A stretch of 64,000 bases of DNA from contig NZ_CP045489.1 in NCBI RefSeq assembly GCF_009392895.1, positions 1 to 64,000 on the forward strand, written 5' to 3'. The notes under the pieces are model-generated. The model was not told the DNA's origin and made no database searches. It saw only the letters and a list, made by a program, of their open reading frames with translations. The translations under genes were made by a program, and so were the position numbers. Shown one piece after another: positions 1-64,000 of the stretch. Numbering within the stretch: position 1 is the stretch's first letter; each line of letters starts with the position of its first letter. Origin of the DNA: Natronorubrum aibiense (GTDB lineage: Archaea; Halobacteriota; Halobacteria; Halobacteriales; Natrialbaceae).

Positions 1-104
1 GGACGGTCTGACTGTTCAGTATTACTAGTTAGTTCATCTTGTTCTTCTGCCTGTTCACTCTGATCAGTCTCGTCAGCAAATGGATTTTGGCCACCAGATT
101 TCAT
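1..104 (-). CDS. Start of small ParA-partner protein (partial)
   Basis: Reading the minus strand from the ATG at 104 gives an open frame of 34 residues that runs off the window edge. It begins MKSGGQNPFADE and is followed by an acidic Q/E-rich stretch. The ATG overlaps the parA stop codon (ATGA), so the two are translationally coupled. A small acidic gene directly after parA is the usual place for a partition partner (ParB-like or accessory) in haloarchaeal plasmids; that role is inferred from position, because the DNA-binding part lies outside the window. The coding DNA contains CAGTATTACT at 17-26, the same word found in the parA promoter region. Confidence 0.6.
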   Translation of the reverse strand, partial: MKSGGQNPFADETDQSEQAEEQDELTSNTEQSDR

Positions 105-964
105 GCTGTGACCTCCGTCGTCGCAAATTGATCGGCGATGAATTCGGCCAGTTCGTCGAACTTTTCGAGTGTCGGTTCTTCGTAATCACGAAGATCACGG
201 TAGGCATCGTTCTCCGCGAGTTCGTAGATCGACACCTGGTTGTCCCACGCGTCACCAAGCATCGATCCGCGCTCACCGATCGATACGGGGGCGATCGGCA
301 GTGACTCCTCCTCGAGTGCCTTGAGATATTTCTGGTTCACGTTCGTCCCCTTGACCTTGTTCGGCACAGCACCGAGAACACCGACGTCGATATCTCCGAG
401 TTCAGTCTCGAGGCCGTTGACCACGTCACGGAGACCCTGAATGCTCCGCTCACCTTTTGGAGATGGTTCGAACGGGACGAGGAGGTTCGACGTTGCGTAA
501 ACTGCGTTGTACAGATGTTGCCCCTCAGACGCTGGTGGGTCGATGATGAGAACGTCGTATTCCGATGGGACACCAGCATCGACGAGGACCCGCCGGAGCT
601 GTTTTTCCTTCTCGAATTCACCATCGAGACTCGTCTGGTCCTCGAGTTCCTTAGCCGTCGCGAGGAGATCAGCAAGGTTGCCGAGATTATTGTGGCTTGG
701 AACAAGATCAACGCCTTCAGCTGACTGGATGAGGTCGTCGAAATCACCTCGTGGTCGATCGACCATATGGAGTACAAGATTGTCGGCCTCGCTGTCAGCT
801 TTCCGACCATCGAGACCGAAGTGATTGGTTAAGCCGCCGTCCTGAGGATCCATATCAATTCCGAGAACCTTCTTTCCTTGATTGGCGTGCGCACGCATGA
901 GGTTGGCTGCAAGCGTCGTCTTCCCAACGCCACCAGCTTCGGACCATACCGTATACGGAATCAT
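101..964 (-). CDS. parA: ParA/Soj-type partition ATPase
   Basis: A deviant Walker-A P-loop ATPase of the ParA/MinD superfamily, about 287 residues, expected to segregate the replicon by ATP-dependent DNA binding. The P-loop SEAGGVGKTT sits at residues 8-17, followed by GIDMDPQDGGLTNHFG (Walker A') and DVLIIDPPASEG (Walker B region). An upstream ATG at 988 is in frame, but a TATA-like TATTATATA lies at about 990-998 on the minus strand, about 30 nt before the ATG at 964. A leaderless transcript starting at MIPYTVW is therefore the better start. The gene overlaps the downstream partner by 4 nt. Repeated CAGTATT words just upstream probably form its operator. Confidence 0.9.
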   Translation of the reverse strand: MIPYTVWSEAGGVGKTTLAANLMRAHANQGKKVLGIDMDPQDGGLTNHFGLDGRKADSEADNLVLHMVDRPRGDFDDLIQSAEGVDLVPSHNNLGNLADLLATAKELEDQTSLDGEFEKEKQLRRVLVDAGVPSEYDVLIIDPPASEGQHLYNAVYATSNLLVPFEPSPKGERSIQGLRDVVNGLETELGDIDVGVLGAVPNKVKGTNVNQKYLKALEEESLPIAPVSIGERGSMLGDAWDNQVSIYELAENDAYRDLRDYEEPTLEKFDELAEFIADQFATTEVTA

Positions 965-988
965 ACACACTAAGCAGACGGTCTCCAT

Positions 989-1049
989 GTATATAATACT
1001 AGCCAGACAAGACAGTATTGCTTCCCAGTATTACTGACCAGCAATACTG
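989..1049 (-). promoter_or_regulatory. parA promoter with CAGTATT operator/parS-like repeats
   Basis: A TATA-like box at about 990-998 is followed upstream by three copies of one word: CAGTATTG (1013-1020), CAGTATTACTG (1026-1036) and the inverted CAATACTG (1042-1049). The spacing (about 13-16 nt) and mixed orientation suit a dimeric DNA-binding protein. A further CAGTATTACT lies inside the partner gene at 17-26. Autoregulation by, or centromere binding of, the ParA partner is an inference. Confidence 0.55.
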
Positions 1050-1162
1050 ATCAGAATGTGTGGAAAATTGAAGGATACGCACATAAGACGGCTTCAGAGT
1101 AGACAAAGCAGATTACGAGAGGTCAGAAATTCGAACTTCTTGTGAATTAGCGTAATTAAAAG

Positions 1163-1435
1163 CTAGCAGAGTCCGAAAGGACACCCCACCATGTCCACTG
1201 TCTCATCGAGTGCCTCGAGTAGCAAATCAGAATTCGTATCCAGTACATATTCAGAATATCGTCCGCCAGCTTTCCCTTATGCCGCTTCGTCCGACTTACA
1301 ATCCCTAACATTGCGAGTTCGCCAAGGAGGTCTTGCATTCGATGAGGTACGAGAGGGTCAACCGCAGCTCGGTCACAGACGATTTCATATCGATCCTGAA
1401 CTTGAGTATTGTAGCGAGCAACGAGACCAATTTGG
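1163..1435 (-). pseudogene. orc1/cdc6 C-terminal remnant (winged-helix part)
   Basis: In one minus-strand frame the segment reads VQDRYEIVCDRAAVDPL, then RMQDLLGELAMLGIVSRTKR. This matches the winged-helix end of the Orc1/Cdc6 protein encoded at 51944-53185, which has HLAELSMLGILDRTKRNEG. Near 1262 the frame must shift to continue as YSEYVLDTNSDLLLEALDE and then stop at 1163. The AAA+ part is absent. It is a decayed initiator: N-terminal deletion plus at least one frameshift. Its nearest relative within the window appears to be the third initiator rather than the adjacent one. Confidence 0.75.
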
Positions 1436-1840
1436 GATGAACCGATGGATCAATAGTAATCCATCAAAAATAAGACAATACCCACACACCCCGGGTGTCG
1501 AGTGTAAACCAGCGGAATTGAACGGTAGAATCCGTTTCAGAGGTGTTCAGAAAAGGAGGTTATACTGAAATTAGACGTGCTCTCTGTCTAAGGAGAGGTA
1601 ACAACGAAGAAACCGTGTAAGCAAACCTACGAACAATCTCATAATATCACGTCTCAGTTACACGTCCACTGAGTATATAATGCCATGTTCAACTTTGATC
1701 TTCAGTCACAATTTCCCGGCCTATGTATGATGATTCCACCTTCCGAATTTTGCCGTAACAATAAAATATATAAATAGTTTCTAGATAGTAGTAGTAGTAG
1801 AGTACTGTGAAGAGTTGTTGTTCAACACTCCTATCTTTCT

Positions 1841-2019
1841 GCGAGGAGAGAATCCCGCCGTTCACGGCGTTGACGAGAGCGGAGCTCTCGTTCGCACATC
1901 AGAACGCGAAGCGTTCTGAGGACGGGCGTGAATCCGACAACGCCTACGCAAACCACGTTTAACCCAGCGGTGCGGTGCCGTGGGAAGCCTCGCCGTTTAC
2001 GGCGAGGAGGAGGTCACTG
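1841..2019. mobile_element. Miniature element with IS1341-type ends
   Basis: About 180 bp without a gene. One end (from 1841) is GGAGAGAATCCCGCC plus a hairpin, the reverse complement of the left end of the tnpB element near 5160-5215. The other end (1981-2019) has GGGAAGCCTCGCCG and the hairpin CTCGCCGTTTACGGCGAG, the reverse complement of that element's right end at 3674-3715. It is therefore an internally deleted, non-autonomous relative of the neighbouring element. A twin-hairpin insert (1873-1919) interrupts the left end. It lies between two origin boxes. Confidence 0.6.
1873..1919. repeat. Twin-hairpin insert, copy 1
   Basis: Two perfect hairpins: ACGAGAGC-GGA-GCTCTCGT (1873-1891, 8-bp stem, 3-nt loop) and TCAGAACGC-GAA-GCGTTCTGA (1899-1919, 9-bp stem, 3-nt loop), with a 7-nt spacer. 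It interrupts the left-end sequence of the miniature element, between CGGATTCACGCCCGT and CAACGCCGTG when read on the minus strand. The same architecture with different stem sequences recurs at 4815-4860, 7518-7563 and 14545-14590. Confidence 0.7.
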
Positions 2020-2442
2020 TAGGAATCCTCTCTTCAAGAGTCCGTACATAACTACACGCGAGAGAACTAGCTACCCACTATTTCGCTAGTTTACACTCGA
2101 CACCCGGGGTGTGTGTGTGTGTGTTCTCGAGTTCGTTGAGATATACATGACCTCGGATCTTGAGTCACCGTTGGCAACTCATACACATGTTAACTAATAC
2201 ACTTGACGACCGGTGTGGGGCTTTGATTAAATTGTATCAACCGATACACTCGACACCCGGGGTTTGGGCGCCTCTTATCGTTCAATAGTACCGGTTGTTT
2301 TTATTCTTATTTAGAACACTTCTATCTCCCTTCTTCGGACAGATACACTCGACACTTGGTGTGGGAAGAACACATAGATTTATGTCCATCACCGACCGTC
2401 GTGTGTAACAATGAAGTGGACTCTCGGGGGTCGATCACCAAG

Positions 2443-3675
2443 ATGAGCGACGAGTCACAGAGCTCTCTTGATTCGATTTGGCAGAGTGAAGACCCGATTT
2501 TCACGAACAAGGAGCTTCTTGATATCGAACACATTCCGGACGAGGAGCGGATCATTGGTCGCGACGATGAAATCTCGAACCTTGCAAATGGTGTCCACCC
2601 AGCAATTCGAGGAGGTAAGCCGCGGAATACAATAATTTACGGTAAAACGGGGACGGGAAAGAGCTTAGTCGCCAAACATGTTACTCAGAGTGCCGAACGC
2701 TTTGCTCAGAAGGAAGGGACACACCTAGCTCGAGCGTATATCGACTGCACACAGACGACGACAGAAACGCAGGTCGTAATAAAGCTTGCACGGTCGTTCA
2801 ACGACCCAGAAAAAACAGATATCTCTGTGCCACTTTCTGGGCTATCTACAAACGCGTACTACGATCGGCTTTGGAATATTCTTGACGCTCTGCACGATGT
2901 CGTCATCATCATCCTCGACGAAATAGACAAGCTCCAGGAGAACAACGTGCTAATGCAGCTTTCTCGAGCCGGGGAGGCTGGTAAACTCGAGTCATGCAAA
3001 GTCGGGATAGTCGCTATCAGTAACAAGATTTCTTTCAAGGATAGTCTCGATGAACGAGTCCTCAGTAGTCTGCAGGAACGTGAGTTTATTTTCCCTCCAT
3101 ATGATGCAAATCAGTTGCGTGAAATTATGCGTCATCGAGAGGATGCGTTCCACGAAGGCGTTATTAGTGATGAGGTGATTCCACTGGCAGCTGCGTTCGC
3201 CGCACAGGAACACGGGGATGCTCGAAAGGCACTTGATATTCTTCGAAACGCAGGTGAGCTTGCTAAGGACGATGGTAGTGATCTGGTTCTTGAAGAGCAC
3301 GTCAGAGATGCCCGTGAACAGGCGGATATCGACCGATTCTCGAAGTTGCTTCAAGACCAGCCGACTCAGTCAAAAGCAGCTGTCTATGCGCTTTCATTGC
3401 TTGCAGATGGACAGAAGCAAGAGGAGTTCTCTACTCGCGAGATCTACGAGCAGTACGAACAGCTCACAAAGACGCTTGACATAGATTCACTCTCTCAGCG
3501 CCGGATGGCCGACAGACTGAATGAGCAGGCATTCCTCGATATTTTAGGGATCACAGATCGTGTCGGTCGTGGTCGTGGCAAGGGGATGACAAACTTCTAT
3601 TACCTGCTTGAGGATCCAAAAGTTGTACAGACCGCTATCGAGTCCGATCAGCGGTTTTCCGACGTGAAATCGTGA
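2443..3675 (+). CDS. orc: Orc1/Cdc6 replication initiator (origin family 1)
   Basis: AAA+ initiator of about 410 residues. Walker A is IIYGKTGTGKS (about residue 65), Walker B is VVIIILDEIDKL (about 155), followed by the sensor-like GIVAISNKISF and the conserved EREFIFPPYDANQL of Orc1/Cdc6. HGDARKALDILRNAGELA marks the lid, and the C-terminal winged helix follows from about 310 (KAAVYALSLLADGQ). Longer frames begin at 2356, but MSDESQ at 2443 is the natural start, behind a TATA-like stretch near 2376. It should bind the family-1 boxes on both sides, melt the origin and load the MCM helicase. Its DNA-contact regions differ from those of the two other initiators, in line with their different boxes. 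Confidence 0.93.
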   Translation: MSDESQSSLDSIWQSEDPIFTNKELLDIEHIPDEERIIGRDDEISNLANGVHPAIRGGKPRNTIIYGKTGTGKSLVAKHVTQSAERFAQKEGTHLARAYIDCTQTTTETQVVIKLARSFNDPEKTDISVPLSGLSTNAYYDRLWNILDALHDVVIIILDEIDKLQENNVLMQLSRAGEAGKLESCKVGIVAISNKISFKDSLDERVLSSLQEREFIFPPYDANQLREIMRHREDAFHEGVISDEVIPLAAAFAAQEHGDARKALDILRNAGELAKDDGSDLVLEEHVRDAREQADIDRFSKLLQDQPTQSKAAVYALSLLADGQKQEEFSTREIYEQYEQLTKTLDIDSLSQRRMADRLNEQAFLDILGITDRVGRGRGKGMTNFYYLLEDPKVVQTAIESDQRFSDVKS

Positions 3676-3724
3676 CATCCTCCTCGCCGTTCACGGCGAG
3701 GCTTCCCTACCGCAGTTGAGATAT

Positions 3725-5091
3725 TTATGATTTGCAGCTGCTCGCTTGTTCAGCGAACGTCCCCTGTCCACGACTATGGTCGTGTTCTCCACGACGGAAC
3801 AGGTTGACTACTGGACGTGCCACACGCCCGCTACTCCTATCCTCTGTAGATCGAGGATTCAGAGTTACCTTTTCTGCTTGGTCTAACCGACGCCGAATGT
3901 TCTCCGCACCATTCGAATCGGCGTTCATCACGGCCTCACACCCACGACAGACGTATAAGCCGCGCTCAACACGGTTGGCGTCTCGTTTCTGCCCACAACG
4001 CGAACACGTCTTCGACGTGTCTCGCTCGCTCACTATCACCACAGTGATACCTTCCGCTTTCGCCTTGTATGTGAGTAAGTTCGTGAACCGGTCGAACGCC
4101 CATCCGTGCAAGCCTTCGTTGCCACGGTCGCCCCAGTTCCGAGCCTCACCAGTCTCGTCGTCTTCGCGGATGCCTTCGAGGTTGCCGACAGCAATTGTCC
4201 CGACACCTCGTTCAACACACTCTGCAACGATGTGTTTCGTGACGGCGTGTAGGTAGTGCGACCGACGCTCAGAACGCTTCTTGCGGAGTCTCAAGGCATT
4301 GTTCGAGCGAGACGAGTTGCACTTCGCAATCTCCTTAGCGAAGTACCGTTCGTCGGTCTTGAGAGCGTTCCCCGGATACAACTCGTGGTCGCCCGTAGAA
4401 TACGAGACGGCGGCGAAGTTTGAGATACCGAGGTCAATGCCAGCAGTTTCGTCGCCGGGAGACTCGGCCTCGATTTCGTGTTTGCAGACGATGTGAAGTT
4501 CCCATTCGCCTTTAGAACCGTTCCAGACTGCTTTCACGTGGCCAACGTTCTCGATCGTCACGTCTGGTCGGGTTTCAATCTCACAGAGGATGAAGTCTGA
4601 CCAGTGTTCTTTCAGATTTCGACCTTTAGAGAGGCGAATCCGATTATTCTTTGCGTCGTGTTTGAACCCGTCTTCTTTGAACGTGACTGTCGATCGTGGG
4701 TGATCGTCGCCGTTCTTCCGATACTTCGGTGGGTTTGCGCGGTCGTCCCCGTTTCGGCGTTTAGCATACCAACCACTGAACGCTTCAGCGAGTTCTTCTA
4801 TAACTCGCTGTGCTCAATGAGCGAAGCTCATTGGCATCACGAGACGGCGAAGCCGTCTCGAACGAACTCGACTGAGAATTGAGTCGGCATAGCGTTCGTG
4901 ATTCTTCAGGTATGCCTTGAGTGGGCCATCCTCGGGGATTGTCCCTGTTTCGCTCCAGATGCGGTCACACGTCCAGCGTGCGATGTTCCAGAGCTTTGAG
5001 GCGGCCAAACCCAAGCGAGTCCAAATCACTCTGCACCTGTTGCTGGTTGCGAATGGTAGCAACATAGGTGCGAGTGACCTGAATCGCCATA
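3725..5091 (-). pseudogene. tnpB: tnpB of element 1 (broken)
   Basis: RNA-guided nuclease TnpB of the IS200/IS605 superfamily, now in pieces. The C-terminal part has the RuvC aspartate in AGIDLGISNF, the zinc finger CSRCGQ...CRGCEA and the last aspartate in NADSNGAENI. The N-terminal part begins MAIQVTRTYVAT at 5091. It has a 1-nt insertion at about 5010 (LG-LAASKLW region, compared with element 2) and is then cut by a ~55-nt twin-hairpin insert at about 4810-4865, which shifts the frame and brings a stop. It is unlikely to make an active nuclease. Confidence 0.85.
4811..4865. repeat. Twin-hairpin insert, copy 2 (inside tnpB 1)
   Basis: Hairpin CAATGAGC-GAA-GCTCATTG (4815-4833), spacer GCATCA (4834-4839), hairpin CGAGACGGC-GAA-GCCGTCTCG (4840-4860). 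In the intact tnpB reading, serine codons are followed directly by the QRV codons; here about 55 nt intervene, and 55 is not a multiple of 3. The same insert sits at the same codon in element 2. Confidence 0.8.
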
Positions 5092-5279
5092 CATAGGCTA
5101 TGTAGACAATCCTACTTAATGGTGCGGATTGGCATTAAATATCCGGCCTGCCATCGACGGTGGTGTGTGGATGAATCGTCGGATTCACGCCCGGCGTAAA
5201 CGCCGGGATTCTCTCCTTGAAAATCATAGATTCACGCTAGAGAAATATCTCTTTCACATTCGACATCTGGCGCTCCCAA

Positions 5280-5637
5280 GTCTCTGAGTTTGAGGTATCG
5301 TTTCTCTTGTGAGACTGTCTGGTCTTGAGAGAGCCTTTAGCTGGTAATTTCGAGGGTTTACACTCGACACCTGGGGTCATAGGTCCCTGAACTTAACAGA
5401 TAGTTTCTCTTGTGAGGCTATCTGGTTCTGAGAAAGTCTCTGGTTGGTGATTTTGAGGGTTTACACTCGACACCTGGGGTCCTAGATCTCTGTGTTTAAC
5501 AGATTGTATCTCTTGTGAGGCTATTTGGTTTTGAGAGAGTCTCTGGTTGGTGTTTTTGAGGGCTTACACTCGACGCATGGGGTGACGCAATCCGCGTGAG
5601 GGAGCATATAAATGAATACACTCGACACTTGGGGTAG
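5280..5637. repeat. Tandem ~102-bp repeats carrying family-1 origin boxes
   Basis: Three tandem units (about 5280-5379, 5380-5482, 5483-5585) share CTCTTGTGAG, CTATYTGGT, GAGAGAGTCT and GGTGATTTTGAGGG, and each ends in an origin box: 5360-5379, 5463-5482 and 5566-5585 (diverged, GACGCATGGGG). A fourth box stands alone at 5618-5637. All point the same way. This is an iteron-like array matching the boxes upstream of orc, so the origin spans both sides of the gene and of element 1. It encodes nothing visible. Confidence 0.85.
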
Positions 5638-5664
5638 GGGAGACGACTCGAGTTTACAGAGATT

Positions 5665-5877
5665 CTACTGAGCTTGTCGTTCGAGTGCCTCTGCTCGCCA
5701 ACAACGTTTGACGGCTGCATCATCCGAAGCGCCATCAGCAGCGATCGTGAACTGCTTTCTTCGGTGAACGATCTGCTCGAGTATCAGTACTGATCTTGGC
5801 TTCATCCACTGCAGCATCTCGAGCGTCCGCTTGGAGGTGTTCGTAGCGGACCTCGCAGCTATGGCGAGTTCAGTCAC
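5665..5877 (-). pseudogene. Degenerate copy of small zinc-finger / LEQIDHR gene pair
   Basis: The frame reads LILEQIVHRRKQFTIAADGA, then RCWRAEALERQAQ, clearly related to the small proteins at 10943-11134 and 14984-15184. Its upstream half matches the zinc-finger partner of the latter (SCEVRYEHLQADARDA) but in another frame, so the two-gene arrangement has collapsed into one shifted frame. The conserved C-terminal tail (ELERAK) is missing. It is a remnant. Confidence 0.55.
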
Positions 5878-5976
5878 GAGAAGAACCTCGAGACGCTCGC
5901 GCTGTTCACACCCTCCTGGGATCGTGTTGCCGGAGACATCTTCCGTGATCTTCTCGATAAGCTGTCATATAAGTAA
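5878..5976 (+). pseudogene. C-terminal gene fragment, unknown
   Basis: An open stretch ends ETLALFTPSWDRVAGDIF and RDLLDKLSYK, then TAA. The residue and codon choice look like coding haloarchaeal DNA, but there is no start and it is fused to the preceding remnant. No family is recognised. Confidence 0.3.
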
Positions 5977-5981
5977 CTCGA

Positions 5982-6257
5982 GTGGGTGATCCGAGAGAGC
6001 GAGAAGACGCTGACCAACACGGCGATCAATCTCTGGGTGCCATGGTGACGAACGATTACCGGGAAACGTTACCTGAGATCGACGTGCCGACGCTCGTCAC
6101 GTACGGCGAGGAGAGCAATCTCTACGCACCGGAGACAGCCAAATTCATGACCGATCAGATCCCGGACTCGGAACTGGTTGGGTTCTCGGATGTCGGGCAC
6201 GGCGTTCCGCTCGGGATGCCGGAGGAGTTGACTGAGGAACTCGAGGGATTCCTCTGA
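5982..6257 (+). pseudogene. Alpha/beta hydrolase C-terminal fragment
   Basis: From about 6040 the translation reads MVTNDYRETLPEIDVPTLV, then TYGEESNLYAPETAKFM and ELVGFSDVGHGVPLGMPEEL. This is the last third of an alpha/beta-hydrolase: the strand before the catalytic acid region and the catalytic histidine in VGHGV. The nucleophile elbow and most of the fold are missing, so it is a 5'-truncated remnant rather than an enzyme. The first ~20 codons do not look like the family. Confidence 0.65.
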
Positions 6258-6437
6258 TATATTGGTACACGGAATACTACATCTCCTGGACCGAATCGTG
6301 CATTCACACCGTACTCCGATACACTACTAGCCATCAACTTCTGCGCGTGGTCACACGAGATTTCCAGATCAAATTCTCGTCACTCCAGTCGCGTCTGGCG
6401 TTGATCCTTGTTCCCGAACTGTCGGACGTACCGTTTT

Positions 6438-6562
6438 TCAATATTTGAGACACACAGTGCGCAAAGTGAACTGCTCGAGGTTCTGCAACTCTTGAATCCG
6501 TTTCTCAGAGCGCTCTTCGGGGAACTCCTCCGGTAGATCCGCACGAAGCGATTCGAACTATC
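6438..6562 (-). pseudogene. Short coding remnant, unknown
   Basis: The minus-strand frame reads FESLRADLPEEFPEERSEKR, IQELQNLEQFTLRTVCLKY and stop at 6438. The acidic, leucine-rich composition is protein-like, with no start in frame. No homologue is recognised. Confidence 0.3.
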
Positions 6563-6661
6563 ATTCTAACTGTTCTTCGAATGCGCTTGAGCCTCCATGT
6601 CGGATGTTGAGTAGGGATTGTCATCGATACATTCAAAACTAAAGTGATAGAATACTAATTC

Positions 6662-6877
6662 GTGGCCAGTATCGAATTTGATTTTGACGACGACATGATC
6701 GCTGTCGACGACCACGACCACAAGCGTCGATTCGTTGCCGCACAAGACGATGGTGTCTGGCGCGTGTTCGAAGGCCCGATGAACGGCTCGCACGCACTCT
6801 CGCAGCGGACTACTGTCGAGACAGCAAATCAAGCCCTCGTTGATGCGTTGCAGTGGCTTACCGAGTCTGACGACTAG
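6662..6877 (+). CDS. Small acidic protein (71 aa), unknown
   Basis: GTG start at 6662 (ASIEFDFDDDMIAVDDHD), followed by KRRFVAAQDDGVWRVFEGPM, and a helical C-terminus (ANQALVDALQWLTESDD). A TATA-like GATAGAATACTAA lies about 14-22 nt upstream, so the transcript is probably almost leaderless. The very acidic composition is haloarchaeal. It looks like an intact small gene; no family is recognised. Confidence 0.6.
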   Translation: MASIEFDFDDDMIAVDDHDHKRRFVAAQDDGVWRVFEGPMNGSHALSQRTTVETANQALVDALQWLTESDD

Positions 6878-6981
6878 CGATTGAGGCAGCGGAAGAAAAT
6901 ATTGCGCTGTTTGTCTGTAAGTGGATATTTGTATTGAAAATATGGGCGGAATTTACATAGAGCGGTTCTCGAGCGGTGGAT

Positions 6982-7110
6982 ATGGTTTCTATCAATCACG
7001 TGAAAACACAGGTTGAATCGTTCGACGGCGTCGAATCGGTGATCGACGACAACAGCGCCCCCTCCTTCAGCGACTTGTCGCTCAGAGGTGCAGTTCGACA
7101 ACTCGAGTAA
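6982..7110 (+). CDS. Small ORF (42 aa), doubtful
   Basis: ATG at 6982, MVSINHVKTQVESFDGVESV, then IDDNSAPSFSDLSLRGAVRQ. Codon use is coding-like, but it is short and sits among fragments, so it may be a remnant of a longer gene. Two direct TGTAACAGATA repeats follow at about 7132-7172, just before the miniature element. Confidence 0.35.
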   Translation: MVSINHVKTQVESFDGVESVIDDNSAPSFSDLSLRGAVRQLE

Positions 7111-7173
7111 GGACAACATGCTGACTTATGTAACAGATATCCGTCGCAGATTTCTGTAACAGATACTTGTTAC

Positions 7174-7735
7174 AGTTGACATCCCCCTCCGCGTGAACAC
7201 GGAGGAATCCCGAGCGGTGGGAGTGTCAGGTTCGCAGTCCAATCACCGGACTACCAGCCCTTTCGGGCACGGGTAATCCCACAGCATCGGACTGGTGGAC
7301 TGCTAGCCATGCCAAGTGGCTGTTACCCCTATCTTCGACCATGTTTGGCGTCCCGGTGTTGTTTTTGCCACAGGGACGCCAGCAGGCGTCAGTGGACTTA
7401 GGGGTATCTTGGGGTCGCTTTCAGCAGTCGGCACGTCGGCACACCCTTCGAGGATGTGGCGTTCACCGACTGAACTTTCGGATATTGCCTCCTTTCGTGG
7501 GCGGGCTGGCCGTGGTTCGAAAATCCAAGATTTTCGTCATCACGAGAGAGCGACGCTCTCTCGAACGACCTCCGTAGGACGGTTCGGAATCCGCTCCATT
7601 CCGACCGATTCCTATCGTACAGTATGGCGACCTGTCACTTAAACATCACCGTAGGAAACATCGGAGCGAGCGTTTGAACGGTGGTCTGTTACCACAAGTG
7701 ACGGCGCGTATCCACGGCGTTCACGCCGTGATATT
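7174..7735. mobile_element. ~560-bp miniature element derived from an IS1341-type tnpB element
   Basis: The left side (7174-7215) has TGACATCCCCCTCCGCG plus a hairpin and GGAATCCCGAGCGGTGGG, like the right ends of the tnpB elements. About 100 bp in, GCTGTTACCCCTATCTTCGA resembles the DNA at the 3' end of tnpB 2 near 13560-13580. The other side (about 7700-7735) ends with hairpin CACGGCGTTCACGCCGTG. No long coding frame remains. A twin-hairpin insert is at 7518-7563. The size and palindromic ends resemble the palindrome-associated elements (PATEs) described in Haloquadratum; that comparison is from memory. Confidence 0.6.
7518..7563. repeat. Twin-hairpin insert, copy 3
   Basis: Hairpin CGAAAATC-CAA-GATTTTCG (7518-7536), spacer TCATCA (7537-7542), hairpin CGAGAGAGC-GAC-GCTCTCTCG (7543-7563). 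Exactly the same geometry (19 + 6 + 21 nt) as the tnpB copies, with the first stem almost wholly different in sequence yet still perfectly paired. Confidence 0.75.
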
Positions 7736-7760
7736 GCGCCTGTTCAGCCTATAACTCCCC

Positions 7761-8424
7761 CACCCCGTGTGCGAGATGAAATTGATACAAAAGTGGGGGA
7801 GCGAAAATCACTGAGAAACGCGGGAGCGGCTAAAGTCGTGCATATCATGGAGAGAAGATTCAATACCGAAAGATAAGAAATAGCCTATGTAATAGAAAAG
7901 TTTTATCACCCTTCTCAAAAAACCAAATCCGCACTAGAACTATACTCTGTTTGAGTTGGTATTCAAAATATAAGATTAATTTAAGTTATTCTAGCTTGTA
8001 CGCGCTTCTCTAGACGTTATTTCCTCGGATATCTGCTGTGTTAGGACTTCTACTTCCACTCTGTCTATTGTCTCTTCTATCCTATGCCTCCTACATGTCT
8101 CGCAAATTCATCTCGCACACGGGGTGTGTGGGTTAATCGATTGCCGTGACAACTTCTCATTTCATGTTATTTTTCATTTAGAAATACTAGATAATGCATA
8201 GTCAGTTTCTCCTGGCCTGTGCAGTAGAACATCGATCGCGATCTCACTTTGCACATGGTATATCTGTGCCAATGTCTCCTCTGAGTTCTCTCTGTCAATT
8301 TCATCTCGCACACGGGGGGTACTTGCCAATTTGACTTCGCCCGCGGTTCGATGGGTTCTCGTAAAGACTGCCTATACTCCGCTTATAACCCAAGAATTCG
8401 TCGTATTTAACCTCGCACGCGGTT
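7761..8424. repeat. Origin boxes, family 2, upstream cluster
   Basis: Box TTCATCTCGCACACGGGGTG: 7761-7780 (inverted, perfect), 8107-8126 (perfect), 8300-8319 (ends GGGGGG), and weaker copies at 8331-8350 and 8405-8424. AT-rich DNA (about 7850-8000) separates the inverted first box from the rest, the likely unwinding region. The last box abuts the TATA box of the orc gene at 8463, so the initiator may repress itself. None of these boxes resembles family 1 beyond the G-rich end. Confidence 0.85.
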
Positions 8425-8430
8425 TCCATA

Positions 8431-8462
8431 TCTATATATGGAATGGACTACATGTCGATAAC
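8431..8462 (+). promoter_or_regulatory. Promoter of second orc gene
   Basis: TCTATATATG at 8431-8440 is a good archaeal TATA box centred about 28 nt before the ATG at 8463. This fits leaderless transcription and settles the start among several upstream in-frame possibilities. A degenerate origin box (8405-8424) overlaps the BRE side. Confidence 0.6.
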
Positions 8463-9809
8463 ATGTCTGACGGTGATGAGCAGCAGTCTCTCTCACAGTC
8501 CATCAAAGGCCGTCTTCAAGAGGGGGTTCAGAACTCTGTTTTCAAAGACAAAGGACTCCTTGATCCAGATACCGTCATTGACGAAGACAGGATTGTTGGC
8601 CGTGACCAGCAACTGGACGATATTATCACCTATCTCCGACCGGCGCTTCAAGGTAACCGCCCTCCGAACATGCTTCTCTACGGTCCATCGGGAACGGGCA
8701 AATCGCTCATCATTAACGCAGTCTGTCAGCAAGTTCAGGAGTTGGCAAACGCTCAGGGAGACCGATTCGGTGTAATCAGAGTTAACTGCCAGACTATCAA
8801 GTCTCACGATCGGGCTGTCTATCGACTCGTCGAAAATGCGGCAATCGGAGTCGGTATTGATCCTGGAGTTCCGGAGAGCGGCGTCTCGACTGACCAGAAA
8901 CTGAACCGATTTTACGAAATCTTGAGTGAGAACTTCGACTCTGTTATTATCATCCTTGATGAGGTTGATCTCCTTGTTGGCCGCCAACGTGATCCGAATG
9001 ATGAGCCAGCCTACTCCAAGTTACTCTATCAACTCTCTCGTGCATCTCAGTTAGGTCGAATCGAGGGAGATGTCTCAGTGGCTGCACTCACGAACGATCC
9101 ACGGTTCATGGAGAACCTCGATGGACGGGCGGAGAGCTCGTTTAATCCACAAGATATCGTGTTCTCAGATTACGATGCGAATCAACTACAAGCGATCCTC
9201 GGACGTCGTCGCGACGCTTACCGAGATGATGTCCTCGAGGATGGAATTATCCCACTCAGTTCAGCGTATGCTGCTCAGGATCACGGTGATGCACGGAAAG
9301 CGATCGACCTTTTCCGGAAGGCTGGTGAGATTGCGGATCGCCAAGGCGAAGACAGGGTTCGCGAAGAACACGTTCGAGGCGCTCAAAAAGAAGCTGAGCG
9401 TGACCGCACCCTAACACAAATGCAAGGGCTTTCGACGCAAAAGAAGCTCTCACTCTATGCGACCGCTATCGTTCCTGTCTATTCCTCTCGGAATCTAAAC
9501 GCTATCCCTAGCACTGTCGCGTACCGTGTGTATCAGTATATTACGGATATCTTGGATACTGATGAGAAATCGCGCGATTCTTATCTTCGGTACATGAGCG
9601 AAGCAGAGACCTACAATTTTGTCACGTCTGATAAACGAGGACGAGGCTACGGAAGCGGTGTTCATAAAGAATACACGTTTGTCGATGACCCCGAAGTTGT
9701 TGCTGAAACTCTTCAATCAGACATCCGACTTGAGGAAATCGAGAACGACGAGGATCTAATCAGGTCCGTCGTTAACGCCCAGATAAGTGATTTCTTCGAT
9801 GGAAAATAG
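8463..9809 (+). CDS. orc: Orc1/Cdc6 replication initiator (origin family 2)
   Basis: AAA+ initiator of about 448 residues beginning MSDGDEQQ. Walker A is LLYGPSGTGKS, Walker B is SVIIILDEVDLLVG, with IVFSDYDANQLQAILGRRRD and HGDARKAIDLFRKAGEIA as in the other Orc1/Cdc6 proteins, and a C-terminal winged helix from about 350 (KLSLYATAIVPVYSSR) with a longer acidic tail than the first initiator. The start is fixed by the TATA box at 8431-8440. It is flanked by family-2 boxes on both sides, so gene and origin form one unit independent of the first. Roles: origin binding and helicase loading. Confidence 0.93.
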   Translation: MSDGDEQQSLSQSIKGRLQEGVQNSVFKDKGLLDPDTVIDEDRIVGRDQQLDDIITYLRPALQGNRPPNMLLYGPSGTGKSLIINAVCQQVQELANAQGDRFGVIRVNCQTIKSHDRAVYRLVENAAIGVGIDPGVPESGVSTDQKLNRFYEILSENFDSVIIILDEVDLLVGRQRDPNDEPAYSKLLYQLSRASQLGRIEGDVSVAALTNDPRFMENLDGRAESSFNPQDIVFSDYDANQLQAILGRRRDAYRDDVLEDGIIPLSSAYAAQDHGDARKAIDLFRKAGEIADRQGEDRVREEHVRGAQKEAERDRTLTQMQGLSTQKKLSLYATAIVPVYSSRNLNAIPSTVAYRVYQYITDILDTDEKSRDSYLRYMSEAETYNFVTSDKRGRGYGSGVHKEYTFVDDPEVVAETLQSDIRLEEIENDEDLIRSVVNAQISDFFDGK

Positions 9810-9838
9810 CTGGAAGACCATTTGATACCGTCTCCTAT

Positions 9839-9977
9839 TTCATATCGCACACGGGGTGTGGGAGGACCATAGAAATTGTTTGTCCAGATAGGTATGTCTG
9901 ACAGTGATATACAATATTTCATATCGCACACGGGGTCCCTTCTTCAAAATCTGTGAATTCACTTCGCACACGGGGTG
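9839..9977. repeat. Origin boxes, family 2, downstream cluster
   Basis: Three same-strand boxes follow the orc stop: 9839-9858 (TTCATATCGCACACGGGGTG), 9918-9937 (ends GGGGTC) and 9958-9977 (TTCACTTCGCACACGGGGTG). Together with the upstream set there are eight copies around one initiator gene. Confidence 0.85.
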
Positions 9978-10045
9978 GTCGGATCAAGAACTCTCGTGAA
10001 CCACATAGCCTACTTACCTGCTTTCACTAGTCCCTTGAAAACGAG

Positions 10046-10775
10046 TGCTTAGTGTAGCTTCAACCGTGAACTTGTGAGTACATCATCCTACGATCAAACT
10101 GCCAGTTCCAATTCATTTTTCTGAAGCCCTGCAAGATACACAGCGCGAATGTCGCACGTTATTTGACTCGATCTACGAAAGGTAGTGACCGGTCATCATA
10201 TCTGCTTGTGTGATGTTCGATAATTCTTACCACGTTAGGGACAGTCACTTTTTTCCTGTCTCTTGTGGGGAGCCTATGGACGAGTACTTCACCGTCTTGT
10301 CGGACATCCAGCGTCGTCAGATACTGGTTGAATTACTTGACCGTTCTCCACGGGCAGATGGTGGTGAACCACTACCAGAACTCACTGGCGATTCTGCGAA
10401 AGGATCAGAGATGATGGTAACTCATAATCACCTTCCTCGGTTAGCAGAAGCTGATTTCATCGTCTGGGATCAGGAGACAGACGAAGTGGCAAAAGGCCCC
10501 AGATTCGAGGAAATCAGACCTCTCCTTGAGCTTATCGACAGTCATGCTGGTGAATTACCTGAAGAGTGGATTTGAGATCTCTGACTTTCTTTCACCAGTT
10601 GATTCGCATGTGTAGTGTGCAGATGGTATACCGCTTTCGCCGTTAAACAAACGAAGCCATCGTGTTGTACTCATCCTCTAAGTCTTGCACGCTATTACTG
10701 TCAGTTCACAGTTCAAATCTGCCACTGCACGGATGCTGATACTCACAAGTCAAAGGTTGAAACACCACTTAGCGC
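10046..10775. mobile_element. Repeat-bounded cassette 1 (A - HTH gene - B)
   Basis: Flank A (10046-10195, starting AGTGTAGCTTCAACCGTGAA) is nearly identical to the reverse complement of 26350-26456, and its inner end to 25838-25895. Flank B (about 10595-10775, inward from the right) is nearly identical to the reverse complement of 23917-24100. The outer tips of A and B resemble each other as inverted repeats (TTCAACC, ACTTGTGAGTA, CATCC). Between them lies one HTH gene. The same A and B bound a different cargo at 23.9-26.5 kb. No transposase is visible. No other gene is seen in 9980-10270 or 10580-10940. Confidence 0.6.
10276..10575 (+). CDS. Small winged-HTH regulator (DUF7344-like)
   Basis: About 99 residues starting MDEYFTVLSDIQRRQILVEL, the typical opening of haloarchaeal DUF7344-like winged-helix proteins, with recognition-helix region MMVTHNHLPRLAEADFIVWD. 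An in-frame ATG at 10210 would add 22 residues with no family likeness, so 10276 is preferred. It is probably a DNA-binding regulator of unknown target. It is the only gene of the cassette bounded by repeats A and B. Confidence 0.7.
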   Translation: MDEYFTVLSDIQRRQILVELLDRSPRADGGEPLPELTGDSAKGSEMMVTHNHLPRLAEADFIVWDQETDEVAKGPRFEEIRPLLELIDSHAGELPEEWI

Positions 10776-10942
10776 ACTATATGTCAGCTAATACACTATG
10801 ACACCCCCCGAAGATTCTCTTCTGCTGCCAAGTCGATATCGTTTAAGGATATTTTCATTACTGCTTAAAATAATATATTTGAGTATTTCCTCCGGAAATA
10901 CGGTGTGTCTCTCGCTCCATAGCGTTCCGTGTCATCGGTCGA

Positions 10943-11134
10943 TCACCACAACATTAAGATTTGTACCATCTGGTCCAGCGACCGCTTTGCACGCTCGAGT
11001 TCACGGTTCTCTCGCTGAGCCTGTCGCTCGAGCAGTTCGGCTCGCCGACACCGTTCACGAGCGACGTCATCAACGCTGTCCTTGTCACTGATCGTGAAGT
11101 GCTTGCGACGGTGATCGATTTGCTCGAGCATCAG
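10943..11134 (-). CDS. Small basic/acidic helical protein of the LEQIDHR family
   Basis: From ATG 11134: MLEQIDHRRKHFTISDKDSV, then DDVARERCRRAELLERQAQ and an ELERAK-type charged helix. An in-frame ATG at 11164 would extend it by 10 residues. It is a near match to 14984-15184 and to the decayed copy at 5665-5877. In the 14984 copy a zinc-finger gene precedes it; here that partner is missing. It may be a 5'-truncated unit. The C-terminal region is predicted as coiled helix. Function unknown. Confidence 0.5.
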   Translation of the reverse strand: MMLEQIDHRRKHFTISDKDSVDDVARERCRRAELLERQAQRENRELERAKRSLDQMVQILMLW

Positions 11135-11224
11135 TGCCAATCGTCGAGACACCTGTATCGCCACTCATCACACTACTGTTTTCAGTAAACCGTTGTTATC
11201 CAGTTCCACCGACCCAAATGAGGA

Positions 11225-11548
11225 CTAACTCTCCGAATCGACTGGACCTTTGTACTTCGACTTAATCTTCTCACCCTCTCTCCACTGCCAGTAGTAGTAG
11301 CGATTGTCGTTGATCTCCTTCACCGTGATCGTTGCCTTCGATGGGACATCATCCGGAAAATCCTCTGATCGCTCTTCGACCACCTCGTTCTCTTCGTTTT
11401 CTGTTAGTCGTGCCTCTCGCTCACGGTATTCAGCGAGCTCTTTGGAGTACCTAGCGACGTGCCGAAGGAGTTTGGGCGAGAAATCGTCAAATGTTTCGAG
11501 GATGCCGGTGGGAAGTTCTTGCGGGGGTGTCGGTGGCTCACAGGACAT
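11225..11548 (-). CDS. Haloarchaeal DUF6788-like protein (107 aa)
   Basis: MSCEPPTPPQELPTGILETF, a charged helical middle (YSKELAEYREREARLTENEE), and a C-terminal strand-rich module KATITVKEINDNRYYYWQWR followed by EGEKIKSKYKGPV. This resembles the DUF6788 module of small haloarchaeal plasmid proteins, a hypothesis from memory. It is a single gene with no operon partner in range. Function unknown. Confidence 0.6.
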   Translation of the reverse strand: MSCEPPTPPQELPTGILETFDDFSPKLLRHVARYSKELAEYREREARLTENEENEVVEERSEDFPDDVPSKATITVKEINDNRYYYWQWREGEKIKSKYKGPVDSES

Positions 11549-11697
11549 GGTAACTCAATCTGTGTTAACCAACAAAGAACGTCAACAGTATAATGCCGTT
11601 GGTTAAGAATGTTCCTTGTCGTTCTCTCTCAACTCTCTCTTCTGGAGTAACACTACTCGAAACTCATTTATAAATAGGTTACGTACTATGTTACAAC

Positions 11698-12624
11698 GTG
11701 CTGCGACGAATCGAACTCGAGGTCCTCGCTACCGTCGAACGTGGCGATACGATCTCGGAGCTCGCGACGAAGCTCGACCACAGCGAGAGTTACCTCTCTC
11801 GTGCTGTCGCAGACCTCGCTGAGAAGGGGTTGGTCTACACGGAGCGAGACGGCCGCCGGAAACGAGTCATCTCCTCGGATTCTCGGGCTGTTGAAATATA
11901 CCAGGATTTCGTCCGCCAGCACTCTCACATCGACTTTCCCGAGTTGTTGACGGGCAAAGCCCTCGAGGTACTTTACTACCTCGACCAGCCACAGACCGTT
12001 GCTGACGTCGCCGAACGGAGCGGCAACTACCGCAACACCGTCAACCGTATTCTCAAACGGCTGCGAGACCGTGGCCTCGTCGGTATCGATGACAGCCACT
12101 ACCACTTCAACGGTGACTTCGACCGACTGCACGAGTTTGCTCGCGAACTTGCGCACCATCTCCATCGACAGCGCCTCGAATCGGTTGCGCCGAACGGGAC
12201 GATTCTCTGGGAGGGCTATGACGAATTTCTCGCACAAACGACAACGGAGATTGACGCCGAACACTTCCATGAGACCGGGCTTGCGCGGTTTGCGACCTTC
12301 GATCTCCAGTTCCTGCTGACCCGCCACCGATACTACCTCTATTCTGAGGGCCTAGAGGAAGTCTCGCCGGCGGAGCTCTGCTGTCACACGTTGCTGATCG
12401 ATGACGGGCCCCGCCACCGCTCGTACTGTCTCCTGTTGCTCAGCCACGCCGATGTCGACGTGAGTGACCTCCGAGAGCAAGCCGAAAAATACGGCCTCGA
12501 AGACGAAATCGACACCCTACTCCAATATATCGAGACGAAGGGGGCAGTCGACAGCAATCGCCTCCCCGAGTGGGACGAGTTCCAAGAGCTAGCTGCTGAC
12601 TACGAGGTGAACTTACCCCAATGA
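11698..12624 (+). CDS. Double winged-HTH protein, candidate antitoxin/repressor
   Basis: 308 residues from a GTG at 11698; TTTATAAATAGG at 11667-11678 is a TATA box about 26 nt upstream, so a leaderless GTG start is likely. Two HTH segments are visible: DTISELATKLDHSESYLSRA (about 18-37) with a wing ERDGRRKRV, and QTVADVAERSGNYRNTVNRI (about 97-116). The C-terminal half (EIDAEHFHETGLARFATFDL onward) is of unknown fold. It overlaps the following nucleotidyltransferase by 4 nt (ATGA). The pair recalls AbiEi/AbiEii-type modules, in which an HTH protein represses and neutralises a nucleotidyltransferase; this is an inference. Confidence 0.75.
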   Translation: MLRRIELEVLATVERGDTISELATKLDHSESYLSRAVADLAEKGLVYTERDGRRKRVISSDSRAVEIYQDFVRQHSHIDFPELLTGKALEVLYYLDQPQTVADVAERSGNYRNTVNRILKRLRDRGLVGIDDSHYHFNGDFDRLHEFARELAHHLHRQRLESVAPNGTILWEGYDEFLAQTTTEIDAEHFHETGLARFATFDLQFLLTRHRYYLYSEGLEEVSPAELCCHTLLIDDGPRHRSYCLLLLSHADVDVSDLREQAEKYGLEDEIDTLLQYIETKGAVDSNRLPEWDEFQELAADYEVNLPQ

Positions 12625-13424
12625 GACCAACTTTCGGACGCGAGTACATCGAGAACGAGTTCAAACGAATCGCAGATGGACTATCTGACAAGCTCACAGT
12701 CTACCTGATCGGTGGTGGCGCGATGTCGTTGCGTGACCTCAAGGGGGCGACGAAGGATATCGACCTGGTCGTCGCCGACGGTGACGCATACGGCCAGCTG
12801 TGGGCTGTCCTGATGGATCTCGGGTATGCGGAGATACAATCACTGGACGCCGATTACCGGGCGCTGGGCGCAACCAGCTGCGTCGAGAACGCTGATAGGT
12901 GTCGGATCGACATCTTCAACCAGCAGGTCGCGAACAAGCTCGTGCTGACTGAGGGGATGCGGGAACGCAGCGAGTCGTTCCTCGCGACCGATCAACTGAC
13001 CGTCCGCCTAGTCAGCAACGAGGATATCTTCCTGTTCAAGTCGGTCGCAGGGCGGGACGACGACATTGAAGACATGAATATGCTCGTGCAGACTGGCCTC
13101 AACTACGACGTCGTCCGAGGTGAACTCGAGGCACAGATCGACTGCCTCGGTGACGACCAGTTTGCCACCTTCACGAATGAGGCCTTGGTTGACCTCGAGG
13201 AGCAGTACGGAGTGACCACGCCGATCGAGGACCGCGTCCAGGAGCTGACAAACCGATACTATCGCGGGCTCGAAATCCTTCAGATACTTGATGAACCGAT
13301 GACCGTCGACGAATTAGCGGCTGACCTCCACCTCGAAATCACGGAGATCAGAGAGCGAATCTCGTATCTCGAGGAGTTCGACCGCGTCATTTGGGATGAT
13401 AAGAGTGTTTGTTTGGTCGAGTAG
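12621..13424 (+). CDS. Nucleotidyltransferase (DUF6036-like), candidate toxin
   Basis: 267 residues with the nucleotidyltransferase signature GGGAMSLRDLKGATKDIDLV (GG, then the D-x-D motif KDIDLVV) at about 32-52 and a possible third acidic residue in RCRIDIFN (about 95). The C-terminal 60 residues form a small winged-helix-like segment (MTVDELAADLHLEITEIRER). The start overlaps the stop of the HTH gene, so it is translationally coupled. As a guess it transfers nucleotides to RNA or protein; it could also be a housekeeping nucleotidyltransferase fused to HTH. The gene ends 8 nt before the right end of tnpB element 2. Confidence 0.75.
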   Translation: MRPTFGREYIENEFKRIADGLSDKLTVYLIGGGAMSLRDLKGATKDIDLVVADGDAYGQLWAVLMDLGYAEIQSLDADYRALGATSCVENADRCRIDIFNQQVANKLVLTEGMRERSESFLATDQLTVRLVSNEDIFLFKSVAGRDDDIEDMNMLVQTGLNYDVVRGELEAQIDCLGDDQFATFTNEALVDLEEQYGVTTPIEDRVQELTNRYYRGLEILQILDEPMTVDELAADLHLEITEIRERISYLEEFDRVIWDDKSVCLVE

Positions 13425-13487
13425 GATTTGACATCCTCCACACGACTGAAGTCGTGGGATTCCCGACCGCCGTTGGGATATTGTGGT

Positions 13488-14823
13488 TTACGACGTGACC
13501 TGTTCTTGAGGCGCGAACGCACCAGTTTCCTTCTCAAATAGGTACGTCGATGGCTGTGCCAACCAGCCGTTACTCCTATCTCCACCATCCGTGGCGGGAC
13601 TCGGAGATACTTTCTGTCGGATGTTCTCAGCACCATTCACGTCCGCGTTCGCCACCGTGGCGCACTCATCACAAACGTATAACCCGCGCTCAACACGGTT
13701 CGCCTTGCGTTCCCGACCACAGCACGAACACGACTTTGACGTATTGCGCTCTGAGACCTGCTTAAGAGTGATTTCTTCCATCTCGGCCTTGTATTCGAGT
13801 AGATCGGTGAACCGGTCGAACGCCCACGAGTGCAGGTCGAGATTGCCGTGTCTCCCCCAATTCTTCGACTCACCATTCTCCCCGTCCTCGCGGATGCCAG
13901 AGAGGTCGCCAATCACGATGGTTCCAACCCCCTCGTCCACACATCGTTCAACGATGTGCTTGGAGAGCGTGTGGAAGTAGTGGGTGCGGCGAGCCGATTT
14001 TTTCTGGTTCAATCGCGTGGCCTGCTCGGAGTCCGTGTCGTCACACTGAGCAATCCGTTTGCTGAAGTAGTAGTCGTCTTGCTTCAGGCAGTTGAGCGGA
14101 TACAACTCGGCGTGGCCGTCCTCGTAGGCGAGGGCGGCGAAGTTGGTGATGCCGAGGTCAATGCCCACGGTCTTCTCACCAGGTGATTCAGCAACTTCTA
14201 CCTCGGCTTTGCAGACGAAGTGGAGTTCCCACTCGTTACCCGTCCAGACGCCCCTGACTTGTTGGATGCTCTCCACGTTGGAGAGGTCGACGTCGGGGCG
14301 GGTCTGGTACTCGCAGAGGATGAAATCCGACCAGTAGTCTTTCAGATTCGACCCCTTTGAGAGTCGAACGCGGTTGTACTGGGTGTCGAGCTTGAAGCCG
14401 GCGGCTTTGAAGGTGACTGTGCTTCGTGGGTGTTCGTCGCCGTATTTGCGGTAGCCGGGCGGGTTCGCTCGCGTGTCTCCGTTGCGTCGTTTGCCGTACC
14501 AACTGTTGAACGCCTCAGCGAATTCTTGAAGGACTCGCTGTGCTCAATGAGCGAAGCTCATTGGCATCACGAGACGGCTTCGCCGTCTCGAACGAACTTG
14601 ACTGAGAATTCAGGTCATCATAGCGTTTGTGCGACTTCAGGTACGCGGTGAGTTCGTCGTGTTCAGGGATGTAGCCGATTTCATCCCAGACGCGACTGAT
14701 TGTCCACCGTCCGACGTTCCAGAGTTTCGAGGCGGCGAATCCGAGCGAATCAAGATCGTCGGACACCTGTTTCTGGTTCCTGACGGAAGCAGTGTAGGTG
14801 CGAGTGACGACCTGTTTCGCCAT
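13488..14823 (-). pseudogene. tnpB: tnpB of element 2 (split by twin-hairpin insert)
   Basis: The N-terminal part (MAKQVVTRTYTASVRNQKQV, from 14823) stays in frame through LGFAASKLWNVGRW, then meets a ~55-nt insert at about 14541-14595 and a stop soon after. The C-terminal part, from the insert to 13488, keeps RuvC aspartate VGIDLGITNF, glutamate region IVIGDLSGI, zinc finger CSCCGR...CDECAT and NADVNGAENI. Apart from the insert all catalytic features are present, so removal of the 55 nt would restore a full-length TnpB. Confidence 0.85.
14541..14595. repeat. Twin-hairpin insert, copy 4 (inside tnpB 2)
   Basis: Hairpin CAATGAGC-GAA-GCTCATTG (14545-14563), spacer GCATCA, hairpin CGAGACGGC-TTC-GCCGTCTCG (14570-14590). 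It sits at the same codon position as in element 1 and is nearly identical in sequence; only the loop of the second hairpin is reversed (TTC against GAA). Confidence 0.8.
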
Positions 14824-14983
14824 ACATAACCTATGTAGACAAACCTACTTGAAGGGATGGATTATGCAGCGTGGAATATCCTGCTATGCCATCGAACGGT
14901 GGACTGTGTAGTGGGTTGTCGGATTCATCCCACGACTGAAGTCGTGGGCTTTCTCCTCGATGTTCTGTAACTCTTGTCCGCTT

Positions 14984-15184
14984 TTATCGCTCGAGTACCT
15001 CAACGTCGGGGTGTTTCCCAGCGGGACCGGCAACCACTTTTGCACGCTCGAGTTCACGGAGCTCTCGCTGAGCCTGTCGTTCGAGCAGTTCGGCTCGCCG
15101 ACACCGTTCACGAGCGACGTCGTCGACAACGTCCTCGCCACCGATCGTGAAACGCTTGCCACGGTGATCGATCTGCTCGAACAT
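14984..15184 (-). CDS. LEQIDHR-family small protein
   Basis: 66 residues: MFEQIDHRGKRFTIGGEDVV, DDVARERCRRAELLERQAQR, ELRELERAK. The ATG overlaps the stop of the zinc-finger gene upstream (TGATG), so the two form a coupled pair. A related single gene is at 10943-11134 and a decayed pair at 5665-5877. The central segment is a likely amphipathic or coiled helix. Function unknown. Confidence 0.55.
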   Translation of the reverse strand: MFEQIDHRGKRFTIGGEDVVDDVARERCRRAELLERQAQRELRELERAKVVAGPAGKHPDVEVLER

Positions 15185-15348
15185 CAGTACCGATCCTCGG
15201 CTTCATCCACTACGGCATCTCGGGCGTCTGCTTGGAGGTGCTCGTAGCGGACCTCACAGCTGTCCGAACAGAACCGACCAGAATATCCTGCCCGATCGCG
15301 AGTAGGTTCTGAACACGTCGGCATTCGGCACTCATCTCGGTCGGTCAT
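15184..15348 (-). CDS. Small zinc-finger protein (54 aa)
   Basis: Starts MTDRDECRMPTC at 15348 and has two cysteine pairs: CRMPTC (C7-x4-C12) and CSDSC (C27-x3-C31) in GRFCSDSCEVRYEHLQADA, a treble-clef-like zinc site, then a short helix to the stop at 15184. It is translationally coupled to the LEQIDHR gene through a TGATG overlap. It is too short for many gene callers. Likely nucleic-acid or protein binding; no named family is certain. Confidence 0.6.
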   Translation of the reverse strand: MTDRDECRMPTCSEPTRDRAGYSGRFCSDSCEVRYEHLQADARDAVVDEAEDRY

Positions 15349-15505
15349 CTGGCGATCCCTCGATTCAGGAACTGAGTCGTTTCAATGCTCGTCAGCGCGA
15401 TTGCTGTCTCTCTTTGTCTCATGGGTTGCTGCGGTGGACTCCTTTCGAGCCCTCGCACCCTTCCGGGGGATACAAACCGTCTCGAGTGACGAGGTCGATC
15501 GACAG

Positions 15506-16066
15506 TCAGCGGCTGAACGTGCCATCCGGCGTAGGGACAAGTCCCGTGCGGATCTCGAGGTCGACACGGCGAAGATGCTTGCAGCCGTTGTCTAGCTGAC
15601 GCTGCTCGAAATCAGGACAGGTATACGTTGTTGCCTCGATATCGACGTCGTAGGTAGCACCGCTCTCACTCTCGACCTCGTAGATCGGGCCCATTGTCCC
15701 AAAGCGGACGTCCAACTCTTCGTTCAGTGCACAGCGAGTTCGTGGATCGTCAACTGAGTAGCCACCTGCCTTGAGGGCAGTCGGCGGTTGGGAGTTCTCG
15801 CAGGGGGTGGTGAACTCGTCGCGATGGTTGCGCTTTTGGCCGCACTTCCTGCAACGCCAGTAGCGTGTCCGATACTCGTAGCCATCGGTGAGGTCAATTT
15901 CGTACGGTGTTGGCTCTGTGCCCGGCAGCCATTCATCGATCGCGACGAGTTCGTGTCCGTTCAGTCGGGCAACATCTCCTGGATAGTTGCGGTTGCGGTC
16001 GCTCGCGTACTCGTTTGTCGATCGATCTCGATGCGGGTCGCTCTCGGGTGGTCGATCTGTACTCAT
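15506..16066 (-). CDS. SWIM-type zinc-finger protein
   Basis: 186 residues. An N-terminal C-x2-C pair (RYWRCRKCGQKRNHRDEF) probably binds zinc, together with CEN downstream. The C-terminus has a SWIM-like signature TYTCPDFEQRQ...GCKHLRRVD. The SWIM consensus is C-x-C-xn-C-x-H; here the first cysteine is tyrosine (TTYTC). The truncated relative at 54315-54657 reads ATCTCPDFEQ and keeps both cysteines. SWIM domains bind DNA or proteins and often occur in plasmid and transposon proteins. Flanking 3' DNA (15410-15500) is also shared with the second copy. Confidence 0.65.
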   Translation of the reverse strand: MSTDRPPESDPHRDRSTNEYASDRNRNYPGDVARLNGHELVAIDEWLPGTEPTPYEIDLTDGYEYRTRYWRCRKCGQKRNHRDEFTTPCENSQPPTALKAGGYSVDDPRTRCALNEELDVRFGTMGPIYEVESESGATYDVDIEATTYTCPDFEQRQLDNGCKHLRRVDLEIRTGLVPTPDGTFSR

Positions 16067-16321
16067 TCGTGGCCTCGAGGCACACGAGTATGCGCCTCAC
16101 CCTCTCAGGCGCAGAAAAACTGACGGGCCGCTTTATCACCATTAGCTTATCTGTCGATTTTGAAGTATATCGAGGCGAATGCCACGGAGGATTTCTCTTC
16201 GATTCTCTGTAACGAGTGAACGCAGCCGTTTTTTCAGCGGAGAAAAGAACAGCTAGGGAGAATACTTAATCGACGGTTCACTCTCGAAATCCAACGGTCG
16301 ATATGGAACCGTCCTGGTTTC

Positions 16322-17797
16322 GTGAGACAGATCGAATCACGTGATCGGATCGACGTGCACGAAGGATTGATTGCTGTTTCACCCGAATGCGTTGCCGTGA
16401 CAGTATCCGGCACCGGCTTTCACTCGCTGACCACCGAAGTCCACGACCACCACCCGACGGTCGAAGGCTCCATCCCCGACTGGCTCTCTGGGACGCTGAT
16501 TCGCAACGGCCCTGCCCGCTTCGAGGTCGGTGATCGCCGCGTCAACCACTGGTTCGACGGTCTAGCGATGCTCCGCCGCTATGCCTTCAACGACGGTTCG
16601 CTCCGCTACTCGAACCGGTTTCTCCGCACCGACGCCTACGCGGAGGCAATGGACGGTCGGCTGACCGGCCAGTTCGGCACTGACACGCGTGGCTGGCGTC
16701 GTATCCTCGAGACTGTAACTTCTCTAGGAGTCCCCGATCCGACCGACAACGCGAACGTTCACGTCGCCCGTATCGACGGCGAATATGTCGCACTCACCGA
16801 GACCCCGCGCCGAGTCGCCTTTGATCCTGAGACGCTCGAGACACGCGGGCACTTTCGATTCCACGACGACCTGCCCGAACACATTACGACCGCGCATTTC
16901 GTCAACGACCCTCACCAGAACGAACTGGTCGGCTTCGCCACGCAGTTCGGTCGGACACCACAGTATCACCTTTACCGTCTCCCGACAGGGAGTCGAACAC
17001 GAGAGATTATCGCCTCCATCGACGCGAATGGGCCGGCGTATATCCACGACTGTAGCGTCACCGCCAACCACGTCATCATCGTAGAGTCGCCGCTCGTCCT
17101 GTCGGTGTTTCGGGCACTGAATCCGTTTGCTGAGGGTGCGATCGACATGCTTGACTGGCAGCCAGAACGTGACACACGCGTGCTCGTGGTCGACCGGAAT
17201 ACCGGCGACATTGTTGCCGATCCGACATTCGAGTCGGCCTTTACGTTCCACCATGTCAATGCCTACGTCGACGGTGGGACGATCGTTCTTGACCTCGTGG
17301 AGTTCCCGAACGGCGATATCGTCGACACCATGTCACTGTCCGAACTCGGCGATGGATTCCCAGATGTGCCCGATGCCCACCTGATGCGGTACCGTATCAA
17401 CCCCGACTCGAATACGATCAGCCGGACGCGACTCTACGATGGCGCGATGGAGATGCCACGCGTCGCCCGCTCAGTCATCGGCCGACGCCACCGCTACGCG
17501 TACGGGCAGGTGACCGACCGCACAGGGGCAAACGGACTTGTCAAAGTGGATTGCGAGACAGGCATCGCCAGAGAGTGGTGGAAGCGGTCGGTTTACATCG
17601 AGGAACCAATTCCCGTCCAGCATCCTGATGCCGACAGCGAAGATGAGGGAGTTGTGCTTGTGACGGCGCTGAACCCCCAACGTGAGCGGACGGAACTCAT
17701 GATCTTTGACGCAGCGACGCTAGATGTCCAAGCGCGGGCCATTCTTCCACACGCGGAACCCTTCGGCTTCCACGGCCGTTTCTTCCAGAGTATGTAG
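16322..17797 (+). CDS. Carotenoid oxygenase (RPE65/CCD family)
   Basis: 491 residues, a normal length for the carotenoid cleavage dioxygenase beta-propeller family, non-haem iron enzymes that cut carotenoids to apocarotenals such as retinal. Family features in order: IPDWLSGTLIRNGPARFEVG near the N-terminus, and four iron-ligand histidine contexts: TTAHFVNDP, YIHDCSVTANH, FTFHHVNAY and the C-terminal FGFHGRFF. The GTG at 16322 is used, but the first ~30 residues are not conserved and a later GTG (about 16397, before SGTGFHSL) is possible. It stands alone. Retinal supply for rhodopsins is one possible role; no rhodopsin gene is in the window. Confidence 0.85.
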   Translation: MRQIESRDRIDVHEGLIAVSPECVAVTVSGTGFHSLTTEVHDHHPTVEGSIPDWLSGTLIRNGPARFEVGDRRVNHWFDGLAMLRRYAFNDGSLRYSNRFLRTDAYAEAMDGRLTGQFGTDTRGWRRILETVTSLGVPDPTDNANVHVARIDGEYVALTETPRRVAFDPETLETRGHFRFHDDLPEHITTAHFVNDPHQNELVGFATQFGRTPQYHLYRLPTGSRTREIIASIDANGPAYIHDCSVTANHVIIVESPLVLSVFRALNPFAEGAIDMLDWQPERDTRVLVVDRNTGDIVADPTFESAFTFHHVNAYVDGGTIVLDLVEFPNGDIVDTMSLSELGDGFPDVPDAHLMRYRINPDSNTISRTRLYDGAMEMPRVARSVIGRRHRYAYGQVTDRTGANGLVKVDCETGIAREWWKRSVYIEEPIPVQHPDADSEDEGVVLVTALNPQRERTELMIFDAATLDVQARAILPHAEPFGFHGRFFQSM

Positions 17798-17920
17798 TTC
17801 AGAGACGGTGTAACCGTCAGCACAGTGGCGCCAAACCGTTGTCCCGACCGGATCGAGCGTGAGTTCGCGTTCTCGGATTGTTTCGAGGAAAACGTCCTTG
17901 CTACTACTTTCGGATTTCAA
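17720..17920 (-). pseudogene. PqqD-like N-terminal fragment
   Basis: The frame from 17920 reads ERELTLDPVGTTVWRHCADG, then YTVSEL, like the strand-helix core of PqqD-type peptide chaperones. After about residue 40 it turns into plain antisense of the carotenoid oxygenase end. It overlaps the helicase stop by 17 nt. It is most likely a truncated remnant. Confidence 0.3.
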
Positions 17921-20741
17921 GAAGTTCCGCTAGATCTTCCTTTGAAACCGGCTCAATCTCGACTCGATCATTCGTCGCCGAATAATAGATCGAGGCACTC
18001 ACGTCTCGAGTTTCGAACCAGTCATCGAGTGCGTGATAGTACACGCTGAGCTGCGTTCGATATTCCGACTCTGCGTGGCGCTCCTGATCGGTTTTGTAAT
18101 CGATTATCCCTACCCGGTCGGATGTCACATGAACCAGATCCACAACCCCGGAGATTGTCACCTGCTCACCAGCAACCTCGAGCGGCAGATACGCCTGTTC
18201 TTCAACCCTGAGAGCCCCCTCGAGCGAATCGAGAAGCTCCTTGATATTCCGTTCGTCGGCGTTTCGAGGATCAACGTCTTCTCCAAGAGCATACTGTTCG
18301 GCGAACTCGTGGACTGACGACCCAAACTCTCGTCCTCTCCCATCAGCGACACCGCTGTAGACCGTATCGTCCATTAGCGAGTGAGGCGAGTATCCCTCTG
18401 GACCGTTCGGCTGTGGGATCGACACGGTCAATTGGGATTGGACGGTGTCTCCGACACGATCGGTGTCAACTGCTGGCTCGAGTGGGTCGATGTCGACAGA
18501 CAACTCCTCGAAGAACGTATTCGGGTCGTCACCAGCCGAAAACAGCAGGTGATCTTTTGCTCGCGTCATTGCGACGTAGAGCAATCGGCGCTCCTCGTCG
18601 GCCTCCGTTGGCTGACACCGTCTCAGGACGTCAGTCCGCCAATTATCATAGACGTGGGGGTCGCCATGGGCCTCAGCATAGCACTTGCGCTGGCGAACCC
18701 CTATGAGTTCAGAGTACGTGATCGTCCCATCCTGTCCGCCAGCAGGGGGAAACTTCCCGCTGTTCATGTTCCCAAGAATCACGATCGGATGCTCGAGTCC
18801 CTTGGCCGAGTGGATGGTCTGGACCGTGATTGCGTTGGTCCCTGCTGCAGCGTGTACCTCCTCGGTGTGTCCGGACTCGATCCCGCGTTCGATGAATCGG
18901 ATCAGATCACCGAGGGTCATCGTCGTCGCGCTGTGAACCAACTGAATCGTCGTGAGGATAACGTCTGCTGTTGCCCCGTCGTACCCGTAGCGATCGAATA
19001 TCCGTCGCACAATGGCGTTCGTGGTCTCGAGTGCTGCGAGCTCTGTGCAGAACGCCGCCATATTTTCTGGGTAGGCCTCGTGCTCGAGGATGTGGTCGAT
19101 CTCGTCGAGTGTGTAGCCAGCATGCTCGAGGACGACCGCCCAGCCTCTGTCTGCATCAGTCTCGAGAATACGCAACCAGGCGAGCAGGAGTTTGGCCTGA
19201 TTTGTCCGGAAGAGTTCGATACCGCCCTCGTACGCCATCGGTAGCTCGTATTCTTCGGCGACGGAAAGCAGATCGCGACCGAAATCTCGTGTTCGAGTCA
19301 ATACTGCGATATCATCATACTCCGGGGTTCGAAGTTCGCCATCTTCTTCGACTGCATAGGCATTGTTCCCGACGATTTCCTGAATCTTCGTCAGGATCGC
19401 TTCGTGTTCATCGTCGTGCTGGAAGGCTTCGATCTGTGAGTGTTCGTGTTCGGTATTCGATGCTAGTGAGACGACCTGCTCGAGTATCGACTCTCGATCG
19501 ATGGACTCACGGCTACTCGCTGGGGTTACGAGAGCGCGCTCCGAGAAATCGAGGATCTCCTGAGTCGACCGGTAGTTTTGCTCGAGTTCGATTCTGGTTA
19601 TCGGCTCGACCGGGAACGAAACGCGTTCGGCGTCATCGTTCAGGTCGGTCGTGAATCGCTCGAGACGTGAGTCGAATTCCGTGATGTTCTCGATCGCGGC
19701 ATACTGGAAGGAGTAGATACTCTGCTTCCAGTCGCCAACGACGCAGATATTGTCCGTCCCGGCAAGTAGCAGCGAGAGTTTGAACTGAATCTCACTCGAG
19801 TCCTGGAACTCATCGATCATCACGTACTCAAACTCCAGTGACTCGCGGAGTTCGTCGTCCTCACAGAGAAGGACGAACGCGAAGAGCTGGAGGAACGAGA
19901 AGTTCAGGTAGTTTCGCCGGAGTGCGAACTCTATATACTCGAGGTAGATATCGTGGATGAATTCGATGAGGTGCTCGCGGTCCTCGTCGAAGACGCGTTC
20001 AGCGACCTCGTCGGAGACCGCCTTCGTGCCACGTGGCCCTCGCAGCTCCGATCGATCGGGTGCATCAGGGAGATAGCACTTGTTTCTGCCGTATCGGCCG
20101 AGCTTTGAGCGCAGTTTCGACTGTTTGCTGCCCCCGTTTCGAGGCTGATTCACCTCATCGAATATGTCTTTGAACGCGTCGAAGTCGCCCTCGAGGTGTC
20201 TCTTACTGTCGCGATACCAGCTGTCGGCAGTCGGGAAGACGCCTTTGGCCGCGAGATTGTTAATGAGCCCCAGCAACTCGGTTGGATTTGAGACGCACCT
20301 GAACAGATCGTCGTATTCGGAATGTTCGTCGGTGAACTGGTTGATGAACTCCCCGAAGTACTCACGCTCGATCGTCTCGTTCTCGAGGATCTGCGTTGAG
20401 CTAGTGATTGCATCATCGATCCCTAAATGCGTGGGCGCATGGAAGCCGTGTTGCTCGAGGATATCGTTACAGAGACTGTGGAAGGTTTGGATCGGTGCGT
20501 CCTTCAGCGCCCGCATATCGTAGTCGCAGTTGGCGACGATGCGGTCTTTCATCTCCGTCGCTGCGTTGCGAGTGAACGTGATCAACAGGACATCATCCGG
20601 TTCCACGTCGTCTTGGGAGACGATATTCGCGTAGCGGTGGGTGACTGTGAACGTCTTGCCGGTCCCAGCGCCAGCATCAACGAGATACAAACCCTCCGTG
20701 CTCTCGATGAGTTCGCGCTGTTTTGGATTCGGTGCCGTCAT
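17904..20741 (-). CDS. UvrD/AddA-like helicase with C-terminal RecB-type nuclease
   Basis: 945 residues, superfamily-1A helicase. Walker A DAGAGTGKTFTVTHRY (about 22), motif Ia LLITFTRNAATEM, Walker B YVMIDEFQDSSEIQ (about 310), motif III VVGDWKQSIYSF, motif IV NYRSTQEILDFS, motif V HSAKGLEHPIVILGN and motif VI LLYVAMTRAKDHLLFS. The C-terminus holds a PD-(D/E)XK nuclease: GSSVHEFAEQ, then SGVVDLVHV and IIDYKTDQ (about 830-890). It overlaps the AddB-like gene by 4 nt, so the two form an AddAB/RecBCD-like double-strand-break resection machine, for recombination repair or destruction of foreign DNA. Confidence 0.88.
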   Translation of the reverse strand: MTAPNPKQRELIESTEGLYLVDAGAGTGKTFTVTHRYANIVSQDDVEPDDVLLITFTRNAATEMKDRIVANCDYDMRALKDAPIQTFHSLCNDILEQHGFHAPTHLGIDDAITSSTQILENETIEREYFGEFINQFTDEHSEYDDLFRCVSNPTELLGLINNLAAKGVFPTADSWYRDSKRHLEGDFDAFKDIFDEVNQPRNGGSKQSKLRSKLGRYGRNKCYLPDAPDRSELRGPRGTKAVSDEVAERVFDEDREHLIEFIHDIYLEYIEFALRRNYLNFSFLQLFAFVLLCEDDELRESLEFEYVMIDEFQDSSEIQFKLSLLLAGTDNICVVGDWKQSIYSFQYAAIENITEFDSRLERFTTDLNDDAERVSFPVEPITRIELEQNYRSTQEILDFSERALVTPASSRESIDRESILEQVVSLASNTEHEHSQIEAFQHDDEHEAILTKIQEIVGNNAYAVEEDGELRTPEYDDIAVLTRTRDFGRDLLSVAEEYELPMAYEGGIELFRTNQAKLLLAWLRILETDADRGWAVVLEHAGYTLDEIDHILEHEAYPENMAAFCTELAALETTNAIVRRIFDRYGYDGATADVILTTIQLVHSATTMTLGDLIRFIERGIESGHTEEVHAAAGTNAITVQTIHSAKGLEHPIVILGNMNSGKFPPAGGQDGTITYSELIGVRQRKCYAEAHGDPHVYDNWRTDVLRRCQPTEADEERRLLYVAMTRAKDHLLFSAGDDPNTFFEELSVDIDPLEPAVDTDRVGDTVQSQLTVSIPQPNGPEGYSPHSLMDDTVYSGVADGRGREFGSSVHEFAEQYALGEDVDPRNADERNIKELLDSLEGALRVEEQAYLPLEVAGEQVTISGVVDLVHVTSDRVGIIDYKTDQERHAESEYRTQLSVYYHALDDWFETRDVSASIYYSATNDRVEIEPVSKEDLAELLEIRK

Positions 20742-23365
20742 CGGATCACCTCCGTCTCGTCGGCCGGTTCATCGGTCGCACGCTCTGTCGTCAAAATCAT
20801 ATCGCGGTTGTCCACATATCGGTAGTTCGGCTCACCTGCTCGTCCGGCGACGGGGAACCGAGAGTCGCCGCGGCGATATCGGTTCAGTTCCTCGAGTTGA
20901 TCATCGATGAACCGCTCGAATTCATCGAGATCCTCGACGAAGTAGCCCTCTTTGCGATAGCCACACAGGTGTCTGAATGCCTGCATGCAGCCGTTTGTGA
21001 CGTACTTGTAGTCGCCGACAGCCTCGATCATCCGCTCGAGAAGTTCGTTCCCGAACGGAGAATCGGCCATCTCATCTGCATCTCGTGTTCTGGGTGGTTG
21101 GTGAGCGTCGAACGCTGCCCGATACTCCTCGTAGCTCGTCTTCGAGAACGTCTTGTTGCAGTCGTTCGGTGCCTCTTCGCGGAGCGCTTCGAAGACGGCT
21201 CGTGACTGTACGAATTCGTCGAACGGGATTGGATGGTACGTGATCGTCGTCAGGCAGTCATCGAGAGTCCCCTCGCCTGTGACGACATCGTCGAGCGTCT
21301 CGAGGAAGTGGAAGAAGGTGAACTCGAGCTGTTCGTCTGGCCGCTGGCTCCGATAGTAGGTGAGATAGAGTAACGCCTGGAAGTTCGGCTGATCGCTCGG
21401 TGGATCAATTGCTGCGCGTTTGATTACCTGCGACGATGATTTCTTGCTGCCACTTTTGAAGTCGACCAGCTGTGTCGGCGACTGTACGAGGTCGATCTTC
21501 CCTTTGATCCCACGGTCGTCGTCCTCGAACCACCGTTCGGTCGCTGGGGAATCAACTGGTCGGTCAAAGTATGTCGCAAAGAAATTCTCACTGCTACTTG
21601 TCGGTGTGAGGAAGTCGGTATCCGACGGCGTATTCTCCTCGAGGTAGTCGACGATCGTCTCGAGGCCAACGCGATACTTCGTTCGTCGGGTGGCGAGATC
21701 GACATCACGGTGGAATGGCCGTGTCTCCTCGATCATGACATCGACGACCTCCTCGGTGACAGCGTCATCGACGAACTCGGGATGGTTGACGACGAACTCT
21801 GCAAAGTCGTGGAAGAGGGTCCCCTCGAGGAAATAATCCTTGTCGGGGTTGTCGACGAGCCGTCCGAAAAAGTAGTCTCGAGGGCAGTTAGCGTACGAAT
21901 TCAGACTCGACTGGCTGAGTGTTGTCTCTGGCTCGGTTTCGACACTGATCGGCTCCTTCTCGAATCCTTCTTCTGTCGATCGGAACGTTCGCGAATACCG
22001 AATCGACTCTAAATCGCTGAAGCGTTCGAACTCGACGTCAAGAAGGTCTTCGAAGTATAGACATGGCGTTACAGGCGCCCCACCAGCGGTATCTTGAACG
22101 AGATAGTACTGATCAACACCGCTCTGAAGCAGCGACTGGAACTGGTCGAGGTTGCGGTCGAACTCTTCGTCACGATCGACCCATGGTCGCTGCGGTGACT
22201 TGTGAGTCCAACGCTCGTCGAGCCCGAGGTAGAAGACAACTGGTCGATCGACAAACGATGCTGATTTCGCATCGGCAAGGAGGACGCCGTCGTTTTCCCG
22301 GTCGATCGGGACATCGTAGGTCTCGAGGTAGAATGTGAGTCGGTCGATAGTATCTGCGGTGATCGGTTCGTTGAGGAGTCCGAGCCGTTCGAGTTCCGCT
22401 CGGAACGTCTCGAGCGTACACGCAGCGTGTTTCTCGTAGGTGTCTAGTGCGTCGCCGATCGTGAGCTCTGCTGCTCGATTGCGGAAATCATGAAGCCACT
22501 CGAGCTCGGGGTCATCGACCTCGAAGAGACGCTTTTCGTTGTGGTCGACGTCGATGGTCGTTCCGAGACGTGTTAGGAGCGGTTTCACGGTTCCGATACG
22601 AGTATCGGATCCCGCAATCGCACTGCGGAGAAGCTGGATGACGGCTCGGTGATCCTGATCGTCGGTGAACGATGGACCGCCGTAGTATGGGATCTCTGTG
22701 GCTTCGAACGCTGCCTCGATGAGTGGCGAATACTCACTACTCGCATCGAGAACGACTGCAATATCCTCGGCGTTCTCTGTGGTAACCGTATCGAGGACAG
22801 CATCGACGATTGCTGCCGGTGAGTCAAAGATTCGGACAGGCGGTAACTCGAATGAGTCGTCACAGAAGCGATTGATAGCGTCGTATTCCGTGGGGAGGAT
22901 CGATCGCTCGAGATTCGTCAGTTGCTGTTCACCGATGACGGCCACTGATTCGTATTCCTCGCAGTCGATCTGATACTCAGTGAGCGTTCGCGACGTTGTT
23001 TCGAGTGATTCGATGCAGTCGACGACAGTCCGTGTTTCCGGTGTATCGAACGCATCGTACTCGAGAATTGCATCGGGACTGCCCTGATACTCCCAGCACT
23101 GCAGCACGTTCCCGATCGCATAGGACGCCTGCTTCCAGTTGAGATCGGTTTGACTGATGACCTCGAGGAAGGCCAGCCGGTCTTCTGCTGTTTCTCGGCG
23201 TCTGGCAGCGAGTCGGCGTGGCGTAATCGCGAACGGGCCGAAGTGGGGGTGCTCGAGACGTCGATTGAGTGCACTTGCTAACGGGGCGTCGGGGACGATG
23301 ACGAGATCGTATTCGGCTACCTCCTCGTATAGCCGATCGATTGGTTTCGACCGCTTGATTGACAC
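20738..23365 (-). CDS. AddB-like nuclease subunit
   Basis: 875 residues. The first two thirds resemble an inactivated helicase scaffold, as in AddB. The C-terminal PD-(D/E)XK nuclease begins SQSSLNSYANCPRDYFFGRL and has GTLFHDFAEFV, KGKIDLVQ and LVDFKSGSKKSS with the catalytic D and K. A cysteine before the nuclease (NCPRD) and a later group (GCMQAFRHLCGY) are placed like the iron-sulfur staple cysteines of AddB nucleases; this is an inference. It is the first gene of the pair, and a cluster of family-4 boxes lies just upstream. Confidence 0.82.
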   Translation of the reverse strand: MSIKRSKPIDRLYEEVAEYDLVIVPDAPLASALNRRLEHPHFGPFAITPRRLAARRRETAEDRLAFLEVISQTDLNWKQASYAIGNVLQCWEYQGSPDAILEYDAFDTPETRTVVDCIESLETTSRTLTEYQIDCEEYESVAVIGEQQLTNLERSILPTEYDAINRFCDDSFELPPVRIFDSPAAIVDAVLDTVTTENAEDIAVVLDASSEYSPLIEAAFEATEIPYYGGPSFTDDQDHRAVIQLLRSAIAGSDTRIGTVKPLLTRLGTTIDVDHNEKRLFEVDDPELEWLHDFRNRAAELTIGDALDTYEKHAACTLETFRAELERLGLLNEPITADTIDRLTFYLETYDVPIDRENDGVLLADAKSASFVDRPVVFYLGLDERWTHKSPQRPWVDRDEEFDRNLDQFQSLLQSGVDQYYLVQDTAGGAPVTPCLYFEDLLDVEFERFSDLESIRYSRTFRSTEEGFEKEPISVETEPETTLSQSSLNSYANCPRDYFFGRLVDNPDKDYFLEGTLFHDFAEFVVNHPEFVDDAVTEEVVDVMIEETRPFHRDVDLATRRTKYRVGLETIVDYLEENTPSDTDFLTPTSSSENFFATYFDRPVDSPATERWFEDDDRGIKGKIDLVQSPTQLVDFKSGSKKSSSQVIKRAAIDPPSDQPNFQALLYLTYYRSQRPDEQLEFTFFHFLETLDDVVTGEGTLDDCLTTITYHPIPFDEFVQSRAVFEALREEAPNDCNKTFSKTSYEEYRAAFDAHQPPRTRDADEMADSPFGNELLERMIEAVGDYKYVTNGCMQAFRHLCGYRKEGYFVEDLDEFERFIDDQLEELNRYRRGDSRFPVAGRAGEPNYRYVDNRDMILTTERATDEPADETEVIR

Positions 23366-23449
23366 GATGTACAGACTCTAGTATTCAGCAATAAGTCTGT
23401 ATATCGTGCTACTTGGAACTGTATGATGATATAATTGATATATTCTACA

Positions 23450-23770
23450 CAGACACCTCTATCGATTTGTTTTGATCCAAATCTATGCCCCATCTCAGAA
23501 CCTCGAGATGATCGTAAGTTCCGAGCACACGTTATTCGAGAATTACGGGATAGAAGCGGTATTGAACAAATCGATAGAGGTGCGTCAGAGAATAATCTCA
23601 TCATAATATTCAATGGTATAAATGTCCATGTGTGTCACTGGAACAAATCGATAGGGGTGTGAGACTCCTCGAAAACAAGTCGTTACAGGTTCTATCTTAT
23701 CAATCTAAAACCTCTGGAAACAGGCCTTTGAGTCTCTCTATTGGCAAATCTCATATCGATAGGGGAACCT
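23450..23770. repeat. Family-4 origin-box-like repeats (orphan)
   Basis: Four copies of AACAAATCGATAGGGGTGTG: 23452-23471 (inverted, AGAGG variant), 23565-23584 (AGAGGTGCG), 23642-23661 (perfect) and a weaker one at 23751-23770 (ATCGATAGGGGAACC). The length, G-rich 3' end, mixed orientation and AT-rich spacers (about 23400-23450 and 23590-23640) match the three origin-box families beside the orc genes, yet no initiator is adjacent. They could bind an Orc encoded elsewhere, mark a dead origin, or act as operators of the AddAB-like pair. No gene is seen from 23366 to 24470. Confidence 0.7.
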
Positions 23771-24273
23771 TTTAGCCCCTCTAATGGAAGTCGAACCTCG
23801 ACATCGTGGTTTTCGAGTCGTGGGAGTAGTTCCTCGTCGTACGCCTTTCCGGCGTGGAAGACGGAGCGTGACGTGGAACTCGAGTGAACTCTTGGACAGA
23901 AAACCGCTCTCAGTGGTGTTTCAACCTTTGACTTGTGAGTATCAGCATCCGTGCAGTGGCAGATTTGAACTGTGAACTGATAGTAATGGCGTACAAGATA
24001 TAGAGGATGAGTGCAGCACGCCATCTCCGTTTGTTTCACGCCGCAGGCAGTGAACCATCCGCACACTACACGTGCTTATTGACCGCTGGGATTCCTACCA
24101 ACCAGCGTATCTGTTCGAAGAGTCGTGATGAATACAGAGCGCGAATCGGTCACGGGCTCGGCACCTGCTGTGAGAGAATCGAATCGCTCAGAACAACGTG
24201 CGTATCGTCCACCGAAGTTTGCTGGTATAGACAGTTGAAGAAGTAGTATTGCAAGATAAGGAGGGAAACAAAA

Positions 24274-24471
24274 CCTATAAACAGTACAATCTTGTTGATG
24301 TCGGTATGGTATCTACTTCCCACGCCAATTGCTGGCGTTGGCACGCGTCTTGGGAAGTAGACAGTGGCGCGGTTTAGGGTCAGGCGGGCTTAACCCGGCG
24401 GATTCGACTGCGATGCTCACTCGCTTTCTCAATCGCATTGCCTCCAAAGTGACTACAACTATCAAACACAC
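24274..24471 (+). promoter_or_regulatory. Promoter and long structured 5' leader of trpS
   Basis: TATA-like CCTATAAAC at 24274-24282 puts transcription start near 24304, leaving a leader of about 168 nt in an organism where most genes here look leaderless. The leader can form a 10-bp outer stem CTACTTCCCA (24313-24322) with TGGGAAGTAG (24351-24360), enclosing hairpin ACGCCA-ATTGC-TGGCGT (24322-24338), and a later CGGG-CTTAA-CCCG hairpin. An attenuation or tRNA-sensing role is plausible for a synthetase leader but is inferred only from structure and position. Confidence 0.5.
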
Positions 24472-25653
24472 ATGCCAGCAGAAGACGACTTCACCGTAAC
24501 GCCATACGCCGTCGAAGGCAACATCAACTACGACCGACTCCTAGACAAGTTCGGGGCTGATGCCCTCACTGCCGAGCAGAGGGCTAAGTTCCCCGAACCG
24601 GGCCATCCGCTCGTGCGCCGTGGCGTGTTCTATGCAGAGCGCGACGTAGACCCATTCCTCGATGCCGCCAGCGAAGACAAACTACACTCCATCGTGACGG
24701 GACGTGGCCCCTCGGGGCCGATGCATATCGGTCACATCTTCCCATTCTACTTCGCCAAGTATCTGCAAGACCAGACAGGGACTCTCGTCTACATTCCGTT
24801 CTCCGACGACGAGAAATACTTTCTCAAGGACAAGTCGTTGGAGGAAATCAGCGGCTATACCCGCGAAAATCTCTTTGACCTTCTCGCAGTCGGGTTTGAC
24901 CCCGAACGAACCCGAATCGTCGTAGACACGGCGGACGCTGACGTGGTGTACCCTCTAGCGACTGCATTTGCCAAGGAAGTAACGCAAGCGACCGTGGACG
25001 CAACATACGGGGAACCCGAGAATATCGGTCTCTCGTTCTACCCTGCTGTCCAAGCCACACACCTCCTCCTACCACAACTTGTGGAGGGCCGCCATCCGAC
25101 GCTCGTCCCGATTGCGGTTGACCAAGACCCCCACGTTCGAGTCTGTCGGGACATCGCGGCAAAGGAACGGTACGATGTGGCCAAGCCCGGTGCCTTGCTC
25201 TCGAAATTTCTCCCGAGCCTCGAAGGACCGGGGAAGATGAGTTCGTCCGACGATGCACCGAGTATCCTCCTCTCAGACGACCGGAAGACGGTCTTCGACA
25301 AAATCCGCGCCCATGCTTATTCTGGTGGACAGACGAGTCTCGAAGAACATCGAGAGCAGGGAGGGAACCCTGAGGTAGATGTCTCGTATCAGTTTTTGTA
25401 CTACTTCTTTGAAGAAAGTGATGAGCAGGTAGAACGGCTTGCACGCGAGTATCGAAAGGGGTCACTCCTGAGTGGTGAACTCAAAGATATGGCGGCGAAG
25501 AATATTGCGAACTTTCTCGAAGCACATCACGAACGTCGCAGGGCACTTGGCTCGCTTGAGGACGAGTTGGAACAGTTCCGCTTGACAGAGGATGAGCGAC
25601 AGGTTGCGCGGCGGCGAGCAGGCTACCCCGAGAGTTCTCTGGTTCAGAGATAG
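24472..25653 (+). CDS. trpS: Tryptophanyl-tRNA synthetase (paralogue)
   Basis: 393 residues, archaeal/eukaryotic-type class I TrpRS, which charges tRNA-Trp. The HIGH-type motif is GPSGPMHIGHIFPF (about 80-93) and the KMSKS-type loop is EGPGKMSSSDD (about 250-260). SFYPAVQATHLLLPQ and PIAVDQDPHVRVCRDIA are the usual tryptophan-site elements. The start ATG at 24472 follows CAAACACAC. Haloarchaea often hold two TrpRS genes; one placed between inverted flanks on an accessory replicon is probably the extra copy, possibly inducible or inhibitor-resistant. Codon use resembles the neighbours. Confidence 0.92.
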   Translation: MPAEDDFTVTPYAVEGNINYDRLLDKFGADALTAEQRAKFPEPGHPLVRRGVFYAERDVDPFLDAASEDKLHSIVTGRGPSGPMHIGHIFPFYFAKYLQDQTGTLVYIPFSDDEKYFLKDKSLEEISGYTRENLFDLLAVGFDPERTRIVVDTADADVVYPLATAFAKEVTQATVDATYGEPENIGLSFYPAVQATHLLLPQLVEGRHPTLVPIAVDQDPHVRVCRDIAAKERYDVAKPGALLSKFLPSLEGPGKMSSSDDAPSILLSDDRKTVFDKIRAHAYSGGQTSLEEHREQGGNPEVDVSYQFLYYFFEESDEQVERLAREYRKGSLLSGELKDMAAKNIANFLEAHHERRRALGSLEDELEQFRLTEDERQVARRRAGYPESSLVQR

Positions 25654-26019
25654 ACCCACTCACTCGGAAATCAACCTACTAAGTTCGCACCTCTCTACTG
25701 AACAGCTGTTTCGCAGTCAACAGCGTGAAACGAATCGCAGTGGCGTGCTGAATACACTCTCTATATTCAGCAGGCTGCTCTTGGCATGGTTCGGATAGAT
25801 CGATAGCCGCTTCGGTAACTGCTTGCACTGTACTTACCGATCGCTACCTTTCGTAGATCGAGTCAGATGACGTGCGACATTCGCGCTGTGAGTTCAGCAG
25901 GGATCGCCCGAACTACTCGACTTCTGTCAGGAATAGCGTGACCGACTCAGAGAATACATCCAGCAAGAGAACTCTCTGTGAATCACACTATCGAACCGAC
26001 CCGTCACTAACTGCCCGAG
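25654..26019. other. Gap holding the inner part of flank A
   Basis: No gene is seen. 25838-25895 matches the reverse complement of 10138-10195, the inner part of cassette flank A. The rest is unremarkable. Confidence 0.5.
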
Positions 26020-26244
26020 TCAATCAACGATGGCCAGAACAGTAACTCCGAAAATCGCAAAGACCGTCCAGAGGACGGGCAGTGGGATTTGATTCAGTGC
26101 CCCATATGACTGGATAAGAATCCCCAGTCCGCCCCCGACGACAACAAAAACCGGTAGGAGCAACTTCGCTCGTCGCGGGTTGTTCCACGCCTCAAAATCC
26201 GTCGAAAGGAGGCGAGACTGGAGCTTGGTACGTATATCGGACAT
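26020..26244 (-). CDS. Small two-helix membrane protein
   Basis: 74 residues: a soluble N-terminus (MSDIRTKLQSRLLSTDFEAW), basic NNPRRAKLLL, then two hydrophobic helices (LPVFVVVGGGLGILI and PVLWTVFAIFGVTVLAIV). It lies inside the ~450-bp segment that splits flank A of cassette 2. Haloarchaea have many such proteins; no specific family or function is recognised. Confidence 0.6.
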   Translation of the reverse strand: MSDIRTKLQSRLLSTDFEAWNNPRRAKLLLPVFVVVGGGLGILIQSYGALNQIPLPVLWTVFAIFGVTVLAIVD

Positions 26245-26476
26245 GTTTTGTGTAATAACAATAATCCCAGTTCAAACTTTGTAATACGCAGGCAAGCCAC
26301 GCTGTATGAAGCAATCTTGCACAGAAACGGTGAAGACAACTCTACGGGGAATATGCGCTGTATATCTTGCAGGGCTTCGGAAAAATGAGTTGGAACTGGC
26401 AGTTTGATCGTAGGATGATGTACTCACAAGTTCACCGTTGAAGCTACACTCAGTGTGGTGTGGGTTAACCGACTAT

Positions 26477-26872
26477 TCAGTCATCGCGAAGATTCGTCAC
26501 TCGTATTTTCGACTCGAGGGCATCCGTCTGAAAATCAGAATCCGCAACGACGAGATGATCACCGGTCGAGCGAGCAGTCGCCGCGATCATGAAATCTCGA
26601 ACGGCCATCCGTTCGCTCTCGGCGAGAAGTTCGTCTTGTAGCCGAGCTGCCTCAAGCGCGATATCCTCGTTGAACTCAAGGGAATGGACGCCACCAAAGT
26701 GCTGCCGTTCTGCACGCACGTCGGTCTCGCCGCTGCCGAGCGTTCCGGCAAGAACCTCGTAGACACAGATCGCCGATGTGAGATACGGGTCGTCCTGTGA
26801 TTCGACGAACTCAACGGTTTCATCGACGCCCTCGAGCATGTCGATGATGACCGATGAATCGAGAAACGTCAT
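26477..26872 (-). CDS. vapC: VapC PIN-domain toxin
   Basis: 131 residues. The PIN-domain acidic cluster is clear: MTFLDSSVIIDMLEG (D5), YEVLAG (E about 39), and VRDFMIAATA followed by VVADSDF (D about 92 and 110). PIN toxins are magnesium-dependent RNases that cut tRNA or rRNA. It overlaps the antitoxin gene by 4 nt, the normal VapBC arrangement (antitoxin first). Length is standard. Confidence 0.9.
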   Translation of the reverse strand: MTFLDSSVIIDMLEGVDETVEFVESQDDPYLTSAICVYEVLAGTLGSGETDVRAERQHFGGVHSLEFNEDIALEAARLQDELLAESERMAVRDFMIAATARSTGDHLVVADSDFQTDALESKIRVTNLRDD

Positions 26873-27066
26873 CGCTCAAAGCTCTCACGGGATCGATCGA
26901 TAGCGTCGCGAGCCCGGTCAGCAGTGTCGGAGTCCCATGCACCGACAGTGATCGGCTCTTCATCGCTTGCCAGTCGCTTGAGCAACTCGTCGAAACTCTC
27001 ATCGTCACGCTTGAGGCGATCGAGTTTTGCTTTCGTCTCGTCCGAGACGCGGATGGACGTGCTCAT
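26869..27066 (-). CDS. vapB: VapB-type antitoxin
   Basis: 65 residues opening MSTSIRVSDETKAKLDRLKR, a ribbon-helix-helix-like N-terminus, then DESFDELLKRLASDEEP and an acidic C-terminal tail expected to wrap VapC. It is first in the pair and overlaps vapC by 4 nt. A TATA-like ACGTATACAT lies directly before the start, fitting a short leader and autorepression. Confidence 0.85.
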   Translation of the reverse strand: MSTSIRVSDETKAKLDRLKRDDESFDELLKRLASDEEPITVGAWDSDTADRARDAIDRSRESFER

Positions 27067-27190
27067 ATGTATACGTCGTGTATGCAGAAGCTAAGAACTT
27101 TCGCCGCAGTGCCTGCTCAAATCTCGGCCTTCGGACAATCGCCCAAATCGATTATCGAGACCTCCTACGTCCTTATCGGCAAAACATCTC

Positions 27191-28309
27191 TTAGTTCCCT
27201 GATTCGTCTGAACTAGTCTTGTCTACGTTGTCCTTGGCAAGCGACTCACCGGTATGTACTCGGGCGAAAGAATCGAGGGTGAGTTTTGCGCCGCCAAGGA
27301 CGACAGGACCGATAAAGAGCCCGATAGGCCCGAAAACGATGAGGCCCCCAAAGATACCGACGACGACAATCGCGGAGTTGAACGCACTAGTGCGACCGAT
27401 CAGCGCAGGCCGAAGGTACGAATCAGAGAACGTGACAAGTAGTCCGTAAACGACCATCGCTGCGCTGGCGGCTGGTCTTCCCATTGCAATCAAATAGGCC
27501 GCTGCTGGAATCCAGATCCCAAACGCACCGACCAGCGGGAGCAACGTCAAGACAAACGTCGCAACAGTGAGGAAAATGACGGCAGGGACACCTGCAATCG
27601 CTAGTCCACTACCGAGCATCACTGCCTGAATGCCCGCGACGGCGACGTTCCCGACAATTGAGGCCCACATGAGCTGATCCAAACCGGTCCGGAGCTCTGC
27701 CAACACCTCGTCGTCGATTGGCAACACCCACTGAAGCCATGCGACAAGTTGTTCTCCATCTCGCAACAGTGCGAAGAGGACGAACAGCGTGACGGTCAGG
27801 CCGATAAAAATGTTTGGAAGATCGCCGACGACAGTAATGATCTCCCTCATGATCTCTTGGAGAGTGGACGCAATCCGATGTTGATTTGCTTCATATAGTC
27901 CAACGAGATCGACTGCATACCCGTTGCTCTCAAGATCGACCTCGATCGTCCCAAGGATCTCTTCGATTGTCTCAACCCTGGGCTGTTCCTGCCTGATCGC
28001 ACGGACAAGCCGGAAAGACTGTTGAACCGCAGTTGTGATGATGTAGACAAGCGGGAGCAGTACGACGAGTACAGTTGCTGTGACCACTACGATCGCTGCG
28101 CCTGTCGGTCTGACATATCGCTCAAGGTAGTGCTGTACTGGTAACATAATATATGCGAGCACGATTCCGAAGAGGATGTACTGCAGATACGGCAGGAAAA
28201 CGAACAGCGCGAGAAGACTGCCCACCAGTGCGAGTATAGTTAAGCCGAGCTGTTCAGTTACCCAGTTCGGCAAATTAGTACTATCTGTCACATATGACCG
28301 TGTATTCAA
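27191..28309 (-). CDS. AI-2E family transporter
   Basis: 372 residues, about eight membrane helices, in the arrangement of the AI-2E (PerM/YdiK-like) family: helices 1-3 at about 20-90 (LTILALVGSLLALFVFLPYL), a large soluble loop about 95-165, then helices from about 165 to 345, ending GLIVFGPIGLFIGPVVLGG, a family hallmark. Substrates vary: autoinducer-2 is shown for few members, and others are Na+/H+ antiporters; in a haloarchaeon ion transport is as likely. It stands alone. Confidence 0.88.
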   Translation of the reverse strand: MNTRSYVTDSTNLPNWVTEQLGLTILALVGSLLALFVFLPYLQYILFGIVLAYIMLPVQHYLERYVRPTGAAIVVVTATVLVVLLPLVYIITTAVQQSFRLVRAIRQEQPRVETIEEILGTIEVDLESNGYAVDLVGLYEANQHRIASTLQEIMREIITVVGDLPNIFIGLTVTLFVLFALLRDGEQLVAWLQWVLPIDDEVLAELRTGLDQLMWASIVGNVAVAGIQAVMLGSGLAIAGVPAVIFLTVATFVLTLLPLVGAFGIWIPAAAYLIAMGRPAASAAMVVYGLLVTFSDSYLRPALIGRTSAFNSAIVVVGIFGGLIVFGPIGLFIGPVVLGGAKLTLDSFARVHTGESLAKDNVDKTSSDESGN

Positions 28310-28410
28310 AATATAAATGAATCTGGTGATACAAACCGATGTTTGACTCGAGCGAGTCGCGATAAATCTGTTCGTCCATATGGCCGTTTGCTAATCTAGG
28401 CGACGGTGTG

Positions 28411-28452
28411 ACATCCTCGCCCGTCCTCAAGGACGGGGCTTCCTACAAGGGA
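28411..28452 (-). repeat. Right end of tnpB element 3
   Basis: GTGACATCCTCGCCCGTCCT with hairpin CCCGTCCTCAAGGACGGG and GCTTCCTAC, matching the right ends of elements 1 and 2. It lies just past the tnpB stop, where the guide RNA of TnpB systems ends. Confidence 0.7.
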
Positions 28453-28473
28453 AGCCTCGTGTCGAGGGAGGTT

Positions 28474-29709
28474 TCAGGACTCAAAGACCGCGAGCGTCGT
28501 CTGTCGGGATTGCCGACTCGGCGTGCGGTGTCCTGTGGCCGTGTCACAACGGCTCCCGTTCCGTGGTGAGTCATCGCGCTCCGGTTTCCAAGGAACGCTC
28601 TCTCCCCACGGATCAACGCGATCAGCAATGTTCGCTGCTGCGTTGATATCTGCCTGAAACGTCGAAACGTGACACTCTGCGTTCGTGCACTTGAACTCGG
28701 ATTGCGATCCACGACGGCCGATGTGACCGCAAGCATGGCACGTCTGGCTCGTGTAGCGCGGATTCACGAACTCGACTGGGATACCGGCTTCGAGGGCTTT
28801 GTCCTCGAAACGGTCGGTGAGCCGGGCGAACGCCCACGAATGCAAGCGTCGATTCATGTACTTCCCGTAATCCAGATTCTCGCGGATGTACGACAAGTCC
28901 TCGAGCACGATCACTGGATTGCCAAAGGACTCTGCATACTCGATGGCTTCTCGAGACGCCTTCTCGACGATGTCCGTCAGGGCGTTCTGGTAGTGGTCGA
29001 AGCGTTCGTCCACGCGCCATTGCTCGGCATCACGCTTTTGCAGGCGTTTCAGCGTCGTGTGCATCTCCTTGCGAAGTGCTCGCGCACGACCGCCGTCGTA
29101 GATGTACGGTCGAGTCGGAGTGTCGTTCTGACAGGCACAGCCCGTCAGAAGCTTGGACTCACCGATATCGAAACCAATTCGAGTCGGGTCGTCCGGGATC
29201 TCTGGGTCGGCGACCTCGTACTCGACGGTGACGTGCAGCACCCAACTCGTGCGGTACTGTTGCAGTCGGAACTCACCGACCGATATATCCCCGTCGAGCA
29301 GGTCGAACCAGAGACTTTCTTGCTCCAGGTTGATCCGAAGCGGAATCCAGAAGGCGGTGCCACGTCCGGCCTGTGGAACGCGCCAGCAGAACTCGTGCGT
29401 TCGCTCGTCGGAGTGGTCGATTCGGAACCCCCGGTTCGTGAACCGAACCGGATGGTCGTCCTCAAGTTCCGACGCATGGTACGTCCGGCGGAGTTGCGGG
29501 ACGTAGTTCTTGAGGGCGTCCTTGGCGTAGGACGTGAGCGTGTAGCCCGTGACAATATCGTTGACCGCCGTTTGCGTATCCGCGCCACTCTCGAAAGCAT
29601 CCGAGAGAGCACGGCGGTAGGTCGCCACGGTTCGCTCGAGCCGTTGCTCTTTGCCTGTAGTGGGCGGAGCAAGCGTGGCTTCGAGCGTTTTCGTGGCGGT
29701 CGTCGTCAC
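28474..29709 (-). CDS. tnpB: TnpB RNA-guided nuclease (intact, element 3)
   Basis: 411 residues, full length. RuvC aspartate GFDIGESKLL (about 185), glutamate VIVLEDLSYI (about 270), zinc finger CHACGHIGRR...CTNAEC and final aspartate FQADINAAANI (about 365). Conserved YMNRRLHSWAFARL is present. TnpB cuts DNA complementary to a guide RNA made from the element's right end, and helps tnpB elements persist. It is more distant from the element 1/2 pair. No tnpA is present, so movement would need a transposase from elsewhere. Confidence 0.9.
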   Translation of the reverse strand: MTTTATKTLEATLAPPTTGKEQRLERTVATYRRALSDAFESGADTQTAVNDIVTGYTLTSYAKDALKNYVPQLRRTYHASELEDDHPVRFTNRGFRIDHSDERTHEFCWRVPQAGRGTAFWIPLRINLEQESLWFDLLDGDISVGEFRLQQYRTSWVLHVTVEYEVADPEIPDDPTRIGFDIGESKLLTGCACQNDTPTRPYIYDGGRARALRKEMHTTLKRLQKRDAEQWRVDERFDHYQNALTDIVEKASREAIEYAESFGNPVIVLEDLSYIRENLDYGKYMNRRLHSWAFARLTDRFEDKALEAGIPVEFVNPRYTSQTCHACGHIGRRGSQSEFKCTNAECHVSTFQADINAAANIADRVDPWGESVPWKPERDDSPRNGSRCDTATGHRTPSRQSRQTTLAVFES

Positions 29710-29767
29710 AACTACGAGTACGAGAGCGTAATAGTAAAAACTAACGAAAAACTAACCACATGTGTAG

Positions 29768-29902
29768 ATGCCCAATCTGAACATCGAAGTTGATCAAGAC
29801 GAGTACGACCGCCTGAGCGAAATCAAAGACGCACACGGCCTCACTTGGAAGGGGGTGCTGATCCAAGGCGCGAAATCGTTGGACACCGAGGGGCCATTGT
29901 AG
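29768..29902 (+). CDS. Small protein (44 aa) beside tnpB element 3
   Basis: MPNLNIEVDQDEYDRLSEIK, DAHGLTWKGVLIQGAKSLD, stop. The pattern of a strand followed by two helices resembles small ribbon-helix-helix-like proteins often found beside IS elements in haloarchaea. It is divergent from tnpB and is followed at 29937-29985 by another right-end-like hairpin, so it may be the cargo of a reduced element. Confidence 0.55.
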   Translation: MPNLNIEVDQDEYDRLSEIKDAHGLTWKGVLIQGAKSLDTEGPL

Positions 29903-29936
29903 AGCGAGTTAGGACACGAACGAACGCGATTCCTCC

Positions 29937-29985
29937 CCGCCCCAAGGGACGGGGTTTCCTCGCTACCGCAAGATGAGGTGTCTCA
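29937..29985 (+). repeat. Solo IS1341-type right end
   Basis: CCTCCCCGCCCCAAGGGACG with hairpin CCCCGCCCCAAGGGACGGGG-like pairing and TTTCCTCGCTACCGCAAG, the right-end pattern in plus orientation, opposite to tnpB 3. No tnpB belongs to it. Confidence 0.6.
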
Positions 29986-30592
29986 AAACCCACTCCCTCC
30001 CCCCGTCATCGATGTATGAAACCCGTCGCACGAACAACCATCCGCCAGATCGGGCAGGTCCCGTTCAGAGTCGCGAGAGTGTCCCAGTACTTTCCGTGAC
30101 TCGTTCTTTCGTCGTTTCTGCTCTCTCGGCAATTTGATGCAGACTTCCCACCGGTTGACGCCAGAACAGAACCCCGGAGCACGAGTCCGGGTCTGTTTTG
30201 TCAGATATCATGCTTCAGCGCCAGTTAGTTGGGGTCGCTTTGTGACGTACTGAGTCTTCTTGGGTATCTGTATGCTGTTTCTGTTGTGCTTCTGGCGGGC
30301 TGTTCTATGGGTCTATATCAGTCAAACGTCGCGCTGAATGGACCGGAACGGCACAGCCTCCGCAGTGGACGTCGCTATCTACACTACTTCGATGTGGTCG
30401 ACGAGATGTGTTCCGGTTCTGACCATACCTGAGGTCTGTAATTCGGTTTCTTTATTCAGAGTTGGTAGTGGAAACCCCATTCAGTATAGCCGCGAGACCT
30501 CCCGTTCATGTCTTGACGGAAGTTGTGACCACCGCCGAGCAACCTGGGTATGAAGCCCGATATACTTTACCGGCAGCCGTTGTAGCTTCAGT
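29986..30592. other. Gap without a recognisable gene
   Basis: Open frames here have poor composition and no family likeness. Nothing structured was noticed. Confidence 0.4.
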
Positions 30593-30886
30593 ATGGCAGA
30601 CGACGAACAAGAACCCGAGACCGAAGCGGAATCGACAGACAACGAGACGGAACGCGAAGGTGAGCGAGTGATGAACCGGGCAGACGGCGCGGAGATCCTG
30701 CGAGAAATCGCTGCCGGTGTCGAGAACGGGACGATCGATATCGAAGGAGAGAACGGCTTCACGGTGGCGGTACCAGAGCGCTTCGAACTGGAAGTCGAGT
30801 ACGAGGTCACCGACGACGAGGCCGAGCTGGAAGTCGAACTCGAATGGCAGATGGAAGACGGCGAAGCGGTATCGGCAGACGAGTGA
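30593..30886 (+). CDS. amphi-Trp domain protein
   Basis: 97 residues. After an acidic head, MNRADGAEILREIAAGVENG, GFTVAVPERFELEVEYEVT and ELEVELEWQMEDGE follow the amphi-Trp module (TIGR04354), an alternating amphipathic beta pattern ending in a tryptophan. It is a short protein of unknown function, common in haloarchaea. The start ATG lies about 28 nt after a TATA-like TATACTTTACC. Single gene. Confidence 0.8.
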   Translation: MADDEQEPETEAESTDNETEREGERVMNRADGAEILREIAAGVENGTIDIEGENGFTVAVPERFELEVEYEVTDDEAELEVELEWQMEDGEAVSADE

Positions 30887-31472
30887 CTCGAACGGCGGCC
30901 CCCTGTGAATCGCCTCGGAATCAAGCCTCGAGGCACTTGGCCTGCTCCGCCTGTAGAGAACCGGCGAGAAATCGACAGTTGGACTGATACCGTCGATTCG
31001 GCCGAGCTGAAAGGACGCATCGGCGATAAGCTCCGTGTGTTCGTCGTCGACATCGATCCGTGTTGAGAGGGAGAGTTTGTCTGGAAGACCGTGTCATACA
31101 ATGGTTCCCGATAGCTATTATCCATCAGCCATATACTGAACAAAGTCGACAGCTGATAAGACCCACAGGGTACACGCGAAATGCGAGCCGTGTAATCGCT
31201 AGGTAGAGGGTATGAGACGAATTCTATGACACGCTACTGGAATGTAGTATGGGTGTGGATGAGACTCGCGATAGTGCCCGGGTGCCTCTTCCGGAAGGTC
31301 TCGAGTCTGCATTTGACTATACCACGAATCCAGCCTGTTAATCATACCGCTCTTAAACTGGTTTGATTACTGGTGCCTGAGACGGGTTTGCTCAAAATAC
31401 GGCCGGGGGTTTTGGAGAACACGGCCTCCGTCCACACACAATCTCGGTCGGAGTTCTTGGCCGTTCTAGAGG
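30887..31472. other. Gap with an IS-end remnant
   Basis: 30903-30940 (AATCGCCTCGGAATCAAGCC TCGAGGC) repeats the hairpin found after tnpB 5 near 51812-51845, so it is a solo insertion-element end. 30958-31067 reads EIDSWTDTVDSAELKGRIGD and KLRVFVVDIDPC before a stop, a short coding-like remnant without a start. Nothing else is seen. Confidence 0.45.
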
Positions 31473-32003
31473 TCAGACAACCTTCTCATTGAACGGTCGC
31501 CGATCATCGAGTTCGAACAACGGTCCGACATCGGTCGTTGCGTAGTGTTTGATAGCTTCGTGGAGTTCCTGAAACGCTGGGTGGTCTGTTGTGCCAATGC
31601 TAAGCAGGTTGAGATACCGCTCACCAAGTACCGGAATATCACAGCCCATCATGTACGGGTCAATCCCTTTCGATGTCGGTCGGTGGGCAATAACATCGAT
31701 ATCAAAGCTGTACTCATCGAGTGGTGTTCGAATCACGTCGACATCGAAGGTTTCGCAGGCATCTTCAAACGATGTATACTCGTCATCACAGACTTCGGGC
31801 ATGAGGTCGATGCTCTCCACGCGGTCGACGAACGCCTCGGCCCGTTGTGCCACGTCAAATCGATCTTCGATCTTTTCTGCGGCGATTCGCGCTCGCCCCT
31901 CTATGTGAGGCAGGTCGAACCGGTCGCCGTTGTACGTGAGCACCGATTCGGGTGGCTTGGCCTCAAGGTAGTCGAGCCCGCTCGACCAAACCAGCATCAA
32001 CAA
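31473..32003 (-). pseudogene. DnaQ/PolB-type 3'-5' exonuclease, 5'-truncated
   Basis: The protein keeps the ExoII motif region VLTYNGDRFDLPHIEGRARI and then SIDLMPEVCDDEYTSFEDAC, typical of the exonuclease domain of family B polymerases and their stand-alone relatives. The ExoI segment with its D-x-E is missing. Just upstream (32050-32096) lies a solo IS right end, the probable cause. It is unlikely to be active. Confidence 0.65.
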
Positions 32004-32049
32004 ACCCGCAAGTTCACAGCCGGGGTAATCACTGTCTGGCCGGATTGCC

Positions 32050-32096
32050 CACGGAGGAATCCCACGGCTTCAGCCGTGTGGAGGACGTCAAGAGGC
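32050..32096 (-). repeat. Solo IS1341-type right end
   Basis: GGAGGAATCCCACGGCTTCA with GCCGTGTGGAGGACGTCAA is the reverse complement of the right-end pattern at 13432 (hairpin CACGGCTTCAGCCGTG). It directly precedes the truncated exonuclease. Confidence 0.65.
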
Positions 32097-32241
32097 ATGT
32101 TGTGTTAGTTATTATCATGGGGCAGTAGTTTCTATGATCTCGATGAAAACGCCAGCGATATTCCTGCAGAAACCACGACAGGCCGGCGGGTATCCTACCG
32201 TTCGGACTCCGTAGTAGCATCAGTCAGAGCCGTGCTCGTAG

Positions 32242-33231
32242 TTAGTGGGTCCGTGGTGACCCATGTTCTCGATTTTTCCTGAGCGAATCGACCGACGTGT
32301 GGACGACCGCACCGCTGACCAGAACTGCAGTCCCAAAGACGAGGACTACACTTGCTGTCTCAAGCGTCTCGACCCCGTATACCACACTCACCTGCTTACT
32401 TGCGGTGGCAACACTCCCAGCGAGCAGCATACCAGCGAAGTATCCCTTAATGTCAGTTTCGTTTACAAGACATGTTGCACCTGCACCGATGCGAGCACCG
32501 AAACCGCTTCCGACGAGCAGCGCGGCGACAACGGGGATATTGACGGCATTCGACTGAGCGTAGACGAACGTCCCGAACGCACCCGAAATCGAAATCTGGA
32601 GAATGCTGGTTCCAGCAGCGATTGCAGTGGGAATGCCGAACCCATAGACCATGACGGGGAGCAGAAGGAATCCTCCCCCGACACCGAGACATCCACAGAG
32701 GATGCCGATACTCGACCCAACAACGAGGATAACCCACACCGAGACGGTCGCACCGCCAGGTAGCGACACCATTGGTGGGAGCGTGATGGACTGAACTTCG
32801 GTAGCAACTCGGCCCGTTCCCACTTCGGTACCGTCAGTACGAGCATCTCGGAGGACAACGAGTCCGACAACTCCGAGAAGGCCAACGTACACCACGCTGA
32901 TGACAAAGTCAGCGCTGCCGAGATCCGCAAGCAAGAACACGATCCTGGTGCCGACCTTGATGCCGAACATCATTCCAAGAATCATCACCGCCGCCAGCGT
33001 GTAGCTGACCTGGCCGTGATCGCGGTGTCTGAGCGCACCGATAACACTGGTGCCGAAGACGAACGCGAGTCCGCTCCCGACAGCAACCGGCGCCGGGTAT
33101 CCGATCACCAACAGCATTGGTGTCACGAGGAACGAGCCTCCCATCCCGAAGAACCCGAAGAGGATGCCGATGAGCAGGCCGAACCCGACGAAGAGACCGA
33201 TCATTGGGAGACCGAGGCCAAGAGGTTCCAT
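32242..33231 (-). CDS. TauE/SafE family anion exporter
   Basis: 329 residues, about eight membrane helices in two inverted halves, each with the family repeat: GILFGFFGMGGSFLVTPMLL (about 22-41) and GILCGCLGVGGGFLLLPVMV (about 175-194). Members export sulfite, sulfoacetate or related organosulfur anions. It follows the DUF7512-like gene by 2 nt and so is the last gene of a three-gene operon with the FAD oxidoreductase. Substrate unknown. Confidence 0.88.
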   Translation of the reverse strand: MEPLGLGLPMIGLFVGFGLLIGILFGFFGMGGSFLVTPMLLVIGYPAPVAVGSGLAFVFGTSVIGALRHRDHGQVSYTLAAVMILGMMFGIKVGTRIVFLLADLGSADFVISVVYVGLLGVVGLVVLRDARTDGTEVGTGRVATEVQSITLPPMVSLPGGATVSVWVILVVGSSIGILCGCLGVGGGFLLLPVMVYGFGIPTAIAAGTSILQISISGAFGTFVYAQSNAVNIPVVAALLVGSGFGARIGAGATCLVNETDIKGYFAGMLLAGSVATASKQVSVVYGVETLETASVVLVFGTAVLVSGAVVHTSVDSLRKNREHGSPRTH

Positions 33232-33233
33232 AG

Positions 33234-33479
33234 TCAGGTACTCACGAATATATCACGAGCGACCGGACTAGCAACCCGCGCCAGCGCCCCGTATCCGACG
33301 TACAGCACGAGTGCTTCAGCCAGCACGTACCCGACCGTGGCAGCAGCCTGCCCGGATTCACCGAGGACGGGAGCGACTAGGAGGACGCTCAGGGTTACCA
33401 CCGCTATACCCAGTAGTACGACCCAGCTTGTCGATAACCGGGGCCCGATGGCCGGGGATTCCGCATCCCAATCAGTCAT
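33234..33479 (-). CDS. Small membrane protein next to TauE (DUF7512-like)
   Basis: About 81 residues from the ATG at 33479 (MTDWDAESPAIGP); an upstream ATG at 33521 lies inside the oxidoreductase gene and is not favoured. Two hydrophobic helices: SWVVLLGIAVVTLSVLLVA and TVGYVLAEALVLYVGYGAL, followed by ARVASPVARDIF. The last part resembles DUF7512, a small haloarchaeal family that commonly sits beside TauE genes. It overlaps the oxidoreductase stop by 8 nt. Confidence 0.7.
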   Translation of the reverse strand: MTDWDAESPAIGPRLSTSWVVLLGIAVVTLSVLLVAPVLGESGQAAATVGYVLAEALVLYVGYGALARVASPVARDIFVST

Positions 33480-34905
33480 GGCACATCCCTCCGTCGGCCT
33501 CAGCGCTTCCGGACGGCGCAATGTTCTGATTGAGGCTGAACAGATTCGTCGGATCGTACTCGTCTTTCAGGGCGACTAACCGCTCGTACGTCGGTCCAAA
33601 CGTGGTCCGCATCATGTCGTCGCCCTCTTCGAGGAATCCCGGGAAGTTCAGGTACACCGAGCCGTCCGAGAACTGGCGCATGTCGTCGAGACAGTCGCGC
33701 ACCCACTCGACGTTCGCATCGTCGTCCTTCAGGCGCTCCCAGTTCGCTTCGACGCCGAGCAGGAAGGGAGCGTGCCGCCCCGCGAACGCGCTGTCTTCGA
33801 CGTCCACCCGTTCGATCGCGCCACCCAACTGCCAGACATCGACCGTCGAAAGCGGTGACGGTGCCACATCGGTCCAGTACGCGATTCGATCGATGGCGGA
33901 GTCCGACAGACTGTCGAGGTACAGCGATTTCCAGTAGTAGCGCATCCCGTCGGGGTAGTCCTCGTCGAAGAGTTGCTGAAACTCCACGTACGGCATCGAC
34001 CCGCTGAAATCGACGATCGGCTCGTCGATCTCTCGCAGCGGCCGCAGCGCGCGCTCGCCATCCTCGACCGACCCAGCGTAACAGCCTGCGATTGCTATTT
34101 TAGACTCGTGTACCGCGTCTGCTGGGAAGAGGTCCTCGTCGGGCATTACACCAGATAGGGTAAGCAAGCTGACTTCCGGGGGCGCATCAGCGACGTAGTC
34201 ACGGTAGGTTTCCAAGACCTCAACCATCCGGTCGGCCGGATAGAACACGAGGCAAATCGCTACGTCCGGGCCGACGGGATGGAGGTCGAACTCGAAGCCA
34301 GTGACCACGCCGAAGTTGCCGCCGCCACCGCGAAGCCCCCAGAAAAGCTCCGCGTTCTCGTCTTCGCTGGCGGTCAGGTAGTCGCCGTCTGCCGTGACCA
34401 GATCGACAGATGCGAGGTTGTCACAGGTCAAGCCGTGCTTGCAGCGGAGATGACCGATGCCACCACCAAGCGCCAGTCCCGCGATCCCCGTTTCCGAGAC
34501 GGCCCCACCCGGCGTTGCGAGACCGAACGCCTGGGTTTCGTGGTCCACGTCTGCCCACGTGGCACCAGCTTGGACCCACGCTGTCTGCGCGTCGGGGTCT
34601 ACCCGGACACTCCTCATCTCGGAGAGGTCGATGACGAGTCCGTCGTCGCAGACGGCAGTTCCCGCGACGTTGTGGCCACCACCGCGAACCGCCACCAGCA
34701 GATCATTCTCGCGCGCGAAATTCACCGCGCTGATGACGTCGCCGACGCCCTGACATCGGGCGATTAGAGCCGGACGTTTGTCGATCATCCCGTTCCACAC
34801 TGCACGCGCGTCGTCGTAGTCGGTGTCGTCGGGACGGATCAGATCGCCGTGGAATCCGGCTTCGAACTGTTCGATCTGTTCGGCGGGGATCGAGTGTTGT
34901 GCCAT
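33472..34905 (-). CDS. FAD-binding oxidoreductase (berberine-bridge-enzyme-like)
   Basis: About 477 residues, PCMH-type FAD domain. VGDVISAVNFARENDLLVAV then RGGGHNVAGTAVCDDGLVID (the histidine is the usual site of covalent FAD), AGATWADVDHETQAFGLATP, GIAGLALGGGIGHLRCKHGL and TCDNLASVDLVTADG. The C-terminus ends with the BBE motif region EYDPTNLFSLNQNI. Start MAQHSIPAEQ at 34905 is preferred over 34944. It oxidises an unknown, perhaps sugar- or phenol-like, substrate. First gene of the operon with DUF7512 and TauE; divergent from the FilR1-type regulator. Confidence 0.87.
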   Translation of the reverse strand: MAQHSIPAEQIEQFEAGFHGDLIRPDDTDYDDARAVWNGMIDKRPALIARCQGVGDVISAVNFARENDLLVAVRGGGHNVAGTAVCDDGLVIDLSEMRSVRVDPDAQTAWVQAGATWADVDHETQAFGLATPGGAVSETGIAGLALGGGIGHLRCKHGLTCDNLASVDLVTADGDYLTASEDENAELFWGLRGGGGNFGVVTGFEFDLHPVGPDVAICLVFYPADRMVEVLETYRDYVADAPPEVSLLTLSGVMPDEDLFPADAVHESKIAIAGCYAGSVEDGERALRPLREIDEPIVDFSGSMPYVEFQQLFDEDYPDGMRYYWKSLYLDSLSDSAIDRIAYWTDVAPSPLSTVDVWQLGGAIERVDVEDSAFAGRHAPFLLGVEANWERLKDDDANVEWVRDCLDDMRQFSDGSVYLNFPGFLEEGDDMMRTTFGPTYERLVALKDEYDPTNLFSLNQNIAPSGSAEADGGMCHD

Positions 34906-35045
34906 ATAGAAGTGGACGGCAGCGCGGGTGTTGGCCTCACCCATCGAGCAGCATTCGGCATCGAGAGTGCCGTTTCAGGCGGTGAGACGAATTTCGGACC
35001 GGGCACGGGATAGAGTTACTATCAGTGCTTCCCTCTGTATAGAGA

Positions 35046-35966
35046 GTGAGTCACATGGTGCCTGACCAAGACGACCGATCGGACAAAGATAGTCGTCCAC
35101 CGCCGGGCTCGCCGGTCCTGGAGGCGATTCTGGAAAACGAACGGAACCGTCGCTATCTCGGCAAGCGTCTGGACGCCGCGGGTGATCGTATCGATACGGA
35201 CCTCCTCGGCGACATCGTCAGGCACGGCCCCGTCCTCGAAGCACTGCTGGAGGAACCGCTCGATCGCAGGGAAATCGAAGCGCGCCTCGACGTCTCGCAG
35301 GCGACGAGCCACCGGTACACGCAGTGGCTTGACGAACAAGGCTTCGTCGAGAAAGTCGATGGCCGATTCCAGTTGACCTGGCGCGGCGCAGTCATTGCCG
35401 AGGAAATCCTCCGGTTCGAGGCGAACGTACGGACCGCACACAGGATGATGCCGCTTCTGGACGCAGTCTGTGAGGACCACCGGGACTTCGTCCTCGAACC
35501 GTTCGTGGACGCGACGATCACCGTCGCCGAACCGGACGATCCCTACAAACCAGTCGAGCGGTTCGTCGCGCTTGTCAACGAGTCGGAGACCGTCCGGGGG
35601 TTCAACACGACGCACATGGCACCGCTGGTCCTCGGTGAGTTCCACCAGCGAGTGTTCGACGAAACCGACACCGAGATCATCTACCTGCCGCACATCGTCG
35701 AGAAGCTCTTCGAGACGTACCCTGAGCGCGCCCGCGAGGCGATCGATCGCGGACACTTGACTCTCCGAACGCGCGAAGACCTGCCGTACGGCCTCGCGCT
35801 GTTCGACGACCGCGTCGGGATCGGGGGTTACGACGAAACCACCGGTCTTATGCAGGTGTTCGTCGATACGGACGCGCCAATTGCGTGCGAGTGGGCCGAA
35901 CGCGTATACGCATCGGTCAAAGCAGATTCCAAATCACTCGAAGAGCAGCCGGGTCAGATCCAGTAA
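35046..35966 (+). CDS. FilR1-type winged-HTH transcription regulator
   Basis: 306 residues. N-terminal winged helix (GPVLEALLEEPLDRREIEAR, LDVSQATSHRYTQWLDEQGF, wing VDGRFQLTWRG), then a C-terminal sensor domain of FilR1 type (TTHMAPLVLGEFHQRVFDET through GLALFDDRVGIGGYDETTGL). Such regulators are frequent in haloarchaea. It is divergent from the FAD-oxidoreductase operon with about 100 bp between, so it probably controls that operon. GTG at 35046 is used; MVPDQ a few codons later is possible. Confidence 0.82.
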   Translation: MSHMVPDQDDRSDKDSRPPPGSPVLEAILENERNRRYLGKRLDAAGDRIDTDLLGDIVRHGPVLEALLEEPLDRREIEARLDVSQATSHRYTQWLDEQGFVEKVDGRFQLTWRGAVIAEEILRFEANVRTAHRMMPLLDAVCEDHRDFVLEPFVDATITVAEPDDPYKPVERFVALVNESETVRGFNTTHMAPLVLGEFHQRVFDETDTEIIYLPHIVEKLFETYPERAREAIDRGHLTLRTREDLPYGLALFDDRVGIGGYDETTGLMQVFVDTDAPIACEWAERVYASVKADSKSLEEQPGQIQ

Positions 35967-36084
35967 CACGCTCTTAATGTAAAGGAATCGCTCTCCCAGT
36001 AGATTCGCTGTATTCAGCACGAAATATCTGATGGTATTATTGAAATTGAAATCTTGTGGTCGAACCGGTTGGCCTGAAATTCCA

Positions 36085-36125
36085 TGGTGGGATTCTCGCG
36101 ACTTTAGGCGTGGGAGGAGGTCAAA
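36085..36125 (-). repeat. Solo IS1341-type right end
   Basis: GGTGGGATTCTCGCGACTTT AGGCGTGGGAGGAGGTCAAAA on the plus strand is the inverted right-end pattern (GACCTCCTCCCACGCC on minus). It lies between the FilR1 gene and the end of the second carboxylase alpha gene. Confidence 0.5.
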
Positions 36126-36198
36126 ACCGAGCATATCAGTCCCATCCAGTGTGACCGCCGGATGGCTCACGCCGAGACACTCCTGATCGTGGCCCGTC

Positions 36199-38706
36199 TC
36201 AATCGTCGTCGCTCGCTCGTTCCCGCTTGGCAAACGTCGATTCCGGACCAGAGAGATCCCGAATAGAACGATCCGTCCACGTGTATGGAACATATGGTTC
36301 GTCATCAACGTCGAGCCACGTTTTATGTCCCCGCGTGTGGCTGTCCCACATTGGTCGGAGGCCGGAATCGAACCGGTTCTTAAGTGATTTCTGTGCCTGT
36401 TCACTGAGGTCAAACTCAAAATTGTCTGATAGGTCCCAGAATTCACGGAAGAAGGTGGCGAACTGTTCGCTCATTCGCATACTGCTCTCGTAGGTCTTTT
36501 TTACGTCGTCGATGAGGTCGTTCTGGTTACGAATGCGCTCACGTTCTTCATCATACCATTCAGAGACTGGCTGTGCCTTCGCGGTTCGCTCTGTGCGCAT
36601 TTCTCGGCGACGTGTCTCGGTCGCTTCCTCATCGAGTTCCCACTCGCCTTGCACTGCGGAGTTGTGTTGAGCTTCGTCGTCGACTTTCTCGACAACGACT
36701 CCGTAGGCGTCTTCGGCGTGTCGGGGAAGGACATACCCATCGTGGATGTCTTCAAGGACGTCTTCAGGGTTGCGTTCCAGTGGATCGCCTAGTCCCGAGC
36801 CACCGCGGAGGTAGTTCAGGTACATGTCGTAGTCGTCGAACTCCTTTGGCGTGCTAATACCCTCCGGCCGGCGGGCGATCTCGCCATCGATCTTCGACTC
36901 GAAGTCGCCGCTCTCGGGGTCAAGGTCGTGCTGTGGGTAGTCCTCCTGATTTTCGAAGCGTTCCTTGAGGTCAGTATCTTGAGCGTTGAGGATGTAGCCT
37001 GACGCAGCAGGATAGCCACCGAAGAGGCCACCATCGCTGGTCATGTAGCCGTTGCCCATTTCGTAAAGGAGCCACCTGCTGACGTCCTTGACCGTTCGCA
37101 TGGACTCAAAGCCAGCCCCACCTGCCCGACGCCCCACACCGCCGGTATTCGGTTTGACGGCCCGCCCGAGGAATGGCAGCGGTTCGACCATCTCCCACGC
37201 TTCGGCGTCACCCATATCGCCCTCGGGGTTCCATACTGCCGACGCGTGTGGTTCACCGTCCTCGACGTAGCGGGCACCAACACCTTCACAGGCAGACTCG
37301 AAGGAATTGACAGCGTGTAGTTTGTCGAATTGGTCGATGCCGCCGCCCTGGAGCCAGTTCGACGTGTTGGCGTTGCCAGCGTTGATCTCCTCCCAAAAGC
37401 CGCGAGCGAAGTACCCTCGCGAGAGGTGTTGCCAGAGCGGTGCCCACGCTGACACGAGGAAATGCCAGGCGTAGGCGTGGGCTGTCTCCGTGTTCTGGGT
37501 ATTGGCCCACGAACCGACCGGCAGGTGGAAGTCACAGGCGTAGTAGGCACCGTCGTTGACCAACTCGTTCGGGATGACCGTCTGCGTGAGCATCACCCAG
37601 ATCCCGCCCTGGATTGCGGCCGGCGTACAGTTGAATGGGTGCCAGCCCCACTTGTTGGCGCCTTCGAAAGAGACCTGAAACGTCCCGTCTTCTCGAATGT
37701 GGAGCTCCGAGGGGGCGTGCATGATGTGGTTCTCTTGGGCGTACTCGCGGGTGACGTTTTTCTGGCCTTCGTAGAGTGCATCGACAAAGGAGGCACCGCG
37801 GTACGTGCCCGGAAGCATCGTTCGCTTGATGCGGTTTCGGAAGCCACGGCGCCCGTCCTCGACGGCCTCTCGGGCGAGTTGTTTGAACGTCTCTACCCCA
37901 TGTTCGTCGATCATCGCTTTGACCGACTGTCGGACCATCAGACAGCCGGTCATCCGAGTCCGCTCGTCGAGTTTGAGGAAAGTCGGTGTCCGCGTTTTGG
38001 CAGGATATTCCTTCTTCCAGGAGTTGTAGAGCTCGAAGTTCTCGCCGATCTTGCGGGCCGTGTAGTAGGCACCATCGCCGAAGCGAGACGCTTGCGAGAC
38101 GTTCATGCTTCCTGGGCCGATCGCACCAGTGTCGATGACGTGATTCACGCCACCGACCCAGGCGATGAGTTCACCCTCATGGAAGATCGGCATTATCGTC
38201 ATGAGATCACACGGATGCACGTCGCCGACGTGGGGATCATTATTAACGAAGATGTCGCCGGGCTCGATCCCGGGGCTCTCTTCGTAATCGTGGTTGATCA
38301 TGAACTTGATCGCCTCGCTCATCGTGTGGACGTGCACGATGATGCCCGTCGAGACGGCGATCGAGTCGCCCTCCGGAGTAAAGAGGCCGTAGCACAGCTC
38401 ACCCTCTTGCTCGACGATTGGCGTTGCGGACACTTCCTTCGACGTTTCGCGTGCCGTCACGAGGTCGCCACGGAGGCGCGCGTACAACTGCTCGTATCGG
38501 ATCGGATCCTCGTCTTTCAACGTCAACTTTGACAAGCCACAGTAGTGGTCGGTTGCTTCCGTCTTATCCTCGAGTTCGGCCAACTGCTCGCGCAGCGTTC
38601 GGCCGTTCCAGCCGATGCCTTCTCCTCGTCTTTGTTTCTCTCGGACTGCTTCTTTCTCACGTCGTGCTTCGGCGCGTCGGTCGTCAGCGTGATCAGACGG
38701 ACTCAT
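36199..38706 (-). CDS. Acetone carboxylase alpha-like subunit, second copy (HyuB family)
   Basis: 835 residues, roughly four fifths identical by eye to the alpha subunit at 42675-45197. HyuB hallmarks: EGDSIAVSTGIIVHVHTMSE, FVNNDPHVGDVHPCDLMTIM, GAIGPGSMNVSQASRFGDGA and WLQGGGIDQFDKLHAVNSFE. It differs mainly at the two ends. It has no beta or gamma partner of its own and is last in the cluster, 75 bp after the stress-protein gene. It could give an enzyme form with another substrate range (for example butanone or an aromatic ketone), or be a spare copy. Confidence 0.85.
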   Translation of the reverse strand: MSPSDHADDRRAEARREKEAVREKQRRGEGIGWNGRTLREQLAELEDKTEATDHYCGLSKLTLKDEDPIRYEQLYARLRGDLVTARETSKEVSATPIVEQEGELCYGLFTPEGDSIAVSTGIIVHVHTMSEAIKFMINHDYEESPGIEPGDIFVNNDPHVGDVHPCDLMTIMPIFHEGELIAWVGGVNHVIDTGAIGPGSMNVSQASRFGDGAYYTARKIGENFELYNSWKKEYPAKTRTPTFLKLDERTRMTGCLMVRQSVKAMIDEHGVETFKQLAREAVEDGRRGFRNRIKRTMLPGTYRGASFVDALYEGQKNVTREYAQENHIMHAPSELHIREDGTFQVSFEGANKWGWHPFNCTPAAIQGGIWVMLTQTVIPNELVNDGAYYACDFHLPVGSWANTQNTETAHAYAWHFLVSAWAPLWQHLSRGYFARGFWEEINAGNANTSNWLQGGGIDQFDKLHAVNSFESACEGVGARYVEDGEPHASAVWNPEGDMGDAEAWEMVEPLPFLGRAVKPNTGGVGRRAGGAGFESMRTVKDVSRWLLYEMGNGYMTSDGGLFGGYPAASGYILNAQDTDLKERFENQEDYPQHDLDPESGDFESKIDGEIARRPEGISTPKEFDDYDMYLNYLRGGSGLGDPLERNPEDVLEDIHDGYVLPRHAEDAYGVVVEKVDDEAQHNSAVQGEWELDEEATETRRREMRTERTAKAQPVSEWYDEERERIRNQNDLIDDVKKTYESSMRMSEQFATFFREFWDLSDNFEFDLSEQAQKSLKNRFDSGLRPMWDSHTRGHKTWLDVDDEPYVPYTWTDRSIRDLSGPESTFAKRERASDDD

Positions 38707-38781
38707 AGCTTGCTGAGTGTTGTTTTGGTTCGGTAAACTGGTGTTCGTGGGCCAATTCGGGCTTGCAACTGTCTCGTACAG

Positions 38782-39180
38782 TTAGTCACCATACTCGAGT
38801 TCCTCCAGAATGATCGCGTGTTCGCCGACGACGAAGTCGCCGGAGATATTGTCGTGGAGCAGGATCGACTGTGTCAGATCGTCTATCCGTGCCTTGCCGG
38901 TCAGCGTTCGGTCGGAGATGCCGATACAGATTCTATTCGCGTTGTATTCAGTCGCGAACTCGACGAGCGTGGATACGTCGTATCCCTCGGGAAGGGGATG
39001 AATAGTGTAATCGACGCTGTAATTAATCATGGGATTGACTTCCTGGATGAGCGATCCGAGACATTGGACAGTCGGTAGTCGGAGAAAGTGGACGCGTTCA
39101 CCTGCATCGACGACCGAACCGAGAATCTCTCGGACAGACGAGTGATCGTCGGCCGATTTGATGATGATGATCGTCGTCAT
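38782..39180 (-). CDS. UspA-like small protein
   Basis: 132 residues starting MTTIIIIKSADDHSSVREIL at 39180. The start codon overlaps the stop of the HTH gene (ATGA), which rules out the longer frame up to 39495. The fold pattern (strand, helix, long loop, then DVSTLVEFATEYNANRICIG and a final HDNISGDFVVGEHAI) resembles the universal stress protein family; the ATP-binding G-2x-G-9x-G(S/T) is only partly kept. It probably has an accessory role in the cluster. Confidence 0.65.
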   Translation of the reverse strand: MTTIIIIKSADDHSSVREILGSVVDAGERVHFLRLPTVQCLGSLIQEVNPMINYSVDYTIHPLPEGYDVSTLVEFATEYNANRICIGISDRTLTGKARIDDLTQSILLHDNISGDFVVGEHAIILEELEYGD

Positions 39181-39857
39181 TCTTGGGGACCGAAGAGCAG
39201 TGCACAGAAGTTGTGCTCGACACGGCGAAGGCGTGCGGACAACGTCGAGCGACTGATGTCCAATTCGCTTGCGATCTCCTCCGCTGTCACTTCTTGTGGC
39301 ACCTTGAAATAGCCCATCTGATAGGCCGTCTCTAGTACCTCCAACTGTTCTTCTGACAACTTCCCGGTCATGCTCTGCTTGATTTTGTTGCCTCCGAGCG
39401 GAAAGCCGATACTTTCGGTCTGGGTCGACCCGAGCAACTCGAGTGAGTCGTGTTCCGTTTCGATCGCGTCGGCCACCTCCTTGAGATGGTTCCAATCACG
39501 AACGGACGCCATCACCTCGAGATGCGCGTTCTTTCCGACGATTCGATGTGGGATCGCCTGTTTTTCGGTCAGCAGCGACAGAACGGAGGCGTCAGAAAGG
39601 TGTGCCATCACACCGAGATAGTAGATATGACGGTTCAGTTCCGCTCGTGTGATGTCGACTATCTCTATGCTTGACAATTCTTCCGATAACCGTTCTGCTG
39701 TGACTTTAGAATCAAATTGAACTGATAAGAAGAGGAATACCATGTCTCCCGAGACCGGCAGTGCATTGTCAATTTCGGTGCTTTTGACTGGCTCGTCAAT
39801 ATCGAACAGGTGTGACGAGATCCCCGCTAACTCGATCTGAAATTCTATTCGAAGCAT
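39177..39857 (-). CDS. HTH_10 (Bat-type) regulator
   Basis: 226 residues. The N-terminal ~150 form a Bat-like sensor module; the C-terminus is the HTH_10 domain LSEEQLEVLETAYQMGYFKV then EVTAEEIASELDISRSTLSA, the usual signature of bacterio-opsin-activator-like haloarchaeal regulators. It sits inside the acetone carboxylase cluster, coupled to the Usp-like gene, so it is the obvious candidate regulator of the pathway, perhaps responding to acetone or redox state. Confidence 0.85.
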   Translation of the reverse strand: MLRIEFQIELAGISSHLFDIDEPVKSTEIDNALPVSGDMVFLFLSVQFDSKVTAERLSEELSSIEIVDITRAELNRHIYYLGVMAHLSDASVLSLLTEKQAIPHRIVGKNAHLEVMASVRDWNHLKEVADAIETEHDSLELLGSTQTESIGFPLGGNKIKQSMTGKLSEEQLEVLETAYQMGYFKVPQEVTAEEIASELDISRSTLSARLRRVEHNFCALLFGPQE

Positions 39858-40086
39858 CTCTTCAGCGCGGTCCTCTACAGTCCCCTGTCACGAACGCAGT
39901 TACTCCCACACCTCTCATCGATGTACTGTCACGAATGTTTGCAGGCATCGATTAGCGTTCGCTGACTGCTGTCTCTTCTGTTACCAGTACGAGATCCAAT
40001 AGATACAGTATTGTTGGCAATTGCCACGGCTGTAGGTATCATATGCCAACCTTCTATAAAAACCCATACCATTTCAACAATTCCAA

Positions 40087-40509
40087 TCAACTCATTGTCA
40101 ATTTCTCCTCGCGCTCGACGAGTTCTATTCGAACTCCATTGGCGGCTTGTCGCTCAAGGAACGCGACGGACGCGTCTCCCGCACCCTGACGCGGCGTTTC
40201 GTCTGCAAGGGCCACGCCAGCACTCCGTAACTCGGCCAGTTGGCTCTCGAGATCGTCAACGCGGAACGCGATATGGTGTAGCATCGCCGTCTGGTCTGCC
40301 GCCTCGAGGTCGGCTACGAGGTCAGTGGTCGGATCGACCGGTTCGACGAGTTCAACCAGGCTCTCGCCGACGCGAATGAAGGCGATCTCGACGCCGAACG
40401 ATGGCACCTCTTCGATCGCGCCGACCTCGAGACCAAGCTGTTTGAACAACACTCGGTTCTGTTCAATGTCGTCGACGAGGATGCCGAGATGATCGATCTT
40501 GGAAACCAT
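40087..40509 (-). CDS. VOC-family protein (methylmalonyl-CoA epimerase-like)
   Basis: 140 residues, two glyoxalase-like halves: MVSKIDHLGILVDDIEQNRV (metal-ligand His7) with SLVELVEPVD, and MLHHIAFRVDDLESQLAELR with GVRIELVEREE. The His/Glu spacing fits methylmalonyl-CoA epimerase and lactoylglutathione lyase relatives. It follows the acyl-CoA synthetase gene by 2 nt, so the substrate may be a CoA thioester of the pathway. Confidence 0.8.
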   Translation of the reverse strand: MVSKIDHLGILVDDIEQNRVLFKQLGLEVGAIEEVPSFGVEIAFIRVGESLVELVEPVDPTTDLVADLEAADQTAMLHHIAFRVDDLESQLAELRSAGVALADETPRQGAGDASVAFLERQAANGVRIELVEREEKLTMS

Positions 40510-40511
40510 CG

Positions 40512-42089
40512 TTAACTGATCTCCCGTGACTGATCGTCCCAGTAGGGTTCGCGGAGTCGCTTCTTGTCGAGTTTGCCGTACGGTGTTGTCGGGAGTTCGT
40601 CGACGACGTCGAACGATTTCGGGCGTTCGTAGTCGGCAAGCCGATCAGCACAGAACGACTCGAGATCGGCACGGTCAATCGTGGTGCCGGCCGGGACGGC
40701 GACGGCCTTGACCGCCTCACCCCACTCGTCGTCCGGGACGCCGATGACAGCAACGTTCGCGACGTCTGCGTGTTGCTGGATGACGTCTTCGACGGTGACC
40801 GAGTAGACGTTCATCCCGCCGCTGATGATAACGTCGGAGTCGCGGTCGACGATGTATACGTATCCCTCTGCATCTCGCTTGCCGATGTCGCCGGTGTGTA
40901 TCCAGCCGTTGTCCATCGTCTCGGCGGTCTTCTCTGGCAGGTCGTAGTACCCCTTCATGGAGTACGCACCGCGGACGAGGATCTCACCCGGCTTCCCGGG
41001 CGAGACTTCCTTGCCGTCCTCGCCGACGACTTTCACCTCACACATCGCGGTCGGGAGCCCACACGAGGAGAGCCGTTGTTCGTCGTCGGGGTCGTGCGCC
41101 GCCTTCGGTAAGACGGTGATGAGATCCGGCGTCTCGTACTGGCCGTACAGTTGCACGAAGACGTCGCCGAGTTCCTCGAGGCCCTCGCGTAGCCGCGCCG
41201 GTTTCATCGGAGCTGCCCCATAGACGAGCGTCTCGAGCGACGAGGTGTCGTACTCCTGTTCGGCGAGGATGTCGAGGACGCGGTAGATCATCGTCGGGAC
41301 CATAAACGTCCACGAGATGCCTTCGAGTTCGATCGTTTCGAGGGCCCGTTCGGCATCGAACCCCTGCGTAATGACGTGGGTACTCCCCTGTGTCAGGCCA
41401 CCCGCCATAATGAGACCAGCCGAGTGGGGAAGCGGCGTCATCAACAGGAGGTCGTCCCGCGGCCGAATGTCGAGTTCGATCGCGTGTGCCAGCGCGTTCA
41501 GCGCGAGGTTCTCTTGAGTGTGCTTCACACCTTTGGGGTCGCCGGTCGTCCCGCCCGTGTGGAAAACTCCGGCCAGAGTGTCCGTCGACACGTCGACGGC
41601 CGGCGGTTCCGGGGCCGTTGTCTCGAGGAGGTCTTCGAGTCGCTTGACGCGAGTGTCGTCCGCCACAGCAGGCAGAGCCGTGGTATCAATGGTGACGATA
41701 TGGTCCAGCGACGGCACGTTCGGGGCGACCGTCTGGATCATCTCGCTGAACGTTGGGCCGACGATGACGGCACTGGCGTCGCTGTTGTCGAGCATGTACT
41801 CGATGTCCCCCGCCGACAGCATATCGTTCAACGGAACCTTCGCGAGCCCCGCTCGAGCGAGCGCGATATCCGCGATGGGGTACTCGAGGCGATTCGAGAG
41901 CAAGAGCCCGACCCGATCCTCCGGTTTGAGACCGAGATCGACAAGCGCGTTGGCAAGCCGTGCCGAACGATCGTCGAGCGCCCCATAGGTAAGCGTCTCG
42001 CCCTCGAACGAGATGGCTGGTGCCGTCTTGTACCGACGGAGCACTGAGTCATAGAGCTGCTTGAGCGTCGGTGTGTTTTTATCTAGCAT
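40512..42089 (-). CDS. AMP-forming acyl-CoA synthetase, probable acetoacetate/short-chain activator
   Basis: 525 residues, ANL superfamily. P-loop FHTGGTTGDPKGVKHT (about 172-187), A5-type YGQYETPD, HTGDIGKRDAEGYVYIVDR and SGGMNVYSVTVEDVIQQHAD, and the C-terminal catalytic lysine in TPYGKLDKKRL. It makes acyl-CoA via acyl-AMP. Lying 54 bp after the carboxylase gamma gene, it most simply activates acetoacetate, the carboxylase product, to acetoacetyl-CoA. Substrate assignment rests on context only. Confidence 0.85.
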   Translation of the reverse strand: MLDKNTPTLKQLYDSVLRRYKTAPAISFEGETLTYGALDDRSARLANALVDLGLKPEDRVGLLLSNRLEYPIADIALARAGLAKVPLNDMLSAGDIEYMLDNSDASAVIVGPTFSEMIQTVAPNVPSLDHIVTIDTTALPAVADDTRVKRLEDLLETTAPEPPAVDVSTDTLAGVFHTGGTTGDPKGVKHTQENLALNALAHAIELDIRPRDDLLLMTPLPHSAGLIMAGGLTQGSTHVITQGFDAERALETIELEGISWTFMVPTMIYRVLDILAEQEYDTSSLETLVYGAAPMKPARLREGLEELGDVFVQLYGQYETPDLITVLPKAAHDPDDEQRLSSCGLPTAMCEVKVVGEDGKEVSPGKPGEILVRGAYSMKGYYDLPEKTAETMDNGWIHTGDIGKRDAEGYVYIVDRDSDVIISGGMNVYSVTVEDVIQQHADVANVAVIGVPDDEWGEAVKAVAVPAGTTIDRADLESFCADRLADYERPKSFDVVDELPTTPYGKLDKKRLREPYWDDQSREIS

Positions 42090-42143
42090 AATCTGTCACG
42101 TGATGATCGGATCGTACAGAACGGAAAGGAATCTCTCAGGAGA

Positions 42144-42659
42144 TTACGCCGACTCGGGCTCCGCCGTCGGGATCGGCTCCTCGATCCACTCGCTGTAGAA
42201 CGTCTCGATGTCGGGCTCGAACTCGTGGATGAGCGGATAGCCCGGCATGACGTTCGTCACCTCGAGCAGTGTGTTACAGCCCGGACAGAAGAACTCCCGA
42301 AGCTCCATGTAGTCCGGGTGGGGGTGCATGTCCTCGGGGTAGATCTCGAGGTAGTCCTCTTCGGAGTCGCGGACGTTGATGAGTGCATCCATCTTCCAGT
42401 TCTGGTCGTGTTCGCAGAACTCGTGGCCACAGTCGCACTTGATGACCCATCTGTTGTCCGGTTTTGCGACCACGTACAGATGGTCCGCGTAAGGGATGAT
42501 GATCGGGTCGTCCCAGTCGACCCGTTCTTGCAGGACGTCCCGGACCTGCTGGAACCGATCCGCGTCCTTGAAGTCACTCATCATGTCGTGCAGCTGATTC
42601 CACTCGAGGTTGTCGTCGACCAGGTCCTCGATGTGTTCGCGTGGGTATGATTCTGGCAT
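42144..42659 (-). CDS. acxC: Acetone carboxylase gamma subunit
   Basis: 171 residues, the length of known gamma subunits (about 168). Cysteine/histidine-rich metal sites: VIKCDCGHEFCEHDQNWKMD and REFFCPGCNTLLEVTNVMPG, then YPLIHEFEPDIETFYSEWI, which is characteristic of the Acetone_carb_G family. This subunit separates acetone carboxylase from hydantoinase/oxoprolinase relatives that share the two large subunits, so it decides the functional call. It lies 15 nt after the alpha gene. Confidence 0.9.
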   Translation of the reverse strand: MPESYPREHIEDLVDDNLEWNQLHDMMSDFKDADRFQQVRDVLQERVDWDDPIIIPYADHLYVVAKPDNRWVIKCDCGHEFCEHDQNWKMDALINVRDSEEDYLEIYPEDMHPHPDYMELREFFCPGCNTLLEVTNVMPGYPLIHEFEPDIETFYSEWIEEPIPTAEPESA

Positions 42660-42674
42660 TGGTAGTACCTCGTA

Positions 42675-45197
42675 TTAGTCGTCGTCTGTTGCTGGTTCTG
42701 CGGTCATGTCATTGAACGATGCATCGGGCGTTGGCAAGTCTTGAATCGTCCGGCCGGCCGTCCAAGTGTAGGGCACTTCCGGTTCGTCATCGCGGCCGAC
42801 GTCGAGCCACGTCTCGTGGCCCTTCGTCGGATTGTCCCACTTCTGTTTGAGACCAGTCTTGAATCGGTTCTCGAGGGATTTTTCCGCTTTCTCGCTCAGC
42901 GTGAATTCGAAGTCCTCGGGCAGCTCCCAGAACTCGTGGTAGAACTCGGCGAACTGCTTGCTCATCCGCATGCTGCTCTCGTAGGTCTTCTTGACGTCGT
43001 CGATGAGGTCCGTCTCGGTGCGGATGCGATCGCGTTGTTCCTCGTACCACTCCGTGACCGGCTTGGCTGTCTCGGCGCGTTCTTGCATCCGCTCTTCACG
43101 TAGTTCCTTGGTCGCCTCTTCGTCGAGTTCCCACTCGCCTTGCACCGCGGAGTTGTGCTTGGCCTCGTCGTCGACCTTCTCAACAACGACGGCGTAGGCG
43201 TCCTTGGCGTGCCGGGGGAGAACGTATCCATCGTGAATGTCTGCGACGACGTCCTCGGGCTCACGCTCGAGGGGATCGCCCAGTCCCGAGCCACCGCGGA
43301 GGTAGTTCAGGTACATGTCGTAGTCGTCGAACTCTTTTGGCGTGCTTATCCCCTCCGGCCGGCGGGTGATATCGCCGTTGATTTTGGATTCGAAGTCGCC
43401 GCTCTCGGGATCGAGATCGTGTTGTGGGTAGTCCTCTTGATTCTCGAAGCGTTCCTCGAGATCGGTGTTCTGCGCGTTGAGGATGTACCCTGACGCGGCA
43501 GGATAGCCACCGAAGAGGCCGCCGTCGCTGGTCATGTAGCCGTTGCCCATCTCGTAGAGGAGCCACCTGCTGACGTCTTTGACCGTTCGCATGGACTCGA
43601 AGCCAGCACCACCTGCACGACGACCCGCACCGCCGGTGTTTGGCTTGACAGCCCGTCCCAGGAACGGCAGTGGCTCGGTCATCTCCCAGACCTCGGCGTC
43701 GCCCATGTCACCTTCGGGGTTCCAGATCGCCGCGGCGTGGGGTTCGCCGTCCTCGACGTAACGCGCGCCGACGCCCTCACAGGCAGACTCGAAGGAATTG
43801 ACAGCGTGTAGTTTGTCGAACTGGTCGATACCGCCGCCTTGGAGCCAGTTCGAGGTGTTGGCGTTCCCGGCGTTGATCTCCTCCCAGAAGCCGCGCGAGT
43901 AGTACCCTCGCGAGAGGTGTTGCCAGAGCGGTGCCCACGCCGACACCAGGAAGTGCCAGGCGTAGGCATGGGCGGTCTCCGTGTTCTGGGTATTGGCCCA
44001 CGAACCGACCGGCAGGTGGAAGTCACAGCTGTAGTACGCGCCGTCGTTGACGTTCGAGTTCGGGATCACCGTTTGGGTGAGCATCACCCAGATCCCGCCC
44101 TGGATTGCCGCGGGCGTACAGTTGTACGGATGCCACCCCCACTTGTTGGCGCCTTCGAACGAGACTTGGAACGAGCCGTCTTCGCGAACGTGCAGTTCCG
44201 AGGGAGCATGCATGAGGTGGTTTTCGTCCGCGTACGCACGGGTCAAGTTGTCCTGTCCCTCATACAGCGCGTCGACAAAGGAGGCCCCGCGATAGGTGCC
44301 GGGCAACATCGTTTTCTTGATGCGGTTCCGGAAGCCCCGGCGCCCGTCCTCGATCGCTTCACGCGAGAGTTGTTTGAACTGCTCGACGCCGTACTCGTCG
44401 ATGATATCTTTGACCGCATCGCGGATCATCAGACAGCCAGTCATCCGCGTTCGCTCGTCGAGCTTCAGGAAGTCCGGCGTCCGCGTCTTGTCCGGGTAAT
44501 CTTTCTTCCAGGAGTTGTACAGTTTGAGATCTTCGCCGACCTTGCGGGCCGTGTAGTAGGCACCGTCTCCGAAGCGAGACGCCTGTGAGACGTTCATGCT
44601 TCCCGGGCCGATCGCGCCGGTGTCGATGACGTGATTGACGCCCCCAGCCCAGGCGACGAGCTCCCCCTCGTGGAAGATCGGGATGAGCGTCATGATGTCG
44701 CACGCGTGGACGTCACCGACGTGGGTGTCGTTGTTGACGAAGATGTCACCAGGCTCGATGCCGGGACTCTCCTCGTAATCGTGGTTGATCATGTACTTGA
44801 TCGCCTCGCTCATCGTGTGGATGTGCACGATGATCCCCGTCGAGACAGCGATCGAGTCGCCCTCCGGGGTAAAGAGGCCATAGCACAGCTCACCCTCCTG
44901 CTCGACGATCGGTGTCGCGGCGACCTCTTTCGAGGTTTCACGCGCGTTCACGAGGTCGCCACGGAGCTGGGCGAACATCTGCTCGTATTCGATCGGGTTG
45001 TTCTGTTTCAGCTCAAGTTTCTCGAAGCCGGCGTAGTGTCCCGTCTCTTCGGTTTCTTCCTCGAGGGCTTCGAACTGTTCGCGAAGCGTCTGGCCGTCCC
45101 AGCCGATGCCGACACCCTCCTGCTGTTGTTCTCGGACTGTTTCCTTCTCGCGTCGCATCCGGGGGAAGCTTTCCCCTTCGTCTGGTTCCGTGCTCAT
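42675..45197 (-). CDS. acxB: Acetone carboxylase alpha subunit (HyuB family)
   Basis: 840 residues. Contains GLFTPEGDSIAVSTGIIVHI, FVNNDTHVGDVHACDIMTLI, GAIGPGSMNVSQASRFGDGA and LPVGSWANTQNTETAHAYAW, as in acetone carboxylase alpha. With the beta and gamma chains it carboxylates acetone with bicarbonate, using ATP hydrolysed to AMP, to give acetoacetate. It is placed between the beta gene (144 bp upstream) and the gamma gene (15 nt downstream). A paralogue at 36199-38706 has the same core. Confidence 0.9.
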   Translation of the reverse strand: MSTEPDEGESFPRMRREKETVREQQQEGVGIGWDGQTLREQFEALEEETEETGHYAGFEKLELKQNNPIEYEQMFAQLRGDLVNARETSKEVAATPIVEQEGELCYGLFTPEGDSIAVSTGIIVHIHTMSEAIKYMINHDYEESPGIEPGDIFVNNDTHVGDVHACDIMTLIPIFHEGELVAWAGGVNHVIDTGAIGPGSMNVSQASRFGDGAYYTARKVGEDLKLYNSWKKDYPDKTRTPDFLKLDERTRMTGCLMIRDAVKDIIDEYGVEQFKQLSREAIEDGRRGFRNRIKKTMLPGTYRGASFVDALYEGQDNLTRAYADENHLMHAPSELHVREDGSFQVSFEGANKWGWHPYNCTPAAIQGGIWVMLTQTVIPNSNVNDGAYYSCDFHLPVGSWANTQNTETAHAYAWHFLVSAWAPLWQHLSRGYYSRGFWEEINAGNANTSNWLQGGGIDQFDKLHAVNSFESACEGVGARYVEDGEPHAAAIWNPEGDMGDAEVWEMTEPLPFLGRAVKPNTGGAGRRAGGAGFESMRTVKDVSRWLLYEMGNGYMTSDGGLFGGYPAASGYILNAQNTDLEERFENQEDYPQHDLDPESGDFESKINGDITRRPEGISTPKEFDDYDMYLNYLRGGSGLGDPLEREPEDVVADIHDGYVLPRHAKDAYAVVVEKVDDEAKHNSAVQGEWELDEEATKELREERMQERAETAKPVTEWYEEQRDRIRTETDLIDDVKKTYESSMRMSKQFAEFYHEFWELPEDFEFTLSEKAEKSLENRFKTGLKQKWDNPTKGHETWLDVGRDDEPEVPYTWTAGRTIQDLPTPDASFNDMTAEPATDDD

Positions 45198-45341
45198 GGT
45201 GTATTCGTATTGATTTCGTCACATCTGCTCAGAGCCAGATGCGGGCTCGTACAGTGCACCTGCCACACCGGTTGACCGAACTCGAAAGCGGCGGTCACGG
45301 AGACGGGCAGATGCATCTCCGTACGAAAGCGGTTTTCCGCG

Positions 45342-47513
45342 CTATTCGATCGTGGTGAGGTGGTGGACACGGTGTTCGTCTAACCGGGTCTCACAATCCG
45401 GTGGCAACGCGTACGTCGTGGCAGCGCCCTCGAGGATCGCTGGGCCGCTGAGTTCGTTTCCGGGCTGGAGTGCGTGTAGGTCATAGATCTCTGTGTCTAG
45501 CCACTCGCCGTCCCAGTAGGCCTCCCGCGTCTCTTTGTAGGCGTCTGCGGGTGGCTCCGGTCCCTGTAGCTCCTCGGTCGGAATCTCTGGCTTGACAACG
45601 TCCCGGACACCGCGGACGGATGCCTGCGTGATGGTGTGTCCGAGCTCCGGCGAACGGGCCTCTTCGGAGTACTGTCGGCGGTACCCCTCTTCGAAGGTAT
45701 CCAGCAATCGCTCGAGTTTCTCCGGCGAGTCGACGCGGCCAACCGGGGACTCGATGTCGATACTGTTGAGCTGGCCCTGGTACTGGCCGAGGATGTTGTA
45801 CTGGAACTCGATTTCATCGCGGCCGATGTTACTGTTCTCGAACTCGTTTTCGACCTTCTGCTCGAGGTTCTTCCAGACCTCCGTAAGCGCCTCGCCGGCG
45901 GTCGCCGCTGCCTCTTCCATCGAGAGATCGGGATCGATGTCGATACTGGTCGTCTGGTCGTAGCGGTACTCGTAGTCGGCTGCGCCGCAACCAAACGCCG
46001 AGAACCCGGCCGCCCACTCGGGGATCAGCACTTCGTCGAAGCCCAGATCCTTCGTGTATCCGGCCGTGTGGACTGGGCCGCCACCGCCGTAGGAGAGACA
46101 CTTGAAGTTCGACGGCGCGTAGCCTTCGCCGGTCACGACGGCCTCGAGGTCGTTTCGAAGCTTGCTCTCGAGGATATCGATGACGCCTTGGGCCGCCTCG
46201 TAGACGCCCATATCGAGCGGATCGGCGATCTGTTTTTTGATCTCCTGTTCGGCCACCTCGCGGTCGATCGGCATGTCGCCACCCAGGAAGTTCTCCGGAT
46301 TGATCCAGCCCATCGCCACGTGGCAGTCGGTCACCGTCACCGTCTCGACGTCGGTTTCGACCGCGCTGACACCGACCTGATCACCGGCGCTTTCTGGACC
46401 GAGTTCGATCTTGTCGAAGGTGGGGTTCACCCGGACGTAGCTGCCCGTCCCAGCACCGACGCTTTCCATGTTCACCATCGGCAGCGATAGGAGCAGCCGC
46501 GCCATCTCCGGGCTGTAATCGATCTGCCAGTCGTTGTCGATGATGATGCCCATGTCGAAGCTGGTCCCGCCGATATCGGTACAGACGAGGTTGTTGTAAT
46601 CAAGTTTCTGTCCGAAGTAGTTCGCCCCGATCATCCCACCAATCGGCCCGGAGATCAGTGTCCGTGCCAACTCGTTCGCGTTGATGTCGATCGTCCCGCC
46701 GTGGCTCGCCATCACCCGCACACCGACGTTACCGCCCTGTTCGTCGACGGCCTCCTGGATGTTCGAGAGTTGGTCGCGTGATGGCTCAGCAGCGAACGCT
46801 TCCGCAGTCACCGTGTTCAGCCGTTCGGACTCCTTGAGCGTCGGGTAGTACTCGCTCGAGAGCATGACCGACGTCTCTGCCCCTCGCTCGTCGATTATCT
46901 TACGGGCGATTTCGGCGGTTCGGTGTTCGTGCTCTCCGTTCCTGTAGGAGTGGAGGAACATGACGACGATATGGTCGACGCCCTGGTCGAGTAGGTCGTC
47001 GACGCCCTCGCGGACGTCGTCTTCGTACAGCGGCACCAGCGTGTTCCCCTTGACGTCAATACGCTCTCGAACGCCGCGGATCCGATTGCGCGGGATCAGC
47101 GGCTCGGGGTGTTTGTGCGTGTTGACGTGGAGTCGATCCGAATAGGAGTAGCCGGTGTACGATTGGCGGCCACGTCCCATCCGAAGGGTGTCCTCCATCC
47201 CGCCAGTGATGAGGATGCCGACGTCGACCTCACTTTCCCGCTCGACCAGTCGGTTGAGCATCGCCGTGCCGGAGTAGACCGTCGAGACGAGGTTCGGGAA
47301 ACCCTCTTCGACGCTCAACCCCCAGTCCTCGAGGGCATCCTGAGAGGACTTGATGAATCCCCGTGATTCGTCGTCCGGCGTGGTTTTCGCCTTCCCCACG
47401 GTAAAATCGCCGTTCGAGTCCATGAGGAACGTATCCGTCATCGTGCCGCCAGCATCGATCGACAGGATTTCTGCATTGTGTTGTGCTGTGGGATCGTCTT
47501 CTGAACTTGCCAT
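45342..47513 (-). CDS. acxA: Acetone carboxylase beta subunit (HyuA family)
   Basis: About 723 residues, close to the 717 of Xanthobacter AcxA. ASKHA-type nucleotide fold: ILSIDAGGTMTDTFLMDSNG at the N-terminus, ISGPIGGMIGANYFGQKLDY with CTDIGGTSFDMGI about residue 310, and LSYGGGGPVHTAGYTKDLGF near 480. The start MASSEDD at 47513 is preferred over 47531 because GGAGGTG lies just before it. It phosphorylates acetone and bicarbonate during the reaction. First gene of the cluster. Upstream 47532-47600 holds the promoter region. Confidence 0.9.
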   Translation of the reverse strand: MASSEDDPTAQHNAEILSIDAGGTMTDTFLMDSNGDFTVGKAKTTPDDESRGFIKSSQDALEDWGLSVEEGFPNLVSTVYSGTAMLNRLVERESEVDVGILITGGMEDTLRMGRGRQSYTGYSYSDRLHVNTHKHPEPLIPRNRIRGVRERIDVKGNTLVPLYEDDVREGVDDLLDQGVDHIVVMFLHSYRNGEHEHRTAEIARKIIDERGAETSVMLSSEYYPTLKESERLNTVTAEAFAAEPSRDQLSNIQEAVDEQGGNVGVRVMASHGGTIDINANELARTLISGPIGGMIGANYFGQKLDYNNLVCTDIGGTSFDMGIIIDNDWQIDYSPEMARLLLSLPMVNMESVGAGTGSYVRVNPTFDKIELGPESAGDQVGVSAVETDVETVTVTDCHVAMGWINPENFLGGDMPIDREVAEQEIKKQIADPLDMGVYEAAQGVIDILESKLRNDLEAVVTGEGYAPSNFKCLSYGGGGPVHTAGYTKDLGFDEVLIPEWAAGFSAFGCGAADYEYRYDQTTSIDIDPDLSMEEAAATAGEALTEVWKNLEQKVENEFENSNIGRDEIEFQYNILGQYQGQLNSIDIESPVGRVDSPEKLERLLDTFEEGYRRQYSEEARSPELGHTITQASVRGVRDVVKPEIPTEELQGPEPPADAYKETREAYWDGEWLDTEIYDLHALQPGNELSGPAILEGAATTYALPPDCETRLDEHRVHHLTTIE

Positions 47514-47609
47514 CGACACCTCCAATACCATGTGGTAAGTTAGTCATTATCACGAACCCGGGTGGACAAGGATGACAGCCCACGACATGCGCTGACATAT
47601 GTTTCCGAT

Positions 47610-47948
47610 TTATAACAGCCCGGTCAAAGCTGGCCATTGCGGCCCCTCGACGTCCTCGAGTGGGCCGCCGACGTAGCCGTCACTTCGGTAGCTGGATTGG
47701 GAATACCCTGGAATGATCCGTCCAAAGTTGGCCGTTGGGCTCTCACCCATTTCTCGACGAGCGAGTGCGATGCATGCCGCCTCGAGTCCTTTCCGGTCTT
47801 GGGCATCGTCGGTAAGCGGTGGTCTCGCAGTCGACACTTCGAATCCGGGCCCGGACTGATCCCGGACGGTCCAGAGACACGGCGCAGCAGTATGCGGATC
47901 ACGGAACGGCATCTCGTCGGAGTAGACGTTTCGAGCTAACGCACTCAC
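47610..47948 (-). pseudogene. Haloarchaeal hypothetical, probable fragment
   Basis: The frame reads MSALARNVYSDEMPFRDPHT, AAPCLWTVRDQSGPGFEVST and ARREMGESPTANFGRIIPGY. Composition is coding-like up to about residue 95 but the end runs into low-likeness sequence. No family is recognised with confidence. It may be a remnant displaced by the carboxylase cluster. Confidence 0.35.
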
Positions 47949-48022
47949 TCGCCCACGTGTGCTTCGTCCGGTTTCGCCGATGTACTCGAGGCCCGCTCGG
48001 TTCTGATTCCGTTGAACTTTAG

Positions 48023-48718
48023 TCAGAACGAGTTAGTGTCTACACCGAATTCCGTTTCAATCACGTCTAAAACAGCATCGAGTGCGAAATTGGAAAATGC
48101 CTCCGTGTCGATGTTGTTCCGCACCTCATGTGATTGATACGGAGTAGTGACTTTGTTCCGTGTTCTTACGGTTTTGAGAGAGGGCTTGAGGTTGGCTGCA
48201 GCGTACGGATTCTCCAAGTCGTCTATTGGTTCGCCTTTTGGTCGAACCCAGAGCTCCCATTCAAACCCGTCAGTAAGGATTGCGATAGCGTTTACATTGA
48301 GATCGCTATCAAGATAATCCACTACGTCGTTCCGTGCATTCTCGATCTTCTTTGGAGGTTTTACCTCTCCGAAGAACCGGAGATCGTGCTGCATTGCTGC
48401 CTCAATTGGAATGGATGTAATGCAGAAATCCGGAACACCTCCACCTCTTGGCCACCGAGGCGCGTACTGCTTCGGTTGTGGACGGATTGAGTACCCGAAA
48501 GCTCGACGGAGCATTGGGAACACCAAGTGATCCTCAGTGAAACGCTCTGGCTTCTGAATGAGGTGCTTCCCCTTCAGGAAGTACTTTCCGTCGACGACTT
48601 TGTCGAAGTGTGCGGTGCACTCACGAGCCCCGACCTCATCGATGAAGTCTTCTAAGACTCGCAGGATGGTGTGAGCAAGAGGGTCGTGATCATTAAGGGT
48701 TGTAGGTCGATTTGACAT
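48023..48718 (-). CDS. PD-(D/E)XK-type nuclease-like protein
   Basis: 231 residues. GGGVPDFCITSIPIEAAMQH and LRFFGEVKPPKKIENARNDV give the PD...ExK order of restriction-like nucleases, followed by AIAILTDGFEWELWVRPKGE, typical of the N-terminal part of type I and related restriction proteins that store this domain. No methylase is beside it. It is an orphan, perhaps a defence or transposon-linked nuclease. It lies directly upstream of the end of tnpB element 4. Confidence 0.7.
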   Translation of the reverse strand: MSNRPTTLNDHDPLAHTILRVLEDFIDEVGARECTAHFDKVVDGKYFLKGKHLIQKPERFTEDHLVFPMLRRAFGYSIRPQPKQYAPRWPRGGGVPDFCITSIPIEAAMQHDLRFFGEVKPPKKIENARNDVVDYLDSDLNVNAIAILTDGFEWELWVRPKGEPIDDLENPYAAANLKPSLKTVRTRNKVTTPYQSHEVRNNIDTEAFSNFALDAVLDVIETEFGVDTNSF

Positions 48719-48799
48719 CCGTTCTGATTAAAATGATTGTCAAATACCAACGTCTAAAGTCTTCTTGTAGACGCTCTTACCTACGGCAATCACTGGAAA

Positions 48800-50330
48800 A
48801 GACATGTAAACGACCGCGGGCGCGGTGGCCCGCGGCTTTTGTAGTTCCCTCAAGTTTAGCTGTGAAGCACTCCCTGTGAGGCGATCTCGTGGGATGAGGT
48901 TGGACGGTTTACGTCCACGCCACCACAAGAGGTGGTGGTGTGGCGTCCCGACCCGACCCGGCGCACCCGCACTTGAGGCGGGGTTTTGCGAGGTCGGTAG
49001 TTATCCGCGCTGCTGTGACTGTCATCGCCAGTCTCTGTTTTCGCAATCCATCGTACCGCAGCATTCACCGACGCGTTTCGATCCGAGTGATCTTGCTTGA
49101 GAGCACACGTATCGTTTTTGCACGTGAACCGTCCACCGTTTCGAGAGCCTTTCTCGCCACACATCGAGCAACGCTGTGAGTTATACTCGGAATCGACATG
49201 CTCGACCGGAGCGCCGTGACGGTGGACTTTGTACGTGACTTGCCGTTCAAACTCGTGGAACGGCAGCTTGTGCAATCGGCGGTTCATATAGCTACCGTAG
49301 TCGATGTCGTTGCGAATGCCTTCGAGCGACTCAAACACCACAACCGGGTTCGGGAACCATTGTACGTAGTGTTCGATGACTTTGCTGAGTCGGTGTAGCG
49401 TCCACTCAGTAAAGTTCTCGACGTGGTTTCCGATTCGATGAACTTCGCTGTGTTTGCCGTGTTCCTGGCAGCGACGTTTGATGTCGTAGTATCGCTGGCG
49501 CTTTTGCTTTACTTGGCCGTAATCGATGGTGAGTTGCGCGAGCGTTTCACGCGACTCTCGGTCGAGAACGGTGGTGGTGATGTTGCGTTCGTTGATGTCG
49601 ATGGCGATGACTGACTCTGCGTCTTCCGCAGCGTCAATTGTGATGGGGTGTCGTATCGGGACGTGTAGGTAGTACACGCCCTCTCGATACACAACCTCAG
49701 CCCGACCCACCTCTAAATCACTCGCGGAATCTAGCGCATGCTTGACGCGATCAAGATCCTGTTTTGCCCCGCGAAGAAACCCACGTACCTTCTCCTTGTA
49801 TGGCTGGGCACTGATGCGATAGCCAACACGGTTGTCGTCACGAACTTGCAGTTCGTATCCTTCGCTGTGGTTCATAACGAGCGGGAACGCTCCCCATGAA
49901 TCAGTCGACGGCGGCTGTGGCTTCGGTAACTCGTCGCGGTTGTCGCTGTTACGCCACTTCTTCAACGCACTTTCGTACGCGTCGTAAGCGTCACAAGCTT
50001 TCCACACAACGGCTTGTGCGTTATTTTTCACGAAGTCATTCTCGGTCGGCATGACTTGCTTTGCAATCTCGGTCTTACTGTATCCGAGTTCACGCATTGC
50101 CCAGGTGTGATTAGCGATGGGCCGAGCGTCGAACCGAGCCTGTTTGAGACGCCAGCGCTCCCCACTCTCTATGTGGAGGCGGAAACGTAGCGTCTCAACA
50201 AGCTCATCCATCGTTACATCTAACTCATCAGACCAATTCAAGTTAAAACCACGCACCAGCGCGACGTGGGTTGCTCATTAAGTCGACGGCATTCACCCCC
50301 GGGCACGGTGGCCCGGGGTACTCTGCCTGC
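48800..50330 (-). mobile_element. IS1341-type element 4 (tnpB only)
   Basis: Right end: hairpin CCGCGGGCGCGGTGGCCCGC GG at about 48815-48837. Left end: hairpin CCCGGGCACGGTGGCCCGGG at about 50299-50318. The two hairpins share the loop GCGGTGG/CACGGTGG. It is arranged head to head with element 5, leaving about 150 bp between their left ends. Confidence 0.7.
48856..50256 (-). CDS. tnpB: TnpB RNA-guided nuclease (element 4)
   Basis: 466 residues, complete. RuvC aspartate VIAIDINERNITTTVLDRES (about 225), glutamate VVVFESLEGIRNDIDYGSYM (about 300), zinc finger CSMCGEKGSR...CKNDTC and final aspartate HSDRNASVNAAVRW. The N-terminal region has an HTH-like SKTEIAKQVMPTENDFVKNN. It is longer than the other TnpBs here and belongs to another branch. 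Possibly active; guide RNA expected around 48800-48900. Confidence 0.88.
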   Translation of the reverse strand: MRGFNLNWSDELDVTMDELVETLRFRLHIESGERWRLKQARFDARPIANHTWAMRELGYSKTEIAKQVMPTENDFVKNNAQAVVWKACDAYDAYESALKKWRNSDNRDELPKPQPPSTDSWGAFPLVMNHSEGYELQVRDDNRVGYRISAQPYKEKVRGFLRGAKQDLDRVKHALDSASDLEVGRAEVVYREGVYYLHVPIRHPITIDAAEDAESVIAIDINERNITTTVLDRESRETLAQLTIDYGQVKQKRQRYYDIKRRCQEHGKHSEVHRIGNHVENFTEWTLHRLSKVIEHYVQWFPNPVVVFESLEGIRNDIDYGSYMNRRLHKLPFHEFERQVTYKVHRHGAPVEHVDSEYNSQRCSMCGEKGSRNGGRFTCKNDTCALKQDHSDRNASVNAAVRWIAKTETGDDSHSSADNYRPRKTPPQVRVRRVGSGRHTTTSCGGVDVNRPTSSHEIASQGVLHS

Positions 50331-50344
50331 TTTTATTATAGAGA

Positions 50345-51850
50345 CGCTTGCGCTTGCTTCAACTGATGCGGTAGCGCGGAGTCCCCTTCCTCAAAGAACG
50401 AGCGAAGCAAGTGAGTAGGGAGGAGCGCGTTCGTATAGGGCACAAATACCAACCTAGAAGAAGCCGCTTGCCTACATTGAATACGTGGTGGACGACTACG
50501 TGTGTCGGACGGCAATCACCTGCCTCTCGGTAGACGGTGAGCAACGCGAGTTGCTTGAGGAAACTATCTCCGAGTGGAAGCGTGGTTGCCAAATCGCCAC
50601 GGACATGGCGTGGGGCAAGTGTAACACAAAAAGCGACGTACAGCCCCTCGCCTACGACGACGTGCGCGAACACACCGACCTCGGTAGTCAGCACGCGATT
50701 CTCGCCACCCACCAAGCCGCACAAGCAATCACCGGCTGTATCGAGCGCCGGTCCAAAGGCAAGAAAGTCAGCAAGCCCACGTTCACCGCACCCACGGTGA
50801 AATACGACACTCGGACCATGACACTGTTCGATGACGGCACAGTCTCTCTCTCCACAACGAAGAGTCGTGTCCGGTGTGAACTTGCTCTGCCCGACGCCGA
50901 TGATGGCTACCAACGGCAGTACCTCGACTCGGACACGTGGAGCGTCACGGAAAGTACGCTCACCACCCGTGACGGCGACTACTTCTTGCATATCGGCTTT
51001 CGCCGACCCAAGAACGACACCGAGCAGAACACCGCCGAGGACGGAACGGTCCTCGGGGTTGACCTCGGTATCGAAAATCTCGCCGTCACAAGCACCGCCT
51101 ACTTCTTCAGCGGGCGAGAGTCAACACACGACCTCCGCGAGTTTGAGAAGGTACGTGCCGGACTCCAACAGACCGGGACGCGAAGCGCCCACCGGACACT
51201 CGAACAGTCGAGTGGCCGGGAACTTCGATATATCCGTGACGTACTCCACCAAGCGTCCAACGCGATTGTGGATGAAGCACTCCGATACGAGTGCAACGTG
51301 ATAGCGTTCGAGGACTTAACCCACATCCGCGACCGCACGGGAGCGTCGTGGGGTCACAGGTGGGCGTTCCGAACGCTGTACGAACAGGTGAAGTATAAGG
51401 CCGAAGCGGAAGGCTTCTCGGTGAAGCAAGTGGGTTCGGCGTACACATCGAAGCGGTGCGCCGAGTGCGGATTCACGGCTGGCGAGAATCGCTCGACTCG
51501 CAACGACTTCCGATGTGTGAATTGCGAGTCGGAAGCGAACGCGGACTACAACGCAGCGAAGAACATCGGTATGCGGTATGTCCGCCGGGGCCAACAGTCG
51601 TCTCGACGGACGGGCAACAGTCAACTTGCCCTGAAGTCTGGGACTGTGACGCCGAGTGGCGGATTCACCGCCCACCCGGAAGGGTTTGACGCCGAGTCCA
51701 CGGACAAGTTCCACCCTCAAAGCGCCGAAGGCGCTTAGGATGGGGTAGTTGACAAGGAACCTGGTAGTTTGAGTGTTCGTCATACTGGAGAGGCCACGGA
51801 GATTTTTGAGATATGGTGAACCGCCTCGGGGTCAAGCCTCAAGGCACTCA
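50345..51850 (+). mobile_element. IS1341-type element 5 (tnpB only)
   Basis: The left region starts near 50345 (repeated GCTTGCGCTTGC). The right region after tnpB has hairpin AAGCGCCGAAGGCGCTT (51718-51734) and GCCTCGGGGTCAAGCCTCAA GGC (51820-51842). The latter hairpin recurs as a remnant at 30903-30940. Its right end abuts an origin box (51893) of the third orc gene. Confidence 0.6.
50485..51738 (+). CDS. tnpB: TnpB RNA-guided nuclease (element 5)
   Basis: 417 residues from GTG 50485 (tandem GTG GTG; either could serve). RuvC aspartate VLGVDLGIENLAVTSTAYFF (about 190), glutamate VIAFEDLTHIRDRTG (about 270), zinc finger CAECGFTAGE...CVNCES and final aspartate ANADYNAAKNIG. It is of the type in which the frame ends with a basic and serine-rich tail overlapping the guide-RNA region. 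It looks intact. Confidence 0.88.
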   Translation: MVDDYVCRTAITCLSVDGEQRELLEETISEWKRGCQIATDMAWGKCNTKSDVQPLAYDDVREHTDLGSQHAILATHQAAQAITGCIERRSKGKKVSKPTFTAPTVKYDTRTMTLFDDGTVSLSTTKSRVRCELALPDADDGYQRQYLDSDTWSVTESTLTTRDGDYFLHIGFRRPKNDTEQNTAEDGTVLGVDLGIENLAVTSTAYFFSGRESTHDLREFEKVRAGLQQTGTRSAHRTLEQSSGRELRYIRDVLHQASNAIVDEALRYECNVIAFEDLTHIRDRTGASWGHRWAFRTLYEQVKYKAEAEGFSVKQVGSAYTSKRCAECGFTAGENRSTRNDFRCVNCESEANADYNAAKNIGMRYVRRGQQSSRRTGNSQLALKSGTVTPSGGFTAHPEGFDAESTDKFHPQSAEGA

Positions 51851-51892
51851 CCTTACTTCTCTGTAAAGTGTGACTGCTGTACCAATCCGAGA

Positions 51893-51912
51893 AACGTTTG
51901 AATCGGTGGTGT
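51893..51912 (+). repeat. Origin box, family 3, downstream copy
   Basis: AACGTTTGAATCGGTGGTGT, a perfect copy of the family-3 box, between tnpB element 5 and the stop of the third orc gene. Confidence 0.8.
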
Positions 51913-51943
51913 GTGGGCCGATCAGAGATCAGTTCCCAAGGAA

Positions 51944-53185
51944 TCACAAAAGGCCTTGATTCTCTGCATTCTGTCGAAGAGACTCCATATCTAGTTCATC
52001 GCTCATATGCAAATGCTCGAGTGTCGACAGCGCGGCGTCAATCGGCACGTCAATTTCATACTCATAATAGATTCCACCACCTCTGCCTTCGTTTCGTTTT
52101 GTTCGATCGAGGATGCCGAGCATCGAGAGTTCGGCTAAGTGATTGTGGAAGGCTCTCCCACCAAGCGGATCTCGATTAGTCGCGACTGCAAGATCTTGAT
52201 ACTGCTCATAGAGCTGTTGCTTTTGAAATGGGATCTGAGAGGGATCTACAACTGTTGCAGTGACCACAGCTAAGAGTGTGAGATGTCCATGCGAGGTGAG
52301 CTCCTTCATGCTCTCCTCGATCCGTTGCTTTTCGAGCAGTTGCTTTGCCTCGCGAACGTGATCTTCGGTAACGACGGGATCGTTTCGCCGGCGGGCTAGG
52401 TCCCCTGCCTCGAGAAGCAGATCAAGCCCTTGGCGGGCACTGCCCTTATCCTGCGCAGCAAATGCTGCACACAATGGGACGACGTCGCCCTCGAGAATGC
52501 CGTCTTTGAACGCTAGCGCTGCTCGCTTTTCGAGAATATTCTGGAGCTCGTTTGCGTCATATGGCGGAAAGTGGAGTTCGCGTTCGCAGAGGGTATCTTC
52601 GACACGTGGATCGAGCTTTTCGCGATATTTGAAGTCGTTACTGATGCCGATGATCCCGATACGAGCGTGTTCGATTTTTTCGTTGCTGCGTGCACGCGGA
52701 AGTTGATAGAGAATCGAGTCGTCATCGCCGATGTAGTCGACTTCGTCCAGGACGATCAGGACCATTCCACCGATCTGATCAAGTTCTGCCCACAACTTTT
52801 CATAGACGGCATTCAGCGGATAGCCAGTGCGACTGATTTGCTCGGATGGCTCACGAAATGTATTGACGAGTTCAACAGCAACCCGATAACTACTGGTCAG
52901 ATCTTCACAGTTGAGATAGACCGTCGTCACTGTGAGGTCATCGTACTGTTTGGCGTCTTCCTCGAGATGGCGGAGGAGATACTTCGTGACGGCTGTTTTC
53001 CCGACACCCGTCTTTCCATAGAGGAAGATGTTTCGAGGCTGTGAACCGTTGATGACGGGTTGGAGATATGCAGTATACTGTTCGAGTTCCTCGTCTCGTT
53101 CCTCGAGCGATTCGGGCTGATAGTCGTCATGGAGAACGTTTTCATCCTCAAAGATCGCCTCAGATCGCTCGAAGAGCGTCATCAT
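51944..53185 (-). CDS. orc: Orc1/Cdc6 replication initiator (origin family 3)
   Basis: 413 residues. Walker A FLYGKTGVGKTAVTKYLLRH (about 52), Walker B VLIVLDEVDYIGDDDS, sensor-like GIIGISNDFKYREKL, then ERELHFPPYDANELQNILEK and KGSARQGLDLLLEAGDLARR. The winged helix from about 300 includes HNHLAELSMLGILDRTKRNE. Start MMTLFERS at 53185; the second Met may be used. It is the closest in-window relative of the remnant at 1163-1435. It should act on the family-3 boxes at 53211-53667 and 51893, giving the third initiator-origin pair. Confidence 0.93.
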   Translation of the reverse strand: MMTLFERSEAIFEDENVLHDDYQPESLEERDEELEQYTAYLQPVINGSQPRNIFLYGKTGVGKTAVTKYLLRHLEEDAKQYDDLTVTTVYLNCEDLTSSYRVAVELVNTFREPSEQISRTGYPLNAVYEKLWAELDQIGGMVLIVLDEVDYIGDDDSILYQLPRARSNEKIEHARIGIIGISNDFKYREKLDPRVEDTLCERELHFPPYDANELQNILEKRAALAFKDGILEGDVVPLCAAFAAQDKGSARQGLDLLLEAGDLARRRNDPVVTEDHVREAKQLLEKQRIEESMKELTSHGHLTLLAVVTATVVDPSQIPFQKQQLYEQYQDLAVATNRDPLGGRAFHNHLAELSMLGILDRTKRNEGRGGGIYYEYEIDVPIDAALSTLEHLHMSDELDMESLRQNAENQGLL

Positions 53186-53210
53186 TTGCTAATCTTCCAA
53201 CACTCCAATA

Positions 53211-53667
53211 AAACCACCGGTGCGAACGTTACGAACGATTCGTTCGTTTCGATCGATACTGGTGGAGAGAGACACCACTCCTTCAATCGTTTTACCACGA
53301 GAGAGCACTTGATGGCTTCAATTTCTTCGAATGAGGGTCTAGTGACTGGGATAGATTTATTATAACTGCGTGATAACTAGATCCGCACTGCTAGTGCTTT
53401 GAGAACGTTTGAATTGGTGGTGTGTTCTGGGTAATTTCCTTTACTGAGGGGTGATTTTCGATGAGATCCGGTAGTAGAGTCCATTTATCGGCTCTAAACG
53501 TTTGAACCGGTGGTGGGTATCTGGGGCCAATCAGAAGGAATTTTGGCCGGAAACGTTTGAATGGGTGGTGTCTCTCACCCCCGGACTCTTGGTAGTGCCA
53601 TTGGAGTTTGTGTAATGTCGTGAGGATAGAAAGACCAAGGTTCCTGTTACGATTGAATCGGTGGTCT
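53211..53667. repeat. Origin boxes, family 3, upstream cluster
   Basis: Consensus AACGTTTGAATCGGTGGTGT. Copies: 53211-53230 (inverted, diverged, beside the orc promoter), 53404-53423, 53497-53516 (ends GGTGG), 53552-53571 and 53648-53667 (TACGATTG variant). The inverted box next to the gene facing the four others across AT-rich DNA (53340-53400) repeats the layout of the other two origins. No gene is seen from 53231 to 53766. Confidence 0.85.
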
Positions 53668-53766
53668 CTGATCGTGGTCTCACTTCATTGAACGATTCTC
53701 TCATTGTGGGCTAATTCAATTCCAAGTAGGACACACCACTGCTTCCAGTATTTCCGCCGAACGAAC

Positions 53767-54156
53767 CTATACAAAGCGACTACCTTGTCCCAGAATTTTG
53801 CCGTCACAGTCGTTCATTGAGTAAAACTCTCTAATTACGCTCTGTGGCTGCCAACAAGCCTCTTTTGCTTGATGTGCGAGTTCACCCTCGGGAATTCTCT
53901 GAAGCGATTCAGCGTACCACTCACAGGCGTCAGCGGCGAGGGCAAGCCGCGTAACTCGAGTGTGGATCCGACCGTGTCGACGTCCCACCATCCAGATTGT
54001 CGCGATCGCGTCCAGTCGGTCTCCGATTTCCTTGTCACCGTGTGATTCGAACCACTCTCCACGCAGCTCACATGCTGACACGACTTTCTCACAGAATTCA
54101 GCGTCTGCGCCGAGTATGATGTGAACTCCTCGAGTCTGCTTAACTTTGAGAATCAT
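53767..54156 (-). CDS. Conserved-looking haloarchaeal protein, unknown (129 aa)
   Basis: MILKVKQTRGVHIILGADAE, then RLDAIATIWMVGRRHGRIHT and RVTRLALAADACEWYAESLQ. Mixed helix pattern, no membrane segment, no clear motif. Composition is coding and acidic. The stop is followed by the family-3 origin region. Function not recognised. Confidence 0.6.
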   Translation of the reverse strand: MILKVKQTRGVHIILGADAEFCEKVVSACELRGEWFESHGDKEIGDRLDAIATIWMVGRRHGRIHTRVTRLALAADACEWYAESLQRIPEGELAHQAKEACWQPQSVIREFYSMNDCDGKILGQGSRFV

Positions 54157-54314
54157 CTGGCAATTCCAGGCTTCAGGAATGGTTTTGTCTCACTCTCTAT
54201 CGACGTGACTGCTGTGTCTCTTCGTTTCATGGGTTGCTGCGGTGGACTCCCTTCGACCCCCCGCCCCCCTTTCGGGGGATACAAACCGTCTCGAGTGACG
54301 AGGTCACTCCACAG

Positions 54315-54657
54315 TCAGCGGCTAAACGTGCCATCCGGCGCAGGGACAAGTCCAGTACGGATCTCGAGGTCGACACGACGAAGATGCTTGCAGCCGTCAT
54401 CTGTCTGGCGCTGCTCGAAATCGGGACAGGTACACGTCGCTGCCTCGATATCGACGTCGTAGGTGTTCCTACTCTCGCTTTTGACCGCGTAGATCGGGCC
54501 TAGTGTCGCAAAGCGGATATCCAGCTTTTCGTTCAGTGCACGGCGAGTTCGTGGGTCGTCGATCGAGTAGCCACCTGCCTCGAGGGCAGTCGGCGGTTGG
54601 GGGTTGTCGCAGGGGATGGTGAACTCATCGCGATGGTTGCGCTCTTGGCTGCACTTC
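54315..54657 (-). pseudogene. SWIM-type protein, 5'-truncated second copy
   Basis: The minus-strand frame reads RNHRDEFTIPCDNPQPPTAL, YAVKSESRNTYDVDIEAATC, TCPDFEQRQTDDGCKHLRRV and ends GTFSR at 54315. It is a close relative of 15506-16066, which is full length, but breaks at about 54657 where the N-terminal third is missing. This copy keeps the complete SWIM motif CTC...CKH, unlike the full-length copy. The DNA after the stop (54225-54310) is shared too. Confidence 0.7.
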
Positions 54658-54671
54658 CATACTGAAGTGGC

Positions 54672-55352
54672 TCACTGGTAATCGTCTGGTACAAATCGAT
54701 TGAGGATCTCTTGAACCTCTTCCTCTTCGGTGTCAGTCACGTGCGCGATTGATCGGTCGTAGTGGTCGTGCGCCGCAAGGTAAGCGGCGATCGTTTCGGT
54801 GCCCGTATTGAATATGGCGATGGGGAGGCGCACAGTGCGGACACTACTCTGCCGGACATCGTTCTGGTACTGTAACTCAGCCTGGCGCGCCTCGACCAGG
54901 ACGCGGTCTTTCAGCGTGCCCCACAGTAGCCCGCGTTCGATCGGGTCGCGCTTTGTCTTCCCGTCCTCTGCGTCGGGGTCTGCAAATTTGACGACGCCGC
55001 CGGGCACCGTCAACTCCTCGTCTGCGCCTCGACTGCTCCAGTAGGGCCCTCGTTTCCCTCCCCTACCGACGTCACCATCCGATCGGTTCAGAGTCTCCTG
55101 TTCGGCGAGTTCGACAATATCAATCGGGCTAACAAGGTCCTCGACGGCGTCCCAGTCGAATCCGGTGTCACTGTCCCGGTACGCATCTGAGGTCTCTGTT
55201 TCGTTGATTTTCTGCATTCCAGCATCTCGCAGCGCCCTATCGGGGACGTAGTACGCATGGTCCTCACCGGAGATCTCGAGCGTGCCAGTGTAGGTCACCT
55301 CGACCAGTGCCCCCCGATCGAACTCCGCTGCGATCGTCAGTTTGTGACTCAT
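54672..55352 (-). CDS. Unknown protein (226 aa)
   Basis: MSHKLTIAAEFDRGALVEVT starts a strand-rich N-terminus (about 1-40), followed by an acidic middle with GGKRGPYWSSRG and a C-terminal helical part (ETIAAYLAAHDHYDRSIAHV). No family recognised. The start overlaps the 46-codon frame upstream by 4 nt, so the two are probably one transcript. Confidence 0.65.
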   Translation of the reverse strand: MSHKLTIAAEFDRGALVEVTYTGTLEISGEDHAYYVPDRALRDAGMQKINETETSDAYRDSDTGFDWDAVEDLVSPIDIVELAEQETLNRSDGDVGRGGKRGPYWSSRGADEELTVPGGVVKFADPDAEDGKTKRDPIERGLLWGTLKDRVLVEARQAELQYQNDVRQSSVRTVRLPIAIFNTGTETIAAYLAAHDHYDRSIAHVTDTEEEEVQEILNRFVPDDYQ

Positions 55353-55489
55353 CGAGATCCCTCCATGAGAGTGCCGGCGGCTGCGTCAATGGCCGTCGCG
55401 GCGCTGTCTGCGGCAGTGGCGATACAAGACGCTATCGTCGTCAGGCAGAGATATTGGATCCCCGCTGCGTGTGCAGTGTCGGTTGACAT
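55349..55489 (-). CDS. Small Ala-rich protein (46 aa) coupled to the 226-aa gene
   Basis: MSTDTAHAAGIQYLCLTTIA then SCIATAADSAATAIDAAAGT, stop at 55349 overlapping the next ATG (ATGA). An alanine-rich, weakly hydrophobic helix is likely. The overlap is the main support. Confidence 0.4.
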   Translation of the reverse strand: MSTDTAHAAGIQYLCLTTIASCIATAADSAATAIDAAAGTLMEGSR

Positions 55490-55530
55490 AGTTTTGACTC
55501 ACGGCGTATTGCTACCGACACGTCCTCTCC

Positions 55531-55803
55531 GACCAGGGACGAGGTTCGCGGGTAGCTGTCTGCCGTATATTCACCTACGACTGAATGTCATATAATACTT
55601 TCCATGAATAATTGACTCTTAGACCTCGAAACCGTCGAAATCAGCGTTTCAAGGGAGATAGTTTCATGATGTTTTAAGGAGAAAAATGAACTCACAAGCC
55701 GTGAAAAGCAGGAATTGAAAATGGCGCACGAACCGGTTCAGGGGTACACCTAATATTTATATATTTTGGCAACACAGATATGACTGACCAGGGACGAGGT
55801 TCG
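55531..55803. repeat. 18-nt direct repeat, 255 bp apart
   Basis: GACCAGGGACGAGGTTCG occurs at 55531-55548 and again at 55786-55803. The DNA between is AT-rich and has no gene. This could be a recombination/att core, a binding-site pair, or the scar of a lost insertion. Confidence 0.6.
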
Positions 55804-55905
55804 ACGACTTCTGTCGAACCAGTTCTCAAACACCGCGAGTAACTACTCCCGTCTCGGCCCATATCCATCTCGTTCTCCCTTCGCTTGCAAGTCTCTTCCA
55901 TATCG

Positions 55906-56366
55906 GTCTATTCATTATCTATTTCGATAATGTCAGCACCACCTATATCCAGAGTTTCACGCAGCATCTCGATGTCGGCTTCCTCACGGAAATTTTTCCG
56001 AGTTGTCTGGTTTCTCACGTGACGGACAACAATTCGCATATAGATCACGAACGCCGCGAGCGTGAGGTGCAACTCAACCTGCGGAGCTTCGACCTCAGCG
56101 ATGACCCGATCGTCGAGCGCCCCATCGAATGGGACGGATAGACGAGATATCGTGGGGACCCTCTCAGCCTGCGCTTAATCGTTCTGGAAGTCTTGAGACA
56201 GGTGGATCAACGTGTGGACGTTTAGCATCGACGCATCCGAGAGTTCCCTGCGCATTGCATCCCGAAAGTCACGGCACGCAAGCACGATCCGGTAATACTG
56301 CCGCGCATCGAACCCTGTGTCGAGTGAGTCGAGATTGCTACACTCACTGAAAAAATGTCAAATTTA
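55906..56366 (-). pseudogene. Unknown gene interrupted by an in-frame stop
   Basis: The frame reads FFSECSNLDSLDTGFDARQY, RDFRDAMRRELSDASMLNVH, HLSQDFQND, then TAA, and goes on in the same frame with AQAERVPTISRLSVPFDGAL, ELHLTLAAFVIYMRIVVRHV and EEADIEMLRETLDIGGADII to a stop at 55906. No start codon at the 5' side. It is either one dead gene with a nonsense mutation or a pair of fragments. Not recognised. Confidence 0.5.
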
Positions 56367-56458
56367 TCATACAGATAAGTGGACTTGAACGCCGTTTGAA
56401 ACCAGCACAAGTTTCCCGAGGCAATATTTCTATACTGGATTTCCGCGAAACAACATCT

Positions 56459-57406
56459 ATGGATATCAGTGAACTTCAGAAGATCGATGAAGTCCCGTTA
56501 CGGGAGGTTTGGGAGCACGAAGAGCAGGATTTTACGCCGTGGCTTCTCGAAAACGTTGATCAACTCGCGTCGCTGATCGGCATTGAGATCAACGATGTCA
56601 ATAGAGAGACCGCAGTTGGAGACTACACCGCCGACCTTGTCGGGACAGAACCCACAACGGACGATCCCGTTGTAATCGAAAACCAGTTCGGATCAACTGA
56701 CCACGACCATCTCGGTAAGTTGCTAACATATGCCGCCGGTATCGACGCCAGATTCGTCGTGTGGGTCGCTGAAGGATTTCGAGACGAACATCGATCCGTT
56801 CTCGACTGGCTGAACACTCGAGACTCCTCCGGGGCCCGGTTCTTCGGTGTCCGACCCCGCATCGTCAGCGTCGGTACCGATGACGCTCCCCTCGGGTTTG
56901 AGTTCACGGTCATCGTTGAACCGAACGACTGGGAACGAGAACTCCGTGACCCACTCTCCGATCGAGAACAAGGGTATCGGGAATTCTTCACCGCTCTTGT
57001 CGACGCCTATGCAGAACACCGCCCAAGTTGGAATAGATTAACCCCGCAACCACGGTCGTACTTGACTTTCGGCGCGGGAATCAGTGGCATCTCGTTCGGA
57101 TGGGTGTTTCATGGCGAGACGGAATTCTCTGTCGAGTTGTATATCGACGCGGGCGATGCAGATCAGAACGAAGTAATCTTCGAGACGTTCAAAGAGGATC
57201 GAACGACCATCGAATCGAATCTCGAAAACGACGTCGTCTGGGAACCACTTCCCGACGGGCGAGCCTGTCGGATCAAAGTTCCACGATCAACCCCCGCTCC
57301 CGTCGAAGAACTAACTTCCCACGAGCAGAACGAACTGATCGACTGGGGAACTGATCAGATGGACGCGTTCCGTGACGTAATCGAACCCCGGCTTACCCAA
57401 CTCTAA
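56459..57406 (+). CDS. DUF4268 protein with PD-(D/E)XK-like N-terminus
   Basis: About 315 residues from MDISELQKID (56459; an upstream in-frame ATG at 56396 is not favoured). The N-terminal half carries VGDYTADLVGTEPTTDDPVV then IENQFGSTDHDHLGKLLTYA: the D...E-x-Q pattern of restriction-like nucleases, with Gln in place of the usual Lys. The C-terminal half (from about 195, REFFTALVDAYAEHRPSWNR) is DUF4268, met in stand-alone nucleases linked to defence islands. It has no methylase partner. Confidence 0.75.
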   Translation: MDISELQKIDEVPLREVWEHEEQDFTPWLLENVDQLASLIGIEINDVNRETAVGDYTADLVGTEPTTDDPVVIENQFGSTDHDHLGKLLTYAAGIDARFVVWVAEGFRDEHRSVLDWLNTRDSSGARFFGVRPRIVSVGTDDAPLGFEFTVIVEPNDWERELRDPLSDREQGYREFFTALVDAYAEHRPSWNRLTPQPRSYLTFGAGISGISFGWVFHGETEFSVELYIDAGDADQNEVIFETFKEDRTTIESNLENDVVWEPLPDGRACRIKVPRSTPAPVEELTSHEQNELIDWGTDQMDAFRDVIEPRLTQL

Positions 57407-57440
57407 CATCTGCGCTCTTGTGAAGGACATTGTTGGTGAG

Positions 57441-58295
57441 TCAGAGAACAGTTTGAATGATTTCTTTCAGGGCGTCTCGTCCGGGTTTGCGTAGGATTTT
57501 CCGGCGAAGTTCGAAGAGTCTGAGATACGCGGTAAGTTTGTTCTTCGAGATGCCTCGACGGTGGCTCTTGCACGTATTCAGGTGTGCGTCTCCATCAACG
57601 TACTCGCCTTCGCCGTGAATAACCGCTTCTCGCTGGTACGTTTCGTCCTTCTCCAATGGGTCGTAGGCACGAAATCCGTCGGTATAGACTGTCAGCGACT
57701 CCTCCTCGTGGTCATCGAGGAGGAGTCGCACGGTTGATTCGTCGGCGGATTTCGACGGGATGACGTATCGCTGATCGCTGCCGCGATCAACGAGGGCAAA
57801 CACAGGTGGCTTATCTCCGTCGTAGCTTCCTCGTCCACGTTTCGACAGGCCACGCGAGCGCGACCAACCGTCGCGCTCGCCGCCTTTCTTCCCGGCGGAG
57901 ACGTAGAACTCATCGATCTCGACTGGCCCAGCGAGATCGATCCGAGGCGCGTCGAGCGCATCACTAGAATGCTCGACGCGCCGGTGAAGTGACCGATACG
58001 AGACATCAAGTTCAGCGTCTAACTGACGGATACTCGTATTGAACCGGAGCAACGAATAGAACGCGAACAACAGCTTATCGAGGCCGATCTCCACGCACGC
58101 GAAGATCGTGCCAGTCTTGTCATTGAACGTGCGTCCACAATTTTTACAGCGATACCGCTGATACTCTCGATAGCTGCCGTACTTGATCACCGATTCAGAC
58201 TGGCAGCGCGGGCACTGGAGGCCCTCGCGCCAGCGAACCTGCTGGTGCAGGTGCGCGGCGCTCGCCTCCGAGCGAAACACTTCAACTGGGATCAT
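57441..58295 (-). CDS. IS1595-family (ISXO2-like) transposase, probably inactive
   Basis: About 284 residues from MIPVEVFRSEASAAHLHQQV (58295). N-terminal zinc ribbon CPRCQSESVIKYGSYREYQR then CKNCGRTF, HTH segment SIRQLDAELDVSYRSLHRRV, and DDE-type core: VEIDEFYVSAGKKG (first D), VYTDGFRAYDPL (second D). The end reads AHLNTCKSHRRGISKNKLTA. Relatives as I recall them have NTCES and about ten more residues before the HRG(I/V)SK segment, so the third catalytic acidic residue seems to be deleted. Terminal inverted repeats were not identified. Confidence 0.8.
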   Translation of the reverse strand: MIPVEVFRSEASAAHLHQQVRWREGLQCPRCQSESVIKYGSYREYQRYRCKNCGRTFNDKTGTIFACVEIGLDKLLFAFYSLLRFNTSIRQLDAELDVSYRSLHRRVEHSSDALDAPRIDLAGPVEIDEFYVSAGKKGGERDGWSRSRGLSKRGRGSYDGDKPPVFALVDRGSDQRYVIPSKSADESTVRLLLDDHEEESLTVYTDGFRAYDPLEKDETYQREAVIHGEGEYVDGDAHLNTCKSHRRGISKNKLTAYLRLFELRRKILRKPGRDALKEIIQTVL

Positions 58296-58557
58296 AGTCG
58301 GATGATGCTGACGTATCACATGCCCGCTACGCTTTCACAGCGCCAGCTCTCTCCGACCACCAATCTGCTTCCGAAGAGCGTACAAGCATGTCTACGCGGT
58401 GCTAGTGTTGGCTCGAAGGCGCATTGAGTCGGATAGCCGATTCAAGAATTTCGAAAGAAACAGTGCGTCGCTCGGATTCAACTTGCCGTATGATCGACCG
58501 TTGCCACTCTATAACTGATTTAGAAAAAAGTAAATGGGATGTTTGCCAGTATTATTC

Positions 58558-60219
58558 ATGACTGCCGAGACCCCCGAAGACTTCCCTCACTTTTGTTCTA
58601 TCTGTGGTAGGTCATTCGACTACATCCCCCACAAAACTTACCCAAATCCCGTCTGTGATAACTGCGATAGTCGAGCAGTATCTGAACCAGGAACACCGAC
58701 TCAATATGGTGACAACCCTGTTTTCATTGATGGAATTCGATGCTTTCGCCGGTATAAGGAGGGTGCGTGGCTGACCCTACGTGATCCCACTGCGTGCGAC
58801 GACTATGAGGAGTTTTACGACACACACTACGATGATTCTGGGCCGATCCATACTTTCAACCAGCCAGACCCGCCCACAGAAGGCAACTCGATCAGACAAT
58901 TTTCCGAAGTAAGGGGTTCATCAGAGGACCAAGTAATAGCGAGAGTCATCGAAGGTGATATCCTCAATCAGAGTGCTGATGCGCTCATATGTGGGATTAC
59001 CACGGATCCGTCGTTAGACGGTGGTGTTGCAGGAGCGGTATGTGATGCCTCAGAGCACTCACTTCGGCCTCTCGTACAAAATAAAGCGCCGTTCACACTC
59101 GGTGACGCCGTCGTCACCGGTGGATTTGACCTCCCGTATTCGTACTTGATTTTCGTGGCAGCGACACCAGCCAAAGCGGGAAAAAGAGCAACTGAAGGAA
59201 GTGTTCAGCGAGCGGTAAAAAATGGTCTCCATTACGTGGCCGATCTCCGGTTGCCGTCCGTTGTGCTTCCGCTTATCGGCGCTGGTGCTGGCGGACTCAG
59301 TACACAGTCCACTGCGTCAGCAATTGCTTCCGGGATACGAGCTTCGTCTGTGTCGCCTCCGGTCTGTGTGAGAGTCGTGACCCAAAACCCGAGAGATCAG
59401 GATGCAGTGCAAAACGAACTATCAGTTCGTGGTTCGAATATTCTCAACCAGGAGTATTCTGATCCGCTTGAAGGGCAGATCTCCGCTCAGTTGGAACGTA
59501 TTAATCAATCGGATTCTCCCTCCAACTGGGAAATTTATCCATGGATAAGCTTTGACCCGTACACTGGCGATATCAATGACTACGATGATCGTGAAGATAT
59601 AGACCATCACACTCCCCCTAGACCAACCAAGGACGCAATTAAGCGAATTGAAGACCCTCTTAGCGACTTCGGCAAGGATTACGGTAATCCAGAACAGTGG
59701 TTTGCGTGGTATGATGGATTCAATTCACAGCTGGGCGGCATCCGAGCAGCGATTGACCATCCTCAACTCGCACGTCAGTTGTACAGCCGTGAGCAGTCCC
59801 TGATTGGGATCTTACGGGGACTTGAACATGAGGACTCAGAGTACAGTGACATCCTAGAACTGGTCTTGGATACGCCAAGCAGCGGGAAGACAAACGAGAT
59901 TGTCGCCCGAATCAGATACCGAGTGTCTGGTGAATATATTGAAACGAGTAACGAACTCACCGACTTGTGCTTACAGACATCGCTTCGGATACTTGAATAC
60001 ACGGTTGAAACTCTGAGCCATCTCGACTTTGACCACCCCATGAGCAATACAATGGAGGTGGATCCTGTTGACCGAATTGAGGTCATTGTTCATGCTTACT
60101 CTCAGGTCGCTTTTGAATTGAGTATCCCGATGGATCTTGCGGAGGACGTGGTCTATAGCAATCTTTCTACAAGTGCTCTTTGTGCGACTGCAACGTACTG
60201 TGAGAACCATCTCGATTAA
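58558..60219 (+). CDS. Macro-domain protein with N-terminal zinc ribbon
   Basis: About 553 residues from MTAETPEDFPHFC (58558). Residues 10-45: zinc ribbon CSICGRSFDY...VCDNCDSR. Residues about 120-290: a macro domain (ADP-ribose binding), VIEGDILNQSADALICGITT, FTLGDAVVTGGFDLPYSYLI and VVLPLIGAGAGGLSTQSTAS. Residues about 300-553: a helical region of unknown fold. Macro domains bind or remove ADP-ribose; with a zinc ribbon this could sense or reverse ADP-ribosylation of nucleic acid or protein, perhaps in defence. It has no operon partner overlapping it; a small gene and a TPR protein follow in the same direction. Confidence 0.78.
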   Translation: MTAETPEDFPHFCSICGRSFDYIPHKTYPNPVCDNCDSRAVSEPGTPTQYGDNPVFIDGIRCFRRYKEGAWLTLRDPTACDDYEEFYDTHYDDSGPIHTFNQPDPPTEGNSIRQFSEVRGSSEDQVIARVIEGDILNQSADALICGITTDPSLDGGVAGAVCDASEHSLRPLVQNKAPFTLGDAVVTGGFDLPYSYLIFVAATPAKAGKRATEGSVQRAVKNGLHYVADLRLPSVVLPLIGAGAGGLSTQSTASAIASGIRASSVSPPVCVRVVTQNPRDQDAVQNELSVRGSNILNQEYSDPLEGQISAQLERINQSDSPSNWEIYPWISFDPYTGDINDYDDREDIDHHTPPRPTKDAIKRIEDPLSDFGKDYGNPEQWFAWYDGFNSQLGGIRAAIDHPQLARQLYSREQSLIGILRGLEHEDSEYSDILELVLDTPSSGKTNEIVARIRYRVSGEYIETSNELTDLCLQTSLRILEYTVETLSHLDFDHPMSNTMEVDPVDRIEVIVHAYSQVAFELSIPMDLAEDVVYSNLSTSALCATATYCENHLD

Positions 60220-60295
60220 CTCACGATCTCTCTTCCGAACCCTCAGCGATGTTAGTGAGTGTCTGAGAATTTATAAACTATAAGCCCATCTTACC

Positions 60296-60460
60296 GTGCT
60301 CAGAGACAGTGGGAAGCAGACAATAGAAGTTCATTTGGTAGACCCTGTTACTGGTGATAAACCAAGTAGCCCCTTCCGAGTGGCAGGCCGCCGGAAGCGC
60401 GCTAATCAAGGTTCCGAGTCTAAGATAGCAAACTCAAGAGGGTTATTGAATTGTTGTTAA
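60296..60460 (+). CDS. Small basic protein (54 aa), leaderless
   Basis: GTG start at 60296; TTTATAAAC at 60270-60278 is a TATA box about 25 nt upstream, which fits a leaderless transcript exactly. The frame reads VLRDSGKQTIEVHLVDPVTG, DKPSSPFRVAGRRKRANQGS and ESKIANSRGLLNCC. It is basic, unlike most proteins here. It lies between the macro-domain and TPR genes. Confidence 0.45.
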   Translation: MLRDSGKQTIEVHLVDPVTGDKPSSPFRVAGRRKRANQGSESKIANSRGLLNCC

Positions 60461-60542
60461 AATATAGTAAAATGCTAGTACGCCAATAGAAGTCGCAATC
60501 AGCGCTGAACAGTTTGCGACACCATATCGGAAGTCTCAGGCG

Positions 60543-61745
60543 ATGTTAGGATATAATTTCAAGCACGATAGATTAGAATGGGATAATGATGGACGGGCGA
60601 TCATCAGGGAGGACGGTATGACCGATAGCATGGGTTGTCCGGCGGACACGTGTTCGTTCGAAGGATCAATTTTCGAAGTTGTGGATCACGTAATAGAAAG
60701 CGTTGACGAGTTCCGTTACGACGCTCATCTTACAGAAGGACGGCGATTGCAGGAAAATGCTCGAGAGGCGAGAGACCACGGTGGATTCGACGAAGCGATA
60801 GAAGACCTAGAGGGCGCACTCCATAATTTTCAGTGCGCAAAATTATTCGCAGACGACGTATCGTCCATTGAGAGTCGCTGCCGAGAGATGCTACAACTGA
60901 TCGACAATCTCGTCAATCAGGCCGAGAACGCCACCGATGCTGGTGACAAGGCACACTTCGAGAGCGATTCTAATTTTGCGGGACAGAAGTACGAAGAAGC
61001 TGTTGACGCGTTAGAAGAGGCCAGAACATTAGCGACGGAACTGGCTCCTGACCGAGTAGCGGGGATCGATCGACACCTTCGTAGCGTCCAAGTTCGTCAA
61101 GAAAGTCTTGAACTGTCTGAGCCCCACCAAACGGTCCGTGATCTCGTGGCCGCCGCTCGGGAGCACGCTGCTGCAGGAGACCGAGCCTTCCACGACTCTG
61201 AGTATGAGGTCGCATTGAAGGAGTACGAGAACGCAAGGGATCAATACGAATCACTCGCAGACAGCCTTCAGGAATTCTCGTTTGACGAATCGATAGCCGA
61301 CTCAATAGTATGTGATGTGTGTCGTCAGCGGTTCGACGGAGAACTTGACTCTTGGCGGATCAATCTCGGTGTCTCGCTGCAGGTGTGTCCCGCATGTGTT
61401 CGGTTCGGTTCCGACGGGAACCTACCGAATCCACGAACCGTAGCGACTGAGTATCGTGCTATCGTCGAAAACATCGAGAATATTCGAGACGGTGACGTTG
61501 GGTTGGACTGGACATCTGACGCTCCTCTGCAATCCGATAGGTCGGAAGATGTCGGCACTGATGGCGATAGACGAGATACACGGCAGATGCTCATGCAGTT
61601 GGTAGGACTCTGCCAGCAACTCGGTGCGCCACCTTCCGCGGCGGAATTGGACGAGAATACAGACTTTGGCTATCTTGATTACCGAAATGAGTTTGGGAGC
61701 CTTTCAGAGGCGCTTCAGGCTGCTGGGTTTGAGAGTCAAGACTGA
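60543..61745 (+). CDS. TPR-like zinc-finger protein with homing-endonuclease-associated repeat
   Basis: 400 residues. N-terminal CPADTCSFEGSIFEVVDHVI (C-x4-C and a later H, zinc-finger-like), then helical repeats of TPR type (ARDHGGFDEAIEDLEGALHN, FAGQKYEEAVDALEEARTLA, FHDSEYEVALKEYENARDQY), a second zinc site CDVCRQRF...CPACVRFG, and a C-terminal module RQMLMQLVGLCQQLGAPPSA through NEFGSLSEALQAAGF that matches the homing-endonuclease-associated (HNH) repeat. It probably binds nucleic acid and partners. The C-terminal module is copied as a fragment at 62309-62476. Confidence 0.7.
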   Translation: MLGYNFKHDRLEWDNDGRAIIREDGMTDSMGCPADTCSFEGSIFEVVDHVIESVDEFRYDAHLTEGRRLQENAREARDHGGFDEAIEDLEGALHNFQCAKLFADDVSSIESRCREMLQLIDNLVNQAENATDAGDKAHFESDSNFAGQKYEEAVDALEEARTLATELAPDRVAGIDRHLRSVQVRQESLELSEPHQTVRDLVAAAREHAAAGDRAFHDSEYEVALKEYENARDQYESLADSLQEFSFDESIADSIVCDVCRQRFDGELDSWRINLGVSLQVCPACVRFGSDGNLPNPRTVATEYRAIVENIENIRDGDVGLDWTSDAPLQSDRSEDVGTDGDRRDTRQMLMQLVGLCQQLGAPPSAAELDENTDFGYLDYRNEFGSLSEALQAAGFESQD

Positions 61746-61767
61746 TTTGGCAGTCCTATCGTAAGAC

Positions 61768-61920
61768 TTATTCTTCGTCGTTCGTTTTGGGACCTCGAGT
61801 GAACTTCTTATTGTCTTTATCACGGAACCGTCCAGCATCCTCATTGTACTCCTCGTTAGTGATCTTCCGGAGAACCTTGTCAGCACCTTTTTTGATTTTG
61901 TTGGACGTTTTTTCTGGCAT
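61768..61920 (-). CDS. Small lysine-rich protein (50 aa)
   Basis: ATG at 61920: MPEKTSNKIKKGADKVLRKI, TNEEYNEDAGRFRDKDNKKF, TRGPKTNDEE, stop at 61768. Rich in Lys, Asn and Glu and lower in GC than typical genes here, which suggests transfer. It is convergent with the TPR gene. Function unknown. Confidence 0.5.
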   Translation of the reverse strand: MPEKTSNKIKKGADKVLRKITNEEYNEDAGRFRDKDNKKFTRGPKTNDEE

Positions 61921-62308
61921 CAGTCCTACATCTATGCTGCCTCATAATAAAATTATATGATACTAACAAAATGTTCTATCTCACGCCACGCATGATGTTG
62001 TAGGCTGCACAGATATGTACTCTATTCATAAGACATTTCTACTATCAATACTCGAACAACGGTTTGAGACCACAGTATTCTGGAAGTATCTCCCCATTAT
62101 TCCCATAGTCAAAATTGAATTCCCACGAGCTACCACCATCTCCCTCAGCAATATCGAGCTTCGATATGAAATCAGCAAACGGAATCGTCTATCGGTGTTC
62201 GTTAATCGTGCCGAGAAACACAAGATAGAGCGAGTAGTCTCTCCTGAGTTCGTTTATTGAATTTCATGTCGAGCCATAGATGGGTGTGACGGGCACTCTG
62301 ATACTGTG

Positions 62309-62476
62309 CGAGATACGTGAAAGATACTCATACAATTGGTCGGACTCTACCAGCAACTCAGCGAATCACCTACTGCGGCAAACTTGGATGAACAGACAGA
62401 CTTTGGCTACCTTGAGTATCGTGACGAGTTTAGGAGCATTTCAGAGGCGCTTCAGGCTGCTGGATTCGAAAGTTGA
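62309..62476 (+). pseudogene. Duplicate fragment of the HNH-repeat module
   Basis: Reads KILIQLVGLYQQLSESPTAA then NLDEQTDFGYLEYRDEF and SEALQAAGFES, stop, closely matching the last 55 residues of the TPR protein. A TGA replaces the CGG (Arg) codon in front of it. It is a broken copy left ~0.7 kb downstream of the source. The DNA between (61921-62308) is AT-rich and has no convincing gene. Confidence 0.7.
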
Positions 62477-62666
62477 CAGTAATATTTGACGAGCCTCTGA
62501 TCCATATCCAAGAACAGCTCTCGACACATCGGATTGATCAACCAGTAAGACTATATTCCGCAAAAGTATTCCCCTAGTATGATTCAAAGAAGACCTGAAG
62601 GTGCTCCAAGTAGTATCGAATTACCGACTGGTAAGATAACAATCCAGATTAAGACGGTGGTTCAAC

Positions 62667-63326
62667 GTGCAGATTGAGGATACTCGAGCGATATTCACCG
62701 CTCTTTTTGCTGGCTCCATCGTTCTTGCCAACGTGCTGGCGGCGAAATTGACGTGGGTTGAGCTACCTGGCATCGGTGGCGTCGCCGTCCCTGCTGGATT
62801 CGTTGCGTTTGGCGTCGCGTACCTCGCATCTGACTTGCTTGTTGAGTACCACGGTCGTGAGTACGCGGCATCAGTTGTCAACGGGACCGTTTTCACGCTC
62901 GCTGTGTCGTATCTGCTGGTCTTCGCGGCAATCTGGATGCCGACAGCACCGTTCTATGACGGGCAAACGGCGTTCGTAGCTACGTTGGGCGACTCCGCGT
63001 CGATTATCCTCGCGTCAGTCGTGGCATTGGCAATTGCTCAGCACATGGACGTGAGATTGTTCTCGAGGCTCAAGGCTCGAACATCCGGTCGCCATCGATG
63101 GATACGGAACTGCGGGTCGACAGCCGTTAGTCAGGGTATCGATACAGTCGTGTTCATCACACTTGGATTCGCAATCTTTCCGGCTCTTGGGCTCGGTGGG
63201 GATCCAACGTTGGGTTGGGCGCTGCTCTCGATTATCGTCGGTCAGTATTTGGTCAAGCTACTGGTTGCGCTCATTGACACAGTCCCGTTCTATGCAGTGA
63301 CAGAAGTTGTCGAACAGAAGGGCTGA
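62667..63326 (+). CDS. Queuosine/archaeosine-precursor transporter (YhhQ/VUT family)
   Basis: 219 residues from GTG 62667 (VQIEDTRAIFTALFAGSIVL). About six membrane helices; family marks are LANVLAAKL, then FVAFGVAYLASDLLVEYHGR and a late CGSTAVSQGIDTVVFITLGF. YhhQ-type proteins import queuosine precursors (preQ0/preQ1). In archaea preQ0 feeds archaeosine in tRNA. Single gene. Confidence 0.87.
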   Translation: MQIEDTRAIFTALFAGSIVLANVLAAKLTWVELPGIGGVAVPAGFVAFGVAYLASDLLVEYHGREYAASVVNGTVFTLAVSYLLVFAAIWMPTAPFYDGQTAFVATLGDSASIILASVVALAIAQHMDVRLFSRLKARTSGRHRWIRNCGSTAVSQGIDTVVFITLGFAIFPALGLGGDPTLGWALLSIIVGQYLVKLLVALIDTVPFYAVTEVVEQKG

Positions 63327-63390
63327 GAGTGAATTACGGAACTGAGAAGAATCAGATCCCTCTGGATGAGCGATCAGAGACTGCTATTGA

Positions 63391-64000
63391 TCAAATCGAT
63401 TCTTCGACGAACTCTGCGGTGATCTCTGAGCGCTGTTCTCGTGCCGCTGTGTCAAGCAGTCGGCTACACACTGAGAGTACCTGACGGATATTCCCTTGAG
63501 ATCGCTGCAAAATCATGTTCAAGCCGTCCTCTGTAAACGGTTGGACTCCGAATTCTTCCCGTTTACGTGCTTGATTGAGGTACTCTTCGACTAGCTCATG
63601 GAGATGCTCGTTCGTAAGCGGTCGAAGTGCGACTTCTTGACCGATTCGTTCGCTGAACGCGTGGTATTCACTCATCACATCCTGCCACACCTCCGGCGCA
63701 CACCCAAACAACAGACAGAGACCATCACTGTTTTGATCCATCAAATGGCGAATACTGTTTAGCGTCGCCTGCTCGTCTTTCGAGGAAAGCCGGGCGATGC
63801 TTTCGAATTCGTCGATAAAGACAAACACGGCCGTATACCCTAATTCGAGCAGCAAGTTCTTCAGCGCTGTAAACGCCCGCACACCCATGGTATCGTCGTC
63901 GAGGGCGGTATGGATCTCCATCTCTTTTCGCTGCTCGTATCGAATCCCCTCGGCTGTGAGCCACTGCCAGGCGTACAGATTTGTATCCTCATACACCATG
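63391..64000 (-). CDS. P-loop ATPase, Orc/BREX-type (partial)
   Basis: At least 203 residues; the gene runs past the right edge, since the Walker A part is absent here. Walker B is AVFVFIDEFESIARLSSKDE, followed by sensor-like GLCLLFGCAPEVWQDVMSEY, ERIGQEVALRPLTNEHLHEL and a winged-helix-leading SQGNIRQVLSVCSRLLDTAA. The pattern fits AAA ATPases of the BREX BrxC/DUF2791 kind or other STAND/Orc-like ATPases. A defence role is possible, but the partner genes lie outside the window. Confidence 0.65.
   Translation of the reverse strand, partial: MVYEDTNLYAWQWLTAEGIRYEQRKEMEIHTALDDDTMGVRAFTALKNLLLELGYTAVFVFIDEFESIARLSSKDEQATLNSIRHLMDQNSDGLCLLFGCAPEVWQDVMSEYHAFSERIGQEVALRPLTNEHLHELVEEYLNQARKREEFGVQPFTEDGLNMILQRSQGNIRQVLSVCSRLLDTAAREQRSEITAEFVEESI

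Follow-up and report, generated by a model that had tools for sequence, protein, structure and literature searches.

The window analyzed here, the first 64,000 nt of Natronorubrum aibiense contig NZ_CP045489.1, carries a cluster of origin-like boxes upstream of a pair of AddAB-like genes. Do these boxes belong to a replication origin, and where is the initiator that would use them? The initial annotation had counted four copies, one of them inverted, within 320 bp. A search with the 20-mer box, allowing up to three mismatches, found three matches in the window, all at 23452-23661 and one inverted (shuffles, 0/100). Box 1 (AACAAATCGATAGAGGTGTC, 23452-23471) is on the minus strand; box 2 (AACAAATCGATAGAGGTGCG, 23565-23584) and box 4 (AACAAATCGATAGGGGTGTG, 23642-23661) are on the plus strand. 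All three share the 18-mer core AACAAATCGATAGRGGTG without a mismatch (23454-23471, minus strand; 23565-23582 and 23642-23659, plus strand). The repeat is therefore real and one copy is inverted, but it has just three strong copies. The fourth, CATATCGATAGGGG at 23752-23765 (plus strand), is degenerate, with a 14-nt core match only and without the GTGTG end. A fifth, weaker copy, AAACAAGTCGTTACAGGTT, is found at 23673-23691 (plus strand). The box segment has an AT content of 60%, compared to 45% for the window, and no Orc gene lies beside it, as had been described. Elsewhere in the 4.35-Mb, four-contig genome, the 18-mer core with up to three mismatches gave no match except one off-target site (C2:147752). 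This site has three mismatches, appears to lie within coding DNA without a box cluster, and was rejected as a further box site.

Of 125 same-family genomes searched for the box, several contain clusters of seven to nine box copies parted by a gap of ~1.5 kb. This gap was predicted, and then found, to encode an Orc1/Cdc6 protein in 12 of the 12 loci examined. Eight of these loci combine this box with a protein of ~444 aa (the gene is named orcX here), and four combine a related box (CACATCGATAG) with a longer relative (456-521 aa as called). The best match of the gap proteins from the 12 loci is the window's Orc at 8331-9809 (OrcB), at 47-51%. An orcX origin has at least one inverted and two to three direct boxes upstream of the gene and three to four boxes downstream. 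A CTAG-rich palindrome follows box 3 in 23 of 25 intact origins, the two without it being from Haloquadratum. In one genome per species (84,980 species), the exact box was found at 26 loci that hold near-full-length orcX, with 78-100% identity to the reference and boxes on one or both sides. The hosts of orcX loci include Haloarcula, Halorubrum, Halogranum, Haladaptatus, Natronococcus, and Natronorubrum. In PLSDB, orcX (84-98% identity) is present on ten plasmid records from different haloarchaea. Blastn of the box segment against plasmids gave no match, and the exact box occurs in 19 stretches of viral contigs with one match apiece. It has been reported previously that Orc families are linked to their own box families and that some orc genes have boxes on both sides (Wu et al., 2012; PMC3528665). 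A stretch of the window (11225-11607), with a 107-aa ORF that has no Pfam match, is found again at the DNA level close to orcX in five other loci (67-71%); the ORF is possibly an origin-associated plasmid gene.

The segment at 23412-23776 (plus strand) aligns in homologous pieces (72-82%) with intact origins of three genomes (G096, G097, and G104). Its right limit is the end of this homology at 23775, and its left limit is the end of the homology among addB orthologs. The closest intact origins are loci L078 and L079, followed by L072 and L073. All four have the same order: one inverted box comes first, then direct boxes and a weak box, and last, right ahead of the start codon, a promoter-proximal box. 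Box 1 of the window aligns with the single inverted box of these four loci and box 2 with box 2 of L072 and L073. Counted from the expected orcX start codon, box 4, the last strong box, starts (CAAATC) at -156, the same position as in L078 and L079 (-157 in L072). The two lesser copies are also kept in intact origins. The weak box at 23673-23691 is conserved, and the degenerate copy at 23752-23765 is homologous to the promoter-proximal box, located at -48, and identical in sequence and position in L078 and L079. The orcX-type box core CAAATCGATAGRGGTG and a promoter-proximal box at -48 are thus both present. Immediately downstream, AACCTTTTAG (23766-23775, plus strand) is the putative core promoter of the lost orcX, and its TTTTAG is invariant in nine aligned origins.

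The alignment runs through the weak and promoter-proximal boxes up to TTTTAG and then breaks. At the junction (23776), the origin homology gives way to a truncated DUF6884 gene coming in from the opposite side. The 3' part of this broken gene reaches the junction at 23777-23905 on the minus strand (profile positions 85-125 of 135); the match has an E value of 0.00038 and 21.1 bits, below the Pfam cut-off of 30. With 12 OrcX proteins as queries, no trace of orcX coding sequence was detected in the window beyond three other Orc genes. The window contains no CTAG-rich palindrome, and none of the three to four downstream boxes is found anywhere in the genome. Box 3 is missing as well, the window going from the counterpart of box 2 straight to box 4. 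The segment was compared with the ori-cdc6 origins of haloarchaea (Wu et al., 2012; PMC3528665), represented by orcX-type origins on plasmids or contigs of Natronorubrum bangense, Natrinema zhouii, Haladaptatus, Halorubrum, and Haloarcula. It resembles them in box sequence, in the order and orientation of inverted and direct boxes, in the weak and promoter-proximal boxes, in start-codon spacing, and in TTTTAG; it differs in having no orc gene, no downstream box cluster, and no CTAG palindrome. On these grounds we read 23412-23776 as the upstream half of a plasmid-type Orc1/Cdc6 origin of the orcX family, now an initiator-less relic, with a probability of about 0.93. The ghost of a lost origin, one of the possibilities raised in the initial annotation, is strongly supported by orthologous intact origins that carry the missing orc gene.

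The boxes at 23452-23765 do have some properties of a functional origin: there are several of one family with a G-rich end, and box 1 is inverted relative to boxes 2 and 4 in AT-rich DNA. An adjacent orc1/cdc6 gene of the matching family is absent; orcX is found neither in the window nor among the 15 Orc1/Cdc6-type matches of this genome. By sequence identity and by tree, none of these 15 proteins belongs to the OrcX clade (best, 48-51%). The full genome was also searched for the repeat next to another orc gene and no such box was found near any of the 15; the proposal that the boxes serve an orc gene elsewhere on the replicon is therefore not borne out. If the boxes were a live origin that a different Orc of the genome fires in trans, the most plausible candidate would be OrcB (8331-9809, plus strand), the closest paralog of OrcX and the sister of its clade in the tree (94/100 support). 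The OrcB boxes have ATCG and a GGGGTG end in common with the boxes studied here, and Haloarcula hispanica Cdc6 proteins were able to serve their own origins in trans (PMC3936714). However, each tested origin in that species needed its own Cdc6 and was specifically recognized by it (PMC3936714), OrcB shares only 48-51% identity with OrcX, and its boxes carry a different core insert (TCGCACACGGGGTG). The window also lacks box 3, the CTAG element, and the downstream boxes. We consider such a live origin very improbable. Several other Orcs of this genome have different box-like repeats and for a few no clear repeat was seen; an in-trans role of another own Orc at these boxes is unlikely. Since no cognate initiator is encoded in the genome, the relic should not fire alone, and it is probably inactive.

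The dead orc remnant at 1163-1435, pointed out in the initial annotation in connection with a lost origin, does exist, but it belongs to a different Orc and so is not the lost initiator. This minus-strand fragment was rejected as the missing orcX; it is nearest to a chromosomal Orc of the same genome, L043 (57% over 44 aa). An Orc C-terminal fragment inside it (1270-1401, minus strand) is closest to the chromosomal Orc at C1:746024 (57% over 44 aa).

None of the 48 positions of the three box cores has changed. In the right part, the window differs from the intact origins at 9 of 80 columns conserved among them; the intact lineages differ from each other at 13 of 84 and 15 of 86 columns. If the cores are neutral, the divergence since the loss is estimated by us at no more than ~6% (3/48 for zero changes). 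Because the cores show no decay and the window diverges no faster than intact lineages, either the loss was recent or something still preserves the boxes; both fit the data equally. With unchanged cores, the relic could in principle remain a binding target for OrcX from an incoming plasmid. The boxes might then be kept as an initiator sink which binds OrcX of incoming related plasmids and cuts their replication (incompatibility or decoy). The box cores are intact although the spacers have diverged, and orcX origins are common on plasmids. Yet no sign of selection on the boxes is evident, recent loss accounts for their intactness equally well, and the few boxes in the window together with scattered relics elsewhere resemble debris, which makes a sink very improbable. 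The broader proposal, that an orphan half-origin is kept for binding invading OrcX, so that it acts in incompatibility, serves as a decoy, or becomes an origin switched on only by the invading plasmid, is given a similarly slim chance.

Such relics of orcX origins are found in other haloarchaea. On a Halogeometricum pallidum contig (contig_35, L151), the upstream boxes are present and a TnpB gene occupies the orcX position. In Halogranum amylolyticum (L180), four boxes are present without an orc gene in 8 kb. Another genome (G111, L241:5340-7303) contains three downstream-type boxes and a C-terminal orcX stump (75-79% identity) adjoining an intact OrcB-like gene, and two more (G112 and G103) have a downstream-type box pair without orc. 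On one Halorubrum ezzemoulense plasmid, the orcX match is in two pieces and an IS1595 transposase is annotated under the match. L241 and L151 share with the window that part of an orcX origin persists without a working orcX; L241 keeps the half opposite to that in the window, and L151 has the TnpB gene in place of orc. The plasmid-type orcX origin thus breaks up repeatedly, leaving upstream or downstream halves.

A literature search on orphan origins of haloarchaea gave no direct report. Non-functional origins have been described in Haloarcula hispanica (PMC4441112): oriC4-cdc6G lost its promoter and 5' coding sequence, oriC5-cdc6H has a split initiator, and oriC3-cdc6D carries a transposase. 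Like the window, these origins lie in variable regions and were broken through loss of or damage to the initiator (PMC4441112). In the window, by contrast, no initiator coding sequence is detected, and the promoter and boxes remain. The H. hispanica oriC2D is likewise a cluster of boxes without initiation activity of its own; it lies downstream of a live cognate cdc6E, whereas the window has no cognate initiator (PMC3936714). The relic adds one more case to a known phenomenon; it does not represent a new control system. The puzzling fourth box family of the window would accordingly be a fossil with a named living counterpart. For annotation, origin boxes by themselves are no mark of a working origin. 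Intact boxes without a cognate initiator also offer a simple system to ask if the initiator of an incoming plasmid acts on resident boxes.

As for how the relic arose, the replicon may once have carried an orcX origin or may have acquired a piece of one. The orcX promoter would have become fused to the DUF6884 remnant by a deletion or recombination, and the half-origin left over would have come to adjoin addAB. A DUF6884 homolog near orcX, sought in relatives as a sign of a simple in-place deletion, was not found. Nor was a close relative identified that has this locus together with an intact orcX, and for this reason in-place deletion and capture of a half-origin are indistinguishable. The DNA at 23912-24153, on the right-hand side of the junction, resembles sequence present in many copies and dispersed over most of the 125 family genomes, 95 of which have some match to 23776-24475. 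This piece gives no indication of the fragment's origin and was rejected as a pointer to its source; it probably represents IS or MITE debris. The stretch at 24248-24475, which lies upstream of the tryptophanyl-tRNA synthetase gene (24472-25653), is 86-87% identical to contig C1 of G079 and G089, and the sequence similarity suggests that this gene may have moved from a chromosome.

On the left side of the relic, addB (20738-23365, minus strand) encodes an AddB-like protein with a PD-(D/E)XK nuclease domain, and 17904-20741 (minus strand) encodes an AddA-like UvrD-type helicase with a nuclease domain. The boxes lie 87-300 bp upstream of addB, a suitable place for operator sites governing the addB-addA promoter. 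However, in seven addB orthologs (89-96% identity), the DNA in common with the window reaches only to ~23408-23411 and excludes the boxes; the conserved upstream region (23366-23411, minus strand), containing an imperfect palindrome, stops short of the first box. No box was found at any addB ortholog promoter, G108 and G072 lack the box, and the box spacing tracks the orcX start and not addB. The repeat is also not a regulator site recurring genome-wide upstream of unrelated genes, as no copy stands upstream of another gene in this genome. Operator sites for addB-addA are thus a hardly credible reading of the boxes, and the sequences compared do not support a conserved role in AddAB control, contrary to the suggested link between control of the helicase-nuclease pair and replication. 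No addAB genes were present at the orcX loci first examined. Given this and the end of the shared addB DNA before the boxes, the proximity of addAB to the boxes is best read as a rearrangement junction. At the addB start, an imperfect palindrome (CACGATGTACAGACT ... AGTCTGTATATCGTG) at 23352-23408 is kept in the orthologs and is more likely than the boxes to be an addB operator. Within 17904-23365, AddB is 89-91% identical to AddB proteins of other genera and 63-79% identical to those of several congeners, which suggests that the AddAB pair was horizontally transferred.

Follow-up and report, generated by a model that had tools for sequence, protein, structure and literature searches.

A conserved structured RNA containing an H-type pseudoknot lies between the beta and alpha1 genes of a Natronorubrum aibiense cluster that, on good support, encodes a haloarchaeal acetone-type (short-chain ketone) carboxylase and carries a second, derived alpha gene. 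The reading favored here, and considered fairly probable, is that the RNA is a cis element setting the output of alpha1 and gamma, and that alpha2 is a second, differently regulated subunit of the same carboxylase.

The window (the whole 64,000-nucleotide stretch analyzed) comprises bases 1-64000 of a 431-kb contig in a genome of 4.35 Mb. An Orc1/Cdc6 gene at 51944-53185 suggests that the contig is a plasmid. The eight genes that an earlier note had placed on one strand are all present on the minus strand. The first, beta (HyuA-like, 45342-47531; PF01968, PF05378 and PF19278), is a 729-aa ORF that probably starts at residue 7, from which its orthologues align; this start, 47513, is also the cluster end given in the note. 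It is followed by alpha1 (HyuB-like, 840 aa, with a metal site, 42675-45197; PF02538), gamma (171 aa, with a Zn site, 42144-42659; PF08882), an AMP-forming acyl-CoA ligase (525 aa, 40512-42089; PF00501 and PF13193) and a VOC protein (140 aa, 40087-40509). After a gap of 229 nt come a BAT/HTH_10 transcription regulator (226 aa, 39177-39857), a small conserved protein (132 aa, 38782-39180) whose ATG overlaps the regulator's stop, and alpha2 (835 aa, 36199-38706).

The G+C content is about 54-61% across the cluster and about 50% at the window ends. Two genes for TnpB-like RNA-guided nucleases (48856-50256, minus strand, and 50485-51738, plus strand) lie just upstream of the cluster and adjoin the Orc1/Cdc6 gene. 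Downstream of alpha2, at 32242-34944 on the minus strand, are a TauE/SafE permease and a BBE/FAD-binding oxidoreductase; the flanking regions examined in related loci yielded no homologues of them. An alignment of 24 loci identified conserved boxes upstream of beta (47532-47603, minus strand), namely AACATATGTCA (~47593-47603) and TTCGTGATAATGACTAACTTACCAC (47532-47556), and the spacing between AACATATGTCA and TTCGTGATAAT..TAACTTA varies across these loci. The boxes probably represent a promoter/operator or a leader. TTCGTGA-like repeats also precede the HTH_10 gene in Natrinema-type loci.

Comparison of the subunits with PDB by phmmer places all of them nearest to the acetone carboxylase of X. 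autotrophicus. The E values against this enzyme and against acetophenone carboxylase are 3e-232 and 2e-107 for beta, 2e-243 and 1e-37 for alpha1, 1e-252 and 1e-38 for alpha2, and 7e-49 and 1e-7 for gamma, a difference of about forty to more than two hundred orders of magnitude in all four. The genome encodes one gamma and one beta of the acetone-carboxylase type, and the next best HyuA proteins are only 29-31% identical to this beta. Two of its six HyuB proteins are alphas of the acetone-carboxylase type; four other HyuA/HyuB pairs, encoded elsewhere, are distantly related and hydantoinase-type. Acetophenone carboxylase and hydantoinase/oxoprolinase were both rejected as identities, since similarity to them is far lower in every subunit. 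Acetophenone carboxylase Apc (5L9W) belongs to the same superfamily, with distant similarity of all subunits, but it is built from two HyuA-like subunits and one HyuB-like subunit, whereas the cluster has one HyuA-like and two HyuB-like genes and the genome has a single HyuA of this type.

The active-site residues agree with this assignment. The residues that bind the metal in the X. autotrophicus alpha, E89, H150, D153 and H175 (PMC5543143, PMC10865871, PMC12250083), have invariant equivalents in 44 of 44 aligned alphas, both alphas of the cluster included. W401 and W479 of the aromatic patch are likewise invariant in all 44, and the positions of E85, W408 and W438 vary only in two distant outgroup alphas. 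Among the nucleotide-switch residues of beta, F405 and N578 are kept and S391 (X. autotrophicus numbering) is a Thr. The four Zn cysteines of gamma are kept, and its Pfam match (PF08882) has an E value of 5e-43. Homology, operon make-up and active-site residues together support the acetone carboxylase well, and the earlier note, which had made the same call on the strength of gamma, is probably right.

The AcxABC enzymes of X. autotrophicus and Aromatoleum aromaticum (5M45, 5SVB, 5SVC) have the same three subunits with matching core lengths, and they share with the cluster the four metal ligands, F405 and N578 of beta and the Zn cysteines of gamma. Unlike AcxABC, the cluster has a second alpha gene, the intercistronic RNA and an archaeal BAT/HTH_10 regulator, and its alpha carries a C-terminal extension of about 65 residues. 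The neighborhoods of related loci contain a Zn-type alcohol dehydrogenase (in Halococcus dombrowskii), a TIGR00366 short-chain fatty-acid transporter family protein and SDR dehydrogenases, which fits a metabolism of 2-propanol, ketones and acetoacetate.

The acyl-CoA ligase is a candidate acetoacetate activator. It scores 477 bits against NCBIfam PRK06187 (cut-off 476), its closest PDB entry is FadD8, and its sequence places it among FadD-type ligases. The VOC protein had been described as epimerase-like. Its PDB matches are indeed epimerases, but it reaches only 93.9 bits of the 114.95 required by the methylmalonyl-CoA epimerase model TIGR03081, and it was rejected as the housekeeping methylmalonyl-CoA epimerase because a better match, the true epimerase, is encoded on the chromosome. 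The ligase and VOC genes are missing from several related loci, and they come and go independently of alpha2. The HTH_10 regulator, named as such before, matches both PF04967 and PF15915 and accompanies the cluster in nearly every relative. The small protein is 46-86% identical to nine homologues. Its earlier label, Usp-like, refers to a similarity that is present but faint (Pfam Usp at E 0.11 in one of ten homologues, PDB UspA at E 0.007 over 40 residues), so that the protein is at best possibly Usp-like.

Alpha2 is found in about 16 species from some ten genera. Among 391 genomes of the class, 15 encode alphas that share at least ~79% identity with alpha2, while a further five hold nothing closer than a distant carboxylase of ~45% identity. 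Synteny is seen in 17 loci, with the order beta-alpha1-gamma-(ligase-VOC)-regulator-small protein-alpha2 found in Natrinema, Haloterrigena, Natronolimnohabitans, Halovenus, Natronomonas, Salinibaculum, Halorientalis and Halococcus. In one genome (G029) the regulator-small protein-alpha2 block precedes beta rather than following gamma, so these three genes move as a unit. Four distant haloarchaeal acetone carboxylases (G386, G288, G410 and G398) have alphas that are about 45-47% identical and lack a second close alpha; in G386 and G288 the ligase, HTH_10 regulator, beta, alpha and gamma are together, as they are here.

In an IQ-TREE phylogeny alpha1 and alpha2 form separate clades (support 83/82 and 93/100), and several genus-level groupings recur in both. 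The single alpha of locus LUM68 falls outside the two clades (86/78), with moderate support at the duplication node. Where the two clades show fixed differences, LUM68 mostly agrees with alpha1, so alpha2 is the derived copy. By these comparisons, the duplication took place in the ancestor from which most known operons of this type descend, and alpha1 retains nearly all ancestral states. The second alpha of the earlier note, which had proposed the phylogeny as a check, is therefore real, and it belongs to a conserved arrangement that extends beyond this window. The dN/dS values of alpha1 and alpha2 range from 0.02 to 0.075 (about 0.05 for alpha2). Intact frames, dN/dS and the tree reject a pseudogene or a recent tandem copy. 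Being old, constrained and complete in its metal site, alpha2 probably assembles with the single beta and gamma.

The two alpha copies have also recombined. Natronorubrum bangense (L071 ~7600-12470) has beta followed by one alpha, the first part of which is alpha1 and the last part alpha2, and Natribaculum breve (L074 ~7640-12470) likewise has a single alpha1-to-alpha2 chimera behind beta. The crossover points differ, the beta and alpha frames are still open, and gamma was not found in either genome. Recombination between two direct copies would leave such a chimera and delete gamma and everything up to alpha2. The two chimeras are independent of each other. The possibility that these are primitive single alphas was rejected, because they are chimeras in genomes that lack gamma. 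In Haloterrigena sp. H1 and G291, the other cluster genes differ by a dS of 0.06-0.16 and alpha2 by 0.60 (L067 10001-12478; L111 12992-15496), and the H1 alpha2 is nearer to that of Natrinema limicola (dS 0.38). This indicates that alpha2 alleles have been replaced independently of the rest of the cluster.

The RNA occupies 45218-45328 (minus strand) in the 144-nt gap between beta and alpha1. It was not part of the observation in the earlier note, and the conservation of the gap was spotted by comparing upstream regions. An alignment of 23 loci defines two stacked helices, P1 (6 bp, 45319-45324/45249-45254) and P2 (10 bp, 45306-45315/45255-45264, with a variable arm beyond), and an H-type pseudoknot directly after P1 with a purine-rich loop. 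Pseudoknot stem 1 (45244-45248/45232-45236) is GAGCC/GGCUC or CAGCC/GGCUG across loci, and stem 2 (45237-45242/45221-45226) is CAUCU/AGAUG. Some unpaired residues are invariant. The end of the pseudoknot is 11-30 nt from the alpha1 ATG in the loci measured, and many loci have a GC-rich hairpin just past the beta stop. In Halococcus dombrowskii (L129 ~9988-10221) the 3' part of the RNA (P2', P1' and the pseudoknot) is tandemly duplicated within the gap.

Several measures support this structure. Across the 23 loci, 98.7% of the 621 base-pair cells are paired, compared with 21-51% in controls slid by 1-3 columns, and nine pairs have changes on both sides that recur across genera. The covariation score is 0.285 versus 0.186 +/- 0.011 for shuffled alignments, and none of 500 shuffles reaches it; the shuffles leave relatedness uncontrolled, which the slid-column control covers. 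RNAalifold independently recovers P1, P2 and pseudoknot stem 2, and the window sequence has an MFE z of -3.85. The conserved core exceeds the third-codon-position identity of alpha1 in 171 of 171 pairs (0.83 versus 0.57), and the arm loop changes rapidly (identity 0.37). The covariance model scores 104 bits on the sense strand and 15 on the antisense strand, and the G-U pairs occur on the sense strand, indicating that the RNA is read with the operon. A coding or DNA-level feature was rejected: the indels can have any length, stop codons fall in different frames, only one strand shows G-U pairs, and the loop changes fast although the stems are conserved. An alternative pairing of the pseudoknot 3' strand with P2, through a repeated GCAUCUG, is not conserved in divergent loci and was also rejected.

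The distribution of the RNA is restricted to this operon type. In a covariance model search of 391 genomes of the class and 125 of the family, it is present at one copy per carrier genome (15 and 11 genomes, respectively), and the carriers are exactly the genomes with the close alphas. It was not found in those genomes of either set with only the ~45% identical carboxylase; the beta-alpha gap is 16-77 nt in G288 and G386, and G410 and G398 have no match to the model. The element occurs only between beta and alpha and never before other genes; comparison of upstream regions revealed nothing of this kind before alpha2. No copies were found in viral contigs, a plasmid search gave convincing ones only in three haloarchaeal records, and Rfam yields nothing at E values up to 10. 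The RNA was therefore rejected both as an element widespread in haloarchaea and as a member of a known family.

The place between genes, the closeness to the alpha1 start, the single context and the sense-strand G-U pairs argue for cis control or processing rather than a free small RNA, and we propose an intercistronic element that controls alpha1-gamma expression. It is quite possible, though short of probable, that the RNA acts as a signal for mRNA processing or stability, separating the beta message from that of alpha1-gamma, or that it is bound by a protein. Its intergenic position, stable fold and the GC-rich hairpin after the beta stop suit this, but the subunits are needed 1:1:1, so that unequal messages are not obviously useful, and the invariance of some unpaired residues suggests that the element is not just a simple stem. 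A riboswitch for a pathway metabolite or metal ion controlling alpha1-gamma seems somewhat doubtful. The compact pseudoknot with invariant residues, placed directly upstream of where translation of the metal-binding subunit begins, speaks for it, and the H-type pseudoknot is a fold used by several riboswitches. SAM-V and the preQ1 classes likewise place a compact pseudoknot upstream of a start codon, but the RNA here differs from them in sequence, extra P1/P2 arm, intergenic position and single context. One copy per genome in one gene context is unusual for a metabolite riboswitch, which typically, if not necessarily, recurs before different pathway genes, and this distribution gives no hint of a ligand. 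The position is also intergenic, not that of a 5' leader. Around the alpha1 start, the RNA does not visibly mask any Shine-Dalgarno-like sequence, so translational control is not seen directly; in haloarchaeal cells Shine-Dalgarno sequences are not strictly needed.

The role of alpha2 can also be read in several ways. The earlier note suggested that swapping in alpha2 would allow another ketone, such as butanone. This is unlikely: in the published mechanism (PMC5543143) activation of the ketone takes place in beta rather than in alpha, and only one beta is present here. The alpha2 metal site is intact and under strong constraint, and derived changes are fixed beside the metal-switch helix (Xa 79) and beside ligand D153 (Xa 154), as this explanation would want, but the changes are conservative and no feature of the sequence points to a different ketone. 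The epimerase-like VOC protein, conceivable for C4 acyl-CoAs, varies independently of alpha2, as does the ligase. It is improbable to a similar degree that alpha2 makes an enzyme form that prefers another metal (Mn or Fe) or suits another oxygen/metal-supply niche, or that alpha1 and alpha2 pair in a mixed core dimer. The core dimer of the hexamer consists of alphas (PMC5543143), which favors mixing, whereas the first-sphere ligands and the four Trp filter positions are the same in both, which speaks against a changed metal preference. Changed metal preference, different regulation and a mixed dimer are equally conceivable for alpha2. It is very unlikely that the duplication is a transient accident with alpha2 on its way out. 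Alpha2 is lost in several lineages, its frame is broken in Halorientalis regularis, suggesting that it is dispensable, and recombination between the copies disrupted the operon in two lineages. Against this, purifying selection is as strong as on alpha1, and alpha2 persists in about ten genera in conserved association with the regulator.

In the favored mechanism of a carboxylase with a duplicated alpha and cis control by RNA, beta would use ATP to phosphorylate the ketone and bicarbonate, and the intermediates would pass to the divalent-metal site of alpha, where the C-C bond forms, as in the bacterial enzyme (PMC5543143, PMC12250083). By homology, a short-chain ketone would be converted to acetoacetate or a homologue, with acetone giving acetoacetate, and the neighboring ligase would probably make the CoA ester. 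The RNA may set how much alpha1 and gamma the beta-alpha1-gamma transcript yields, acting either on the initiation of alpha1 or through RNA processing and stability. Alpha2, RNA-free and behind its own regulator gene, would be a differently regulated catalytic subunit for the same beta and gamma; only the 229-nt gap before the regulator gene suggests that the regulator-alpha2 part is transcribed separately. More tentatively, it is possible that the RNA is the first member of a new archaeal cis-regulatory class, confined to one carboxylase operon, and that it responds to the catalytic metal or to a metabolite of the ketone pathway by adjusting the production of alpha1 and gamma, with the RNA-free alpha2 as a bypass.

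In the open-access literature, no paper was found that deals with acetone carboxylase in haloarchaea, with duplication of its alpha or with the RNA of this operon, nor on ketone use in hypersaline habitats, which is weak evidence for novelty. To our knowledge, only a few regulatory RNAs have been described in archaea, and hardly any natural elements resembling riboswitches in haloarchaea. The RNA lifts the locus above an ordinary catabolic operon, and because this covarying pseudoknot occurs strictly with one operon, it offers a clean system for studying the working of such elements. With its long-standing pair of catalytic subunits for a single beta and gamma, the cluster likewise allows a direct test of why a carboxylase would keep two metal-site subunits, and the cluster as a whole suggests that ketones are used in hypersaline habitats.
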